64,000 nt of DNA from Zopfochytrium polystomum. Lineage: Eukaryota; Chytridiomycota; Chytridiomycetes; Chytridiales; Chytridiaceae. Shown here piece by piece: positions 1 through 64,000 of the stretch. Made by a program: the position numbers and the translations under genes. A model generated the notes under the pieces. The model was not told the DNA's origin, did not search any database, and worked only from the letters and a program-made list of their open reading frames with translations. The stretch is from the NCBI GenBank assembly GCA_025765615.1, contig JAIVFJ010000052.1:1-64000 (forward strand), in the 5' to 3' direction. Within the stretch, counting starts at the first letter, position 1, and the number at the start of each line of letters is the position of its first letter.

Positions 1-1818
1 GAGCCAGGCATTCTGTGAGTTGTTTTTCCCAGGTGCTGGACTCAGCACTGGCAGTAGGGGGTGGATGCCATTGGGCCCAAAGTAGCGTCAACCATAACAG
101 AAGCACAGGCATGCCAGCCCAAGCTCTCGTCATCAGAGTCAAACATTTGTGGCCTCTGTCGACAAGGCGGGTCAAGTCACAGAACTTGATCGAGTTGACA
201 GATCCTTCGAGGGAGTACATGTAGGCGCAGGTGCAGCTATGGGTGTGGGCTTACGTGTAGCTGTATGGGCAGGCACCTCCATGGTGCTTGCACAGGCACA
301 GCGTCTGGCACAGCGTCTGGCACAGCGTCTTGCTGATAACCAGGGTTGCTTCAGGATAAGGCTCAGCGGTTTGCTTAACCAGAGTTCTGACTTGCATTGT
401 TCTGCCCTGAAATATTCCAGTGAAAGCAAACCACAGGAAACTTTCAAGCAGTATATGCCACTGGGTGAAAGTTTACATTGTTTTAAGCACTGTGCTGGCC
501 TTAAACCAGTCGGATAAAGCACCAGTTCGGTCAAACCGCTGAGCCCTTACTTCAGGATGGACCAGGAGCCAGCTGCTGCTCATCGGCAATCTGCAGGTAT
601 GGGTAAAGCGCTGAGGGTGGTGGCGGTGGGAGTTCAAGTGCAATCCAAGCAGCTACACAACAAAGCTGTTATTTGGTTGTACATTGAGGCTGCTATCGAG
701 AGGTGAAACATACCAAGAAGTTTGTGTCTGTGCCAAGTCCAGGCTTGCGTACACACAGGTAAGGGTTCAGACTGTTGAGGAATCCTTGAGATACCACCTG
801 AAACCTGGCCTAGATAAAGTCTCGCTTTTCCTGTTTTTGTCCCAGTACTGTCCCAGAACCAGCCATCACACAAGGCTTGGTCTTCACGCACTGGTCCAAG
901 GGGAATGTTGTTCTTGCCTCTTCAGCTAGATCTGGTGGCTCTGGCCTAAGAGGACTCACCTTCTCCCTCCTTGGTCAATAACGCACTGGCCAGGAAGAAC
1001 CACCTCAACAAAGAAAGAACAATATGATGGCCCTGAGAGAGAGAGTTTTATTGAGGAAAGTAAGATAGAACATAGATAAAGAGAAAGGGAAAGTGGAAGG
1101 GGTGGCAGTGTTTATAGCAGTCAAGGAGAAAAAGAAAAGACAATAAGAAAGAAAGAAGGAAAGCAAGAAAATGAAACAACACAAAAGAATTAAAAAAAGG
1201 AGAAAAGGAAAGAAAAGAACAATTTGTAAGGCAACAGCCACACATTCAGCCACACCTCTCTCAAATTTGAAGAGCTTTCCTCAAAATTGACGATGGATGA
1301 AATTTGAAGCTCTGGGAGGCCACACATCATTGCACAGAAAGGGGATTGAAGAATGGTAAAAGGGAGCGACATCAACCAAAGCAACAAAAAGTAAACAGGA
1401 AAGAAAAGGGGTGTGTCCTCTATGCTGTGGCCCAGTCAGCATAAAGAACACAAGGAGCTCTTTTATGATGCAGAGGACAGGACAAAGGTTTGCTGTTATG
1501 CAGGATAAATTATGGGAGAGTTTAAAATTAGAATTTTCATGGTGGTGGGCCTACTATGTTGGTAATTGTCAATAATTATCTCAGGGAGCGCTTGTAAAAC
1601 CCCAGCTAACTACTGACCCATGAGATTGAAAATTTCATAGGCCACCCAAAGCTTTTGGGTTGCATCTACAACTCTAGCAGGCACCAAACACCACTGCCGC
1701 AATACAGATCCTCACACTGGCAGCCAGCAACTGGCAAACCACAGGTTTTGTTTGCTGGTTGTATTGCAGTCATTTCTAAGGATCTAAATCAATAGAATAT
1801 AGTGACATTTGGACCCAT
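1..1818. repeat. Repeat A, copy 1 (1.8-kb direct duplication)
   Basis: This segment reappears in the same orientation at 41579-43366 with only scattered substitutions and a small indel near 1435-1475. The copy continues off the left edge of the window. Inside it is a 12-bp tandem (GGCACAGCGTCT, about three units near 300-330) and a purine-rich stretch around 1020-1220. I see no convincing protein; the open frames are short and carry no recognised motif. The right boundary is sharp, just after position 1818. Confidence 0.9.
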
Positions 1819-1999
1819 GCTGCGTGTACTGCAGCAAGGAGGAGTGCACGATGCCTCTGACACTGCACACAGATTTTGTCCACTCTCTATCACTATTCAG
1901 TTTTCCACAGGAAGGGCTATATGATGACCCAAGAACAGGCCAATGGAGGAAGTTGTGGTTATTCTCCTGATCAAATTGGGCGGAAAATTGCAGTGTGTT

Positions 2000-2098
2000 G
2001 CCTGGTTAGCTCAATCGGTAGAGCGTGTGACTCTTACAGCATGTGCAACATGTGCACGTGAGCCATCAAAGGCTGTGGGTTTGACCCCCACATCGGGT
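2000..2098 (+). tRNA. tRNA-Lys(CTT) with an intron, slightly degenerate
   Basis: The acceptor strand GCCTGGT pairs with ATCGGGT through several G-U pairs. The D arm GCTC...GAGC, an anticodon loop with CTT, and a T arm GTGGG/CCCAC follow. About 29 nt after the anticodon look like a canonical 37/38 intron. The anticodon stem has one mismatch. The preceding ~115 bp (1884-1999) recur before the second Lys copy at 37255, so the tRNA travels with a repeat. A T4 run lies about 10 nt downstream, the only tRNA here with one. Confidence 0.6.
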
Positions 2099-2100
2099 GA

Positions 2101-3156
2101 GTCCTCATTTTCTGTACAGGATGATTGGCCCACCCTCCTTCCGCTGGCAGAATTTGCTCTCAACAATTCTCTCCACTCAAGCACCGAGCTATCTCCTTTC
2201 TTTGCGACCTATGGATTCAATCCAAGAGGAGATCTTCTGGGACAAGAGACCCTATCCAATGTCCAAGCTCCTGCTGTGGCTTCACACTTGCATAAGCTCA
2301 AGATCATCAGCACCTTCCTGGACTCCACCCTGAAGCAAGCCCAAGAAGATGCCTCAAGATTTGCCAACCCTCACAGAATGGACCATGACCTTGCTGTGGG
2401 TCAGCAAGTTTGGCTTCTGAGGAAGAACTTGCAGACCAAAAGACCAAGTCCCAAGCTAGACAACCTCAAGTTGGGACCTTTCAAGATCTTGGAGCAAATC
2501 AATCCAGTCACCTTCAAGCTGGATCTCCCTGCATCCATGAAGATCCACCCAGTTTTCCATGTCAGCCTTTTGGAGAAGAAGTTTGTGGCCGACTCCATTC
2601 CAGGAAGAGTTGCTCCTCCCCCTCCTCCAGTTGAGGTAGAAGGTGCAGAGAAATTTGAGGTTGAACAAATCTTGGATGCCAAGTGGTTTGGAAGGACACT
2701 CAAGTTCCTTGTCAAGTGGAAAGGTTACTCAGATGCTGACAACACCTGGGAACCTGAGTCAAACCTCACTCACTGCCAAGACTTTCTGCTCAAGTTCAAG
2801 ACCAGGTACCCCACCAAGTTGCAGAAGAGGCCTAAAAGGGGGAGATGATGTTATGAATCACCCTCTGGAAACCTCTGGAACCTTCTAGAACATTCCTTCA
2901 TGGAACCTTCTGGAACCTTCTGGAACCTTCTTTGCTTTCCTGACATGACTTGTTGTCATTGGTATCATTGGTATCATTGTATTACTAATTGCCCATTCTG
3001 GAACTTCCTTTGAGTCTTGACAAGGAAGACTCTCAAAAGGTATAAAAGGGGGATGGGGGACCTGTCCCATCCCTCAAGTGAATTATTGTTTCCAATACAA
3101 TCATCACTCCTCTCAGTTCCTTGTCTGCCTTGTCCTGTCCTGCCCTGTTCCTGACA
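2101..3156 (+). mobile_element. 5'-truncated Ty3/gypsy chromovirus (integrase tail, chromodomain, 3' LTR)
   Basis: The open frame through 2848 encodes the C-terminal part of a Ty3/gypsy polyprotein. It starts in the late integrase core (motif WPTLLPLAEFALNNS), passes a GPY-like region (GPFKILEQINPVTFKL) and ends in a chromodomain (EQILDAKW...LVKWKGY...NTWEPE). A polypurine tract and a full LTR follow. Sequence upstream of about 2101 is absent and the truncation abuts the tRNA-Lys. This copy still has the integrase segment that the two complete elements at 48.7 and 54.0 kb have lost, so it derives from the fuller parent. Confidence 0.9.
2849..3156 (+). repeat. Chromovirus 3' LTR (308 bp)
   Basis: It begins TGTTATGAATC and ends CCTGACA, matching the LTRs at 53958 and 56781. 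It is about 40 bp shorter because it has one fewer unit of the GAACCTTCTAGAACATTCC block. It retains the TATAAA box (near 3041) and the AAGTGAATTAT motif about 35 bp downstream. Confidence 0.92.
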
Positions 3157-3164
3157 CAACTATA

Positions 3165-3640
3165 GAACTGTAACCCTAGTCTTTCTGGGAGACAAAGACA
3201 CCCTGTTGCATCACCCTGATGAGGCCAAAACTCCATTAAGTATGTGAGCAAAGAAGGGGCCATGGCTCTGGATCAATTCCTATCAACTTGTCAGTGTAAA
3301 AAACAATGATGTGGTGTCTGGCCTGTGGAATGAAACCTTGGGAACGTTTCCAGGGACTTTCACATAACTTAAATACCATCAGGAGAGGACAAATGGGTTT
3401 GACAATCTTGAATACAGTACTACCCATTTGTGAATGCTCCAACAATGGAGGCAGTGGGGTTCGAACCCACGGCATCTCGCATGCAAAGCGAGCTATCTAC
3501 CACTGATATATACCCCCCTCATCTCTAAGGCTGACCTTAAACAAATTACAGACAATCAAGTACCAAAAACAAAGAAACCCCTCTTAGAGTCCATCAGGGT
3601 ACTGGCCTGCTGCACCAACTGGCTGACCTACCATTCATAA
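3165..3640. repeat. Repeat B (tRNA-Ala-carrying), copy 1
   Basis: Similar along its length to 34795-35240, and over its right half to 46241-46450. The tRNA-Ala lies in the middle with repeated flanks on both sides, so the copied unit is larger than the tRNA. No protein is evident. Confidence 0.8.
3446..3517 (-). tRNA. tRNA-Ala(TGC)
   Basis: 72-nt cloverleaf: acceptor GGGGGTA/TGCCTCC, anticodon stem CTCGC/GCGAG around a loop with TGC, T arm GTGGG/CCCAC, discriminator A. The D-arm region reads TATATATCAGTGG, which departs from the usual A box (TAGCTCAGTGG), so promoter strength may be reduced. No T4 run follows within about 30 nt. Confidence 0.8.
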
Positions 3641-3770
3641 CAGAGTTTTTCTCTTTCTCTCCAAGTTGAGGAGAAGGACCATCCACAAACACACATCTCC
3701 ACTTCCTTCACTCCTTCCACTCGCTCACTCAGAGTAGACTGTTTACATCAAGCAGTTTGCAACTTACTCA
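3641..3770. repeat. Repeat C, 3' part only
   Basis: Matches the last ~130 bp of the dispersed repeat seen full length at 35338-35742 and 45248-45652: a CATAACAGAG start, TTTCTCTTTCTCTCC, then CACAAACACACATCTCC and a CACTCACTC run. The 5' two-thirds is missing here. Confidence 0.75.
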
Positions 3771-4069
3771 GATCGGCAAAACAGGAAAACTGGTCAACCT
3801 CCCTGCAGGAGAATAAATTGGGTAGAGTTTTCTTATTAAAAAAAAAGGGCACTCTCACGCCAATTTGCCAGTCCCTGTCTAAAACAAGCTCTCTTTACCC
3901 ACTTGCCCTTGGTCGCTTGCTATGCTTGCTCCCTTGTACAAGTTCTCAATTCAAGCCTTGGTTTATTGACCATTCCACCTTCTTGGGACGCCACCTCCAC
4001 TAACGACGTCGCCTTCTACACTGCAACTTCAACACTGTCTATCCCTCTGTCTCTTCGCAGTCTGCGCTT

Positions 4070-4895
4070 TAAATGGCGCTGTAGGGTACAGACTGACAGA
4101 CAGAGTGAGAGTCCTATCTTTGTCTGTCTCTCTGTCCCTCTTCAAAACGCTCTCTCGATCTGTCTCCTTCAGAAGCAGTTCTACTCAAGGGATCAAAGTG
4201 TGCATCAGTGTCCACAACTTTGTGTGAATGTTGCTTTTCCCCTACTTTGAAGATTTGCAACCAACCCAAAAGGAGAAGTGAGGAGTAGAGGGGAGGCTGC
4301 AGCCCCCTTCCCTGGGTCACTGGGGGGGCGGAGCCAACTAAAATGATATATCAGTAAATGATTTGCAAAGGCAACAGGCTGTTGTCTATCTATCAATCAA
4401 TGACTGGCTCTTGGTTTGAACTGAAGTCAACAGGCTGTTTGTATTTCTCCCTCTGGGTTCTGTGAATACTTTGGAGCCAGTCCCCACTTGTCTGTTGCAG
4501 TCAACAGGCTGTCAGTCTTCCTGTTGCAGTCAAATGGGTTGCTGCATGAGCAGCCAAAGGCTGTGAGGGCAGCACAGCACTCAGTTTATCTGAGGTTCTG
4601 GGTTTGCCAGTGTGGCTGTGCTGAAAGGCTGCGACTTCTCTCTCTTTCTGCCCTCCTTTGTCTGTCAGTGTGTCAGTAGCTTGGGGCTAACACCCCAAGC
4701 TTTGTTGGTCACTCTCTGCTTGGCCTGCCACACAATGTTCATTGTGGCATGCCACTCTCCTTTCAATCCAGGGACAGATTGCCTGTGTGTGGGACAACCA
4801 ATATCCATTGAAGGCTTTTTTCTCTTCTTCTTCCTCTTCTTTTTTTTTTTTTTTTTTTTTTCTCTTTTTTGGCAAGGATTGCTTACAAGTAGACT
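4070..4895 (+). repeat. Repeat D, uninterrupted copy
   Basis: Inverted relative to 59170-58604 plus 52168-51950, where the same sequence is split by the copia element. This copy therefore shows the unoccupied insertion site, around 4676-4690. It is rich in CTGTCTGTCTCT and contains repeated AACAGGCTGTT motifs and a poly-T tract at 4841-4863. No coding sequence is evident. Confidence 0.85.
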
Positions 4896-4991
4896 GGCAA
4901 ATTAATAAATGGATATGGCAATGTTTTTTTCCCAAATTGCCTGAAATGAAAAACGGACGGGTGGCAGGAGTCTGGGACGGCAACACATCGC

Positions 4992-5032
<41 letters not shown>

Positions 5033-5228
5033 CCACTCACAAATACTCATGTGCAAGTCTGTCTGTCTGACTCTCTGTCTGTACACTTCTACGCAACACC
5101 CCACCCACCAACCAACAGACCAACAAATAAACAAACAAACAAACAAACAACGGAAGCAAGCACACGCTCATGTTAGTGGAGACAGAAACAGAGAGACAGA
5201 GCGAGACAGTGACAGAGAGAGAGGGAGA

Positions 5229-5265
<37 letters not shown>

Positions 5266-5306
5266 TGAGCAGTGAGCGAGAGAGAGAGCGACACGCAGAG
5301 CGAGAC

Positions 5307-5337
<31 letters not shown>

Positions 5338-5847
5338 GAATCATCACAGTAATCAATCAATCAATCAACTTGCGAATTCTTCTACACTACCCCCACTGCT
5401 CCCACTACTCCCACTACTCTCACTCTACCTCCCTCACTCTACCTCACTCTACCTCACTCTACCTCACTCGCCCACTCACTCACTCACTCCTCCTCACACC
5501 ACTGAGCCTCGACGTGAGCTGCCCCAGCATCAGCATCAGCATCGCGGCCTGTGTTTTCCATCGATCAATCGATCGGTAGATCGACTCCCCAACCCATCAC
5601 ACGCCGTCGCGACAACAGATCCCCAATCCATTCACAATATCCAATATCCGATCAGTCTTCGTCCTTTGACGTCGACGACGACGACGACGGCGAGGACGAC
5701 CTCCTCCTCGCACAGGGATACTGCATGTAGATTGATCCTGTGAGATCGATCGTATCGTATCGCATCGTATCGATCCAACCCCACCACCGACCCTCTTCCT
5801 CGCGTTCACCCGACCCGGCCCCCTTCCTACCCACCACCCACCACCCC
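4896..5847. other. Simple-repeat belt and probable 5' region of the arrestin gene
   Basis: Contains (CAGA)n at about 4992-5030, AAAC/CAAA runs, GT and GA repeats at 5200-5340, CACTC/CTACC repeats at 5400-5490 and GATCGATCGTATC-type repeats at 5560-5775. It marks the passage from lower-GC repeat DNA to the GC-rich gene block. No gene is seen; the last few hundred bases are likely promoter and 5' UTR of the next gene. Confidence 0.6.
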
Positions 5848-6666
5848 ATGGATCTCCTCCTCAACCTCGACTCATTCGAATGGCGGCGACGGCGACAGCC
5901 GCGCCGGCGGAGGCCGGATCGTCGACGGAAGCAGCCAACGGACGATGACGACGACGATGACGACGAGAACGATGCCGACGAGAACAACGACGATGACGAC
6001 GACGCTGACGGCGCCGCAACCTCGTCCTTTTCGCAGTCATTAGCACCGCCGGCGTCCGACTCCACCGCCACCACACCCACGCCCGGCACCATCACCACCA
6101 CCACCAACACCACACCGACCCCGACCCCGACACCGCAACAACCTCAACCTCAACCTCATCTACCGCCGCTACCACCACAACAGCCGCCGCCGTCGGTCCT
6201 GGTCCTGCCGCCGCCCGAGATTGTGCGGCAGGGTCATCTGCACGTCCCGCTCGAGGGCGTGGTGCGCGTGCAGGTGCCGTTCCGCCTCCTTCACGAGGCC
6301 CACAGCCGCGGTATGCGGCCCACCTCGCTGGCCGTCGCCCTGGTCGGCGAGTGCGTGTACAGGAAGCCTTTTGGCGACGGCCAGGACAGCGGCGACGGCG
6401 ACGTCGGTGAGGGCGACGATGGTGACGACGATGATGGTGGTGTGCTCGAAGGTGCACAGGCGGCTCCGCCGACGACGGAACAAAGGCTGTTGGCAGAGGC
6501 GGAGGATTCCGCCGACGCACGGAATTCGCCGTCGGCGTGGGCTTTGGCGGACTCCGCCGTGTCCGTCCACCCGCCTGCGACCGCCGCGACCGCCGCCGCG
6601 TCTTCCTCTGCACATCCTCCTCCACCTGATCCACCTGCTCCAAACGCACAACGACGACGGCGAGCC

Positions 6667-6697
<31 letters not shown>

Positions 6698-8548
6698 GGC
6701 AGTACGTGCAGTTCTTTTCGACACCCCCCGTGGTCGTGTGGCGCGACGCGCGCGGGTCGGCGGTGCTGCTGGAGACGGCAGTCGGCGCGGACCGCGACGA
6801 CCTGTCGAGCGCGTACAGCAGCGTCGGGAGCATCGGCGCCGACGCCGCCGTGGCCGATGCGGAGGCGCGGGCGGCCGAAGCCGCCGCGATGGCGGCGTAC
6901 TGGAGCGGCGACTACCACCAGCATCAGGCGTCGCAGGCGTCGGCGTCGTCGTCGGCACAGTACCGGTACGAGCGGCCGCACGCGCTGCGCGACGGCGGGA
7001 ATCGAGTGTTTGAGTACGCGCACCGATGGGGGCTTGACCAGTTGAGTATGAGTAGGAGTAGGTCGTTGTGTGTTGGCAGTGTGAATTTGCATTCAACGAT
7101 TTCTCAACCATACAAACACACACACACGCACGCACACAAAAAAACAAAATATTTTTAGCGTCGATTTTCCCTTCCGCATCATGGTGCCCACCTCGCTGCC
7201 ACCCTCGTGCGGGTTCGGCGGCGACGACTCGGACAGCTGCAGCAACGACGACGACGACGGCGACCCGGACAGCGGCGACTCGGACTGGGACGACGGCCAA
7301 GGTAACCAGGACGCCTCCCACGACAACAACCACAACAGCAACAACCAGAACAACAACATCAACAGCAACAACGCCAGCGGCCCGCAAAAAAGCAGCAGCA
7401 CTACCAGCAGCAACGTTCACATTGTGACCAGCAACAACAACAACGAAATGGACGTGGCCCAACACCTGCGGTGGACCACCACCCCCGAACCTCCACACTG
7501 GTCCATGCCGTCGGACGAATCCGCACTCGCCTCGTCGTCGTCGTCATCATCATCATCATCTTCTTCTTCATCATCATCGTCGTCACCGTCGTTGTCACCA
7601 CCATCATCATCGCTCTACCCACCACCGCCACCACAACAACAATCCTCGACCTCCTCCTCTTCCTCTTCTTCTTCCTCGCTCTCACGTCGAGCCCCGCCTC
7701 CCCGCCCGCCGTCCCCACCACCACCGTACGACTCCTCCGCCTCGTCGTCCTCTTCCGTATCCCAAACCCCACCGTCGTCTTCGACAGCGCAGGCGACCAC
7801 CACACGCCGTCCCCGCCGTCGCCGTCACCGCAACCCATACCCGTCCTTCGACCCAGACCCATCAGCCTACAAAGACCTGATCCTCCGTCCGCGCTACAAG
7901 GTCGTCGCGACGCTGACGTTCGCGTCGTTCGCGGTCATGGCGTACCAGACGGCCACGACGCCGCTGCCGATCCTGGCCGCGTACCCGGCGCACTGGATGC
8001 CGCCGCCACCGCCGCCGCCCGTGACGTGCGAGGGTTGGAAGCGGTGGGTGGCCGCGCCGGCGTTGTTGCCGATTTTGGACGAGGACGATAGCGGAGGCGA
8101 GGGCGGTGGTGAGGATGAGGATGAGAGGGCGATGCGGCGGTGGAAGGCGTTGGGGACGGCGCAGAAGCAGACGCGTGGGAAGCAGCAGCAGCAGCAGCCG
8201 CCTGCGAGGTGGACCGGCCGCGTGACGACCGAGGGCACCGACAATGGCGGCGCCGTCGAGCTTGCGTACTGGGTGGACGTTCCGCGGATCGTGTGGCTGC
8301 AGGACGTGGACACGGAAGAGGGCGTAAACAGCGTGAAGGGCGGCGGCGGTGGGGCTGAAGCTGAAACGAAAAAGCTGAAGACGACGCCAAAGACTACGCT
8401 GCTGCGGGTGAGCATGAATCTCGTCATTCTCGTTCGCCGCGGCGACGGTGGTGGTGGTCCGAACACAAAGGCAACGAAGGAAAAGAAGGCAAAAGTGGTG
8501 GCGACGCCGGTCGCGCGCTATGTCCACGTGTAAGTCCCGCACCGCATT

Positions 8549-8580
<32 letters not shown>

Positions 8581-11500
8581 CGTCCTCGTCCTCGTCCTCG
8601 TCGTAACGACAAACGCCCACTTTTTCTTCGTTCAAGCGAGGCCGACTGGTCAGCCCACCACCTCGCGCCGGGCGCCCCTCGCGCGACGCCGTGGGCGCAG
8701 ACCGGACCGTCGTCGCGCGCCGTCGACGTGGATCTGGTCTGCGTTGGCGATGGCGGCAGCCTCAACGACGGCAGCAGCATCACCAGCGGCAGCAACTCCC
8801 ACGCGGCGACGACCAACATCAATTTCGCGATGGACCGCGCGACGTCCTCACCCTCCCCAACCGCCTCCTACTCGTCGTCGTTATTGGATTCCGGCCCCAA
8901 CGACTCAGCGACACCCGCCAACTATCAGCGCTTTTGCGCAGAGCTCACCCTCGACGTGCCGTTCCACCCGCGCCGCCCGGACGCTGTCGTCGGGTACTGG
9001 CGGTACGAGAACCAGGTGCGCGTGACCGTGACGCTGTCACTCGACGACGACGACAAAGACAACCTCGACGACACAGCCAACGACCCACCACCCGCGGCAA
9101 CAACGACCGCAGCCGAGTTCTACTTCCCCGTTCACGTCGCCGTCGCCGTGCCCGACTCCTCCCCCTCCTTCTCCGACGACGACGCAGACAGCCCCGCAAA
9201 CGGCCTGACGGAGCGCACGCAGGAAATGTTCCGGCGCATGCCGGTGCCGCCGGGGTGGGCGGGCCACGACGCGGCGCGGATGCACGCGTACATCGCCGCC
9301 GTCGGCGCGTGGTGGCGGTACGGCGGCGGCGGCGGGACCAGCTGGAGCGGCGGGTACGGTGGCGGGTACAACGACGACGACGCGGACGGCGACGACGAAG
9401 GCGTGTTTGACGACGAGGAGGTGTTCCAGCTGTACATGGACGACGCGGGGATGCCCGTCTCCGCCGCGCTGGAGGAGGAGTTTATCTTCCGCCCTGGCCC
9501 GCCCATCGTGCCCGTCGAGGAGCAGGCGCGACTGCTGCGGCTGGCCGACGATGGCGAGGGCGGGCACGTCGCCGCCGCCGCCACCGCACAATCTCCACAA
9601 CTGGCGCCACCACCACCAGCAGCAACAGCAGCAGCTGCGCGGCCGCCGCTTCCGCCTGCAGCTAAAGCGGCGGCGGCATCGGCGACAACAGCAACAGCGG
9701 GGACGGTGCCGATCCCGCCACGCACAACGTCCATCATCGCCGCAGCAGCGGCGGCGGCGGCCGCGACTTCTCCGTCGTCGTCTCCATCGCTCCACCGCTT
9801 CGCCGGTGGCCTCCACCGCGCGTCGCGCTCGCACCTGGTCCCGGCCCACGCGGCGTCCACGTCCGCCTCGCCGCTCTCCCGCGCGCTCTTTGCGCCGCAG
9901 GCGGTCGCGTCTCCTTACCTCACCGCCGCCGCCGCCGCCGAGCGCCCGCCGCACGCCGCCGCGGCAACGACGACCGGCTTCTTCTCCGCCGCGTCGATCG
10001 TCGCCGCGATCCAGGCGACCGCGGCGGGCCGCGAGCTTCTCGGACGCGCCGGGGGCGGCGGCCGCTTTCGCGGCGGCGGGGGGCTCGTCGTACGGGCTGT
10101 TTGGCGACCCCGTGGCGGTCCCGCCCGGCGGCGCCGTCCCGACCGTGACGATGGCGCCGGCGCCGCTGCGGCTCGGGCGGGTCGTTGCGCGGAGCAGCAC
10201 GGTCACGACGCTGTCGTACGCGTCGACTGCGACGACGACGAATGCCGGTGGGGCGAGCGTGCGGGGGAGCATCGTAGGCGATGCCGGAGGCGGCGGCGGC
10301 GGCGGCGAGGACGGCGACGCGTCGGTGGCGGGGCTGGCGCCGGCGGCGGACGGCGAGGCGGTCGGCGACGCGTTTGGGGTGTACCTGCACGCGCGCATGT
10401 CGAGCATCATGGAGACGATTCCGTGGGTGTGGGAGGGCGGCTCTGAGGACCCGGCCGGCGTGTCGGTGGGCCCGCGGGGGCGGGTGTCGTCGCGCGGGGC
10501 GAGGCGGACCGTGTCGAAGAAGCGCCCAACAGCGGCGGCGGCGGCCTCGCCAAGGCCCGGGACTGGGACGGCGGGGGCTGTCGCCGCCGGCGGGCCTGTC
10601 ACGGACTGTCCGATCACGGCGATGGTGACGGACCCGGACGGCTCTGGCATCGTCGCGCTGGCGGTCGCGACGGGGCGGTTTGACGCGACGCAGGGGGACG
10701 TCTCGGGTGGTCGTGGTGTTGGTGGCGATGAAAGCGTGCGCGAGGGCTCGGTGGTGGCGCTGCCGTCGCCGCTGCCGCCGCCTCCGCCGCCTCCGCCGCA
10801 GCAGCCGTCCTTGTCGTCCTCGTCGTCATTGTCGTCTGCAGCGGCGGCGTCGCCGTTAAAGGACTTTATCCGCCTGTCGGTGCTGTTTGGCCAGGACTTT
10901 TGGGCTTCGTCGTCTACGGAAGCCGCTGCGGAGGACAGCGTGCCGGACGGCCCGGACTCGGCCGCAGCCGCATCCGCGGCGCCGCCGTCGACCGCGGGGA
11001 CTCCGGCCGCCGTGGCTGCCGCTGCTGCCACTACCGCGGCAACGTCGGCGCCGACTGTCGCGAACGCAGCGACGACTTTGTCGTTATCGTCGTCCTCAAC
11101 GTCGTCCGCTTCCATCAGCTCCTCGTCGTCGACATCCTCGTCGTCCTCGTCGTCGTCGTCGTCGTCGTCGACCGCAGCGCCGCCGTCGCTGCCCTCGCTG
11201 CTGACGGGCGACGCGTCCTCGACGGCGACAACGCCGTCCGCGACCTCGGCGTCGCCAGCGTCGTCGGTCGGCGCGCACTTTTTTCTCCCGCCGCCGCCGC
11301 CGCTGCCGCCCGCACCACCGCCCCTGGCTAATCAGGCCCGCGACCTCGCCGGCGGTGGCGGGCACTACCGCGACGCTGTCATCAACGGCGGCGGGGGCAA
11401 GGACGGCGGCGCCCACCACCACCACCACCAGCAGCAGCAAGACCAGCAGCAGCACCGGTGGTCGGCGATCGTGTTTGGCGAGGACGGCAACGGCGGGTAC

Positions 11501-12886
11501 GCCGCGGTGCCGGCGTCGGCGGGCGGCCCGCTGCAGCAGTCGGCCCCGCCGCCACAGACGCTGCGGGGGCGGCTGCAGATCCCGGCGTGGACGATCGCGA
11601 GCGGCAGCGCCGCAATGACGGGAAGCGACGCGGACGCGGTGGTCGAGTACTATTACGACCCGAGCAGCGGCGGCGTTGCGGCGACAGAGACACCGACTCC
11701 GCCGCCACGGGCGCCGCCGCCGCCGCCGCCGGCGCCTACCGCCGCGCGCCCGCCGCCGCTGAGCCTGCCGCGACGGCGCCGGGCGTCCAGTGACGCGACC
11801 GGGTTCGCGTTCCCGCCACCGCCGCCCACGACGCCGCCGTCAGCGCTGCGGCGGCTCGCGCAGCAGCATCAGCAGCCGCAGTCGCTGCCGCGACCATTGG
11901 TGTCGCGGGACGACAGCGTCCTGGCGCGGACCAGCACCAGCAGCAGCAGCATCACCCGCAGCAACAGCACCGGGAGGGCCGACGTCGGCGGCGGCGGCGG
12001 CGGCGTGGGCGGCGGGGCGGAACTGCACCACCCGCCGGCGCTGCCGCACCCGGAGCCGCCGTCGCCGCCGGCGGGCGCGGTCCCGATCGCCGTGAAGCCG
12101 CTGGCGCCGCCGCCGATGCCGATACCGCATCCTCCGGCGGCCGTCGTCAACGGAGGAGGGGTCGGGGTCGTCGGAGCGCCGGGCTGCCCTCGGGGGGGCG
12201 GCAGCCTGCCGCGCGGCGGCGGCGGCGGCGTGGGCCCCGTGCTGCAACCGCGCAGCGGCAGCCTCGCGCCGATCGTTCCGCCGAGCGGCAACGGCAGCGT
12301 CGTGGTCGTCGGCGGCGGCGGCGGCGGCCTCGGCAGCCCTGTGTCGGTGGGGAGCGGAGCGAGCAGCGGGTTCCTGTTCCTGGGCACGCCCGTCACGCGG
12401 GTCGTTGCGGTGCCCAAGACGAAGAAGAGGAAATCGAAGCGGCGCGCCGACGGCGGCGGCGGCGGCGGCGGCGGCGTGGACGCTGCTGCTGCTGCTGGTT
12501 CTGCTGCTGGTGCTGCTGGTGGTGGTGGTGGTGGTGGTGGTGCGGGTGGTGTCGCAGTCCGTGGCGCGCGGAGCAGCAGCCGGAGCAGCAGTCGCAGCAG
12601 CGACGGCGGTGGCGTCGGCGGGGTGTGGAGCAGCGGTGACGAGATTGTGGTCGTCGCTGGCGGCGGCGGCGGCGGCGGCGGGTCGCCGACGGGCGGTGCC
12701 CGCAGTCGCGGTCGCGGCGGGGGCGGAATCGGCGGAGTCGGCGGAGTCGGCGGAGTCAAAAGCGTAGGCGGAGGCAAGGTTGTCGCGTCGTCGGCGACGG
12801 TGGTGCCGCTCTCGGTTGTGATGGAGGGCGACACGGTGCGGGTCGCGGTCGCCGGGGCGGTGCCGCCTGGTGGAGGGGGGCGATAG
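5848..12886 (+). CDS. Alpha-arrestin-like protein with giant low-complexity tail
   Basis: Spliced from three exons, 5848-7040, 7159-8529 and 8637-12886; all junctions are phase 2. The start is the ATG in CACCCCATGG. Exon 1 carries an arrestin-N-like strand set (HVPLEGVVRVQVPFRL, then SLAVALVGECVY). The first junction yields HVDFPFRIMVPTSLPPS, like the conserved FPF..PxxLPPS of arrestin-N, which supports the unusual donor GTTGAG. Exon 3 begins with a probable arrestin-C region (ELTLDVPFHPRRP, YFPVHVAVAVP) up to about 9560. A PPPY motif near 7720 would suit a Nedd4/Rsp5-type WW ligase, the known partner of alpha-arrestins that recruit ubiquitin ligase to membrane cargo. The remaining >1000 residues are Ser/Pro/Ala/Gly low complexity with a basic KTKKRKSKRR cluster near 12420. 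One +1 frame break falls at the G5 run 10051-10055. The family call is by motif, not alignment. Confidence 0.7.
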
Positions 12887-14306
12887 CAGGTTACACTCCG
12901 CTTGGGGGAGAGGACGCTTATTCGTGTGCTTCATTTTTTTTTTTTTTTTTTTTTTTTGTTTGTGTGTGGGGCGGGGATGACGCGGTACAGTGTGCCGTGG
13001 TTCTCTTTGTTGGATTGTTCGTTCTGTGTTCTCAGATGGATCCCCCATTTCATTCAGTTTCCTTTTCAGCTTCTTTTTTTTTTTTTTTTTTTTTTTTTTG
13101 TTTTTTGGCTTTTCTCTTCTCTCTCCCTTGGTGTTTGTTATGTTTGTTCGGTTATGCTCTTTTTCCCTTGCATGCTCTTTTCACCCTCTTGTGTTTTTTC
13201 TCTTGTTTGTTTCCTTCTATGTAGTTAGTTCCTCGACCCTCTTTCTCTTTCTCGTTCTCTTTCTCTTTCTCATCATCATCGATCCCTTCTTTCGTCCTCC
13301 CCCTCGCCAATCCCTATGAGCTTCTCGTTTTTCCCACATGCGTCGATCGATCGATCGATTGATTCCTCCCTCCCGCTTCCAGATAGATTTCCGCCGACCC
13401 CCAACCCACCCCCCAACCCCCTGATTTTGATGGGTTTTCTTTTTGTTTTTTTTCCCTTTTTTTTTTTTTTTTCTTTCTTGATTTGAGTGGAGTTGTTGCC
13501 ACCAGAGCAGAGGCCCGGTCTTTGTCGTGGTCGTCCCCCCACATCTTCTCCTCGTCGTACTCTTCCTTGCTTCCTTCCTTCCTTCCATCCATCCTGTTCC
13601 AACACACCAGGCAATCCCCCCCCCCAAGCCCCCCATGATTCCGGACCCTTCCCCCCGTTTGCCCATTTTTTCATTTCATTTCATTTCATGCTACATACAC
13701 TCTGCTTCATACTACTACTACATGAATTGCTCTCCCTCTCTCTCTTTCTTTCTTTCTCCCCCGCTCCCCCCCCACCCCCCCCCCCTTTACTTCTCCTCTT
13801 GGTAGTTTTTCTTTCTTCCCATTGTTTCTTTCTTTTTCTTGTGTGCTTTTTTCTTCTTCCTCGATCCTTTATTTCGTTTTTTCTTTTTTGTGCTTGAAAG
13901 AGAAAGAAAAGAATCGTCTTCGCGCTTTTTCCACATACATTCATCGAAACACGACTCTTTTTGCGTTTGCCTTTTTTTTGTGTCCAGTCAGTCATCGAGT
14001 GAGTGGCGCGAATTGTGTCGCCGTCCGTCCATTCGTTTTGGCCGAGAGAATCGAATAGAGAGGCGAGTGGGTCCCGATTTTTTTTTTTTTTTTTCAAACT
14101 CCGCGATCTCAGCCGCCGCCGCCGCCTCCGCAGACGCCCGCCGTTCGCTTTCCAGCTGAAGCCGTCGTTGTCGAGCAACGAGTGGGAGGGCGGCCGCGAG
14201 GCGCATCCCCCCAGATCTACTACTGCGCGCTGCACAATCGGGCTCCGAGCAGCCCCCTCGGAACCCTCTCGGAACCTAGAGCCACCAGAGCGCCACCCTT
14301 GCGATC
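12887..14306. other. Intergenic, poly-T and pyrimidine rich
   Basis: Between the arrestin stop and the Munc18 start. It holds T runs (12936-12957, 13075-13100, 13457-13472, 14080-14094), CTTT/CCTT microsatellites and GATCGATCGATC near 13345. I find no spliced gene or tRNA. It probably contains the arrestin 3' UTR and the Munc18 promoter and 5' UTR. Confidence 0.6.
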
Positions 14307-15035
14307 ATGGTCAACCTCAAGGAGCTCATCAAGAAGCGTAAGGACGGATCGTCCCGGGGGGAGGGGGGGGGGGGGGGGGGGGGGCCTTCATTTTGTTCTT
14401 CCGTCTCCTTTCTTTACCCCAGCCCCCCGCGCCAATCGCTTCGATCGAACCCGACTCACCCCGATTTCCCTCATCTCAAACGCAAACAACCCGCTCCTCC
14501 CCAGGCATCATCTGCGACATGATCCGCTCGGTGCAGCCGTCTTCGAAATGGAAAATCGTCGTGATCGACGCAAAGTCGCTCAAGATCCTCAACAACGCGT
14601 GCAAGATGCACGACATTCTCGAGGAGAACGTGTCGCGTAAGGCGCCGCCTTCCCCCTCTCTCCTTCCCCCCGCTTCCCACCTACCACTCTCCCCCCCCAC
14701 CCTTTCCCGCTTGCTCCCTCGCACCTAACACCACTTCTCCCAAACCCTTATTTTCGCAGTCGTCGAAGACATCTCCCGCAAGCGCACGTCGTACAGCACC
14801 AAAGACGCGATCTACTTTCTGTCGGCGTCGGCCGACTCGGTGGCGGCGCTGATCGACGACTTTTCCAAGGGCGGCAAGCCCATGTACGCGTCGGCGCACG
14901 TCTTTTTCACGTCGGCGCTGCCGGACGCCTTGTTTGAAAAGATCAAAAAGGCCGGGATCGCTGGGTTTATCAAGACGCTGCAGGAGCTGAACATCGATTT
15001 TATTGGTGAGACCGGGTTTGGGGGGAAGAGTTTTT

Positions 15036-15093
<58 letters not shown>

Positions 15094-16112
15094 GCGCTCT
15101 AACACAGAAAGGGGGGGGGGGAAAATATAGCGGCCGAGTCTCAGGTCTTTACGGTCGACTTGCCCAACAGCCTCTACGCGCTGTACAATCCTCCGACGCC
15201 CAGCACGCTCAGCCACGAAATCACGGCCATCGCGCGGAGGGTAGGGTGAACCACGGCCCTCCCCTTCTCCCACCTAGCATGCATTAACAAAGCCTGCCGT
15301 CCACGTCTACCCCTCAACAACAACAACAACAACAACAATAACAACAACAACCGAACGAAGCTCCTCTCCGTCTTCTCCACAACCTCCGAGTTCCCGTTCA
15401 TCCGGTACTACGACCCGCGCGGCGAGAAGCGCAGCCTGTCGTGCCGGCTGGCGACGGCGCTGCAGCAGGAGCTGGACGCGCTGCGGGAGGTGGACCCAGA
15501 GTTTGCGCGAAACGGCGGCGGGACGGCGGCGGGGTTCAAGCGGCCGATCCTGATTGTGGTCGAGCGCGCGTACGACCTGATGGCGCCGCTGCTGCACGAG
15601 TTTACGTACCAGGCCATGATGAACGATTTGCTGACGCTGGAGGGGGGGAAGTATATGTACGTGTGTTTGTGTTTGTTTTTGTAGGGGGGGGCGGTTGTTG
15701 TTGCTGTTGTTGTTATTGACGGTTGTGGCGGTTTTCGGAGGTGGGGCCGGGGGGGGTTGGGGGTGGGGACAACGCTTTGTGCGTGCAAAACTGACGTCTT
15801 CGTCTTGCTAAATATGGGCTGGCCAACAATCCCGCACAACCACAACCTCCGTGTGTGGGGCAGATACCAGTCGGAAGGCGACAGCACCGCGCAGCGAGCG
15901 AATTTGGACGAAACGGATCCCATCTGGGTGAGTGACGAGGGGGGGATTTGTGGAGTAAACGAGTTAAAGAGCTGCGCCAAGCTGCAAACACTTTCACGTA
16001 CCCTGCGTTTGGATCTCTGACACACAATCTTCCCATAAAAACCCCAACACAACTCCAATAACGATATACACGCAACCACACGCCCTCCAAACGTTCCCTG
16101 TATCGCTGGGGG

Positions 16113-16149
<37 letters not shown>

Positions 16150-16520
16150 AGATGCTCATCCGACACTGGCACTTTGCCGAAGCCGTCGAGTACATCCGCG
16201 AAAACTTTAACCGGTTCCTCTCGGAGAACAAGGCCGCCGTGTCGGCGCTGGGGCACGACCCGTAAGGGCCTTCTTTTTTTCTTTTGTTTCCATGTCGCTC
16301 GCTGGATAGCCAAAACCGATTTTGGCACTTGCCCCTTGCTAAACGTTTTTTTTTTTTTTTTGTTCTGCTTGGCTCCCCTACAAAACCTCCCACGGCAAAC
16401 CCCAAGAGCCGCGTCCGGCCTCGACAGTCTTTCCAAGATGAAAGACACTCTGACGGCGCTGCCGCAGTTCCAGGACATGAAATCAAAGGTGCTGTCAAAA
16501 AAGCTTCCTCCTCCTCCCTC

Positions 16521-16559
<39 letters not shown>

Positions 16560-16845
16560 TCGGGTTTCACGAGCCGAACGGCCTCACACCGTATTGAGAG
16601 TTGATCCCCCTTTTATACAAACACACAGTTTTTCTGCGCACATCAACATCTGCCAAGAGTCGAAAACTATCTTTGAGCGGCGGAAGCTGGACTCGTTGGC
16701 GGCTTTGGAGCAGGTTAGACCAAGCAAAATGTTCACGGCGGGTTTTGGGGAGGAGGGGGAAGTCACACCCGCGGCTCTCTCTCATTATGTGTTCGTTGTC
16801 TGGACGCTTCACCTTGCGAACTATGAATGTCGTCGCACGGCTCCC

Positions 16846-16898
<53 letters not shown>

Positions 16899-18767
16899 AA
16901 AAACTCAAACGCTTCAAGGATCTTGCAATGGGCGAAACGGCGGACGGCCGAGTTCCGCGAAACGTCATGATCGACATGGTACCGCTGCTTGACGAGCCGA
17001 CCATACCGTAAGCGCATCTGGGTCCGCCATCCCAGCCTTCTTCCCTAACTCCGCCTTACGAGGGCCACAGAGGCGCCCCACGCTCTCCCCCGCCTTTCTT
17101 TTTTTCCCTCGTCATACTAATACTGCATCTAAACTGATTCCCCACCCTTCTCTCCCTTTCTATGATTTGCGCTACCCACTGCGTCCTGTCCCCCTGTGAT
17201 AACCCACCCTCTTCAAAACTGACTCCGCACAGCGCGACCGACAAGCTGCGGCTTCTGATCCTCTACATCATCTCGCAAGAGGGCATCCAGGACAGCGACC
17301 GGCGGCGGCTACTCGAAGTGTCCAAGCTGTCGCTGGAGGACTCGCAGGCGATCACGAACCTGAGCCACCTGGGCGTGCGGCTGACGGGGACCGGCGACAA
17401 GCGGAACAAGGCGAACATGGTGCGCGACGAACGACGGGGGTTGTTTTTGCGTTTCGAAGCTGACCTTTTTTTTTTCTTTTTTTCCGCTCCTCTTTGCTCG
17501 CATCGATTTCCTTCCGACTGCAATCCAGAACAAGTACTCGTACTATGGCCGCGTCGCGGAGAAGAAGAAGAAAAAGAAGAAAAAGGGCGCCGACGATCAG
17601 CTGCCGTACGACCTGTCGCGGTTCGTGCCGCTCGTCAAGTACCTGTTGGAGGTACGAAGGGTCGCCTTGATTTATCCCTTTGTTGTTGTCGTCGTTGTTA
17701 CCAGAAGTGAAGCGTTGAAGGCCCGTCAGGGTCTGCGATGTGTTGTATCGGCCGAACAATTGCAGCAACCAACCCCCGTCTTTGTTCCCCCGACGCACTT
17801 TAAAATCCCCGGACCGCCCCCAACAATCACAGGACCAAATCGCCAACACGCTGGACGCCGACATCTTCCCGTGGGTGCAGGTGCCGACAGCCGAGGAGAT
17901 TGCCTCTGCGACGCACCCGGCGTCGGGCACCGCGGCGGCGGGCGCGGGGGCGGCCGCAAAGTCGGTTTTTTCCGGGAAGGCGGGCGGCGTCGGCGCCGGG
18001 TTCCAGCCGCTGCCGAACGCGGCGAACCCGCACTCGCTGCGCACGACGCGGCCGTCGTGGTCGCGGCCCAAGGCCGCTGGCGCTGGTGGCGGCGGCGGCG
18101 GTGGCTCGGGTGGAACGGCGGCGGGCGACGGCGGCGGCGGCGGCGGGGGCGGCGGCGGCAACGGCGGGGCGGCGGACCCGGAGGACATGCGGCGCAACGG
18201 GCCGAGGATCGTGCTGTTTGTGATGGGCGGGCTGACGTTTTCCGAGATGCGCGCGTCGTACGAGGTCGCGAAGGAGTCGAGGCGGGATATCGTGATCGGT
18301 GCGTTGTGTGTGTGTGTGTGTGTTTTATTTTTATTTTATTTTTTATTTTATTTTTTTTTATTTTTTTTTCTTTTCGCTCCTTGTGTGTTACGCTTGGGAG
18401 TGTGGTATATGCCCTCTACCCGTCTCACACTGCCCCGTCTAACTTTGTCGTTCCCCTTTCCGCAGGATCAACGAGCATCGTCAACCCCGTTCAGTTCGTG
18501 TCGATCCTCAAGGAGCTCCACAAGACCGAGGGCCACCTGACGACGGGGGGCGGGTCGGCGCAGACGTCGCTGACGAACCTGGCCGGGGCCAACAGCGCGT
18601 CGACGTCGCCGTCGGGGAGCATCACCTTGCTGGCAGACGGTGGCGGAAAGGGCGGGAAGGACGGCGGCGGGAAGGACGGCGGTGCGAAGCCGCCCGGCGC
18701 CGCCGGCGGCAAGGAAGAGAAGAAGGGCGTCGCCGTGCTCAAGGGGCTGTTCAAGCAGGCCAAGTAG
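14307..18767 (+). CDS. STXBP1: Sec1/Munc18-family syntaxin-binding protein
   Basis: Fourteen exons assemble into a clean 775-residue frame: 14307-14337, 14505-14636, 14760-15005, 15131-15240, 15361-15656, 15864-15927, 16152-16261, 16407-16493, 16629-16713, 16919-17007, 17233-17419, 17529-17651, 17833-18298, 18466-18767. Recognisable SM-protein blocks run in order: MVNLKELIKKR, KWKIVVIDAKSLKILN.ACKM.DILEENV, DAIYFL, HVFFTSALPD, NIDFI, EFPFIRYYDPR, PILIVVERAYDLMAPLLHEFTYQAM, LRHWHFAEA-type, TDKLRLLILYIISQEG, and IVLFVMGGLTFSEMRASYEVA near the end. SM proteins clamp syntaxin/SNARE bundles and drive vesicle fusion at the plasma membrane. Oddities are a Gly/Ala-rich insert in exon 13, a lysine run in exon 12, a GGKGGKD-type C-terminal tail, and introns packed with homopolymers. 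Donor GTCAAA at 16494 is non-consensus but needed for the frame. The symbol means family, not orthologue. Confidence 0.93.
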
Positions 18768-18802
18768 AGGCTTGTTTTGTGCGCGTGTGTCCGGACGTGG
18801 GT

Positions 18803-18842
<40 letters not shown>

Positions 18843-19269
18843 CTCTTGGCGTGCGAGGAAATGGTACTTGCTTACCTTGAGCTACGCGTGCACGGACAGA
18901 TTTGAGGAGGCGTTTGCACGACCGTACCAAATCGATAGAATGAGAGGTTAACGAAAACAAATCCAGAATAATTCTATTTTACAGCGTCCGAGTGCACATC
19001 GCATAGTGTAAAACGCAGAACAAACCAATTGCGTAGAAGGGGGGAGGGGGGGACACCACGGTGAAAGGGCGCAGGGGGGTGGGTAGCTTGAGCTTGTGTT
19101 TAGGAAATGAGAAAAAAGAAGAAAAAAAAATGTGCCAGGGATAAATTATAGCGGCATCGAGCCTCAAAAACTTTGAAGAAAAAGTTTGACGAAGAGGAAA
19201 GCAGGGAAGACCGAACCGAACGGCGACACGCTCTCTTGAAGACCGTGCGTGGCAGGTATCCGATGCTCT
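18768..19269. other. Convergent intergenic region
   Basis: Lies between the Munc18 stop and the stop of the minus-strand gene. A T run at 18807-18840 and A/G-rich sequence at 19020-19135 probably belong to the two 3' UTRs. No other feature was seen. Confidence 0.6.
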
Positions 19270-22200
19270 TCACGACGGCAGCGAGCCCGCGATCTCCCCG
19301 CTCGGCGCAACGGTCCCCGCCGCGGGTCCCGGATCCGCGGCGCTACCGTCTGCGTCATCGCCTTCGTCTCCGGCCGCAGCGTCATCGTCCCCCGCGTCGT
19401 CGTCGTCGAGCGCGACAGACGCGTTAGCGGACGCCGCCGCAGCCGCCAACGCGGCAGCAGCCGCAGCGCTTCTCCTGCCCTTCCTTCCCGTCGTCGTCGT
19501 CGTCGTCGTCGTCGCCTGCGTCGGCGGCAACAGCATCTTTGGCGCCCTCGCGCGGACGGCGTGGACAATGACGGACGCGTGCACGCGGGCGAAACCGCGG
19601 CCGTAGGAGCCGACGAGGTGGCACGCGAGGGCGAGCTCGTCGCGGCGGAGGAACTTTGCGACGCAGCGGCGCCAGAATGCGTCAAAGTCCTTCCAGTCGT
19701 CGGGAGGGTTGTCGCCGGTGGTTGGGTCGACGAAGGCGGGGAGGCGCGGGGCGGGGCGGGCGCGGAGGGCGAGGCGGTGGCGGAAGCGGACTCGGGTGGT
19801 TGCGGCGGCGACGGTGGAGGCGGGGAGGCGGCGGGACGGGGAGGCGGCGGCGAGAGGTTGCGGGGGGTAGAAAGGGTCGTCGTCGTCGTCGTCGCAGCGC
19901 TCGACGGAGGCGATTGTGTGCTGTTTGGAGAGGATGCGCAGCTGCTTGACGTAGAGATCTTTCAGGCGGGCGGGGTCGGGGGACATTCTCTGAGGAGGGG
20001 TTGGGTGTGCAAGAAGTGGGGTGGAGAACGTGAGGGGGATGCAAATTAGACGGGGGAAGAGTCACGACCGGCGCAGTGCTCGTCAAGGGCGGGGCAGTTT
20101 ACTCACCATCGCGGCGATTGCCTGCACGTAAACCAACCGTACTCTGCGCACTCTCCACCATCTTGAGCGGAGAGACAGCATTACAAACGTGGCATCAAAA
20201 TCTGAGCACGGCATTTCCCCATCCCACCGCACCCTTCCAAACATGGAGACGGAGAGAAAAGATTACCGCTGGATAGTCTTGATCGAATTCGTCAAAAAGG
20301 AGCGTCGCTTCGCAGCCAAGCAAATGCGCCAAACCCTAGTGAAGGGTACCGCTACGCAGTCAGTTCCGTTTGCCAAAACGAAGGCCCACACACACACACC
20401 ACACACCACACACCCAAACCCACACCCACACCCACACGAACCTCTGCAACCGTCGTATCGCGACGTATATCAGCATCGCGTGCTTCATGAAGTTCTATCA
20501 TCAAGCTAGGCATTAGCCGCAACGGAGTTACCTCCCCCAACGCCCAGCTCACCTGCATCCACAGCGGCGGCCTCGCGACGCCCGCCCTCCACGGCACGTC
20601 GATCGCGCCCGCCGTCGCCTTACCGTAAAACGCGTTCGCGAGCGCCGCGCCAATCTTCGAGTTCGCTCGCCGCGGGGGCGGGCGCATCTGGTCCGTCGAC
20701 GCCGCCGGGTAGATGTACGCGGAGACGGACCTCGAGGGGACGGACGACGCCGCGACGGAGGGTCTGTGGGGTTGCTGTGCGGCGGCGGGGAAGAGGACGA
20801 GTTGCGCGGGGTCCGCGGTGGATCTGGAGGCGCGGCGGGAGAGGAGGAGCGGGTTAAGGCGCCCGACGGGGCGGTGCGAGGGGGAGCGCGGGGCGGGGCC
20901 GGTGGTGTGGAAGGTGTCGTCGTCGGCGGCGATGGAGGAGGAGGAGGAGGAGGGGGGAGGAGGAGGAGGAAGGGGTGTCGGAGTCGCTGTCGGGGGCGTG
21001 GTTGCGGTGGTGGTGGAAGGTGATTTCGGGCATGAAGGAGGCGACGGAGATGCTGCGTCTGCGGGCGGGGTTGGGGTGGAACGATGACGCGGCGGCGGCG
21101 GGGGCGGGCTGGGCGGGCTGGGCGGCGGCGGGGGGCGGCGGGGCGGGAGGCGGCGCTGCGCGGGCGGGTCTGCCATGCGGTCGGGTCGATTGTCGCGGCG
21201 GTTCTCGTCGGCGCGGTGTTAGCGGCGGCCGCTGCGGCGGCGGGAGGGAAGGCGGAGGAAGTGGAGGCGAGCGAGGCGGCGTCGGAGAGGTCGAATAGCG
21301 CGGCGTTGTCGTCGTGGGCCGCTGTTGTCGTCGGGGCGCCTGCGGTCGCGCGGGCGCTGTGCCAGTCGTCGAAAGCGCTGGGGGTGGGCTAAAGGTGGCA
21401 GGATTGGGTTGGTCAGAGGCGAAGGGTTTAGGGATCCTGAAAGGAGAAGAAAGAAAGAAAGAAACTCCGACTCACCGTCGCCCCGCGGTCCCCACCGTCC
21501 GTCGCGACGCCGGCCATCCCGCCGTTCTCAGTGGCGGCCCTGGGCCTGTGCACGACGGCCTCGACGTCAAACAGTCCTGCGCCGTACACGGCGCCGACGT
21601 CGTCCGAGATCCACAGGGCCGGCAGCGTGACGTTCATCGACGCGCGCTGGATGGCGCCGCCACCGCCGTCGCCGTCCGCGGCGGCATCATCGTTCTCGTC
21701 GTTGTCGACTGCAGCGACGTTCTGGTCGTTGAAAGGGATTGCGGGGGCGGCTGCGGCGGCGACGAGGGATTCGGTGGAGACGGGGCGGAGGGACATCCAG
21801 AGCCGCGTGTCGATGTGGGTGCGGACGATGGTGGCGAAGCGGTGGGAGGGCGGGCCGCCGGCGCCGTGGAGGTGGTGGTGGTGGTGGTGGAGAAACAGCG
21901 GTTGCTGGGCGGGCTTGGAGCGCGGTTTGCTCGGGGCGAACGAGTCGCGGAGCGGAGGGGGCGGGGGGTCGGGAGGAGCGGTGGCGGGGTCCGTGTTGCC
22001 GCCGGGGGCGCCGGTCGGGGCAGCGGTGGGCGGGGGCGGCTTGCGCGGCTGCGGCGGCGGGGGCGCGGCGACGTCGAGCTCGAGGGTGGTGACGCTGAGG
22101 GCGGGGGGGTTGGGGTTGGGGTGGGAGGCGGCCGGGGGTCGGTTTGCCGGGGCGGTCGAGACGGCGGCGGGCCTCCGAGCGTGGCCATTGGCGACCGCGG

Positions 22201-24515
22201 CGTCGGGCTGCGGCTGCTGCTGCGACGGCGGCGGCGGTGGCGGCGGCGGAGGAGGAGGAGGGATCTTGTATGGCCATTCGACCTTGTTGAGGTTCGCGGG
22301 GTGCTGCTCGGGGTGGCGGTGCGGGCCGAGGGGGTCGCCGTCGTACTGCAGGACCTGGCGATAGAGCTCGGTCTGGGCGGGGGTCGCGGCGCGGAGGCGG
22401 GGCTGCTGGTTCAGCTGGTTCGCGCCGCCGCCGTCGTGGGTGGCGGTAGTGGCGTTGGTAGATGTGGTGAGCGGCCGGCTGTGGTCCTGGAAGGCGGCGT
22501 GCAAGTCTGCGGCGGTCGCGTCGAGCGGCGGCACCGCTGCAGGGTTATCGAACCACCCGTCGGCGGTCAGGACGCCGACGATGCCGGCGGGCTCGGCGGG
22601 CTCGCCTGTCCGCGGGCGCACGGTGACTTCGGCGGGGTGCAGCGGCTGGGGCGTCGAGTGGTGGTTGTTGTGATGATGGTGGCGGGCGGCAGGTACTACG
22701 GCAGCGGCGTGTTTCGCGCGAGACGCGTTACCGTCGCCGCCGCCGCCGTCGCCTCCACCGAGGTCGCCGCGATGGGCGTCGCCGCCGCCGCCGCCGCCGC
22801 CACCGCCGTCGTCTTCGTTGTCGCCGGCGGCCGCAACCTCACCGCCGCCCAATTCCCCGCGCTCACCACCGTCGTCGCCACCCCCGTCCCCCGCAACCGC
22901 ACACGTTCCACCATCACCCTCACCGCTCCTCCTCCCCCCCACCACCTCCCTCCCTCCACCCTCCCCCTCCCCCTCCCCCTCCCCCTCCCGCTTCCCCCCC
23001 CTTCCCTTCCCCGCCGCCGCGGCCGCCGCGGCCGCCGCCGCAACCGCCCTCGCCGCCCTCTCCACCAATTTCCTCGCCCTCGCCTGCCTCTTCCTCAACG
23101 CGCCCAACGCGGCCGAAATATCCCCACCCGCCACAATCTCGCTCGTCGCCGGCGCCGCCGCCCCCGCGCGTTTTTTCGTGGTAGACCTTACCGCCCTGCC
23201 CTCGACGTAGTGGGCGAGGAGCGTCGCGGGGAGGGCGAGGGGCGGTTGGAAGGGCATGGGCGGGTGGTGGTGTTGTTGTTGCAGCTGCGACGACCTCGCC
23301 GACGAAGAAGACGGGGACGTGTCTGGCCGGCCGGCGTCGCCATCGTCGGTGGAGGAAGCCGCGGCCGCGGCAAAGACCGATCGCGACGCTTCGACGAGGA
23401 GGATCCGCGAGACGTCGGAGGCGCGGCACGTGAGGTTGTTGACGGCGAGGTCGCGGTCGAGGTTGCGGGTGCGCGGGCGGTGTTGCGGGTGGGTGGAGGC
23501 GGCGGGGTTGGCGTTGGGGGTGGCGGTGGCAGGGGCGGAGGAGGTGGAGGGGCGGTGGTGGTGGAGGTTGGTGGAGGAGGGAGGGAGCGAGGCGCGGCCG
23601 GAGACGATTGCGCGGCGGAGGTGGAGGCGGACGGAGGCGTTGCCGAGGCGCGGGCCGAGCGGGGCGATGAGGTGCGGGGTGGCGATGTTGTTGTCTTCGG
23701 ATGCTGCGGCGGCGGCGGTCGCCGCGGCGAGGGAGTAAGACGACGACGACGACGACGACGCCGCCGCGGCCGCCAAGGACGGCCACGAGGCGCCGACGGC
23801 GGCGGGAGCGGCGGCGGCCTGCCAGTTTGCAGCTGCAGCGGCTGCAGACTTGAGGGTTGCTGCGGCGGGCGGGATGCGCTGGAACGCGGACGAGACCCTG
23901 ACTTTGATGGCCTGTTTTTGCGGCGGGGGCGGGGGCGGGGGCGGCGGCGGCTGCCGCGGCTGCGACTGGGAAGGCGGGGTGGTCGTCTGGCGCGGCGCGG
24001 CGGCCGGCGGGTGGGCGGGGTGGCCGCGGTGCAGGGCGTCGACCGCGGCGGCGGTGGACAGGCGGGACGCCGGCGCGGAGGCAGCGGCGGGTGTGTTGTT
24101 GTGGTAGTTGTTGAGCTGCTGCTGCTCGGTCGCGCTGGTTCGCCTCGCCGACGACGACGGCGTAGCGGCGGCGCGCTTCTTTGCGGTGCCCGTCGTGCGC
24201 GACGGTGGCGGCGGCGGCGGGGTGGCGGGCGGCGCGGGGGTCGCGCGTTCGGGCAGCAGCATGGCGCGCGAGACCGGCGGCGGCTTGTACGTCGCCGTCG
24301 CCGTCGCTGCCGTTGCCGTCAGGGAGGCCCCGGAAATCGGCGGGGTCTGGTTCTGGACAAAGCCGTGGGCCCAGACGACGGTCTTGTTGACGCGACGACG
24401 CGCCGACTTTCTGCTCTCGGTGGTCACCAAGGCGCCGCCGATCCCCGGAACGGCGGCGGCCGCCGCGACAGAAGGAGTTGTACCGGCGGCGGCGGGGTCC
24501 GCGGCGCCGGGGTGC

Positions 24516-24546
<31 letters not shown>

Positions 24547-25504
24547 GATCGATGGAGTTGACGAGCACGCCGAGGTCGAGCTTGCTGATGGCGCCTCTTT
24601 GGAAGGCAGCGCGGAAAGACGAGGCGGAGGAGCGGGAGGAGGTTGTTGTTGGCGGGCGCGAGGCGGCGGTGTCGGCGAGCCGCCCCGCCGACGGTGAGGC
24701 GCCCGGGGGTGGGGGCCGGCGGCGCGACGCTGCCGCCGTGGTTCCGGGAGCGTCGCGGGCGGGGTGACCTCTTGCCGACCAGAGATGGCCTCCACCGAGC
24801 GCGGCGGTCGCGGGAAGGTTTGCAGAGCCCGTCGTGCCGGCCACCGCTGCAGCTGCTGCGGCCGCGCCAAGGATCGAAGCGGCGGCGGCGGCGGCGGCGT
24901 GGTTGTTGGTGGGGGTGCCGGCGGGCACCCAAGGGTCGAAGCCGCCGCGGGCGCGCTCCTCGGAGAAGGTGATTGTGGGGAAGCGGAGGGCCTTTGCGTG
25001 GCCGGTGGCGGTCTCTCGCTGGACGGAGAGCGGCATGATGATTTTCAGGTCGTCGTCGGAGCGGGTGGCGACGGCGGCGGCGGCGTCGGGGTCCAAGTCG
25101 TCTGTAGACGACGACGACGATGGCGACGAGGAAAACGAGGAGGCGGCCGAGGTGCGGCGCACCAGCGGGGGTGGTTTTTTGGCTGAGGCAATGGTGGTGG
25201 TGGTCGCGGGGCGTGAGCGTACGATAGCCGGCGGTCGGTCGGGAGACGCGGCTGCTGCTGTGTGTGCCGCGATCCTTGCCGCCGGCATGGATCTGATGAT
25301 CGCGATCGCGTCGATAACCGTCGCCCCCTCCTCCGCGGCAGCCGTGGTGGCGTCCACATCAGCGTCGTCAGCGTCGAGGTTGGTGGCGAGGCGGGCGTCG
25401 TTGCTGGCGCTGCCGTCGTCGTCGAGGCGAGGAGGAGGAGGACGACTCGACGGCGACTGCATCTGCATCTGCATCTGCAGCAGCACGTCCGGCTCTCGCG
25501 GCAT
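19270..25504 (-). CDS. Very large low-complexity protein, unrecognised
   Basis: Three exons are proposed: 25504-21476, 21388-20553 and 19989-19270, joined by GTGAGT and GTGAGC donors and pyrimidine-AG acceptors, all phase 0; about 1860 residues. The start ATG opens MPREPDVLLQ followed by MQ repeats. Most of it is Ala, Pro, Ser, His, Gln and Asp runs. Islands of ordinary sequence include LKIIMPLSVQRET, EERARGGFDPWVPAGTP, QTELYRQVLQYDGDPLGP, NVTLPALWISDDVGAVYGAG, RRRSISVASFMPEITF and, in the last exon, DWKDFDAFWRRCVAKFLRRDE. I recognise no family. Exon 2 holds two apparent +1 breaks at G6 runs (plus-strand 21130-21135 and 20952-20957). It is divergent from the ABHD12-like gene. Open frames this long also arise as shadows in GC-rich DNA, but the matched splice phases argue for a real gene. 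Confidence 0.6.
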
Positions 25505-25734
25505 TCAATTTTCTCTCTTTTTTTTTTTTTGTTTTCCCTTGTTCAACAAACTAAGCAAGTCTTCGCGTCGTGGGGATCGGTCGCGCGCGTCGCGCTTGGT
25601 GTGTCGTGTGGCGGTGGTGTGGCGGGGGCATAGCGTCAAGCGCCGACGACAGACAAAAAGACAGACAGACAGACAGAACACAAAAACCAAAACCAAAAAA
25701 AAAAAAAAATTAAAAAAAGAAACAAGCAGCACAA
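25505..25734. promoter_or_regulatory. Bidirectional intergenic promoter region
   Basis: Only about 230 bp separate the ATGs of two divergent genes. The interval has a T run on one side (25521-25532), a CAGA microsatellite and an A-rich run on the other. No TATA element is convincing. Shared regulation is inferred from spacing only. Confidence 0.5.
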
Positions 25735-26897
25735 ATGAGCAGCTCGCCCGGATCCGCCGCCGCCGCCGCCGCCTCTGCCGGCGCAGCAACAGACGGGGTC
25801 GGGCGGCGATCGCCATTGGCGCGGTCGCCGTCCTCGTCGTCGTTGTCGCTACGCTCGCCGCGCCATCATCAGCAGCAGCAGCAGCTGCACTGGGCGCTGC
25901 GCGCGCTCAAATACGCGGCGGTCGCATACTTCGTGAGTGGAAGTAGTAGTGTGCTTGTGTGCCTCTAACGATGATATGTCTCCTGTGCATTATCCCACAC
26001 ACACCCACTCGGGCGCCACCTAACGCGACGCCACACGCTGACACGACGCTGACACAACCGACGAACACGCGCGACACGCGGACACGACGCTTCGTCCGAT
26101 CGGATGATCGAATGAACGATCGAATGAATGGAATGAATGGAATGGAATGGATGGATGGATGGAACGAATCCCGTACCGCACGAACCCACCGCACGCGCGA
26201 ACCGGTGGATCTGGGAATGCAAACCAACAAACAAACAACAATTCACGAAACGAAACGAAACACACACACGCATCGCATCACACACACACACATCACACAC
26301 ATCACACACATCACACACACACACACACACACAAGTCGCTGCTGAGCGTGCTGATTGCGTTCCCGGAGAGCACGCAGCCGTACCTCGTGTACATGCACTG
26401 GGCGAACGTGCCCGTCAACACGGATTTCTACCGGCCCGAGCGCTTCGGCTTCCGCTGTTGAGTGTCCTTATTTCTTTTCTTTCTTTTTTCTTATTTTCTT
26501 ATTTTCCTTTTTTCTTCTTTCTTTTCTTTTCTTTTATTTTATGTGGTGGTCGTTGTAAAGTGGACGTTGCTCGCTTCTCCCTCCCGCTTTCATCTCGGTC
26601 ACTCACTCACTCACTCACTGACACTCACTGACACTCACTGACACTGACTTCACTTAAACACTCACCACACTCCACACTCCACACTCCACACACACATCAC
26701 GCACGCCCAACAACCAACCAACCAACCAACCAACCAACCAACCAACCAACCAACAACGCAACACAGCCGACAGCGTCTACAACTTCAAGGTAAAGACCCC
26801 CGACGGCCTGTACCTCGGCGCGTGGCACATACTGCCAGTGCCACCACCACCACCACCACCACCACCACACGCCAAGTCGCCGTCGTCGTCAGCGTCC

Positions 26898-26930
<33 letters not shown>

Positions 26931-28313
26931 CAGCCACCACCACTATCGCGCGCCGCCCGCCCGACAGCCGCATCCCACGCCCGCGCCCTCGCCGCCGCTT
27001 CCCGTGTCGTGCTGTACCTGCACGGCAACGCAGGCCACCGCGCGACCTTCCTGCGCCCGGCTTTCTACAAGGCCCTCACGGCCCTCGCCCCGCCGCGTCG
27101 TCCCGCCGCTGGCACCGCCGCCGCCAGAAGCAACCCCTCCGACGGCGTCGACGGCGGCACCCACGTCGTGGCCGTCGAGTACCGCGGTTTCGGCGACTCG
27201 TCGTCCGCCCTACCGACCCAGGCCGGCCTGCAGCTCGACGCGCTCGCCGCCTACGCCTACGTCGCCGAGCGCGTCGGACCGCGCACCGAGATTTACATTG
27301 CCGGCCACTCGCTCGGCGCCGGCGTCGCCGCCTTTCTCGCCCACAACCTCACCGCCGCCTCCAACGTCGACGACGGCGACGATCACCACCACCATCACCA
27401 CCACCACAACAACAACAACAACAACGACCCTCACCCCCTCCAGCCCCGACCCCCGGCCGCCAACGGGCCTCCTCATGATGTCCGGCTACGCCTCCCTCGC
27501 CGAGGCCGCGCTCTCGTACCCGTACATCCCGGTCCTCTGGCCGCTGCGGTTTGTCTTTCCGGGCGGCTGGCCCGCCCTCAAGGCCCGCGCCGCCGCGTGG
27601 GTCTCGGAGAAATGGGACGCCGAGCGGTGGCTGGCGGACCCGGCGCGGATGCGGGGTTGCAAGGTGCTGCTGGTGCACGGCACCGCGGACGCTGTGATCC
27701 CTGCGAGGCACTCGAGGGAGGTGTTTCGCGCGGCGGCGCAGGCTGTGGTGGATAGAGCCGCCGCCGCCGCCGCCTCTGCTGCTGCTGCTGCGGCATCGGC
27801 GGCGGCGAACGGATCGGGGTCGGGAGCGGGATCCGGATCCGGATCCGGATCGACGACGCCGACGACGACGACATCGTCGGGATCGATCGTGGTGAGCCTG
27901 CCGCCGCCCGCGGCGCTCGAGGGCCGGCGCGCGCCGGACTACGCGCTGCTGTACGGCACGCGGCACGCGGGGGTACACCGTGCAGCCGATCGGCGGCGGG
28001 CGGTGGCACGAGGAGGAGGAGGAGGAGGAGCGCGAGGATGGTGGTGGTGGGTAGTGGTGGTGGTGACGACCGTCAAGGCAAGGGCTTTTACGGACGTGGT
28101 GGCAGCGGGGGGCTGGACTACGAGCGCGGCGAGGGGCGGCTGTGGCGCGCGACGACGACGGCGGCGACGCAGTCGACCGGGACCGGGACTGGGACTACCG
28201 GGACGCCTCCGCCGCCGGCGGTGTGGCTCGTGGAGGTCGAGGGCGCCGGGCACGACTCGTTTGTCGAGCACCAGGTGTTTGTCGACGCCGTCGCCGAGTG
28301 GATGATGATGTGA
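25735..28313 (+). CDS. ABHD12: ABHD12-like membrane alpha/beta hydrolase
   Basis: Exons 25735-25932, 26336-26456 and 26767-28313. After a Ser-rich N-terminus a hydrophobic segment (ALKYAAVAYF, SLLSVLIAFP) matches the single N-terminal membrane anchor of ABHD12. The family hallmark KVKTPDGLYLGAWHILP, oxyanion motif YLHGNAG and nucleophile elbow GHSLG (Ser near 27312) follow. Then come HGTADAVIP (acid) and GAGHDSF (His near 28250), completing a Ser-Asp-His triad. ABHD12 hydrolyses lysophosphatidylserine and related lipids at internal membranes; substrate here is inferred from family only. His/Asn/Ala/Gly low-complexity inserts sit between blocks. Reading frame changes three times, each +1, at G/C runs (27450-27454, 27969-27973, 28049-28051), so total frame returns to the start frame. 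The gene is either mis-assembled at homopolymers or broken. The donor of intron 2 is GTTGAG. Confidence 0.85.
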
Positions 28314-30000
28314 TGACCGTCGTCGTTTCGTCGTCGTCGTCGTCGTCGTCGGCGTGAACATGGGCCTGGTGATCGTTGAGAGGGGATGACATCGTGTTAT
28401 AGGATCCTTTTTTTCTTTTCTCTTTTTTTTTTTTTTTCCTTTCTTTTGTCACCCAGCGTCACCGAACCCTCCCTCTATTAAGTTTTGAGACTCCCACTTA
28501 CAAAAAAAAAAAGAAAAAAACGAAAACAGAATGCTCTTTACTGTTGCTGGGACCGAGGGCGCCTCTCGTCTGTTGCCCACATCAGCAGACAGACCTGCCT
28601 CCTCCTCCTCCTCCTCCTCCTCCTTCTCCTCCAAATAGGCTGGGAAGGCAGCACAGACCAAAAAACCCATCTCTGTCGCCCACCCACAGGATCCAGTAAC
28701 ACCTACGGGTGTGATTGCAATGTTTTAATTTTTTATTCATCACCCAGGATTTTCCCCCAACTTCTATCAAAGAGCGCCATTCTTTAGCGGGTGATAATGT
28801 TTTTAAGGTAGTCTTTTCCTTGTAACCAGCCCTGTTTCGAAAAGAATGGAGCTCTTTACTGTCCAGAGGCGCAGACAAAGCGGCTGGGCCGCCACTCTTA
28901 CTGAAATTAAATTCTAGCTGGCCACTAACCAGTTTTCAAAATAGAATGTTACGCTGCGCTTTAAGCGACTCCTTCGAACTACAGGTTCTCTGATACAATC
29001 GGCAATAGAATTGCCTCCAACAGTTTGAACTTGAATTTTCTCGCTTTTGTGTCAAGTTCAACTCAATCATGTATATTTATTCCTACGCATCAGACCAACA
29101 CAAATTTAATAGAAACTTTAATTTTTCATATGCTCTTATTAAAGGATCTTTGATCTTTGAGATATTGAAAGCCGATTGGATACTTATTTATGATACTTTC
29201 ACACTCCAGAGTGTACAGGCCTTCAGTCAGCTGGACCGACCCAACTTTGAACCAGCGGTTCTTTGGGTAATTTATAATGCACAGGGTATCCTTCACGGGG
29301 GGCCAGCGGCGCAGTAAATGGGTGAGAGACAGGCTGCGGAGCCAAAAAGTAATGATTGGTGGCGAGAGAGAGCTTTGTAAGACCCTAGCCGCGCCATCTC
29401 ACTGCAAGGCCACGATGGAGATGAGAAAATCTCATGGTTGAGGCGAGGGAGAACCTGGCTGTTGTTGTTGTCGACATCCTCACGTGGTGTGGGGAGTGCC
29501 GCATTGAACTGATCATCGAATATCGTCTGTCGCTCCTTCTCTGCTTGCAGCCTGTCATTCGGCTCTTCATATAGTCTCACATCGACTAGTGTATTGTCGT
29601 GTAGTACGCCATACACACCCGACCTGCGGGATGAGTCGGTGATGCCATTGTACATTGATAGCCATCCAGTGTCTCTGGTACCTGCTCCCATCTCGTGGAC
29701 AGCAGTAGAATCAAAAACGTACATCGGGCCTGCAAATTGATCACCCAACTGATAGCATTCAGCAATTGTACGTATGCTCTTGCTCCTGCTGTCTCTGATA
29801 TGAAGAGAGGCACACCGAGAGAGAAAGAGAGACAGACCAGACAGACAGACAGACAGACCACGATCTAAATAGACAGACAAAGTGGATGAATCAGAGACAA
29901 ATGATTGGTGCGAGCAGGCGTTTTCAAGAACAGCACCCATCCATGCTGCTGTGCGGGCCACATAAAAATTATAAAAATTAAAAACAGCCCTACATATATA
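28314..30000. other. Transition to repeat block, no gene called
   Basis: After the ABHD12 stop come T and A runs, a (CCT)n tract at 28590-28630, then lower-GC sequence. The longest open frame (minus, about 29293-30171) overlaps the tRNA-Thr and has no recognised motif; I do not call it a gene. A GACAGACAGACAG microsatellite lies at 29832-29880. Confidence 0.55.
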
Positions 30001-30090
30001 GCCTGTGTAGCTCAGGGGTAGAGCTTTACACTTGTAACCTCTGCGAGGTCTGCAATGTAAGGGTCCAGTGTTCAATTCACTGCTCAGGCA
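30001..30090 (+). tRNA. tRNA-Thr(TGT) with a 17-nt intron
   Basis: Acceptor GCCTGTG/CTCAGGC (one mismatch), D arm GCTC/GAGC, anticodon stem TTACA/TGTAA with loop CTTGTAA, T arm CAGTG/CACTG, discriminator A. The inserted sequence sits at the usual 37/38 position. No T4 terminator within 40 nt. Confidence 0.75.
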
Positions 30091-30690
30091 CAATGCGTAT
30101 TCCGCAGAGAAAGACTTCTCCGCCACATTGTGCACGTCCCCAAAAACTCTTGAATGCAAAGGCGCTCCCATTGACGTCCAAAGGCTTCAGGGGCGTGTGT
30201 GATGGCGAGGACGGAAAGGCAGAGCAACGGGGGCAAGACGGAGGCAACAAGCTAGAGATGGTGGATCGAGACGCAATCAATCACAAATAATGATCTTCTT
30301 CTTTCTTATTGATTATCATGTGCGCAGGGGCATTTTCCAGCACTCCCATTTGCGCACACTCCCATCCTAGACTTCAAACAAAGTCCTCCAGAGGTAAGAA
30401 GCTGGGGAAGGGCGCTTAAAGCCCCTGGTTGTAAACCAAAACCAATTGGCTGATCTGGGAAAACTGTGACAAAGGAAACTATCTGGAATAATGCTGCTGA
30501 GGAGTGAGATTCATAAAGGTAGAAGTGAAAATACGTGAAGAGCTGAATAAGGCAAAAGGTAAAGAAAAGTTTATCCAGTGCCCCTCTCCCTGCTGATTTC
30601 CCTTTGCGCACGAGCCATGCCTTCCACAGCACAGCGTGGTCTGCATTCTTCCGCTCCTTTTTCTTGATACTCTTCTGTCAAATATGTTCC
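30091..30690. other. Repeat-block sequence, no gene seen
   Basis: Mixed-composition DNA between the tRNA-Thr and the copia remnant. Nothing was recognised on either strand. Confidence 0.5.
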
Positions 30691-30699
30691 TCACATCAT

Positions 30700-31720
30700 T
30701 TTGATCTTGTCTCCAGCATTTCTTGTGACATTGCATCATCTTGGTTTCTCAGTTGAGTCAACCAGTCGGAGGTCTGCAAGCTGGTCCATCGAGTAGACAT
30801 ACTCAACTTGCACAAGTCCTTCCTAGACAAGTGACCAAATGTGGTGGTACTGAAGGCGGATGTGCTTGGAACAATTGGTGTGAAGGTCATTGACTGTCAT
30901 GTGAATCGATGGTGTGCTGTCCTTGTGGGCAATGCTTGGAAGCTTGAGGGGATGCTGGCTAATTGTTGATGGCCTCAAGTTCCTGACTGATCTTGCTGAG
31001 CACAATTTACTCTGCTGCTGTGGACAAATTTGGGAACAGTTGCTGATCTTGTTGAATTCCCGCTACGGCCCGCCCTGCTAATAACAAAGGGTATGCTATC
31101 TGTGAGAGAGAGTTGTGGTGAGAGTTGTACAATGCATCAGCATAGCCAAAACGTTGGCTGTTCCTGTCTGAGCTGTGGCAAAACTGTGGAGGTGGCCTTG
31201 ACATACCCCACAACATCAAGTAACTTGTGCCAGTGCCAGATGCATGGGTCATGAGTGAAAGAACCAAGCAAGCTGACACTGAGTGCCAGGTGTGTTGTGG
31301 TTGATGTTGCAGCTTAGTTGAGGCTGCTAATCACATGGAGGTACTCAGTGCTGTTGACACTCTCCTCTCTTGGGTCAGTGGAGTGCCAGTTGCAAGGAGC
31401 GAGCTTGGAAGTCACTTTGAGTGGTGTGTTGCGAGGTTAGCCTCAAAGCGCGAGAGTAAGTTCTGGGGGAAGTTAGTCTGATGGAGAATTGTGAAGTTTG
31501 AACCACACATAACTTCAATTGAGAGAACGTAGCTGAGCTTTCCCAGCTCTTGAAGCTTGAACTCGGTCTTGAGGTGTGCAATGGCCTCCTTGATGGTGGC
31601 AGTGTTGGTCAAGGAGTGGAAGGTAGTCAAAGTACACCACAATGAAGCAGAGTCTGTGCTTGGTCCAGCGCCAGAACCTTTCTGTCTCTCTCTGTCTTAC
31701 TGACTGGTTAGCAGCAAGAG
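30700..31720 (-). pseudogene. Decayed Ty1/copia reverse transcriptase-RNase H remnant
   Basis: Read on the minus strand with several frame changes, it shows copia pol landmarks. A damaged catalytic FxDD-like region (VVYFD) near 31680 is followed by FKLQELGKLSYVLSIEV near 31560 and a TNFPQNLLSRF segment. Near 30880-30900 is an RNase H tail like SKHIRLQYHHI, then VEYVYSMDQLADL near 30790. Stops and frameshifts rule out function. It is unrelated in detail to the copia element at 52-58 kb. Confidence 0.65.
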
Positions 31721-32015
31721 GCACAAGACAGACCTGAACCTATTGTGACTGTCAGTTATCGTTCTCACAATGCCCATGGGAGAGCAAGCCACCGCCAATG
31801 CAGACCTGGGTGCTGGCTTGCACAGTTGACAAATACTCCGAGTATTAAGTGGAACAGAAACCTGGTGTTAACAGTTTTCCTCCTCCTCTGCTCAAGCAGA
31901 TAATATAGGAGAGGTTTTTACCCTGTGCCAGTCACTTGCCTAGCAACTATTACAGTGTGCATATCATCATTATGTATCGATAATTCATAACAGAGTTTCT
32001 TCTCTTTCTTGATCT
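31705..32015. repeat. Repeat C, 3'-truncated copy
   Basis: Starts GACTGGTTAGCAGCAAGAGG and runs through the conserved GACTGTCAGTTATC segment to the CATAACAGAG motif. It overlaps the start of the copia remnant, so it may have inserted at its edge. Confidence 0.75.
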
Positions 32016-32847
32016 GTATTTAAGAGATGTTGCCAGAGTCCTTTGTCGTTGCAAAAGTTGGTGCCCCAAAAGCGGACTTTGTTCAGCCCATCCGCCTTTC
32101 TTGTATCTCTTCCATCCTCTCTTCTCACAATGTACTCCTTGGTCGCAACTTCTCTGCCCGCCCTGGCTCCTCTCCTGACCCGCCTCTCCACCTTGTACGC
32201 TACGCCCTTGACCTTGCCCATTCCACTAAACAGCCCTTATACCTTCTCCTCAATGACATGAAGAAGTTGAGGGGAGAAAACGGTGATGACCCGATTTGTG
32301 GCAAATTTGACTTTCGCAAAACACAGAGGTGGCGCCGTTCTTTCCCTCGCTCTGTTGTCGTGGGGGATCTGTGTCCTGTTGTGAGGAGGGATAGCAGTAC
32401 TTTCTCCGGGAATTTAGGAGAAAGGTTGTTTCCACAGGTTGATTCTGGTGGAAATCATTTGTTCCTGTAGGAAGGACTTTCTTCTAAGACTAACTCCTTA
32501 GTAAGGCTCGTCTCAATAGGTGATCCAGGAGGATCACAGATCTGTTGGTCAGGACTTGACAAGTTGCTTGGCGCGTCCACTGTCAGGATCTGAAGGCGGA
32601 GGGTCTCCTTTATTTGGAAGAACAGTAATTTCAAGTTCAACTTCAGAGTCTGAAGTGTGAACGGAGGGTTTTTCCATGTCTCTTGTAAAATTGTAACTGG
32701 TTTACAAGGGTTGTTGTAGATTGATGGGACGTACAAAGTACTCTCTCTGCTTTTTGAAAGGGGAGGTTGCTCTGTGGACCTTTATTGGCGTAGTCAGCGG
32801 ACGGACGCGAAGTAGAAATTAGATCCCACTTCCAAAGAAGGAGGCAC
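32016..32847. other. Unassigned repeat-block DNA
   Basis: Open frames up to 147 codons exist (for example plus 32027-32470), but none has a recognisable motif. I see no RNA gene here. Confidence 0.5.
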
Positions 32848-32923
32848 ACATTTTGAACGCATCCTTAGATGGGAAAGTGTGCAAATATATTGACGATTGT
32901 CAGCCATCTCCAAACTGTAACAT

Positions 32924-33008
32924 TCTGCCGTGAGAACTGGTTAGCGCGTGCGCCTGTTAGACCTGGTCAGCACACCGCAAGGATGGTGGTTAAAGTCCTC
33001 CTGGTAGC
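32924..33008 (+). pseudogene. Degenerate tRNA-Asn
   Basis: Aligns with the intact tRNA-Asn at 38416, sharing the D-arm, the intron position and the preceding ~80 bp flank. It has substitutions in the D stem (GAGAAC for GCGCAA) and in the T arm, so the cloverleaf is broken. Confidence 0.7.
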
Positions 33009-33082
33009 GCTCTGAGATGTTGATTTGCACTGACCATGTCCTGGAGGGTCAAAATAACCGCTGATCCTTAGATAAGTTAAGC

Positions 33083-33156
33083 GGTTTCATGGTGTAGTTG
33101 GTTATCACATCTGTCTCACACACAGGAGGTCCCGAGTTCGAACCTCGGTGAAACCA
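33083..33156 (+). tRNA. tRNA-Val(CAC)
   Basis: A 74-nt cloverleaf: acceptor GGTTTCA/TGAAACC, anticodon stem TCTGT/ACAGG-type around CTCACAC, T arm CCGAG/CTCGG, discriminator A. It is identical over all 74 nt to the copy at 39865 although the flanks differ. No T4 terminator follows within 70 nt. Confidence 0.85.
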
Positions 33157-34125
33157 TGATGAGGTTCAAACGATCGTGGTGTGGGTACTGGGGCGACCCA
33201 TGTCGTGACTGTCAATCTGTTTCTGGTGTGGTATTATTGATTTGGAGTGCAGCGAGGGGCAGCAATTAACTTATTCTTTTATGGGGTCCGAAGCGTCGTG
33301 CCAAGCTATTAACCAACGTTCGTGTCGGGCTGTTTAGATCTAGAGGGTTTGTACCTCATGTCGCCAACTGTGGCGACTTGTGTGACTGGGCTGTAGACAA
33401 AGCTGTCATCAGGGTGGTCCCATGAAGGGGCCTTGGCAGCGGGAGTGATTGCAGGGCACAGGCGTGGAGTGCCTGTCTCTTGCCCATTTGCTATGCCACT
33501 GGCCCCACAAAGGGGATACCCTGTGGGCGACAGAGGAATTCATGACTGGGGGAGGTTGGCCCGGAGTGCCTGTCTCACGCCTGTCTTGCGCCTGTTTGAG
33601 GCAGAGCAGTCTGTCTACATAGGAGGCATACAGGAGGAAAACCTCTGTATGACGCCCATTGTGGCATGTGTGGGTCCATGAAGGGGATGAAGCCTGTGTA
33701 TGATGGAACCTCATTGGCAAAAATGGCTTTGCTGGTGGAAGCGACTTTGCAGAGGAGCGTCAGTGCAACAGACAGCCCGTTGGGGATGATCCCAGTGGAC
33801 AGGTCGACGACAGACAACGAGCTCGTGTCCAGCTGCAGCCATTTGCATGCCTTCAGCCGCAGTAATAGTACCAAAATTGCGAGTGTGGCCCTCTCGAATG
33901 TAGGGTTTCAAATTGATACTGTAGCCCAAAATATCGTGATAACGCGATACATATCGCGAAACCTTTGGAGTTTATAAGAATTTTTCCACACTAAAAGAAC
34001 CAGAAAAATTCTTGTGCATAATGAAAGCAGCAAGAACGGCTTGAGCGAAGCTTCAGGCAGGCCTTGCTGCAGCCTTCTTTTGTCAAAGGTCATAATCAGT
34101 GCTTGCAATTCGAAAAAAGTGCAGG
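33157..34125. other. Unassigned repeat-block DNA
   Basis: No tRNA or protein was recognised. Short frames on both strands near 33430-33930 lack motifs. Confidence 0.5.
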
Positions 34126-34206
34126 GTTTTGTTGGCGGAGTGGTTAACGCAGTGCCCTGCTAAATCATTTCCCTATGGGACCGCAGGTTTGAATCCTGTG
34201 CAGGAC
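34126..34206 (+). tRNA. tRNA-Ser(GCT), diverged
   Basis: Class II tRNA with a long variable arm. Acceptor GTTTTGT/GCAGGAC pairs with three G-U pairs, anticodon loop CTGCTAA, T arm with GGTTTGAATCC. Compared with 40932 it has several changes, so it may be a decaying copy. A tRNA-Pro-like fragment (CTTTGGGTGCAGGAGGTCC) follows at about 34210. Confidence 0.65.
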
Positions 34207-34264
34207 CTGCTTTGGGTGCAGGAGGTCCTGTAACTGCCAGATACAGAGCGGATACTAGAGTTAT

Positions 34265-34592
34265 TGGGCAGAACGGACTGGTTAGCAGCAAGAGGCACAA
34301 GACGGACCTGAACCTATTGTGACTGTCAGTTATCATTCTCACGATGGCCATGGGAGAGCAAGCCACCGCCAATGCACACCTGGGTGCTGGCTTGCGCTGT
34401 TGACAAATACTCCAAGTATTAAGTGTAACAGAAACCTGGTGTAACAGTTTTCCAAACCTCCTTTGCTCAAATAATATAGGAGAGGTTTTTACCCTGTGCC
34501 AGTCACGTTTGCCTAGCAACTATTACAGCGTGCATATCATCATTATGTATCAATTATTCATAACAGAGTTTTTTCTCTTTCTCTCCAAGTTG
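34265..34592. repeat. Repeat C copy
   Basis: Full 5' and middle parts; it runs directly into the degenerate tRNA-Ser(CGA) at 34591 instead of the usual 3' segment. Confidence 0.75.
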
Positions 34593-34672
34593 GCAACGGC
34601 AGGACCCGAGCCTTCACACCCAAAGAGTAACAAATTTCGAGTCTGTCGCCTTAACTGCTTGGCCACGTCGTC
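34591..34672 (-). pseudogene. Degenerate tRNA-Ser(CGA)
   Basis: Matches the intact minus-strand tRNA-Ser(CGA) at 43743-43824. It carries changes in the acceptor (GACGACG against CGTTGCC) and the T arm, so pairing is weakened. Confidence 0.6.
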
Positions 34673-34794
34673 CACAAGACTTCCCATGATAGTGACTAGA
34701 TACCTTATTGCTACGCTGTTGGCAGAAAGCCCTCGCCTGGAGTGAACTGTTGCAACAGCCAAACTAAAGCCAAACGTCCTAGGACAGCCAACTG

Positions 34795-35335
34795 TAGACC
34801 TGTAACCTGGTCTTTCTGGAAGACTAAGACCCTCTGTTTCATCAAGCTGATGAGGACAAAGCTCCATTAAGTATGTGAGCAAAGACGGGCTATGGCTCTG
34901 GATTAATATCGAGCTGCCAGTGTAATGTCTGGTCTGAGGATTGAAACCTTGGGAACCTTACCAAGCACTTGCACATTGCTTAAATACCATCAGGAGAGTA
35001 CAAATGGGTCAGCGATCTTGAACACAGCACTTCCAATGCGTGTGAAGTCCAATAGTGGAGGCAGTGGGGTTCGAACCCACGGCATCTCGCATGCAAAGCG
35101 AGCTATCTACCACTGATATATACCCCCTCGTCTTTGCTGTTGACCTTAAACAAATGGAATATAATCAAGTTCCAAAATAAAGAAACCTCACTTAGAGTCC
35201 ATCAAGGTACTGGCCTGCTGCATCAACTGGCTGCCCCTACCTGCTCAGCACTCACTGCCCCCAAGGCATCACAAATCGGTACAAGTAAAAGCAGTGGAAG
35301 ATTATCTCTTGAGATGCACTGCCAGTTGTAAGACA
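34795..35335. repeat. Repeat B copy 2, split by repeat C
   Basis: Matches 3165-3640 and extends to about 35335. The continuation, as seen in 46437-46690, resumes at about 35746-35915 on the far side of a repeat C copy. Repeat C therefore inserted into repeat B. Confidence 0.8.
35056..35127 (-). tRNA. tRNA-Ala(TGC), copy 2
   Basis: Same 72-nt structure and anticodon as 3446-3517, including the altered A box. No T4 run downstream. Confidence 0.8.
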
Positions 35336-35337
35336 GT

Positions 35338-35742
35338 CGTGACTGGTTAGCAACAAGAGGCACAAGAAGGACCTGAACCTATTGCGACTGTCAGTTATCG
35401 TTCTCATGATGCCCATGGGGAGCGCAAGCCACTGCCAATACAAACCCAGGCGATGCACTGTTGAGAAATACTCTGAGTATTCAGTAGAACAGAAACTCAG
35501 AGTAAACAGTTTTCCTCCTCCTCGGCTCAAGCAGATAATATAGGAGAGGTTTTAACCCTGTGCTGGACACGCTCAATGAAGTAGTTGCTAGGTGTGTATA
35601 TTATCATTGTGTATCAATAATTCATAACAGAGTTCTTCTCTTTCTCTCCAATTTGGGGATAAGAACCACCCACAAACACATATCTCCACCTCACTCACTC
35701 CTTCCACTCACTCACTCAGAGTAGACTGCTTACACCAGTGAC
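35338..35742. repeat. Repeat C, full-length copy inside repeat B
   Basis: About 400 bp, from GACTGGTTAGCAACAAGAGG to AGTAGACTGCTTACACC. It interrupts repeat B, which gives the unit its approximate ends. Confidence 0.8.
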
Positions 35743-37136
35743 GGGGAATGGAACCTCCATGGTTTGTAGTTGTTTATTTTCTTGTTTCACATAGAACCCA
35801 ACCATGCAAAAAAAGGCCAGAGAGATCAACACCCTTCTGAATTTTGCCAATCAGCAAGGTTCCATGTTGTGCTTCCCACCTTGGCAGCAGTTTGCTAAAT
35901 ATTCTGGTTTTGGAACGTTCCAAGGAGATCGAATTGTTAACAGGACAAAGCTTAACATGCGGAGATGTCCATATGCCGAACTTGCTTAGTTGGTTTCCGC
36001 TCAACTTATGCGCAATACATCGACAGGTTGATTCCGCCCTCGCATACGCTGATGCATTTTAAATTGTTTAAATTCTGATTGAATGACTTAGCTCATTTTC
36101 CCTGCCCATCAGCACTGTTCAGAGGCTTCACCTAATTTATTATTTATTTTTGGCACTTGTACATACACGCATAGGGTTGGGGGGACTTAGAGCATTTGTG
36201 GTGGATGCTCCAAGTCAGGGGGGTTGACTTGTCAGTTTTCTCTCTCTCTGTTTTTGGGGCCATTTCTCTTTTTCCTTTTTCTTCAATCTGATTTCTGCCC
36301 TTTGGCACCAATACAGAGCTCCTTCAAATCCATCTGGCTCACAACTGCGAGGGTAGTGAGAGGTGGTACACACCCAGGTGAGTACATGGTCCATTCGGGG
36401 GCTCCTCTTAAGGGGCCACGGGTGGGGAATGCAGCTGGCCCCACCACCGACTGTGTGACACTGCTGGCTCTGTGTTGGAGTGAGGATCACAGGCGCTTGC
36501 CCACTGCGGAGGCAACGGCAATGGCGTCGTCGACCCCGCAAGGGTGTTGGTGGCTGCAACCCTGCGCGGTCCCCAACACCTGAGAGTTCGATCTATGAGT
36601 GCCTGCCTCAGTCCTATTGCTGTGAGAGTGAGATGTGTGAGGACAACAGGTTGTTGAGCCTGCAACCTCAAATAAAAAGAGTATACCGCGCTTTTTTTAA
36701 CTGATAACTTGTGAGGATTATCAATTTGACTCGACCAAACAACATTTCACGAAAGTGACGTAACACGGCTGGACCCCATTTCTTATTATTTTCATGGGTT
36801 ATTATTGTCCCTGCAAGCCGAACCACTGAGATTTGGACTGTCTCTTACCCGGTTCAATCCCGGGAGACGGCAGCTGGCTTCAGCATTGCTGTGCTGCATA
36901 CGCCACACAAAACTGCCTTGATGGCCTGATGCGGCTGGCCCCTGTGCACACCTCCAACGTTGTGTGTGTGACATTTGAGAGAACGTGAATTAGAGCCCTC
37001 ATGAGAGCATCCTTCAGCTTCTACAAATCCTTGAAGCCAAGGATTATCAACAAAAATGGTTCTACTATGTTTATGATTAGCTGGAGTGATTATAAACTAT
37101 TGGGGGAGCTTCATTCATTTTTGCAAACATGTGAGC
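35743..37136. other. Repeat B remainder and unassigned DNA
   Basis: 35746-35915 is the displaced end of repeat B. A segment near 36640-36725 reappears inverted at about 60620-60710. Near 36800-36875 a T-arm-like CCCGGTTCAATCCCGGG with AGACGGC resembles a tRNA 3' half, but no complete cloverleaf is visible. No protein gene was seen. Confidence 0.55.
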
Positions 37137-37254
37137 TCTCCATCACTATTCAGTTTTCCACAGGAAGGGCTATATGATGACCCAAGAACAGGCCAATGGA
37201 GGAAGTTGTGGTTATTCTCCTGATCAAATTGGGCAGAAAAATGCAGTGTGTGTT

Positions 37255-37354
37255 GCCTGGTTAGCTCAATCAGTAGAGCGTGTGACTCTTACGGCATGCG
37301 CGACATGTGCACGTGAGCCATCACAAGGCTGTGGGTTTGACCCCCACATTTCTG
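37255..37354 (+). pseudogene. tRNA-Lys(CTT) with intron, 3' acceptor lost
   Basis: Shares its ~120-bp upstream flank with the Lys copy at 2000. Anticodon stem TGTGA/TCACA and T arm are intact and the intron is ~29 nt. The 3' acceptor strand (ATTTCTG) cannot pair with GCCTGGT, so it is probably not a functional tRNA. Confidence 0.65.
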
Positions 37355-38336
37355 TGGCATGAGCAGCTGGATCTAGCGAGGGCATTGTCAGCTACAGCAG
37401 TAGGATGAAACACAAACCCTGCATTTGATTCGAATGACCATTTGGGATTGATTCAAAAGCGATCCCATCATCAGTAAAATTTTCTTATGTCTGACTGTTC
37501 AGCCCAAAAATTGAAAATTTACTGAATCAAATGGCCGAATAACATGGGGAAATTGTCATTTATATTCAGAAAATCAAATCAAATCAAATCAAACATTGAA
37601 AATGACTTGATTTGTGTTAGACCCTATTCAGCAGTTTGGGCATTTACAGTGCGATGAGGGAAAGGTGAATGTCTGTTAAGGTTTTCAGACTCAAAGTGAA
37701 GCTTGGGACGTTTCGCCCTGTATCAGTGTCGAATTGCCAAAGAGCAAATTTCCTTGAGAAGGCAGTGTTTGCTTTTCAGACCCACCAAATTGGTTCATGC
37801 CTCTGCAGGCTTTCATACTGGGCAAAATGCTGACAACACTAACAATTTTTTTTTTTTCTTTATTTTTTTTTTTCCTCGCGCAGTGCAGCCTGCAGCATGT
37901 ATCTAATATGTCTGAACTGATAACAGATACTGAAAACCTCATTTTGGTATTCTTTGGGCATACTACTATTATGCCAAAGCCCCATTTTATCTGTTATCAG
38001 TGAATGTGTTTGGACCTTCAAGTGTGTGCTTTTACCCAAAAGACTGTGGTATTTGCAGTCATTAGACACAGTCCAGCATTGGGTCACCTTGTGCTGCAAA
38101 TTTTGCAAATAGAGTCTGACACTTTTTTGCTGCCACAGGTGCATGGCAGGGGTCCAGACAGAAAAATTGACCGCGTTGCATTTCGTGAAGTCCAATGGCT
38201 TTTGGGGAGTGGTCCTTTGTTTGGTTTTCATACTTTACCCTGCAGCCTGGCCTCTGAGTCTGCAGTGGCATGCCATTTTGATAATGGAGAGTCAACACAA
38301 AACCCAACAATCCTATGGTCATATGCAATCTCTGCC
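37355..38336. other. AAATC-rich and unassigned DNA
   Basis: 37410-37620 is enriched in AAATC/GATTTGA motifs and ends near GACCCTATTCAG. The same two motifs occur at 38910-39170. Poly-T runs lie at 37846-37875. No gene was recognised. Confidence 0.5.
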
Positions 38337-38415
38337 ACACATTTTGAACGCTTCCTTGAATGGGAAAGTGTGAAAAGAATTGGATCAATTGGCAACCATC
38401 TCCAAACTGTAATAT

Positions 38416-38506
38416 GCTGCTGTGGCGCAACTGGTTAGCGCGTGCGGCTGTTAGACATGGTCAGCAGCACACCGCAACGTTGGTGGTTCAAGTCCACCCA
38501 GTAGCG
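38416..38506 (+). tRNA. tRNA-Asn(GTT) with a ~17-nt intron
   Basis: Acceptor GCTGCTG/CAGTAGC pairs fully with one G-U. D arm GCGC/GCGC, anticodon stem TGCGG/CCGCA with GTT, T arm GGTGG/CCACC, discriminator G. The intron follows position 37. The ~80 bp before it recur before the degenerate copy at 32924. No T4 terminator nearby. Confidence 0.82.
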
Positions 38507-38520
38507 ATAACGGTTGTAGA

Positions 38521-39441
38521 TTTGTGTGGACTGTTGCATGGCTGCTGACTCCCAAGGGTGTTGGTTGGCATTCCATTGTGCAAGTCTTCTGCAGAGCTTG
38601 GAAGTTGGATCCTCAGACAGACAAGGGGAAAAACACCACCTGAAGATGATCATGACAAAGTTCCTGCACCCTCAAAGTGCCAAGGGGGGCACTCTCAGGA
38701 AACCAAAACCATCACTTGCCAAAGCAGGGCCATAAGCGCCAGGTGTGGTCTTTTCTGTCTGATTTTGCCATCATATGCTGCAATGAGGGCAACAATCTCC
38801 CTGATGCCACAAGCTTGCCAGCAGCAGAGCTGACAATGATTTCTAGCAGTGATGGACAGCTGCAAAGCACTTTACAAGTAGCGTCTGCCACAGACCAGAT
38901 CCCCATTTGGGTTTGATTTGATTTGATTCTGCTTTCCAGACCCAAATGACAAGAAAAAATGTATTTCCCAGACATTTGAATCTGACAAATGGCTGTTTTT
39001 GCACTCAAATAGCGCCAAATCAAATGGAATTGCGATTTTTTACTTATAAAACCTGAATCAAATCGAATTCAAATCACTCTATACTGGAGAATTCATTTGA
39101 TTCAAGTCTGATTCGAATTCAAATCAAACTCAATTTATTTCAGATTTGACCCAGTTCAGTCTGTGTGGCAGACCCTATTCAGGAGGAAAAGGTACAGCCT
39201 GGACGCCTCCATCTTCCTTTGTTTACCTGCAGGCTACCGCCACTGGCCTGGGGGGTGGGTGGCAAAAGTTTGTCTCTTGCCCCAACCAAGAGCAACAAAA
39301 TCTCTACAAACGCAAACAGCCTGAGTCAGCCATGAAGGATGTAACTGGATGTTGGACTGTGGACACAGTTTTTGCAGCCTAATGTTTTGCTCCAACCGTT
39401 TGTACAAAGGTCGCTGCCCTTGCCACAAGATATCAGACAAA

Positions 39442-39472
<31 letters not shown>

Positions 39473-39864
39473 CAAAAAAAAAACGCAATCAGCACACCCA
39501 ACCCACAGTCCGTCTGCATGAAATGCTGTTTGTCAGAAAGTCAAAACACAGATCAAAAAACCAGGGGGACCAAAAACACAATATTTTAAAACTTAACCTG
39601 TCTGAGCAGCTGGCTGTTCCTTTGTTGAATTGTTGCTGCTATTAGAAGCAGGAACTGCCTACAATACCGCTTTCTGCTTTAAGAAGGAGATGGTTTGGTT
39701 GACTGAACTGTGTTGGGGCAGCAGCTGAGTGGCTGCATGCATCATGGTGGCTCAACCCAGGCCAACTCCAGCTTACATTTCATTCACTTTTTCAACAAAT
39801 GTCCAAACAATTTCTGGCAAGCAAGTGCATATTGCTATCATATTTTTGACAAGTCCAGTCATGT
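38521..39864. other. Unassigned repeat-block DNA
   Basis: Includes AATTC/AAATC-rich sequence (38910-39150) and a poly-A tract at 39447-39483. No coding or RNA gene was recognised. Confidence 0.5.
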
Positions 39865-39938
39865 GGTTTCATGGTGTAGTTGGTTATCACATCTGTCTCA
39901 CACACAGGAGGTCCCGAGTTCGAACCTCGGTGAAACCA
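39865..39938 (+). tRNA. tRNA-Val(CAC), copy 2
   Basis: Identical over 74 nt to 33083-33156, with unrelated flanks. No T4 run within 40 nt downstream. Confidence 0.85.
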
Positions 39939-40632
39939 TGCAGGAAGGGAGCGCAACTCCTGATGACCTGTGCTGCACCGCCTGTCGTGCAGCACAGGTG
40001 AACAGTGTTTGTGTGTGTTGGTCCTTGTCAAATTTCATTGGCAGACTGGTGTCATTTGATGGTCCAAGTGGCCAAACCAACAAGCCAATGGGTTCTTTGC
40101 CAAAACCAGCAATTTGCATTTGTTTGAACAAGCTGCGAATCCAGCATGATGTGGGGGGTTGGACTGTGGAAGCCTGACCAAGACAGGCACTTTACCCCAT
40201 GCAAAGTTGCGCTGTGCAGCATGTGCAACTTTTGCTACATTGATTGAAAAAAGTTTCCCCTCGTGCAAAAAAAAAGTGCAAACTTGCAATGCAATCACTT
40301 GGGTTGCTGGGGTGGGATACTTGGCCTGCCAATTCCAACTGACCATTATCCTTCCTTTAGCTATCTAAATGCCAAACTGACAGCAAGCACAAGTTACAAC
40401 AGACAGCATGGTGGGCAAAGTCTCTTGCTCGAGTCCAGTTTGATTGGCAGGATCCTGATTGTTGCACCTTCATGCTGTTAATCCCCTTGTTATTGGTCCT
40501 CTTGAACACTAGCCACCTGCAGAACGGTAAGGGGGAGTGAAATGAAAAGGCAGAACACACCAACCAAAAAAAAAAAAAAAAACAGGAAACAAGCAGAAGG
40601 CGAATGATGACAGTCTTTCAAAGTTTTTGTGT
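39939..40632. other. Unassigned repeat-block DNA
   Basis: No protein or RNA gene was recognised; an A run lies at 40565-40581. Confidence 0.5.
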
Positions 40633-40705
40633 GGGCATATGGTGAAATGGTTACCGCGTTCGACTTCGGATCGAAAGATTGCAGGTTCGAGTCCTGTTAT
40701 GCTCG
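40633..40705 (+). tRNA. tRNA-Arg(TCG)
   Basis: Acceptor GGGCATA/TATGCTC (one G-U), anticodon stem TTCGA/TCGAA around CTTCGGA, variable AGATT, T arm GCAGG/CCTGT, discriminator G. No T4 run follows. Confidence 0.82.
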
Positions 40706-40931
40706 TGGACTGCTGGAGATACTTCGATGCCTTCAGTTGCAGCAATGGCACCAGGGTTTTGCAAGCGCCAAGTCAAAAGCAGCTTTAAGTGAGCATGCTT
40801 CCAGCCATGCTCATGTTTGAATACTGCAGTTGCAGAGGATCTTGCTGTCTTGCTGTTGGGTAGTGTATGAAAAAAGGCTTCAGGTAGGCTCAGTTGCACC
40901 ACGCTTGTTTGCCTAAAGGGACTTGTGGAGG

Positions 40932-41013
40932 GTCCTGTTGGCGGAGTGATTAACGCGGTGCCCTGCTAAGGCATTTCCCTTTGGGAGCGCAGGTTCGAAT
41001 CCTGTGCAGGACG
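40932..41013 (+). tRNA. tRNA-Ser(GCT)
   Basis: Class II cloverleaf with acceptor GTCCTGT/GCAGGAC, D arm GGCGGAGTGATTAACGC, anticodon GCT, variable-arm stem TTTCCC/GGGAG, T arm with GGTTCGAATCC, discriminator G. It looks intact, unlike the relative at 34126. No T4 run within 30 nt. Confidence 0.82.
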
Positions 41014-41391
41014 AAAGGGGGCTGAATGGCAGCCTCGTTACTTCACTTTATTGTAATTTTCATTTATTTGTTTTCAGATTTTGTGAGCCTCTGGGGTTTG
41101 GGAGTCAGGGCCAAACTGGGTCCGACGCCTAAAAAACAATCTTGCACGTGGGCCAGCTGGCCTTGCCCACTTCTGAGACTTGCTGCAAAAGTTTGAGTGT
41201 GGCAAAGTTTCACTGAAGAGATGACAAGTCCAAGTCTGCCTGACAGCACAGTTGAAGGGGGTGCCAGTGAGACCTTTGGCGCCCTGGGGAACAAGAAAAA
41301 AAACAATGCTGTATCGACTTGAGCCATACAGCCAGCCAGAAATGTCAGTGGTGGCGTGACGTCAACTCTCTGTTTTGCAGAAACACTGGCA
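41014..41391. other. Unassigned DNA between two tRNAs
   Basis: No gene recognised. Confidence 0.5.
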
Positions 41392-41463
41392 GGGGATTTA
41401 GTCTAGTGGTATGATTTCTGCTTTGGGTGCAGGAGGTCCCGGGTTCACTCCCCGGAATCCCCC
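41392..41463 (+). tRNA. tRNA-Pro(TGG)
   Basis: Acceptor GGGGATT/AATCCCC, anticodon stem TTCTG/CAGGA-type with loop containing TGG, T arm CCGGG/CCCGG. It lies about 115 bp left of repeat A copy 2. The equivalent position for copy 1 falls outside the window. No T4 run follows. Confidence 0.82.
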
Positions 41464-41578
41464 GATATCCCACTGTCTCAGGCATGAAAGGTCCCCAAAG
41501 TGCTGGCTGGTCCCATGCATCATTGCCGTAGTGGTGTTTGTGGGTCCAGGGGACCAATGTGGACCTGAAAGGTCCAAA

Positions 41579-43366
41579 GAGCCAGGCATTCTGTGAGTTG
41601 TTTTTCCCAGGTGCTGGACTCAGCACTGGCAGTAGGGGGTGGATGCCATTGGGCCCAAAGTAGCGTCAACCATAACAGAAGCACAGGCATGCCAGCCCAA
41701 GCTCTTGTCATCAGAGTCAAACATTTGTGGCCTCTGTCGACAAGGCGGGTCAAGTCACAGAACTTGATCGAGTTGACAGATCCTTCGAGGGAGTACATGT
41801 AGGCGCAGGTGCAGCTATGGGTGTGGGCTTATGTGTAGCTGTATGGGCAGGCACCTCCATGGTGCTTGCACAGGCACAGTGTCTGGCACAGCGTCTGGCA
41901 CAGCGTCTTGCTGATACCCAGAGTTGCTTCAGGATAAGGCTCGGCGGTTTGCTTAACCAGAGTTCTGACTTGCATTGTTCTGCCCTGAAATATTCCAGTG
42001 AAAGCAAACCACAGGAAACTTTCAAGCAATATATGCCACTGGGTGAAATTTTACATTGTTTTAAGCACTGTGCTGGCCTTAAACCAGTCGGATAAAGCAC
42101 CAGTTCGGTCAAACCGCTGAGCCCTTACTTCAGGATGGACCAGGAGCCAGCTGCCGCTCATCGGCAATCTGCAGGTATGGGTAAAGCGCTGAGGGTGGCG
42201 GCAGTGGGAGTTCAAGTGCAATCCAAGCAGCTGCACAACAAAGCTGTTATTTGGTTGTACATTGAGGCTGCTATCGAGAGGTGAAACATACCAAGAAGTT
42301 TGTGTCTGTGCCAAGTCCAGGCTTGCGTACACACAGGTAAGGGTTCAGACTGTTGAGGAATTCTTGAGATACCACCTGAAACCTGGCCTAGATAAAGTCT
42401 CGCTTTTCCTGTTTTTGTCCCAGTACTGTCCCAGAACCAGCCATCACACAAGGCTTGGTCTTCACACACTGGCCCAAGGGGAATGTTGTTCTTGCCTCTT
42501 CAGCTTGATCTGGTGGCTCTGGCCTAAGAGGACTCACCTTCTCCCTCCTTGGTCAACAATGCACTGGCCAGGAAGAACCACCGCAACAAAGAAAGAACAA
42601 TATGATGGCCCTGAGAGAGAGAGTTTTATTGAGGAAAGTAAGATAGAACATAGATAAAGAGAAAGGGAAAGTGGAAGGGGTGGCAGTGTTTATAGCAGTC
42701 AAGGAGAAAAAGAAAAGACAATAAGAAAGAAAGAAGGAAAGCAAGAAAATGAAACAACACAAAAGAATTAAAAAAGGGAGAAAAGGAAAGAAAAGAACAA
42801 TTTGTAAGGCAACAGCCACACATTCAGCCACACCTCTCTCAAATTTGAAGAGCTTTCCTCAAAATTGACGATGGATGAAATTTGAAGCTCTGGGAGGCCA
42901 CACATCATTGCACAGAAAGGGGATTGAAGAATGGTAAAAGGGAGCGACATCAACCAAAGCAACAAAAAGTAAACAGGAAAGAAAAGGGGTGTGTCCTCTA
43001 TGCTGTGGCCTAGTCAGCCTATGGACAGGACAAAGGTTTGCTGTTATGCAGGATAAATTATGGGAAAGTTTAAAATTAGAATTTTCATGGTGGTGGGCCT
43101 ACTATGCTGGTAATTGTCAATAATTATCTCAGGGAGCGCTTGTAAAACCCCAGCTAACTACTGACCCATGAGATTGAAAATTTCATAGGCCACCCAAAGC
43201 TTTTGGGTTGCATCTACAACTCCAGCAGGCACCAAACACCACTGCTGCAATACGGATCCTCACACTGGCAGCCAGCAACTGGCAAACCACTGGTTTTGTT
43301 TGCTGGTTGTATTGCAGTCATTTCTAAGGATCTAAATCAATAGAATATAGTGACATTTGGACCCAT
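41579..43366. repeat. Repeat A, copy 2
   Basis: Direct-orientation duplicate of 1-1818 with high identity by eye. It lacks about 30 bp present near 1435-1475 of copy 1. No protein was recognised. Confidence 0.9.
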
Positions 43367-43742
43367 ATTGGTGTTGTATGGCTTGGTCTAGTGGCTATTT
43401 ACCTGGCTATTTACCTGGCTATTTACCTGGCTCTCTGTATTGATATCAGGTTGTAGATTTGATTTCCTCCAGAACAAATGAAAGTAGACTTGATGCCAAT
43501 AAATATCAGAGTATTGCTATTGTCACCTGGGAGAGTCTCTGAAGTTTTTTCACATAAGGATTTTTGTGATGTGATCTATGCAATGTTTCTTGGGTATCAG
43601 GACATCAATTTCATTCCTTAGTTACTTCCAGCAGCCTCCAATTATTGGAGAACGACCATGCACCTGTGGCAAAATTCAGGACCCCTAATGGCAATAGAGT
43701 TAACAGCCAGACCACTCTGGCACTGTTTTAAATGCCCTCCAA
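43367..43742. other. Short tandem and unassigned DNA
   Basis: Begins with three 14-bp units (GGCTATTTACCTGG-like) near 43390-43430; otherwise nothing recognised. Confidence 0.5.
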
Positions 43743-43824
43743 CGACAACGGCAGGACTTGAACCTGCGCACCCAAAGAGTAACAGATTTCGAGTCTGTCG
43801 CCTTAACCGCTTGGCCACGTTGTC
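43743..43824 (-). tRNA. tRNA-Ser(CGA)
   Basis: Acceptor GACAACG/CGTTGTC pairs perfectly. D arm GGCCAAGCGGTTAAGGC, anticodon stem around CTCGAAA, class II variable arm, T arm GCAGG/CCTGC, discriminator G. Its degenerate relative is at 34591. No T4 run within 30 nt downstream on the minus strand. Confidence 0.83.
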
Positions 43825-43984
43825 CACAGGGATAGCAGCAGAGCACTGTAACTGTATTATCGCTCTATGCTACACAACTGTTGGCAGAAAGCCCTCACCT
43901 GGAGTGAACCTGCAGTGTCATGAGACAGCCAAACAGAAGCCAAGCATCCTGAGACATCCAACCACAGTCCTAAAGTTAGGTGCA

Positions 43985-44360
43985 GCTAGTAGCAAGAGGT
44001 ACAAGACAGACCTGATCCCAGTGTGACTGTCAGTTATCACTCCACACAATCCCCTTGCTGAGAGAGAGCCATTGCTGGTGCAGACCCAGGTGCTGGCTCG
44101 TGCTGTTGATAAATATTTCTGAGTAAAGTGGAAAGGAAAGCCAGTGAAACCACTTGTTCTCCTCCTCTCCCAAGAGATAATTTTAGGAGAGGTGTTTCCC
44201 CCCCACACCAGTCACCCTCGCCTAGCGATATTGCAGTGTGCAAGGCATCATTATAACCCTGTCTCAGTTATTCATACTAGGGATTTTCAACCTCTTCAAG
44301 CTCAGGAACAGGAACACCCAGAAACACACAAAATACACATGTCTGCCTACTTCAGTGAGG
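43985..44360. repeat. Repeat C, diverged copy
   Basis: Recognisable GTAGCAAGAGGTACAAGACAG start, GACTGTCAGTTATC and TAGGAGAGG segments. It is more diverged than the other copies, especially at the 3' end. Confidence 0.7.
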
Positions 44361-45247
44361 CGCAAGTCAAGGGTACTGATCTCCTGTCCTTAGCCATGAA
44401 TTGAATTCAAGGTACAGGGCTTGCAGCAGGGTATGCACGCTTTTGTGTCCCAAGCCCAGTCACAAGTTGAAATAAGTGTGAGCCATTGTGATCCCCAGTT
44501 TTCCTGCGCAAAAGAGACAGGCTCTGTCTCCTGATGGTGCTCTTTTTGATATTGTTGATAATGTAAGCAGCCCTCTGGTTGTGTGAGATCTCCATGGTCA
44601 ATTTAGACAGAAGCTATAGCCCAAGTGGACCTACAAGGCATACAACTGCGTTTTACACAGCAATTGTTCCAATTCAATCATGAAGGTAGCCACAGCAGAA
44701 GGTTCCAGGCAAAGGAATTCTTTCTTGGAGCATGGCCAGTGGCCATCATCTGGGCTAAAGCAAAAATTTCCACCGGATTGTGTGCCACCAGGTGGTTAAG
44801 TCTGGCCAAATTCATCCAAATTTGGCATGGCATGTCCTGTGGGCCAAAATGCGGTGTATCCTTGACAAGGCTCATTTTCCATCTGCTCCTGCTGATACAT
44901 GTTTGATTCAACTTGAGGATGTCCAAAAAAGAAGGCAGAAAGGACAAGGAATAGATGCACCAACCAGTTGGGAGGGTGGGGAGCAAGCGATGTGGTGTAA
45001 ACTTTTTCTACAGAGTTTTGTTACATTGCCCATTACATCACCCTTCACACCACCCCTTTATTAGCCCAGCTGGTGGCCTAATTGCTCTCAGAGAAGAAAG
45101 AATGCCACTTGGCTCCAGCATGCTTCCAATGAACGCGCACAGTCAGGACCACAACCAACAGATGTTGGAGTACGCTTCTGGAGTGCGTAACCTTGTGGAA
45201 AAGTCTTTTGAGCTGCAGAGGGTGGATGACTCAAGTGTTAGGCGGAA
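44361..45247. other. Unassigned repeat-block DNA
   Basis: Minus-strand open frame 44678-44986 (102 codons) has no motif I can name. No RNA gene was seen. Confidence 0.5.
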
Positions 45248-45652
45248 CTGACTGGTTAGCAGCAAGAGGCACAAGACAGACCCAAACCTATTGTGACTGT
45301 CAGTTATCATTCTCACAATGGCCATGGGAGAGCGAGCCACCACCAATGCAGACCTCGGCGCTGGCTTGTGCTGTTGACAAATACTCCAAGTATTAAGTGG
45401 AACGGAAACCCAGTGTCAACAGTTTTCCTCCTCCTCTGGTCAAGCAGATAATATAGGAGAGGTTTTTACCCGGTGCCGGTCATGCTTGCCTAGCAACTAT
45501 TATAGCGTGCATATCATCATAATGTATCAATTATTCCTAACAGAGCTTTTTCTCTTTCTCTCCAAGTTGGGGAGAAGGACCACCCACAAACACACATCTC
45601 CACTTCATTCACTCCTTCCACTCACTCACTCAGAGTAGACTGTTTACATCAA
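45248..45652. repeat. Repeat C, full-length copy
   Basis: About 405 bp, from ACTGGTTAGCAGCAAGAGG to AGTAGACTGTTTACATCAAG; one of the two best-preserved copies. Confidence 0.8.
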
Positions 45653-46240
45653 GTGTTGTGGTTGCTGGCGATTATGTCGCGAGTGATGTGTTGTGTGAGT
45701 GGTGTCAATGTTGCGGATCAATGACTGCGGTGTCAGTGGTTCCCGACCTGGTGTTGCTAAGGTGCGCTTGCTGCTGTTGGGGATTGAGACAGACAGTCAA
45801 TGTGCTTGTTTTTTCATGTGTGGGTGCGCTGTTTCCAACTTGCTTAACTGCTGAGGGTTGCCCAGCTGTCCCCTTTAAATTGGGAGGCAGTGGCACCACC
45901 TGGAAGTCATCTCTGAGTCACAGTACCTGGGAGGCACAGAGTTGGGAGAGGTTCAGGTGGTGTTAGTTTTGGGTCTTTTGAGGTAAGCAGTGAGCAGGAG
46001 CTTTGACCTGACACTGTGGTGCACAGGGGCACCTTGTGCAAGGATGACTTGCTGCATTTTGCAAGTGATGGTCCTTGTAACAGTTTTGTATAAAGACAAA
46101 CACAAGACCGACAGGAGCCAAACTCAACCTCCCATCACCACCACCTTCAGTAGTGCACTACCTCCATCTCTACAAACAATCTACCCCAACGAATTCTTTC
46201 AGGTGGCGTTGCTGGGAGACATAATGACACCCTACTCCAG
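45653..46240. other. Unassigned DNA
   Basis: No gene recognised between repeat C and repeat B. Confidence 0.5.
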
Positions 46241-46690
46241 CAATGGAGGTAGTGGGGCTCGAACCCACGGCATCTCGCATGCGAAGCGAGCTATCTACCA
46301 CTGATATATACCCCCCCTTATGTCCATGGTTGACTGTAAACTCAAAACCAAAGAAAACTGTCTTAGAGTCCATCAGGGTGCTGGGCTGCTGCGCCAACTG
46401 GCCGCTTCTACATGCTCAACACTCACTGCAACCCAAGGCATCAAGCATCAGTACAAGTGGTAGAAGATTCTCTCTTGGGATGCACTAAGGAACCTGGGGC
46501 TAATGCTCCCTCTGCCCTCTGCTATGACGGAAGGTGTCTCTGTTCTTGTTTCACATAGAACCCAGCCTGTGCAGAAAGGGTCAGAGACCAACACCTTTCC
46601 AAATTTGCCCAACTTATCAGCAAGGTTCTGCGTTACGCTTCCCGCCTTGGCAGCAGTTCCCTAATTATCCTGGTTTTGAGATGATGGCAT
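46241..46690. repeat. Repeat B, copy 3 (uninterrupted right part)
   Basis: From the tRNA-Ala rightward it matches 35053-35335 and then 35746-35915 without the repeat C insertion, so it shows the ancestral arrangement. Confidence 0.75.
46244..46315 (-). tRNA. tRNA-Ala with CGC anticodon
   Basis: Same cloverleaf and repeated surroundings as the two TGC copies, but the anticodon loop reads TTCGCAT, so the anticodon is CGC. The second strand of the anticodon stem is unchanged. No T4 run downstream. Confidence 0.8.
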
Positions 46691-46959
46691 AGACTGAGAA
46701 CCATGGGAAGGGTGCATCAGTGCATGATATTCTTGAATCAAATCTAGCTAAGTGTCTGGCAGAGGGGGGTTTACAGCAAAATCCAACAGTCAGAGATCCC
46801 TCAAGTGGGAGAGGCCAGTACTACTATTGGTGGCAATGCAGCTGCTGGGCTAAATGTGCATTGCGCAACTGAGCAGAGTGGGATGCAAACCCACGCCTCT
46901 GGGGAGACCAGAGCTGTAATCTGGTTACCGAAGGTAGACGCCACCGAAGTGACCACATC

Positions 46960-47990
46960 CAAGGAGTTCGCAATGACCTTGAGCGAGCAGAATGAAACAA
47001 TTGCCAAGGAAGCAGTTTCAGGAACGATGACAACAGGGGTTCCAACATCCATGACAACAACAACGGCTCACGCTCCCCTCGTCATGGGGGTAGGCCACGC
47101 TACTGGTGTGGTTACCACAAGGCATACGTTCACCACATGGAAAGGAACTGTCGTGACTGCGGCAAGCCAGGAGTCACCCATAGTCTGGAGCCAAAGACTA
47201 CTTCAATCCATCGACGTCTTGGAAGAGTTGAAGGCACTGGGTGCGAGTTCTGTGCAGAGATTCCAAGCTTGGCACACACACACAGGTCTGAGCACTGCCT
47301 GCACATGCGCCAAGCCAATGCCATCACAGCCCGGCTCCAAACGCAGCACTTCACACCAGCTCAACCAAACCATGCTTCAGCCTCTGCAACTGTGGCTGTA
47401 CCACAAGCAAATCTTGTTCCTTTCTCTGGATTTCACCCTCAACCTGCTACAGGAGGGCCATTTGTTTCTTCTTCTTCTCAAATAAATGGTCCCTCTCGCT
47501 TCTATTTCTTTGTGAACACTGCAACAGTGAGCGCGTCACACACAGGCATAGCCTCGATGAAACTGGTTCCTGACCCTTCGAAAGTTCATTGTCAAGAAGC
47601 TCAGCTTCAATCAATCTCCTGCTGAGCCCTGCCTCTTCTTTCAAGTAGACCCTCAGCAGCAAACATTTGAAATCATCTTTGTCTTTGTCGACGACATCAA
47701 TGTCATGGCCAACACCCCAGCTCTTGTTGCAAAACTTGAGGATGCTTTTTGCGCTGAGTACAGCATGTCTCTTGAGGAAACCACTGTCAGCCAAGTGATT
47801 CGCATCCACCTCAAGCGCAACTCCAAAGGCATTTGGATGGGCCTAGACGAATACACCAGGACGATTCTCACTGAAGAGAAAATGTGGGACAACCTCAATA
47901 TTGCATCAACTCCAATGTCTATCTGCATGACAAAACATCAATCAAACTCAGCGAGAGCGACTCAAGCTGGTATCGATCCACACTCATGAA
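46960..47990 (+). pseudogene. Ty1/copia-like gag-zinc and RT fragments
   Basis: Near 47080-47160 one frame encodes PRYWCGYHKAYVHHMERNC, a C-x2-H-xn-H-x4-C zinc-binding gag-type motif seen in some copia-like elements of microbial eukaryotes. From about 47582 a different frame reads FIVKKLSFNQSPAEPCLFF, then IFVFVDDINVMANTP, a copia reverse-transcriptase catalytic region with VDD, followed by FCAEYSMSL. Protease, integrase and the first half of the RT are missing and frames change, so it is a deleted remnant. Confidence 0.65.
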
Positions 47991-48692
47991 AATTCAATGA
48001 CACAGACATCTGCCTCACCAGGCCAGAGGAATCCCCTATCTTAGAAGCAAGGAAGGTTAAAACCCACTCCAACACAGAATTGTGGCACCATGCCATCACA
48101 GGCATTAATCTGAGAGAAAGAGGATCTGAACCCAGTGAAGACCAGGCCCACCAGAGGCCACAGGAGCCAACACACAGGGAGATGGGGGCATACCTGAGAG
48201 ACCATTCCTACAGCAGTACCTGACCAGCCAACTCATTCATATCACCTTGAGAGACCTGGATTTGACTAGATGTATTGACAGGAACCTAGAGGCACCACCA
48301 CAGATTTACCCTCTATCCTTCCATCACCAAGTGGCTCCTACCAAGTCCAACCCAAACAGAATGCAGAATGGTGAGGTGCACTGGGGATTGAACCCAGCAC
48401 ACTGCCATGATCGCCAAGAGGAACCAACCCTCCTGCCACACACCAGGGGACTGCAACTCCCAGCTCACAAACACAGTCAGGAAGAAAAGGGCAGGCAAGG
48501 GACTTCAGGTACAGTTCACACAGTCAACAAGAAGGGGGCAGCAGTTTAAATAGGAGAGGGTTGGAATCACAGGGAGGAGAGGAAAAAGGAGGGAAAACCC
48601 ATACAAAACAACACAATAATAACAAAACAGTAAAGAACAGAATGGAGGGGTTGGAGGAACTGGCAAGAAATGATTGGTGCAGACACGAAGAC
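47991..48692. other. Flank of the minus-strand chromovirus
   Basis: No gene recognised. A T-arm-like GGGGATTGAACCCAG near 48383-48400 has no matching tRNA 5' half. The right edge AAGAC (48688-48692) is the target duplication of the next element. Confidence 0.55.
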
Positions 48693-49045
48693 TGTCAGGA
48701 ACAGGGCAGGACAGGACAAGGCAGACAAGGAACTGAGAGGAGTGATGATTGTATTGGAAACAATAATTCACTTGAGGGATGGGACAGGTCCCCCATCCCC
48801 CTTTTATACCTTTTGAGAGTGTTCCTTGTCAAGACTCCAAGAAAGTTCCAGAAAGAGCAATTAGTAATGCAATGATACCAATGATACCAATGACAACAAG
48901 ACAAGTCAGGAAAGCAAAGAAGGTTCCAGAAGGTTCCACAAGGTTCCATGAAGGAATGTTCTAGAAGGTTCCAGAAGGTTCCAGAAGGTTCCATGAAGGA
49001 ATGTTCTAGAACGTTCCAGAGGTTTCCAGAGGGTGATTCATAACA
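48693..49045 (-). repeat. 3' LTR of chromovirus copy 1
   Basis: 353 bp; 5 bp longer than the nested copy's LTRs, through variation in the GAACCTTC array. It carries the TATAAA box and R-start motif. Confidence 0.92.
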
Positions 49046-50638
49046 TCATCTCCCCCTTTTAGGCCTCTTCTGCAACTTGGTGGGGTACCTGGTCTTGAAC
49101 TCGAGCAGAAGGTCTTGGCAGTGAGTGAGGTTTGACTCAGGCTCCCAGGTGTTGTCAGCATTTGAGTAACCTTTCCACTTAACAAGGAACTTGAGTGTTC
49201 TTCCAAACCACTTGGCATCCAAGATTTGTTCAACCTCAAATTCCTCTTCACCTTCTACCTCAACTGGAGGAGGAGGAGGAACAACTCTGCCTGGAATGGA
49301 ATTGGCCACAAACTTCTCCAAAAGGCTGACATGGAAAACTGGGTGGATCTTCATGGATGCAGGGAGATCCAGCTTGAAGGTGACTGGATTGATTTGCTCC
49401 AAGATCTTGAAAGGTCCCAACTTGAGGTTGTCTAGCTTGGGACTTGGTCTTTTGGTCTGCAAGTTCTTCCTCATGCCTGGCCAGTAAAAGTCTCTGGAAA
49501 CAAGCTCATATGTCTTGTGCTCTCGTGGGTGTCCAGCTGTTGCTCCATCATGCCTTGTCTTGAGTATCTCAAGTTTTTCCTCTTCTTGGCTGATTTGAAT
49601 CTTGTGAGGCTTGGGGTCCTTGGAAATAGCATGGGCCCACACATGGTCAGGAAGCAGTGAAAGGTGTGTCTTGGATTGTGGGGTGAAACCATCTCCCCCT
49701 TCAGGTGCAAGGTCTGTCCTTCTGTGCTCATCAGCAGTGGGGCTTGAATTGTTGACTGGGAACTGTGATTCTTGAACCTTTGACTGAGGGTTCTGTTCTT
49801 GGCAAAGGCTGTGAGCTGTGGAGCTTGAATCTTGAATTTGGACTGTGAACTGTGGTACTTGAATCTTTGACTGTGGGTTCTGTGAACTACAGACTTGGCC
49901 ATGACTGTGAGCTCTGTGAGCTCTACTTGAATCTTGACTGTGAACTGTGAACTGTGGAACTTGAGTCTTGGCTGGGATTTGTGAACTGCAGGGTGACACT
50001 GGAGTCTTTGGTGGTTGACCTTTAATACCTGGCTGTGAACCTTGAATCAAGGTCTTGCGAGCATGAGACTTGGAGGCTTGACTTGAGTTTTGGGTGACTG
50101 TTCCAATTGGTGGAGGTTGGACTTGACCAGTTACCCAATCAATGTCAGGGTTCTGGGCTTGCAGCCATGGTAATCCCAGGATGACAGAGAATGTGGGTGA
50201 GCCAAGATCCAATACTTCCAGGTTGACCATGGATGGTGGAAAGTCTTGGATGTGGAGGTTTAGCTTGGTTTCATGGCTGATTTCCTTGAACAGAGCATGA
50301 TTGGCAAAGTGGACCTTGAGGGGTGTGGATTTCTTGATGGTGGGAATGGCACAAGACTTGGCAAGGGTGGCATCAATGATGTTGCAGGATGATCCAGAGT
50401 CGATAAGGGCCTTGGTTGTGATGGTTGACTTGGGTGAGAGTTGAATCTTGACATCCATGGTGAGTTGGTGGGGCTTGGAATCTGAGGTGTTTGTGGTGCT
50501 GGTGGTGGTGATGAAACAGGGGCAGCTTGGAGGAGGGTCCAGGGAATTGCCCCTCAGTGAGCCTGGACCTGGGAGTTTGGGTGCTTCTTCCTTGGGCAGT
50601 CCTTGACAGCATGCTCCTTGGAGCCACAGTAAAAACAC
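49046..50638 (-). CDS. pol: Chromovirus pol remnant: protease, integrase N-part, chromodomain
   Basis: Overlaps gag by 85 nt in the -1 frame; translation would enter by slippage at CCCAAAC (50575-50581). A retropepsin domain (ALIDSGSSCNIID) is followed by a repetitive linker rich in QSKIQVPQFTVQ-like units. A truncated integrase zinc region (AGHPREHKTYEL...FYWPGMRKN) is fused directly to the post-integrase GPF region and a C-terminal chromodomain (FLVKWKGYSNADNTWEPE). No YxDD reverse-transcriptase motif and no integrase D,D,E core are present. The frame has no internal stop. Chromodomains of this class bind modified histone H3 and guide insertion; that role here is by family. Confidence 0.85.
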   Translation of the reverse strand: MFLLWLQGACCQGLPKEEAPKLPGPGSLRGNSLDPPPSCPCFITTTSTTNTSDSKPHQLTMDVKIQLSPKSTITTKALIDSGSSCNIIDATLAKSCAIPTIKKSTPLKVHFANHALFKEISHETKLNLHIQDFPPSMVNLEVLDLGSPTFSVILGLPWLQAQNPDIDWVTGQVQPPPIGTVTQNSSQASKSHARKTLIQGSQPGIKGQPPKTPVSPCSSQIPAKTQVPQFTVHSQDSSRAHRAHSHGQVCSSQNPQSKIQVPQFTVQIQDSSSTAHSLCQEQNPQSKVQESQFPVNNSSPTADEHRRTDLAPEGGDGFTPQSKTHLSLLPDHVWAHAISKDPKPHKIQISQEEEKLEILKTRHDGATAGHPREHKTYELVSRDFYWPGMRKNLQTKRPSPKLDNLKLGPFKILEQINPVTFKLDLPASMKIHPVFHVSLLEKFVANSIPGRVVPPPPPVEVEGEEEFEVEQILDAKWFGRTLKFLVKWKGYSNADNTWEPESNLTHCQDLLLEFKTRYPTKLQKRPKRGR

Positions 50639-51477
50639 AGTCCCTGCTGGGCCCTCCTTGTTTTCTCCTCTTGGCTCAGAGGACCCTTAGGAAGTGTCTC
50701 AACTGCATCCACTTGCATGGGTTCAGGAACTGTGAGAGCTTGAGGAACTGGGGTAGGTCTTGATGTAGTTCCTACTTGTCTTTGCTTCAGCCTCTTGGAG
50801 TAGAGTCTGTTGTCAATCTTGATGGCAAGGAGAATGTACTCTTCCAAGGTCTCAGGGATGTGCAGAGACTGGGAGAGCATGTCTTGGATAGACTCATGGA
50901 GACCATCATGGTACAGCTCCATCAGAGCTGCATCATTGTATCCAGAGTCTCTGGCTAGTTGCTTGAATTGGTTGGTGTAGGCCACACAAGATTGCTTTCC
51001 TTGCTTGATATGCTTGAGCTTGGATCTTGCTGTCCAAGATGCGTAGGGGTCACCAAAGGTAGCTTCCAGCCCCTCCCAGAGCTCTTGCAGGGTGTTGGGT
51101 GTGCTTGGGAGAGATCTGTACCATGATTGAGCTTGACCAGACAGGAGGGTGCTTGTGAAAAGAACCTTGACTTGCTCACTGGGAAATCTTGAAGGTTGGA
51201 GAAGGATGACATTCTCCACAGTGGCCATGAAGTTCCTAAGGTCTTTGGCCAGCCCAGTGAACTTGTCAGGGCTGGGAACCTTGGGCTCTCTTGCTTGGTT
51301 GGCTTGAGGCAGGGGAAGAGCTTGGTGTTCTTGTTGGTGAAGTTGTTGTTGAAGCTGGTGCTGCTGGTGAAGGACTTGTTCTTGAAGTTGGTGTGTCTGT
51401 CTTGAGAGGGCTTGTAATTGGTCCATCAAGGCTTGGAAGGCAGTTGCATCAGGGAAGGTGTTGTTTGGGTCAGACAT
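50554..51477 (-). CDS. gag: Chromovirus Gag
   Basis: 307 residues from MSDPNNTFPDATAF. A Gln-rich coiled segment (residues ~20-55) precedes the capsid-like retrotransposon-gag block (KFTGLAKDLRNFMATVEN, SQAQSWYRSL-type, YTNQFKQLARD). The C-terminal nucleocapsid zinc knuckle CFYCGSKEHAVKDC follows. It is intact and nearly identical to the gag at 54346, despite the deleted pol. Confidence 0.92.
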   Translation of the reverse strand: MSDPNNTFPDATAFQALMDQLQALSRQTHQLQEQVLHQQHQLQQQLHQQEHQALPLPQANQAREPKVPSPDKFTGLAKDLRNFMATVENVILLQPSRFPSEQVKVLFTSTLLSGQAQSWYRSLPSTPNTLQELWEGLEATFGDPYASWTARSKLKHIKQGKQSCVAYTNQFKQLARDSGYNDAALMELYHDGLHESIQDMLSQSLHIPETLEEYILLAIKIDNRLYSKRLKQRQVGTTSRPTPVPQALTVPEPMQVDAVETLPKGPLSQEEKTRRAQQGLCFYCGSKEHAVKDCPRKKHPNSQVQAH

Positions 51478-51517
51478 GATGGCAGAGAGTAGTGGGAGAG
51501 GGTGAAGTGAATTATGA

Positions 51518-51870
51518 TGTCAGGAACAGGGCAGGACAGGACAAGGCAGACAAGGAACTGAGAGGAGTGATGATTGTATTGGAAACAATAATTCACTTGA
51601 GGGATGGGACAGGTCCCCCATCCCCCTTTTATACCTTTTGAGAGTGTTCCTTGTCAAGACTCCAAGAAAGTTCCAGAAAGAGCAATTAGTAATGCAATGA
51701 TACCAATGATACCAATGACAACAAGACAAGTCAGGAAAGCAAAGAAGGTTCCAGAAGGTTCCACAAGGTTCCATGAAGGAATGTTCTAGAAGGTTCCAGA
51801 AGGTTCCAGAAGGTTCCATGAAGGAATGTTCTAGAACGTTCCAGAGGTTTCCAGAGGGTGATTCATAACA
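51518..51870 (-). repeat. 5' LTR of chromovirus copy 1
   Basis: 353 bp, visually identical to 48693-49045. Next to it, the 11-nt PBS lies at 51505-51515. Confidence 0.92.
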
Positions 51871-51949
51871 AAGACAGTCACCACAGCCACAGAAAGAAAC
51901 GAGGACACAAAAAGAGACAGTAAACAAACAATTAATGAAAGACTAGGGG

Positions 51950-52168
51950 ATGCCTGTCGACTTGTAAGCAATCCTTGCCAAAAAACAAAAAAAAAAAAAA
52001 AAAAAAGAAGAGAAAAAATGATTAAAGACAAAGCCTTCAATGAATATTGGTTGTCCCACACACAGGCCATCTGTCCCTGGATTGAAAGGAGAGTGGCATG
52101 CCACAATGAACATTGTGTGGCAGGCCATACCGAGAGTGACCAACAAAGCTTGGGGTGTTAACCCCAAG
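51950..52168 (-). repeat. Repeat D, left piece beside copia
   Basis: Inverted match to about 4680-4895, including the poly-T/poly-A tract. It stops exactly at the copia LTR, with CCAAG at 52164-52168. Confidence 0.85.
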
Positions 52169-52429
52169 TGTTGAGAATTGGAGGGAACTGCACATGAGAA
52201 TGAGATGAAGATTCTCCCACTTATATTGAGGAAGGATGACGAGAGAGAGACATTGGGGGACGGCAACGAGGAAGGAGGGCGGCGTCACATACCTGCACAC
52301 GAGAATGAGATGACGATTCTCCCACACTGTGTGTGACTTGGAAATCAGCATAAAAGAGAAAGAAGAGAATGGACAAACACGTGAGAGTAAAAGGAGCAGA
52401 GAAAAAGGTCTAAAGTCTAAAAGTCAACA
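52169..52429 (-). repeat. Copia 3' LTR (261 bp)
   Basis: Contains two versions of the segment CACGAGAATGAGATGA...CTCCCAC, about 105 bp apart. The 5' LTR has only one. Otherwise the LTRs are alike. Confidence 0.88.
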
Positions 52430-52448
52430 CTTCCACGCATCGAGACGT

Positions 52449-53952
52449 TTAGGGGAGAAGGAAATGGGAACGAAGCAAGGTGAAGGAGTCAGCTGGAAGG
52501 GGCTTTGTGAGGATGTCAGTGACCATTTCCTGAGAGCGGAGATGCTGGAAGTCGATGATGTGCTGCTGTACCTTTTCACGGATGAAGTGATGGCAAATGT
52601 CAATGTGCTTAACCTGATTGGAAAGCTTCTGGTTCTTGGCGACGGCAATGGCACTGCGATTATCTTCGTAGATTATGGTTGGACCACCAGATTGAGGGAC
52701 ACTGAGGTCAGACAGAAGTTGACAGAGCCAGAGGACTTCCTGTGTGGTGGAGGAGAGGGCCATGTATTCAGCTTCGAGTGTGGAAAGCGCAACAGTGGCC
52801 TGGACGTGACTGCGCCAGGAAATGGGACCTCCAGCGTAGAATTGAACAAAGCCTGTTGTGGAGCAGCAATCAAAGGTAGTGCCCCAAAATCAGCATTGGA
52901 GAAGCTGTGGAGCGGTGGGCGTTGAAGGTTACTAGTGGTGGCAGCGGGTCCAGCATAGGCAAAGTGGCTGAAACAGACAAGGGACTGGGACAAGGCAGAG
53001 TAGGTGATGCCGTAGGGTAAGGTACCACGGAGATAGCGGAGAATGCGTTTGGCAGCAACCCAGTCAATTTCAGTTGGGCAACTGAGGCGGCGACTAAGGC
53101 AGGCAACAGCCATGGAGATGTCAGGGCAAGTACCCAAGGAGAGATAGAGTAGACAGCCAATGAGTTCTGCAAAAGGCTCAGACATAGGAGCGGAGGAGGG
53201 GTCTGGCGTATACGAGGTGTGCATGGGGGTGGAAACAGAGGCGCAGTCCGACATGCCAAAACGTTGGAGGATGGACTTAGCATAGCCAGTCTGATGAACA
53301 CGCACGCGAGTGAGATCAGGGGACTGCTCAATCTCGAGACCAATGAAGTAGCAGAGGAGGCCAAGATCTTTCATGCGAAATTGGGCGCAGAGGGACCTTA
53401 ATTGCGGAGATTTCAGTGGAGGTCGATCCAGCAATAAGGAGATCATCAACATAGGCTAAAATGAAACTCGTGAGACCATCACGAACACAAACATACACAC
53501 ACGCGTCTGCCAGGGAAGGCGTGAACCCAATAGACTGGAGATAATCATCCAGAGTCTTGTTCCAGAGGTGAGGTGCCTGCTTCAGCCCATACAGGGAACG
53601 TTTAAGCTTCCAGACATGATTGAGTTTTCCAGGGGCAACGTGACCAACAGGTTGCTCAATGTAAACGTCGCGGTCAATGGGTGCATAGAGGAAAGCGGTA
53701 GTGACGTCCATGTGGTGGATGGAGAGGCGCTTGCGAGCACAGACGGCAAGCACACTGCGAATGCTGGAGAGTTTTGCAGTTAGGGCAAAAATGTCGTCGA
53801 AGTGGACGCCAGCGACTTGCTGGTAACCTTTGGCAACAAAACGCGCTTTATACCATGTGGGGCAACCATTTGCGTCTCTCTTGATCCGAAATACCCAGCG
53901 TGAAGGGAGGACAAGAGTGTCAATTGGGCGCAGGACGAGGTCTGCGACGTCG
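52449..53952 (-). pseudogene. Copia reverse transcriptase-RNase H, 3' part of pol
   Basis: Starting at the chromovirus insertion point it reads through typical copia RT: SRWVFRIKRDANG, FVAKGYQQVAGV, FDDIFALTAKLSSIRSVLA, MDVTTAFLYAPID and LYGLKQAPHLW, with catalytic YVDDLL near 53450. A frame change near 53400 leads to MKDLGLLCYFIGLEIEQ. Another near 52850 leads to RNase H (STLEAEYMALSSTTQEVLWL, YEDNRSAIAVAKN, KHIDICHHFI). The stop is at 52449. Two frameshifts make it non-functional. Confidence 0.88.
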
Positions 53953-53957
53953 TTTTC

Positions 53958-54305
53958 TGTTATGAATCACCCTCTGGAAACCTCTGGAACCTTCTAGAAC
54001 ATTCCTTCATGGAACCTTCTGGAACCTTCTGGAACCTTCTAGAACATTCCTTCATGGAACCTTGTGGAACCTTCTGGAACCTTCTTTGCTTTCCTGACTT
54101 GTCTTGTTGTCATTGGTATCATTGGTATCATTGTATTACTAATTGCTCTTTCTGGAACTTTCTTTGAGTCTTGACAAGGAAGACTCTCAAAAGGTATAAA
54201 AGGGGGATGGGGGACCTGTCCCATCCCTCAAGTGAATTATTGTTTCCAATACAATCATCGCTCCTCTCAGTTCCTTGTCTGCCTTGTCCTGTCCTGTTCC
54301 TGACA
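53958..54305 (+). repeat. 5' LTR of nested chromovirus
   Basis: 348 bp, TGTTATG to CTGACA. TATAAA at 54195-54200. Putative transcript start at AAGTGAATTAT, 54230-54240. Confidence 0.93.
53983..54090 (+). promoter_or_regulatory. Heat-shock-element-like array in the LTR
   Basis: Alternating GAA and TTC triplets with 2-nt spacers. Four units in perfect phase lie at 53987-54004 and eight in perfect phase at 54012-54049, with more up to about 54085. This is the nGAAnnTTCn pattern bound by heat-shock factor trimers. It lies about 110-210 bp upstream of the TATA box, and another GAA/TTC pair occurs near 54153-54163. All LTR copies in the window have it; unit number varies. Confidence 0.7.
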
Positions 54306-54307
54306 TC

Positions 54308-54318
54308 ATAATTCACTT
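54308..54318 (+). promoter_or_regulatory. Self-priming primer binding site
   Basis: ATAATTCACTT lies 2 nt after the 5' LTR and is the exact reverse complement of AAGTGAATTAT (54230-54240), 35 bp past the TATA start. No TGG-starting match to a tRNA 3' end is seen. This is the arrangement of Tf1-type elements, whose mRNA 5' end folds back to prime cDNA synthesis. Confidence 0.75.
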
Positions 54319-54345
54319 CACCCTCTCCCACTACTCTCTGCCATC

Positions 54346-55269
54346 ATGACTGACCCAAACAACACCTTCCCTGATGCAACTGCCTTCCAAGCCTTGATGG
54401 ACCAATTACAAGCCCTCTCAAGACAGACACACCAACTTCAAGAACAAGTCCTTCACCAGCAGCACCAGCTTCAACAACAACTTCACCAACAAGAACATCA
54501 AGCTCTTCCCCTGCCTCAAGCCAACCAAGCAAGAGAGCCCAAGGTTCCCAGCCCTGACAAGTTCACTGGGCTGGCCAAAGACCTTAGGAACTTCATGGCC
54601 ACTGTGGAGAATGTCATCCTTCTCCAACCTTCAAGATTTCCCAGTGAGCAAGTCAAGGTTCTTTTCACAAGCACCCTCCTGTCTGGTCAAGCTCAATCAT
54701 GGTACAGATCTCTCCCAAGCACACCCACCACCCTGCAAGAGCTCTGGGAGGGGCTGGAAGCTACCTTTGGTGACCCCTACGCATCTTGGACAGCAAGATC
54801 CAAGCTCAAGCATATCAAGCAAGGAAAGCAATCTTGTGTGGCCTACACCAACCAATTCAAGCAACTAGCCAGAGACCCTGGATACAATGATGCAGCTCTG
54901 ATGGAGCTGTACCATGATGGTCTCCATGAGTCTATCCAAGACATGCTCTCCCAGTCTCTGCACATCCCTGAGACCTTGGAAGAGTACATTCTCCTTGCCA
55001 TCAAGATTGACAACAGACTCTACTCCAAGAGGCTGAAGCAAAGACAAGTAGGAACTACATCAAGACCTACCCCAGTTCCTCAAGCTCTTACAGTTCCTGA
55101 ACCCATGCAAGTGGATGCAGTTGAGACACTTCCTAAGGGTCCTCTGAGCCAAGAGGAGAAAACAAGGAGGGCCCAGCAGGGACTGTGTTTTTACTGTGGC
55201 TCCAAGGAGCATGCTGTCAAGGACTGCCCAAGGAAGAAGCACCCAAACTCCCAGGTCCAGGCTCACTGA
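54346..55269 (+). CDS. gag: Chromovirus Gag
   Basis: 307 residues, from the ATG about 40 nt past the LTR. It has the same domain order as the minus-strand copy: Gln-rich N-region, capsid-like block with LAKDLRNFMATVEN and YTNQFKQLARD, and zinc knuckle CFYCGSKEHAVKDC near residues 282-295. Only a few residues differ from copy 1. The last codons contain the slippery site, and the TGA stop sits in the predicted loop of the frameshift structure. Confidence 0.93.
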   Translation: MTDPNNTFPDATAFQALMDQLQALSRQTHQLQEQVLHQQHQLQQQLHQQEHQALPLPQANQAREPKVPSPDKFTGLAKDLRNFMATVENVILLQPSRFPSEQVKVLFTSTLLSGQAQSWYRSLPSTPTTLQELWEGLEATFGDPYASWTARSKLKHIKQGKQSCVAYTNQFKQLARDPGYNDAALMELYHDGLHESIQDMLSQSLHIPETLEEYILLAIKIDNRLYSKRLKQRQVGTTSRPTPVPQALTVPEPMQVDAVETLPKGPLSQEEKTRRAQQGLCFYCGSKEHAVKDCPRKKHPNSQVQAH

Positions 55270-56780
55270 GGGGCAATTCCCTGGACCCTCCTCCAAGCTG
55301 CCCCTGTTTCATCACCACCACCAGCACCACAAACACCTCAGATTCCAAGCCCCACCAACTCACCATGGATGTCAAGATTCAACTCTCACCCAAGTCAACC
55401 ATCACAACCAAGGCCCTTATCGACTCTGGATCATCCTGCAACATCATTGATGCCACCCTTGCCAAGTCTTGTGCCATTCCCACCATCAAGAAATCCACAC
55501 CCCTCAAGGTCCACTTTGCCAATCATGCTCTGTTCAAGGAAATCAGCCATGAAACCAAGCTAAACCTCCACATCCAAGACTTTCCACCATCCATGGTCAA
55601 CCTGGAAGTATTGGATCTTGGCTCACCCACATTCTCTGTCATCCTGGGATTACCATGGCTGCAAGCCCAGAACCCTGCCATTGATTGGGTCACTGGTCAA
55701 GTCCAACCTCCACCAATTGGAACAGTCACCCAAAACTCAAGTCAAGCCTCCAAGTCTCATGCTCTCAAGTCCCTGATTCAAGGCTCTCAGCCTAGTATCC
55801 AAGGTCAACCACAAATGACAGCTCCAGTATCAGCCTGCAGCTCACAGATCCCAGCCAAGATTCAAGTTTCACAGTTCACAGTTCATAGTCAAGATTCCAG
55901 CACAGCTCATAGAGCTCACAGTCATGGCCAAGTCTGTAGTTCACAGAACCCACAGTCAAAGATTCAAGTACCACAGTTCACAGTCCAAATTCAAGATTCA
56001 AGCTCCACAGCTCACAGTCTTTGCCAAGAACAGAACCCTCAGTCAAAGATTCAAGAATCACAGTTCCCAGTCAACAATTCAAGCCCCACTGCTGATGAGC
56101 ACAGAAGGACAGACCTTGCACCTGAAGGGGGAGATGGTTTCACCCCACCTTCCAAGACACACCTTTCACTGCTTCCTGACAGTGTGTGGGCCCATGCTAT
56201 TTCCAAGGACCCCAAGCCTCACAAGATTCAAATCAGCCAAGAAGAGGAAAAACTTGAGATTCTCAAGACAAGGCATGTTGCAGCAACAGCTGGACACCCA
56301 GGAGAGCACAAGACATATGAGCTTGCTTCCAGAGACTTTTACTGGCCAGGCATGAGGAAGAACTTGCAGTCCAAAAGACCAAGTCCCAAGCTAGACAACC
56401 TCAAGTTGAGACCTTTCAAGATCTTGGAGCAAATCAATCCAGTCACCTTCAAGCTGGATCTCCCTGCATCCATGAAGATCCACCCAGTTTTCCATGTCAG
56501 CCTTTTGGAGAAGTTTGTGGCCAATTCCATTCCAGGCAGAGTTGTTCCTCCTCCTCCTCCAGTTGAGGTAGAAGGTGAAGAGGAATTTGAGGTTGAACAA
56601 ATCTTGGATGCCAAGTGGTTTGGAAGGACACTCAAGTTCCTTGTTAAGTGGAAAGGTTACTCAGATGCTGACAACACCTGGGAACCTGAGTCAAACCTCA
56701 CTCACTGCCAAGACCTTCTGCTCAAGTTCAAGACCAGGTACCCCACCAAGTTGCAGAAGAGGCCTAAAAGGGGGAGATGA
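55185..56780 (+). CDS. pol: Chromovirus pol remnant: protease, integrase N-part, chromodomain
   Basis: Open in the -1 frame relative to gag; actual entry is expected at 55242-55248. It holds retropepsin (ALIDSGSSCNIID, then FSVILGLPWL), a repetitive Gln/Ser linker, a partial integrase zinc region (AGHPGEHKTYEL, FYWPGMRKN), a GPY-like region and a chromodomain (FLVKWKGYSDADNTWEPE). RT, RNase H and integrase core are absent, with junctions identical to copy 1. The frame ends in the polypurine tract just before the 3' LTR. Confidence 0.87.
   Translation: MFLLWLQGACCQGLPKEEAPKLPGPGSLRGNSLDPPPSCPCFITTTSTTNTSDSKPHQLTMDVKIQLSPKSTITTKALIDSGSSCNIIDATLAKSCAIPTIKKSTPLKVHFANHALFKEISHETKLNLHIQDFPPSMVNLEVLDLGSPTFSVILGLPWLQAQNPAIDWVTGQVQPPPIGTVTQNSSQASKSHALKSLIQGSQPSIQGQPQMTAPVSACSSQIPAKIQVSQFTVHSQDSSTAHRAHSHGQVCSSQNPQSKIQVPQFTVQIQDSSSTAHSLCQEQNPQSKIQESQFPVNNSSPTADEHRRTDLAPEGGDGFTPPSKTHLSLLPDSVWAHAISKDPKPHKIQISQEEEKLEILKTRHVAATAGHPGEHKTYELASRDFYWPGMRKNLQSKRPSPKLDNLKLRPFKILEQINPVTFKLDLPASMKIHPVFHVSLLEKFVANSIPGRVVPPPPPVEVEGEEEFEVEQILDAKWFGRTLKFLVKWKGYSDADNTWEPESNLTHCQDLLLKFKTRYPTKLQKRPKRGR
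55242..55304 (+). promoter_or_regulatory. -1 ribosomal frameshift signal
   Basis: Slippery heptamer C CCA AAC (55242-55248) in the gag reading frame is followed by a 5-nt spacer. A perfect 8-bp stem comes next, GGTCCAGG (55254-55261) with CCTGGACC (55280-55287). Loop bases GGGGCA (55270-55275) can pair with TGCCCC (55299-55304), giving a possible H-type pseudoknot. It lies in the gag/pol overlap and shifts into the pol frame. The same sequence occurs in copy 1. Confidence 0.75.
56766..56780 (+). promoter_or_regulatory. Polypurine tract
   Basis: AAAAGGGGGAGATGA lies immediately before the 3' LTR, the position from which plus-strand cDNA is primed in LTR elements. It overlaps the pol stop codon. 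Confidence 0.8.
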
Positions 56781-57128
56781 TGTTATGAATCACCCTCTGG
56801 AAACCTCTGGAACCTTCTAGAACATTCCTTCATGGAACCTTCTGGAACCTTCTGGAACCTTCTAGAACATTCCTTCATGGAACCTTGTGGAACCTTCTGG
56901 AACCTTCTTTGCTTTCCTGACTTGTCTTGTTGTCATTGGTATCATTGGTATCATTGTATTACTAATTGCTCTTTCTGGAACTTTCTTTGAGTCTTGACAA
57001 GGAAGACTCTCAAAAGGTATAAAAGGGGGATGGGGGACCTGTCCCATCCCTCAAGTGAATTATTGTTTCCAATACAATCATCGCTCCTCTCAGTTCCTTG
57101 TCTGCCTTGTCCTGTCCTGTTCCTGACA
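56781..57128 (+). repeat. 3' LTR of nested chromovirus
   Basis: 348 bp, identical by eye to 53958-54305. Confidence 0.93.
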
Positions 57129-57133
57129 TTTTC

Positions 57134-57990
57134 CCAACAGGAGGCAAGTTCCTCCTCACAGGCAAGCCGCCACTGCTCCGCATCGGATTGACTATTGCAG
57201 TCCCGTACTGTTTGGGGATCGTCAGTAGGAACTGTCTCAGTGAGCGCTCCGACAAGGTCAAACTTGACACATTCAAGGAGCGTTGAGGGAGGAGCCAAGG
57301 ATGGTGACTCCTCCCAAATAAGGCAGCTGAAAGTGGTGAGGAGCCCAACAAACAGGGAAGAACCAGAATCGTCAGGGACATATGGTTGACCATCAGGGCG
57401 GAGGTAGTCCTTTAGGCGCGAGTTGGGTTGGCGAATACGGGTGGAGTGACGGGGTCCTGCAGCGGTGGGAGGAGACTGCTGTTGACGCGTTTCCGGAGGC
57501 AGCGAACCGAGGGGAGGAAAATCAACATTGTAGTGGGATGGCAGAGGAGTCAGAGACAAGGGAACCACCGAGATGGCATCAGGTAAAGGCCGCTCAGGGG
57601 AAGGCGGAGCGGAAAGAACGAAGGAGGAGTGGGCACTGCAGTAGAGAGGGAACGGAGGAGTGACATGGGAGAGGTAGCGGTTGAGGATGCGGTGGGTTCA
57701 GGTGCCTCTGTAGCGGTAGTGTGGGGGACAACACCACAGTCTGAGAGAGGCGTCGACGAGTGAGTGGATGTGGGTGACAGTGTGAGTTCGTCAGGCACTG
57801 CCGCTGGAGGTTCTGCTACTGGGATAGCAGGGGTGGAAGGAGATGCCAGGGAGGGGAGTGGAATGTGAAAAGGATAAATAGACACGACAGGATCTGCAGG
57901 CAGCAGAGCGGGAGAGTCAGACCCTGGTAGGCGAGAGGAGAAGAATAGTGAGGATGGATTAGAGGGCAGTTGAGGGTCGGAAGGGTCGAA
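57134..57990 (-). pseudogene. Copia pol, post-integrase linker up to the insertion point
   Basis: Contains a Pro/Ser/Thr-rich linker, then RHSTRIRQPNSRLKDY and DAEQWRLACEEELASCWEN, the usual lead-in to copia RT. It is cut at 57134 by the chromovirus and continues at 53952. A frame change occurs near 57570. Confidence 0.8.
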
Positions 57991-58019
57991 GATGTCCTCC
58001 CAGAAAATGACGTTTTGAC

Positions 58020-58420
58020 TTAAAACTACATGGTCAGACTGGCCGAACTGTTTCTTGAGGCGTTGCCAGATGGCAGCAGCAGTGTTGAGGCTGCCGACTT
58101 GCTCCTGAAGTTTGGGACTGAGAGCGGGGAGCAGAAGTTCGATCGCCTAGGGACGGCGTTGCCTTTTCGGAACTTGATCTTTTCGTTGGGGGAGAGAGCG
58201 ACCACAGCTACATCTTTGTTTGACGTATCCTTGCTGGCAGCTGGGTAGGCATTGTGGAATTTGTCCGCATTCGTGAGTATGTCAGGATCATAAGCTTGTT
58301 GGCGGTGTTGGCGATGAATCGACTCCAGACAGCATACGAAGGAGAGTTGACGTCTTCCGGATCGCCTGTGAAGATCAGAAGGACGATGCGCTTCGAGTTG
58401 GTCATCGTTTGCGTGTACAA
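58020..58420 (-). pseudogene. Copia gag N-part, fused to integrase tail
   Basis: Starts MTNSKRIVLLIFTGDPEDVN, followed by a gag-like VWSRFIANTANKL. A frame change near 58240 follows, and by 58000 the sequence is already a copia integrase-tail phrase (NVIFWEDIFD), so protease, zinc knuckle and integrase core were deleted. Confidence 0.65.
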
Positions 58421-58434
58421 TTCAGTAGCACTTT

Positions 58435-58447
58435 GGGCTCATAACCC
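58435..58447 (-). promoter_or_regulatory. Copia PBS matching initiator tRNA-Met anticodon arm
   Basis: GGGTTATGAGCCC on the coding strand, directly next to the 5' LTR. It is complementary to GGGCTCATAACCC, the anticodon stem-loop with CAT of eukaryotic initiator tRNA-Met. Confidence 0.75.
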
Positions 58448-58603
58448 TGTTGAGAATTGGAGGGAACTGCACACGAGAATGAGATGAAGATTCTCCCACA
58501 CTGTGTGTGGCTTGGAAATCAGCATTAAATAGAAAGAAGAGAATGGACAAACACGTGAGAGTAAACGGAGCAGAGAAAAAGGTCTAAAGTCTAAAAGTCA
58601 ACA
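58448..58603 (-). repeat. Copia 5' LTR (156 bp)
   Basis: TGTTGA...TCAACA; lacks the ~105 bp duplication present in the 3' LTR. Confidence 0.88.
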
Positions 58604-59170
58604 CCAAGCCACTGACACACTGACAGACAAAGGAGGACAGAAAGAGAGAGAAGTCGCAGCCTTTCAGCACAGCCACACTGGCAAACCTGGAACCTCTGAC
58701 AAACTGAGTGCTGCCCTTGCAGCCTTTGGCCGCTCATGCAGCAACCCATTTGACTGCAACAGGAAGACTGACAGCCAGTTGAATGCAAGAGTCAGCTGGG
58801 CACTGGCTCCAAAGTGCTCACAGAACCCAGAGGGAGAAACACAAACAGCCTGTTGACTTTAGTTCAAACAAAGAGGCAGTCATTGATTGATAGATAGACA
58901 ACAGCCGGTTGACTTTGCAAAATCATTAACTGATATATATCATTTCAGTCGGCTCCTCCTCCCAGTGACCCCAAGGAAGGGGGGCTGCAGCCTCCCATCC
59001 ACCCTTTGCTTCTCCTTTTGGGTTGGTTGCAAATCTTCAAAGAAGGGGAAAAGCAACATTCACACAAAGTTGGAGACACTGATGCACACTTTGGTCCCTT
59101 GAGTAGAGCAGCTTGCTTCGGAAGGAGACAGACGGAGGGAGTGTTTTGAAGTAGTACCCTACAGCGCCTG
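58604..59170 (-). repeat. Repeat D, right piece beside copia
   Basis: Inverted match to about 4070-4690. With 51950-52168 it reconstitutes the sequence around the copia insertion. Confidence 0.85.
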
Positions 59171-61410
59171 TTAAGGCACAGACTGCAAAGAGACAGAGAG
59201 ATAGATATCGAGACACACAGCCCATTGACTGCCACTCCCAGAGACAGAGATAGGGAGATAGACAGACAACCCGTTGACTGCCACTCTTATAGACAGACAG
59301 CCCGTTGACTTAATTCCATTTTTAGTTTTTAGAGCATGATTGAAATGCAAAAGAGAGAGAGCAAGAGTGAGAGGTCAGGAGGGAGAGAGGGAGGGAGAGA
59401 GAAGCTGGGTTGTTTTTTCAGTCAGGGGGCTCCCCACCCCCCTCCACACCTGCTCAATCGATCAAGTGAGATAGAGAGAGAGAAAGAGACTCCTCACTTG
59501 TCTATCCTGACACCTTCCTGTGGTTGCGTCGAGTTGCTTGCTGCTTTATCAGATGGGTTGGTCTGCCTCCAATGAGATGGTCAGAGTCGCCCCACCCCCA
59601 TGCAAGAGAGTAACCAAGAACTGCAGGGAGGGACAGAGACAGAGACAGTGAAACAGATAGAGAGATAAGGAAGAGACAGAGAGACAGAGGAAAATATGTT
59701 TTTGAGTCAGGGGGCTCCCGCCCCCTGAGCCCCCCTCAACCCCCCAGCTCGAATGAGAGGAGAGAGAGAGAGAGTGTGTGTGTGTGTATGTGTGTGTGTG
59801 TGTGAGACAGGGAGAGAGAGAGAGCAAGAGACAGAAGGACAGGGAGAGAGAGCCAGAGGCAGAGATAGAGTGTGTGTGTGAGAGACAGAGCAAAGAGATA
59901 GAGAGACAGACAGAGAGACAGACAGCCCATTGACTGCCAGTCCTACAGACAGGGAGGTGGACGGACAATCTGATAGACAGACAACACATTGAGCTCCTTC
60001 CTTTTCCGATTTTTCCGCTCAGTTTTGATTGGGTACCAAAGACAAAAAATTAACCAATTAGAAAATCAGTTTAGCCGCAAATCGTTCCATTCTTCATTAT
60101 ATAGATAAACAAGAAAAGAGCCAAAACAAAGGAAAATACAAATTGAAAAAAGAAGTAAAAGTCATCAACAGAAAGAGAAAGAAAAGCCCTGTCTTCTCAT
60201 ACCATTCATATGAGGCATTACATCATGGTAGCTGGGCATCTGGACTTTGCACTTCTCCCACAGAAGTGGTTCAGTCCTTCGTCATTCCAAACGTGAGGGG
60301 TCATTAACTGGACATGGTGGACTTTGCAGCCCAACAGTCAGCATGTCCTGCACTTGGCAACCTTCCCAATCGAAGTGATCGCTCTAACCACTGAGCAAGG
60401 AAGCTCTATGCCAACAGCTAAGCAAACACTGAGTCACTCAGTCTGCAGCCGTTGTACAGAATAATAATTATAGTAGCACAAATAATAATAGTGGCAGGTG
60501 ACATAGGCGCAACAACAAGTGTCAGTCAGTGGCTTATGTGGGCAACCAATAATAATAAAATGATAGTATGTACAGCAGAGTCCAAGCCGAATGCGTGTAT
60601 AACGTGCTTCGAGACAGGTGGATAATCCTCACAATTATCAGTGAAAAAGTGGGTATACACTCTTTTTATTTGAGGTCACAGGCTTGACAGCCTGTTGTCC
60701 TCACACCCCCCCAACATCCCCAAACAGACTCTGAATGGTGTCCTGATGACCTCACGTAATAGCTGAAATTGCTAACCAGCCGGGCGCCTGCCAAAAACGG
60801 GCGACCAACCAACAGACATGAGTGTTAGCAGAGTAAGAAAGGCGACGGGTGGCTGGACAGAGTAGAGCACCCAACGATGTGGTGGTGGGCGCAGGGTTAG
60901 TGTCCCGAACAACTTCAGATCATTCCCTCATGGTCACGTGCCTGGCCATGTTCCAAAAGCCCACAAACGCACACAAGAAAAGAAAAAAAAACCCACATGC
61001 AATGTAAAAAAAAATGGTTAATTCATCCCCGACGAGTGCAACAGCCGACGCGCAGGCAAAGGTACAGAGTGTGAGAGAGAGTGTGTGTGGGGGGTGTGTG
61101 TGGGAAAGAGAGACAGAGAGAGAGAAAGAGAGCGACACGGACCGAGAGAGAGTGTGTCACCGCCTGCGTGCGTGCGTGCGTGCGTGCGTGTAAACCCACT
61201 CGCCCCTAATTTCCTCCCCCCTATCTTCCGGCTCTTACACACAGCCAATCATCCACCCGATCCCCACCGCCGACTAAAACCCCCCGCTGCATATGCAAAA
61301 CATTACCAGACCAGGCCCCCTATTTCAAAGCATCCTACTCACAACGGCCCACCCTTCCTCCTCCGCCTCCTCGCTCATTCATCACCCTCCCCCGATCCAC
61401 TCGCCCCTTC
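59171..61410. other. Microsatellite-rich and unassigned DNA
   Basis: GACAGA/GAGAGA and GT repeats at 59330-59930, with recurring CAGCCCGTTGACTGCCA-like phrases. Near 60370-60420 (minus) a D-arm-like GCTCAGTGGTTAGAGC suggests a tRNA-derived fragment, without a full cloverleaf. 60620-60710 is an inverted match to 36640-36725. From about 61030, GA, GT and GCGT repeats precede the SmD2 3' end. No protein gene was recognised. Confidence 0.55.
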
Positions 61411-62407
61411 CTACGCGTCCTTTTGCAGGTTTCGAAGAACGAGGATGACTGGATTGCAAAGGAGGTGGGTGGATCGGGGGAAAAGAAGAGTTAGCCACCA
61501 CCGCCTCTGTCAGGGAAAAGATGAAAATAAAAGAAACGCCTTTTTCAGCCCCTCACCCGAGTCGCCACGCAGAAACAGCTTGCTGATGAACCGGTCCTTG
61601 TTGATGGGCTTTGCCTTTTTCTTTCCCTTGCCCGACTTTGGCACCTCGGTCCACATTTCCTTGACGTTCTCGAGGACCATGTTGCAGTGGCGGTCGCTTT
61701 TTTTTTGTGTGATGAACGGGAAAGTAACCAGTGAGTCGTTCGATCCCAACTACAAAAAAAAAGGAAAAAAAAAAATTCAAAACTCTCTGTACTCAACAAA
61801 GCCTTCACGCGCGCCAGCAGCTTTCTGTTGTTCCTGCAGTTGATGAGGATCTGCGTGTTGTTCTTGACCGACTGCGTGAGCACCGACAGCGGGCCGTTCT
61901 GGAACTCTTGCTCCTCGAGGAGCCGCAGCTCCTCTTCCGTCATTTCGGACCTTTTTGTGTGTGGGTGTGTGTGCGAGGTGAATGTTGGGTTGTGGTTAGC
62001 CGTGGGGAACAAAAGAAGGAAGGGTAAACGGAGGGGTGTCAGACGGAGTGCGCGGGACGCGCCACGCGTTGATGATGATGATGCCAAGGGACGGGTGTTT
62101 GCGGGTGTGGGGGTCGTTCGCGCGGGGGCCGTGGTGTTGCTGCTGCTGGGTCCGCAGTCGAGGGGGAAGAGGAGGCTTGGGCGATCTGCGATGCAACCGA
62201 CGATCTTCCTCGTCGCCCCGTGGGCGATTGAGGAACAGCCTAATGAGAGATATCATCTCCGCGCCCGGGTGTAGCGGGGAAGGGTGCATCGGTTCGCGTT
62301 TCGCGTAGGCGCTCGCTCAATTCGAATCGAATCCATCTCTCGTAGTCATAGTCCTCGTCTGGTCTGTCACCTCCTCCTCACCTGGGCTTCTGGGCAACTG
62401 CTGACAT
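61411..62407 (-). CDS. SNRPD2: Small nuclear ribonucleoprotein Sm D2
   Basis: Four exons, 62407-62382, 61950-61798, 61696-61557 and 61448-61411, give exactly 118 codons plus stop, the same length as human SmD2. The start ATG has a perfect GCCGCC context and opens [17 protein letters not shown]. Sm1 and Sm2 motifs are nearly invariant: [67 protein letters not shown]. SmD2 is part of the heptameric Sm ring on U1, U2, U4 and U5 snRNAs and is essential for splicing. Intron 2 uses donor GTTGAG. It is transcribed in the same direction as NAA10, about 300 bp downstream of it. No defects seen. Confidence 0.97.
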
Positions 62408-62709
62408 GGCGGCGGCGGTGTGTGTGACTTTCGGGTGGTCGCTCTGTGTCTGTTTTTTATTTTTTATTTCTTGCTTTCTTTCTTTGGGCTTCTTTGTTCT
62501 CTCTCCGCGTCCGAACCTTTCGGCCTCCCTCCACACCGGGGCACTCGCCGACGATGACAACGACCAAGCCTCGTCGTCTCTACTCCTCCGCCTCCTCCTC
62601 CTCCTCCTCCTCCTCCTCCTCCTCCTCCTTCTCCTCCCACGTATCCTCTCATCCTACCCCAACCATCCTCTCCCTCTCTCTCTCTCTCCCTCTCTCTTCT
62701 TCTCATCTC
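62408..62709. other. NAA10-SmD2 spacer
   Basis: Contains a (TCC)n tract at about 62577-62636 and CTCT repeats to 62700. It presumably holds the NAA10 3' UTR and SmD2 promoter. Confidence 0.6.
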
Positions 62710-63080
62710 TCAAAAGTTGAGAATCATCTTCTTGGCGTCCTCGCCGTCCGCGTAGTACTTCTTTTCGATTTCCTGCTCGCTATTTTTTTTTTTTTTAGTA
62801 TAGTGCCAGTCGGGCAGTCCGGGTCAGTCAGTCGGTCGGTAGGAAGGTCGGTTGTTGGTTGGTCGGTCAACCAAACAATCAAACAAAAAAACAAAATAAG
62901 AAATAACCGTGAAAAGAAGAAAAAAAAATGAAAAAGAAAAAAAAAAAAAAAAACAAAACCACACTCACGTAAACTTGAGCGTGTTCGAGTACAGCTGCAG
63001 CGCCGCGCGGTTGCTCTTGCGCACGTGCAGGGACACGTACTTTGCCTCAAAGCACTCGACCATGGCCTTTTCTGGAGTGT

Positions 63081-63126
<46 letters not shown>

Positions 63127-63788
63127 TGTGCGAATGTGTGTATGAGGGAGTGTGAGAGTGACTGAAAAGAAATAGGAGAAAAAAAAAGAAAGAAAAAAAA
63201 AGAAAAAAAAAGAGAGAGAAACAGTAAACTACGCACGCGCTTGCTGCATCAGCTTCTCGGCAACGCCCAGGCGGCGGTAGCTGCGCATGACCGAGAGGCT
63301 GGTGATGTGGCCGTGCGGCGCGTCGCCCGGCTCTTCCTCCCTGCAGCGAATGAATTGGCGCGGAGGCGTGAGAAACACGAAAGAAAAGAAGAAAAAAAAG
63401 AGAAAAAAAAAAGAGAAATAAAAGAAAAAACCTCGTTCTCTTCTCACATTTTCGCAAGGACGTAACCGACGATGCGCCCCTTGGGGTCCTCTGCAACGTA
63501 CGAGAGCTGCGGCCACGACGCAATGTGGTAAAAGTAGTACTTCATGACGTAGTTTTCGGGCAGGTTCGTGAGATTGCAGTTTTGCATGGACGGCAGGTCT
63601 TGCATCTGCACGCGTTGCGCGTTATTAGGGGGGGTTAGGTTGCGTGAGCGCGGGGGGGGTGAGGAGGAGGAGGAGGAGGAACGTTGTTTTGTGAGTGGTC
63701 GACGAACGAACGAGAAACAAGAGCAGATTACATCCCGACAACGACGGACGAGCGAACGACTAACGGCGAACGACGGACAAAACACACA

Positions 63789-63843
<55 letters not shown>

Positions 63844-63987
63844 TCACTCACTCACACACACTCACGCACTCACTCACGCACTCACTGAACACACACACAT
63901 CACACGCCAGCACACGCGCATCATGCACACGCACGCTCGCACACGCAACACACGCATACGCACCGTGGCTTGCCGGACGTTGATCAT
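62710..63987 (-). CDS. NAA10: N-alpha-acetyltransferase catalytic subunit (NatA, ARD1)
   Basis: Five exons, 63987-63964, 63605-63448, 63340-63237, 63071-62969 and 62779-62710, give 152 residues. It opens [20 protein letters not shown] and carries the NAA10 core: [46 protein letters not shown] and the acetyl-CoA motif [24 protein letters not shown] and [10 protein letters not shown] follow. NatA acetylates N-termini on nascent chains together with NAA15. The protein stops right after the GNAT fold and lacks the acidic ~80-residue tail of human and yeast enzymes. Introns carry GT, A or GA microsatellites. The ATG lies 14 bp from the window edge, so the promoter is outside. Confidence 0.95.
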
Positions 63988-64000
63988 CTTGACTTTGTGA

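Follow-up and report, generated by a model that had tools for sequence, protein, structure and literature searches.

Does the LTR of a chytrid retrotransposon contain a heat-shock promoter that the host's own heat-shock factor (HSF) would read? The question is raised by the LTR at 53958-54305 of the Zopfochytrium polystomum DNA analysed here (64,000 nucleotides, hereafter the window), in which the initial annotation had noticed GAA and TTC units alternating with 2-nt spacing, four and then eight in phase, upstream of a TATA box. That pattern is present as described, at 53987-54004 and 54012-54049, and the LTR, which starts TGTTATG and ends CTGACA, holds two runs beyond the pair named at the time, one of four units (54067-54084) and one of three (54150-54162). 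Runs of 4, 8, 4 and 3 give 19 perfect alternating units with exact 2-nt spacers (CC, CA, TG and TA within the array), and the last run lies 33-45 bp from the TATA box, ending 33 bp before it. The LTR is laid out as follows.

53958-54305, forward strand: 5' LTR of element E2, 348 bp, TG...CA, identical to 56781-57128, with target duplication TTTTC
53987-54004, forward strand: heat-shock-element (HSE) run of 4 alternating GAA/TTC units, from sequence and shuffles
54012-54049, forward strand: HSE run of 8 units, overlapping the 45-bp module that is missing from the 308-bp LTR
54067-54084, forward strand: HSE run of 4 units
54150-54162, forward strand: separate TATA-proximal HSE of 3 units
54195-54201, forward strand: TATAAAA
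54230-54244, forward strand: putative start of R, RNA 5' end and self-primer, AAGTGAATTAT, complementary to the primer-binding site (PBS)
54306-54320, forward strand: PBS, which would pair with the RNA 5' end in Tf1-like self-priming, from complementarity and fold

The initial annotation had proposed a comparison with shuffled LTRs, and this reveals clear enrichment: of 10,000 dinucleotide shuffles, 141 had a longest run of three units and a single one had four, against the observed 4, 8, 4 and 3. Across the window, GAAnnTTCnnGAAnnTTC occurs 23 times, whereas 100 shuffles yield 0.01 on average. The array is a tandem repeat as well, to which Tandem Repeats Finder assigns periods of 10, 35 and 45, and we therefore simulated random 10-bp tandem units as a control; such units yield the HSE grammar in 1075 of 400,000 simulations (0.27%). 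The proximal three-unit HSE falls outside the tandem part, and shuffling the non-array remainder of U3 20,000 times produced a three-unit run in 48 cases.

The position of the array relative to the transcription start can be judged from the priming signals. AAGTGAATTAT, beginning at 54230, is complementary to ATAATTCACTT directly after the LTR, and the R/PBS stretch has a fold z-score of -2.6, with 4 of 200 shuffles equally stable. Complementarity between R and the PBS is known from self-priming elements of the Tf1 kind. It would place the RNA 5' end about 35 bp past the start of the TATA box, and the array therefore in the U3 of a real promoter, at about -243 to -146 relative to the putative start, with the proximal HSE at -80 to -68. 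The same geometry recurs in the 40 LTRs sampled from the genome (see below), 35 of which have TATAAAA 34 bp ahead of the R motif CAAGTG; the distance is 32 and 35 bp in two others and the box is absent in three.

HSE runs are found in 5/5 LTRs of the window, as had been stated at the outset. The accompanying statement that the number of units varies among LTRs of 308, 348 and 353 bp holds for the 308-bp LTR, which lacks one 45-bp HSE module and a perfect proximal run and has only runs of 4 and 6, but not for the other two lengths, whose runs are equal (4, 8, 4 and 3) and which differ by five bases in U5. The LTRs belong to E2 (53958-57128, forward strand) and to two further copies.

1943-2848, forward strand: end of the integrase/chromodomain frame of a third copy (PF24626, PF00385)
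2849-3156, forward strand: 3' LTR (308 bp) of this third, truncated copy, with HSE runs of 4 and 6
48693-51870, reverse strand: element E1, another short copy, with 98% identity to E2 across 3167 bp and target duplication GTCTT
48693-49045, reverse strand: 3' LTR of E1, 353 bp, identical to 51518-51870
51518-51870, reverse strand: 5' LTR of E1, 353 bp, with HSE runs of 4, 8, 4 and 3
54346-55269, forward strand: ORF1, gag with a zinc knuckle (PF03732, E 3e-12; PF00098, E 0.005, below its cut-off)
55185-56780, forward strand: ORF2, protease and integrase H2C2 joined to an SH3-like domain and a chromodomain, from Pfam and alignment
56781-57128, forward strand: 3' LTR of E2, 348 bp, identical to 53958-54305

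E1 and E2 are separate insertions whose target duplications differ. The TG...CA LTRs with 5-bp target duplications (TTTTC and GTCTT), the chromodomain (PF00385) at the C-terminus of the integrase in ORF2 and at 1943-2848, and the PR-RT-RH-IN order of a copy on contig C1, in which Asp protease, RVT_1, RNase H, H2C2 and rve follow one another (locus L062), all agree with the chromovirus label given earlier. Membership in the ONSEN family, which is of the Ty1/copia type, is ruled out by this Ty3 domain order. A Pfam scan of the E2 proteins found no reverse transcriptase (RT), RNase H or integrase core; relative to the C1 copy, E2 has two deletions, one taking RT and RNase H and the other the integrase core, and a single open frame spans both junctions. 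Junction 1 of E1 is exactly that of E2, and the two align at 98% over their whole length. Both complete window copies are internally deleted and non-autonomous, in the case of E1 on the strength of the shared junction 1 and the alignment. The sequence of the first-deletion junction has 288 genome matches at up to 3 mismatches (131 forward, 157 reverse), as against 352 (183 and 169) for the RT active-site stretch of the C1 copy, a figure that counts the stretch rather than intact copies, and E1 and E2 therefore appear to be members of a spreading non-autonomous lineage. A search with the LTR returned at least 41 places 100% identical to the query over at least 339 bases, and at least 8 pairs 2823-2830 bp apart, as in the short element; these are lower bounds, as 40 of 954 first-look candidates were scored.

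Several observations concern the surroundings of these copies. On contig C6, R motifs recur every 3171 bp (360046-372730; L110, C6:363000-366500), which suggests a tandem array of a short E2-related element in which the place of the second deletion holds about 400 bp more. E2 may have inserted into a Copia-type reverse transcriptase fragment (PF07727), which lies immediately upstream of it at 52673-53452. The stretch 30001-46315 is dense, with 13 Rfam tRNA matches, and has 236- and 126-nt repeats nearby.

Genome-wide, the R motif occurs 2197 times at up to 3 mismatches (1082 and 1115), corresponding to about 2,200 LTRs. Perfect four-unit HSEs of the GAAnnTTCnnGAAnnTTC type number 7339 sites, compared with 10 for the reversed pattern, and on contig C1 all 19 of the 19 GAAnnTTCnnGAAnnTTC clusters among the matches listed belong to the LTR family. 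Probably, then, almost every perfect four-unit HSE in the genome comes from this family, a reading based on the C1 clusters and, for the rest, on the counts. The 40 LTRs of our sample were selected on an exact R motif as the sole criterion and came from the first 100 places in the list. Contig C1 was excluded, and most pairs contributed a single LTR; requiring an exact motif favours young copies. A run of at least three units of its own is present in 39/40 and one of at least four in 36/40, with 3-27 HSE units in total per LTR, so that at least three contiguous inverted nGAAn units lie in U3 upstream of the TATA box in sampled LTRs as in the window. The LTRs without a four-unit run are L075, L094, L095 and L112, of which L095 and L112 have alignments of just 125 and 92 bp; L075, the sole one without its own run of three or more, is truncated just above the TATA box and has L076 as its neighbour. 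The main U3 classes, of 226, 271 and 316 bp, are 45 bp apart, and array length among copies often differs by repeat units. The association of fewer units with greater divergence among copies reflects decay, and we give it no weight in the argument. The idea that non-autonomous elements have larger arrays than full-length ones was dropped, both LTR types being found in both element classes. Outside the host, a gag search returned 24 proteins, the best of them 68% identical and on a 1,174-bp contig; a scan of viral contigs found no gag relative, and the 8-unit HSE pattern matches three viral contigs.

If these arrays are HSEs, the host should encode a protein able to read them and use the same grammar in its own heat-shock promoters. 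HSF domains are matched 14 times in the Z. polystomum genome, at 11 places, three with an internal stop and with differing sequence types among them, and the HSF protein on contig C19 keeps the conserved recognition helix SFVRQLNMYGF, as in solved HSF2. From 33 HSP20-domain matches, some of them second exons, we obtained 20 upstream regions, or 19 after removal of one cut by a contig end (L128). A four-unit HSE with 11/12 core bases is present in 14/19. Among 2000 background pieces, which were overlapping draws from window 5-29 kb and from the HSF and methylase loci, the top score was 10/12 (none at 11), and 6/2000 shuffled promoters reached 11. A TATA box lies 34-93 bp downstream of the HSE start in 13/14 of the HSE-bearing regions. 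These 14 sites are not independent events, because the final 300 bp are common to L068 and L069 and identical site sequences recur in others. The remaining five HSP20 regions (L063, L065, L129, L130 and L131) have no 11/12 HSE. For HSP70, three of eight regions (from 58 matches) contain an 11/12 HSE, each with a TATA box; both features are missing from the remaining five. No strong HSE is present in either of the HSP90 upstream stretches examined. Taken together, the shuffles, the position relative to the TATA box and the putative RNA start, the host HSP20 and some HSP70 promoters, and the host HSF genes support the conclusion that the HSE grammar sits within a real U3 promoter.

Constraint on the GAA/TTC cores offers a further line of evidence. 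In 39 pieces chosen regardless of the array (L076 was dropped, as its piece overlaps L075), substitutions amount to 13/1543 in cores, 13/783 in spacers and 99/6351 at other U3 positions. Bootstrap ratios are 0.23-0.84 for core to other and a borderline 0.20-1.01 for core to spacer, and a base-matched comparison gives 13 core changes observed against 21.8 expected (P 0.03). An earlier version that added 19 C1 copies picked for the array gave a stronger result, on which we do not rely. The signal in favour of constraint is weak and not decisive; most copies are probably dead, so this test has little power.

We consider HSF-driven, stress-induced transcription from the LTR to be the best explanation of these observations, and a likely one. 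The array would be an enhancer of a self-primed, Ty3-type (chromovirus) LTR promoter, whose alternating GAA/TTC units host HSF trimers would bind cooperatively under heat or protein-damage stress. Bound HSF would then recruit transcription to the TATA box, with RNA starting about 35 bp further on. Extra 45-bp modules would add binding sites and presumably promoter strength, and the window copies, which have no RT and integrase core, would rely on enzymes from RT-bearing copies elsewhere. Both the binding of HSF to the array and its induction by stress are predicted here from sequence. Counting against this explanation are the host upstream regions without a strong HSE (5/19 for HSP20, 5/8 for HSP70 and both for HSP90), the weakness of the base-matched constraint signal, and the fact that units multiply by tandem duplication, for which selection is not required.

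That last point is central to an alternative in which the array is a neutral 10/45-bp minisatellite spread by replication slippage and its likeness to HSEs is accidental. The periods of 10, 35 and 45 found by Tandem Repeats Finder, the shifts of array length by repeat units that are often seen, and the weak base-matched constraint signal are what this account would lead one to expect, but it would need a random 10-bp unit to have formed the grammar, as happens in 0.27% of cases, and a second, separate perfect HSE to have arisen nearer the TATA box (48/20,000 shuffles). It also has to contend with the same grammar before the TATA box in many host HSP20 promoters and with the runs of at least four units kept in 36/40 sampled copies, and we regard it as unlikely.

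A different possibility accepts that a protein reads the array but supposes an HSF-type repressor or other factor, so that the LTR is silenced or timed rather than heat-induced. Fungal HSF-type proteins include repressors, and a factor like Sfl1 or Skn7 would fit. With HSF-domain matches of differing types at 11 places, several proteins could read GAA/TTC; on the other side, heat presumably induces the host small-HSP promoters that share this grammar, and it is not obvious how repression would benefit a family of about 2,200 LTRs, which makes this reading decidedly unlikely. Highly improbable, in our judgement, is a role of the array in DNA or RNA structure or in integration (a hairpin, nucleosome phasing or recombination) instead of factor binding. 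Dense near-palindromic units at about one helical turn would suit such a role, and a solo LTR with matching flanks (L060) and the probable tandem element array point to recombination between LTRs. The array, though, lies upstream of the putative RNA start and so would be absent from the RNA 5' end, its spacers CC, CA, TG and TA break full palindromy, and the match to host HSP promoters would be left unexplained.

The family has another unusual feature, the near-absence of CpG. Observed/expected ratios are 0.02 in E2 (4 CpG in 3171 bp), 0.04 in E1 (7 in 3178) and 0.05 in the internal piece of the C1 copy (12 in 4349), compared with 0.84-1.41 in window 5-29 kb and 0.90-1.16 at HSF and HSP loci; most other low-GC stretches of the window have ratios of about 0.2-0.7. 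The depletion extends to codons, with 0/29 arginines encoded by CGN in E2's two frames against 14/17 in the host HSF frame. The genome has 19 matches to cytosine methyltransferase (PF00145), one on C53; those on small contigs may be contaminants. The small contigs C638 and C421 contain several DNA-methylase domains in close proximity (L114, L116 and L117), which may come from bacterial contamination. According to the review PMC13297926, 5mC is largely replaced by 6mA in early-diverging fungi, among them chytrids, which argues against 5mC as the cause of the CpG loss unless Z. polystomum differs. We infer that the CpG loss may represent escape from methylation. A broader and, in our view, doubtful proposal is that the family is the genome's main reservoir of high-affinity HSF sites, and that its strength depends on how many 45-bp modules are present. 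The LTR arrays, in their thousands, would then compete under stress with HSP genes for HSF, buffer the heat-shock response and place ready heat-shock promoters beside new genes, and the almost complete loss of CpG throughout the active lineage, including its ORFs, would remove the targets of CpG methylation and so leave these promoters open to HSF.

How does this family compare with known systems? Self-primed chromoviruses of the Tf1/sushi type have a chromodomain, PR-RT-RH-IN order and an RNA 5' end complementary to the PBS. The Z. polystomum family shares the chromodomain, the domain order and the R/PBS complementarity, and we know of no HSE array in that group. A literature search of limited scope found no published report of the LTR HSE array of Z. 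polystomum.

The closest fungal parallels are TCN3 and TCN12 of Cryptococcus, LTR retrotransposons whose mobilisation is described as elevated at 37 C and whose LTRs have one or two putative HSEs (PMC12810828). Both cases thus involve fungal LTR retrotransposons with putative HSEs in the LTR, but instead of one or two elements Z. polystomum has a module-repeated array in a family of about 2,200 LTRs. The same source presents transposon activation through the host heat-shock machinery as shown in plants and animals and undescribed in fungi (PMC12810828), and the Z. polystomum family would be a very clear fungal candidate for it. Its LTRs have many sites each, natural variants span 3-27 units, recent copies still have identical LTRs, and the host HSP promoters could serve as internal controls, so that one genome could show how transposon output depends on the number of HSF sites. 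The family would also allow one to ask whether HSF is titrated by sites in the thousands and whether an element that has lost CpG escapes silencing more readily.

A plant example is ONSEN/ATCOPIA78 of Arabidopsis, for which HSF binding to nTTCnnGAAn in the LTR and heat activation are reported as demonstrated (PMC3907296). The likeness lies in an LTR promoter with HSE-type elements; ONSEN is a Ty1/copia element of a plant, whereas the chytrid family is of the Ty3 type; four of the five LTRs in the window hold 19 units each, and sampled copies range from 3 to 27. For dominance of the genomic HSE repertoire, the nearest case is that of the Caenorhabditis Helitrons, whose clustered HSEs are given as 61.4% of genomic HSEs in C. 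elegans (PMC6927752). There, one transposon class supplies most HSEs of a genome, as the chytrid family probably does for perfect four-unit HSEs, although Helitrons are DNA transposons and the family described here is an LTR retrotransposon. Heat-responsive LTR elements in plants and putative HSEs in TCN3 and TCN12 were thus already known; what stands out in Z. polystomum is how dense the array is and how it grows by modules, together with the size of the family (about 2,200 LTRs), its apparent dominance among perfect HSEs and the near-absence of CpG.
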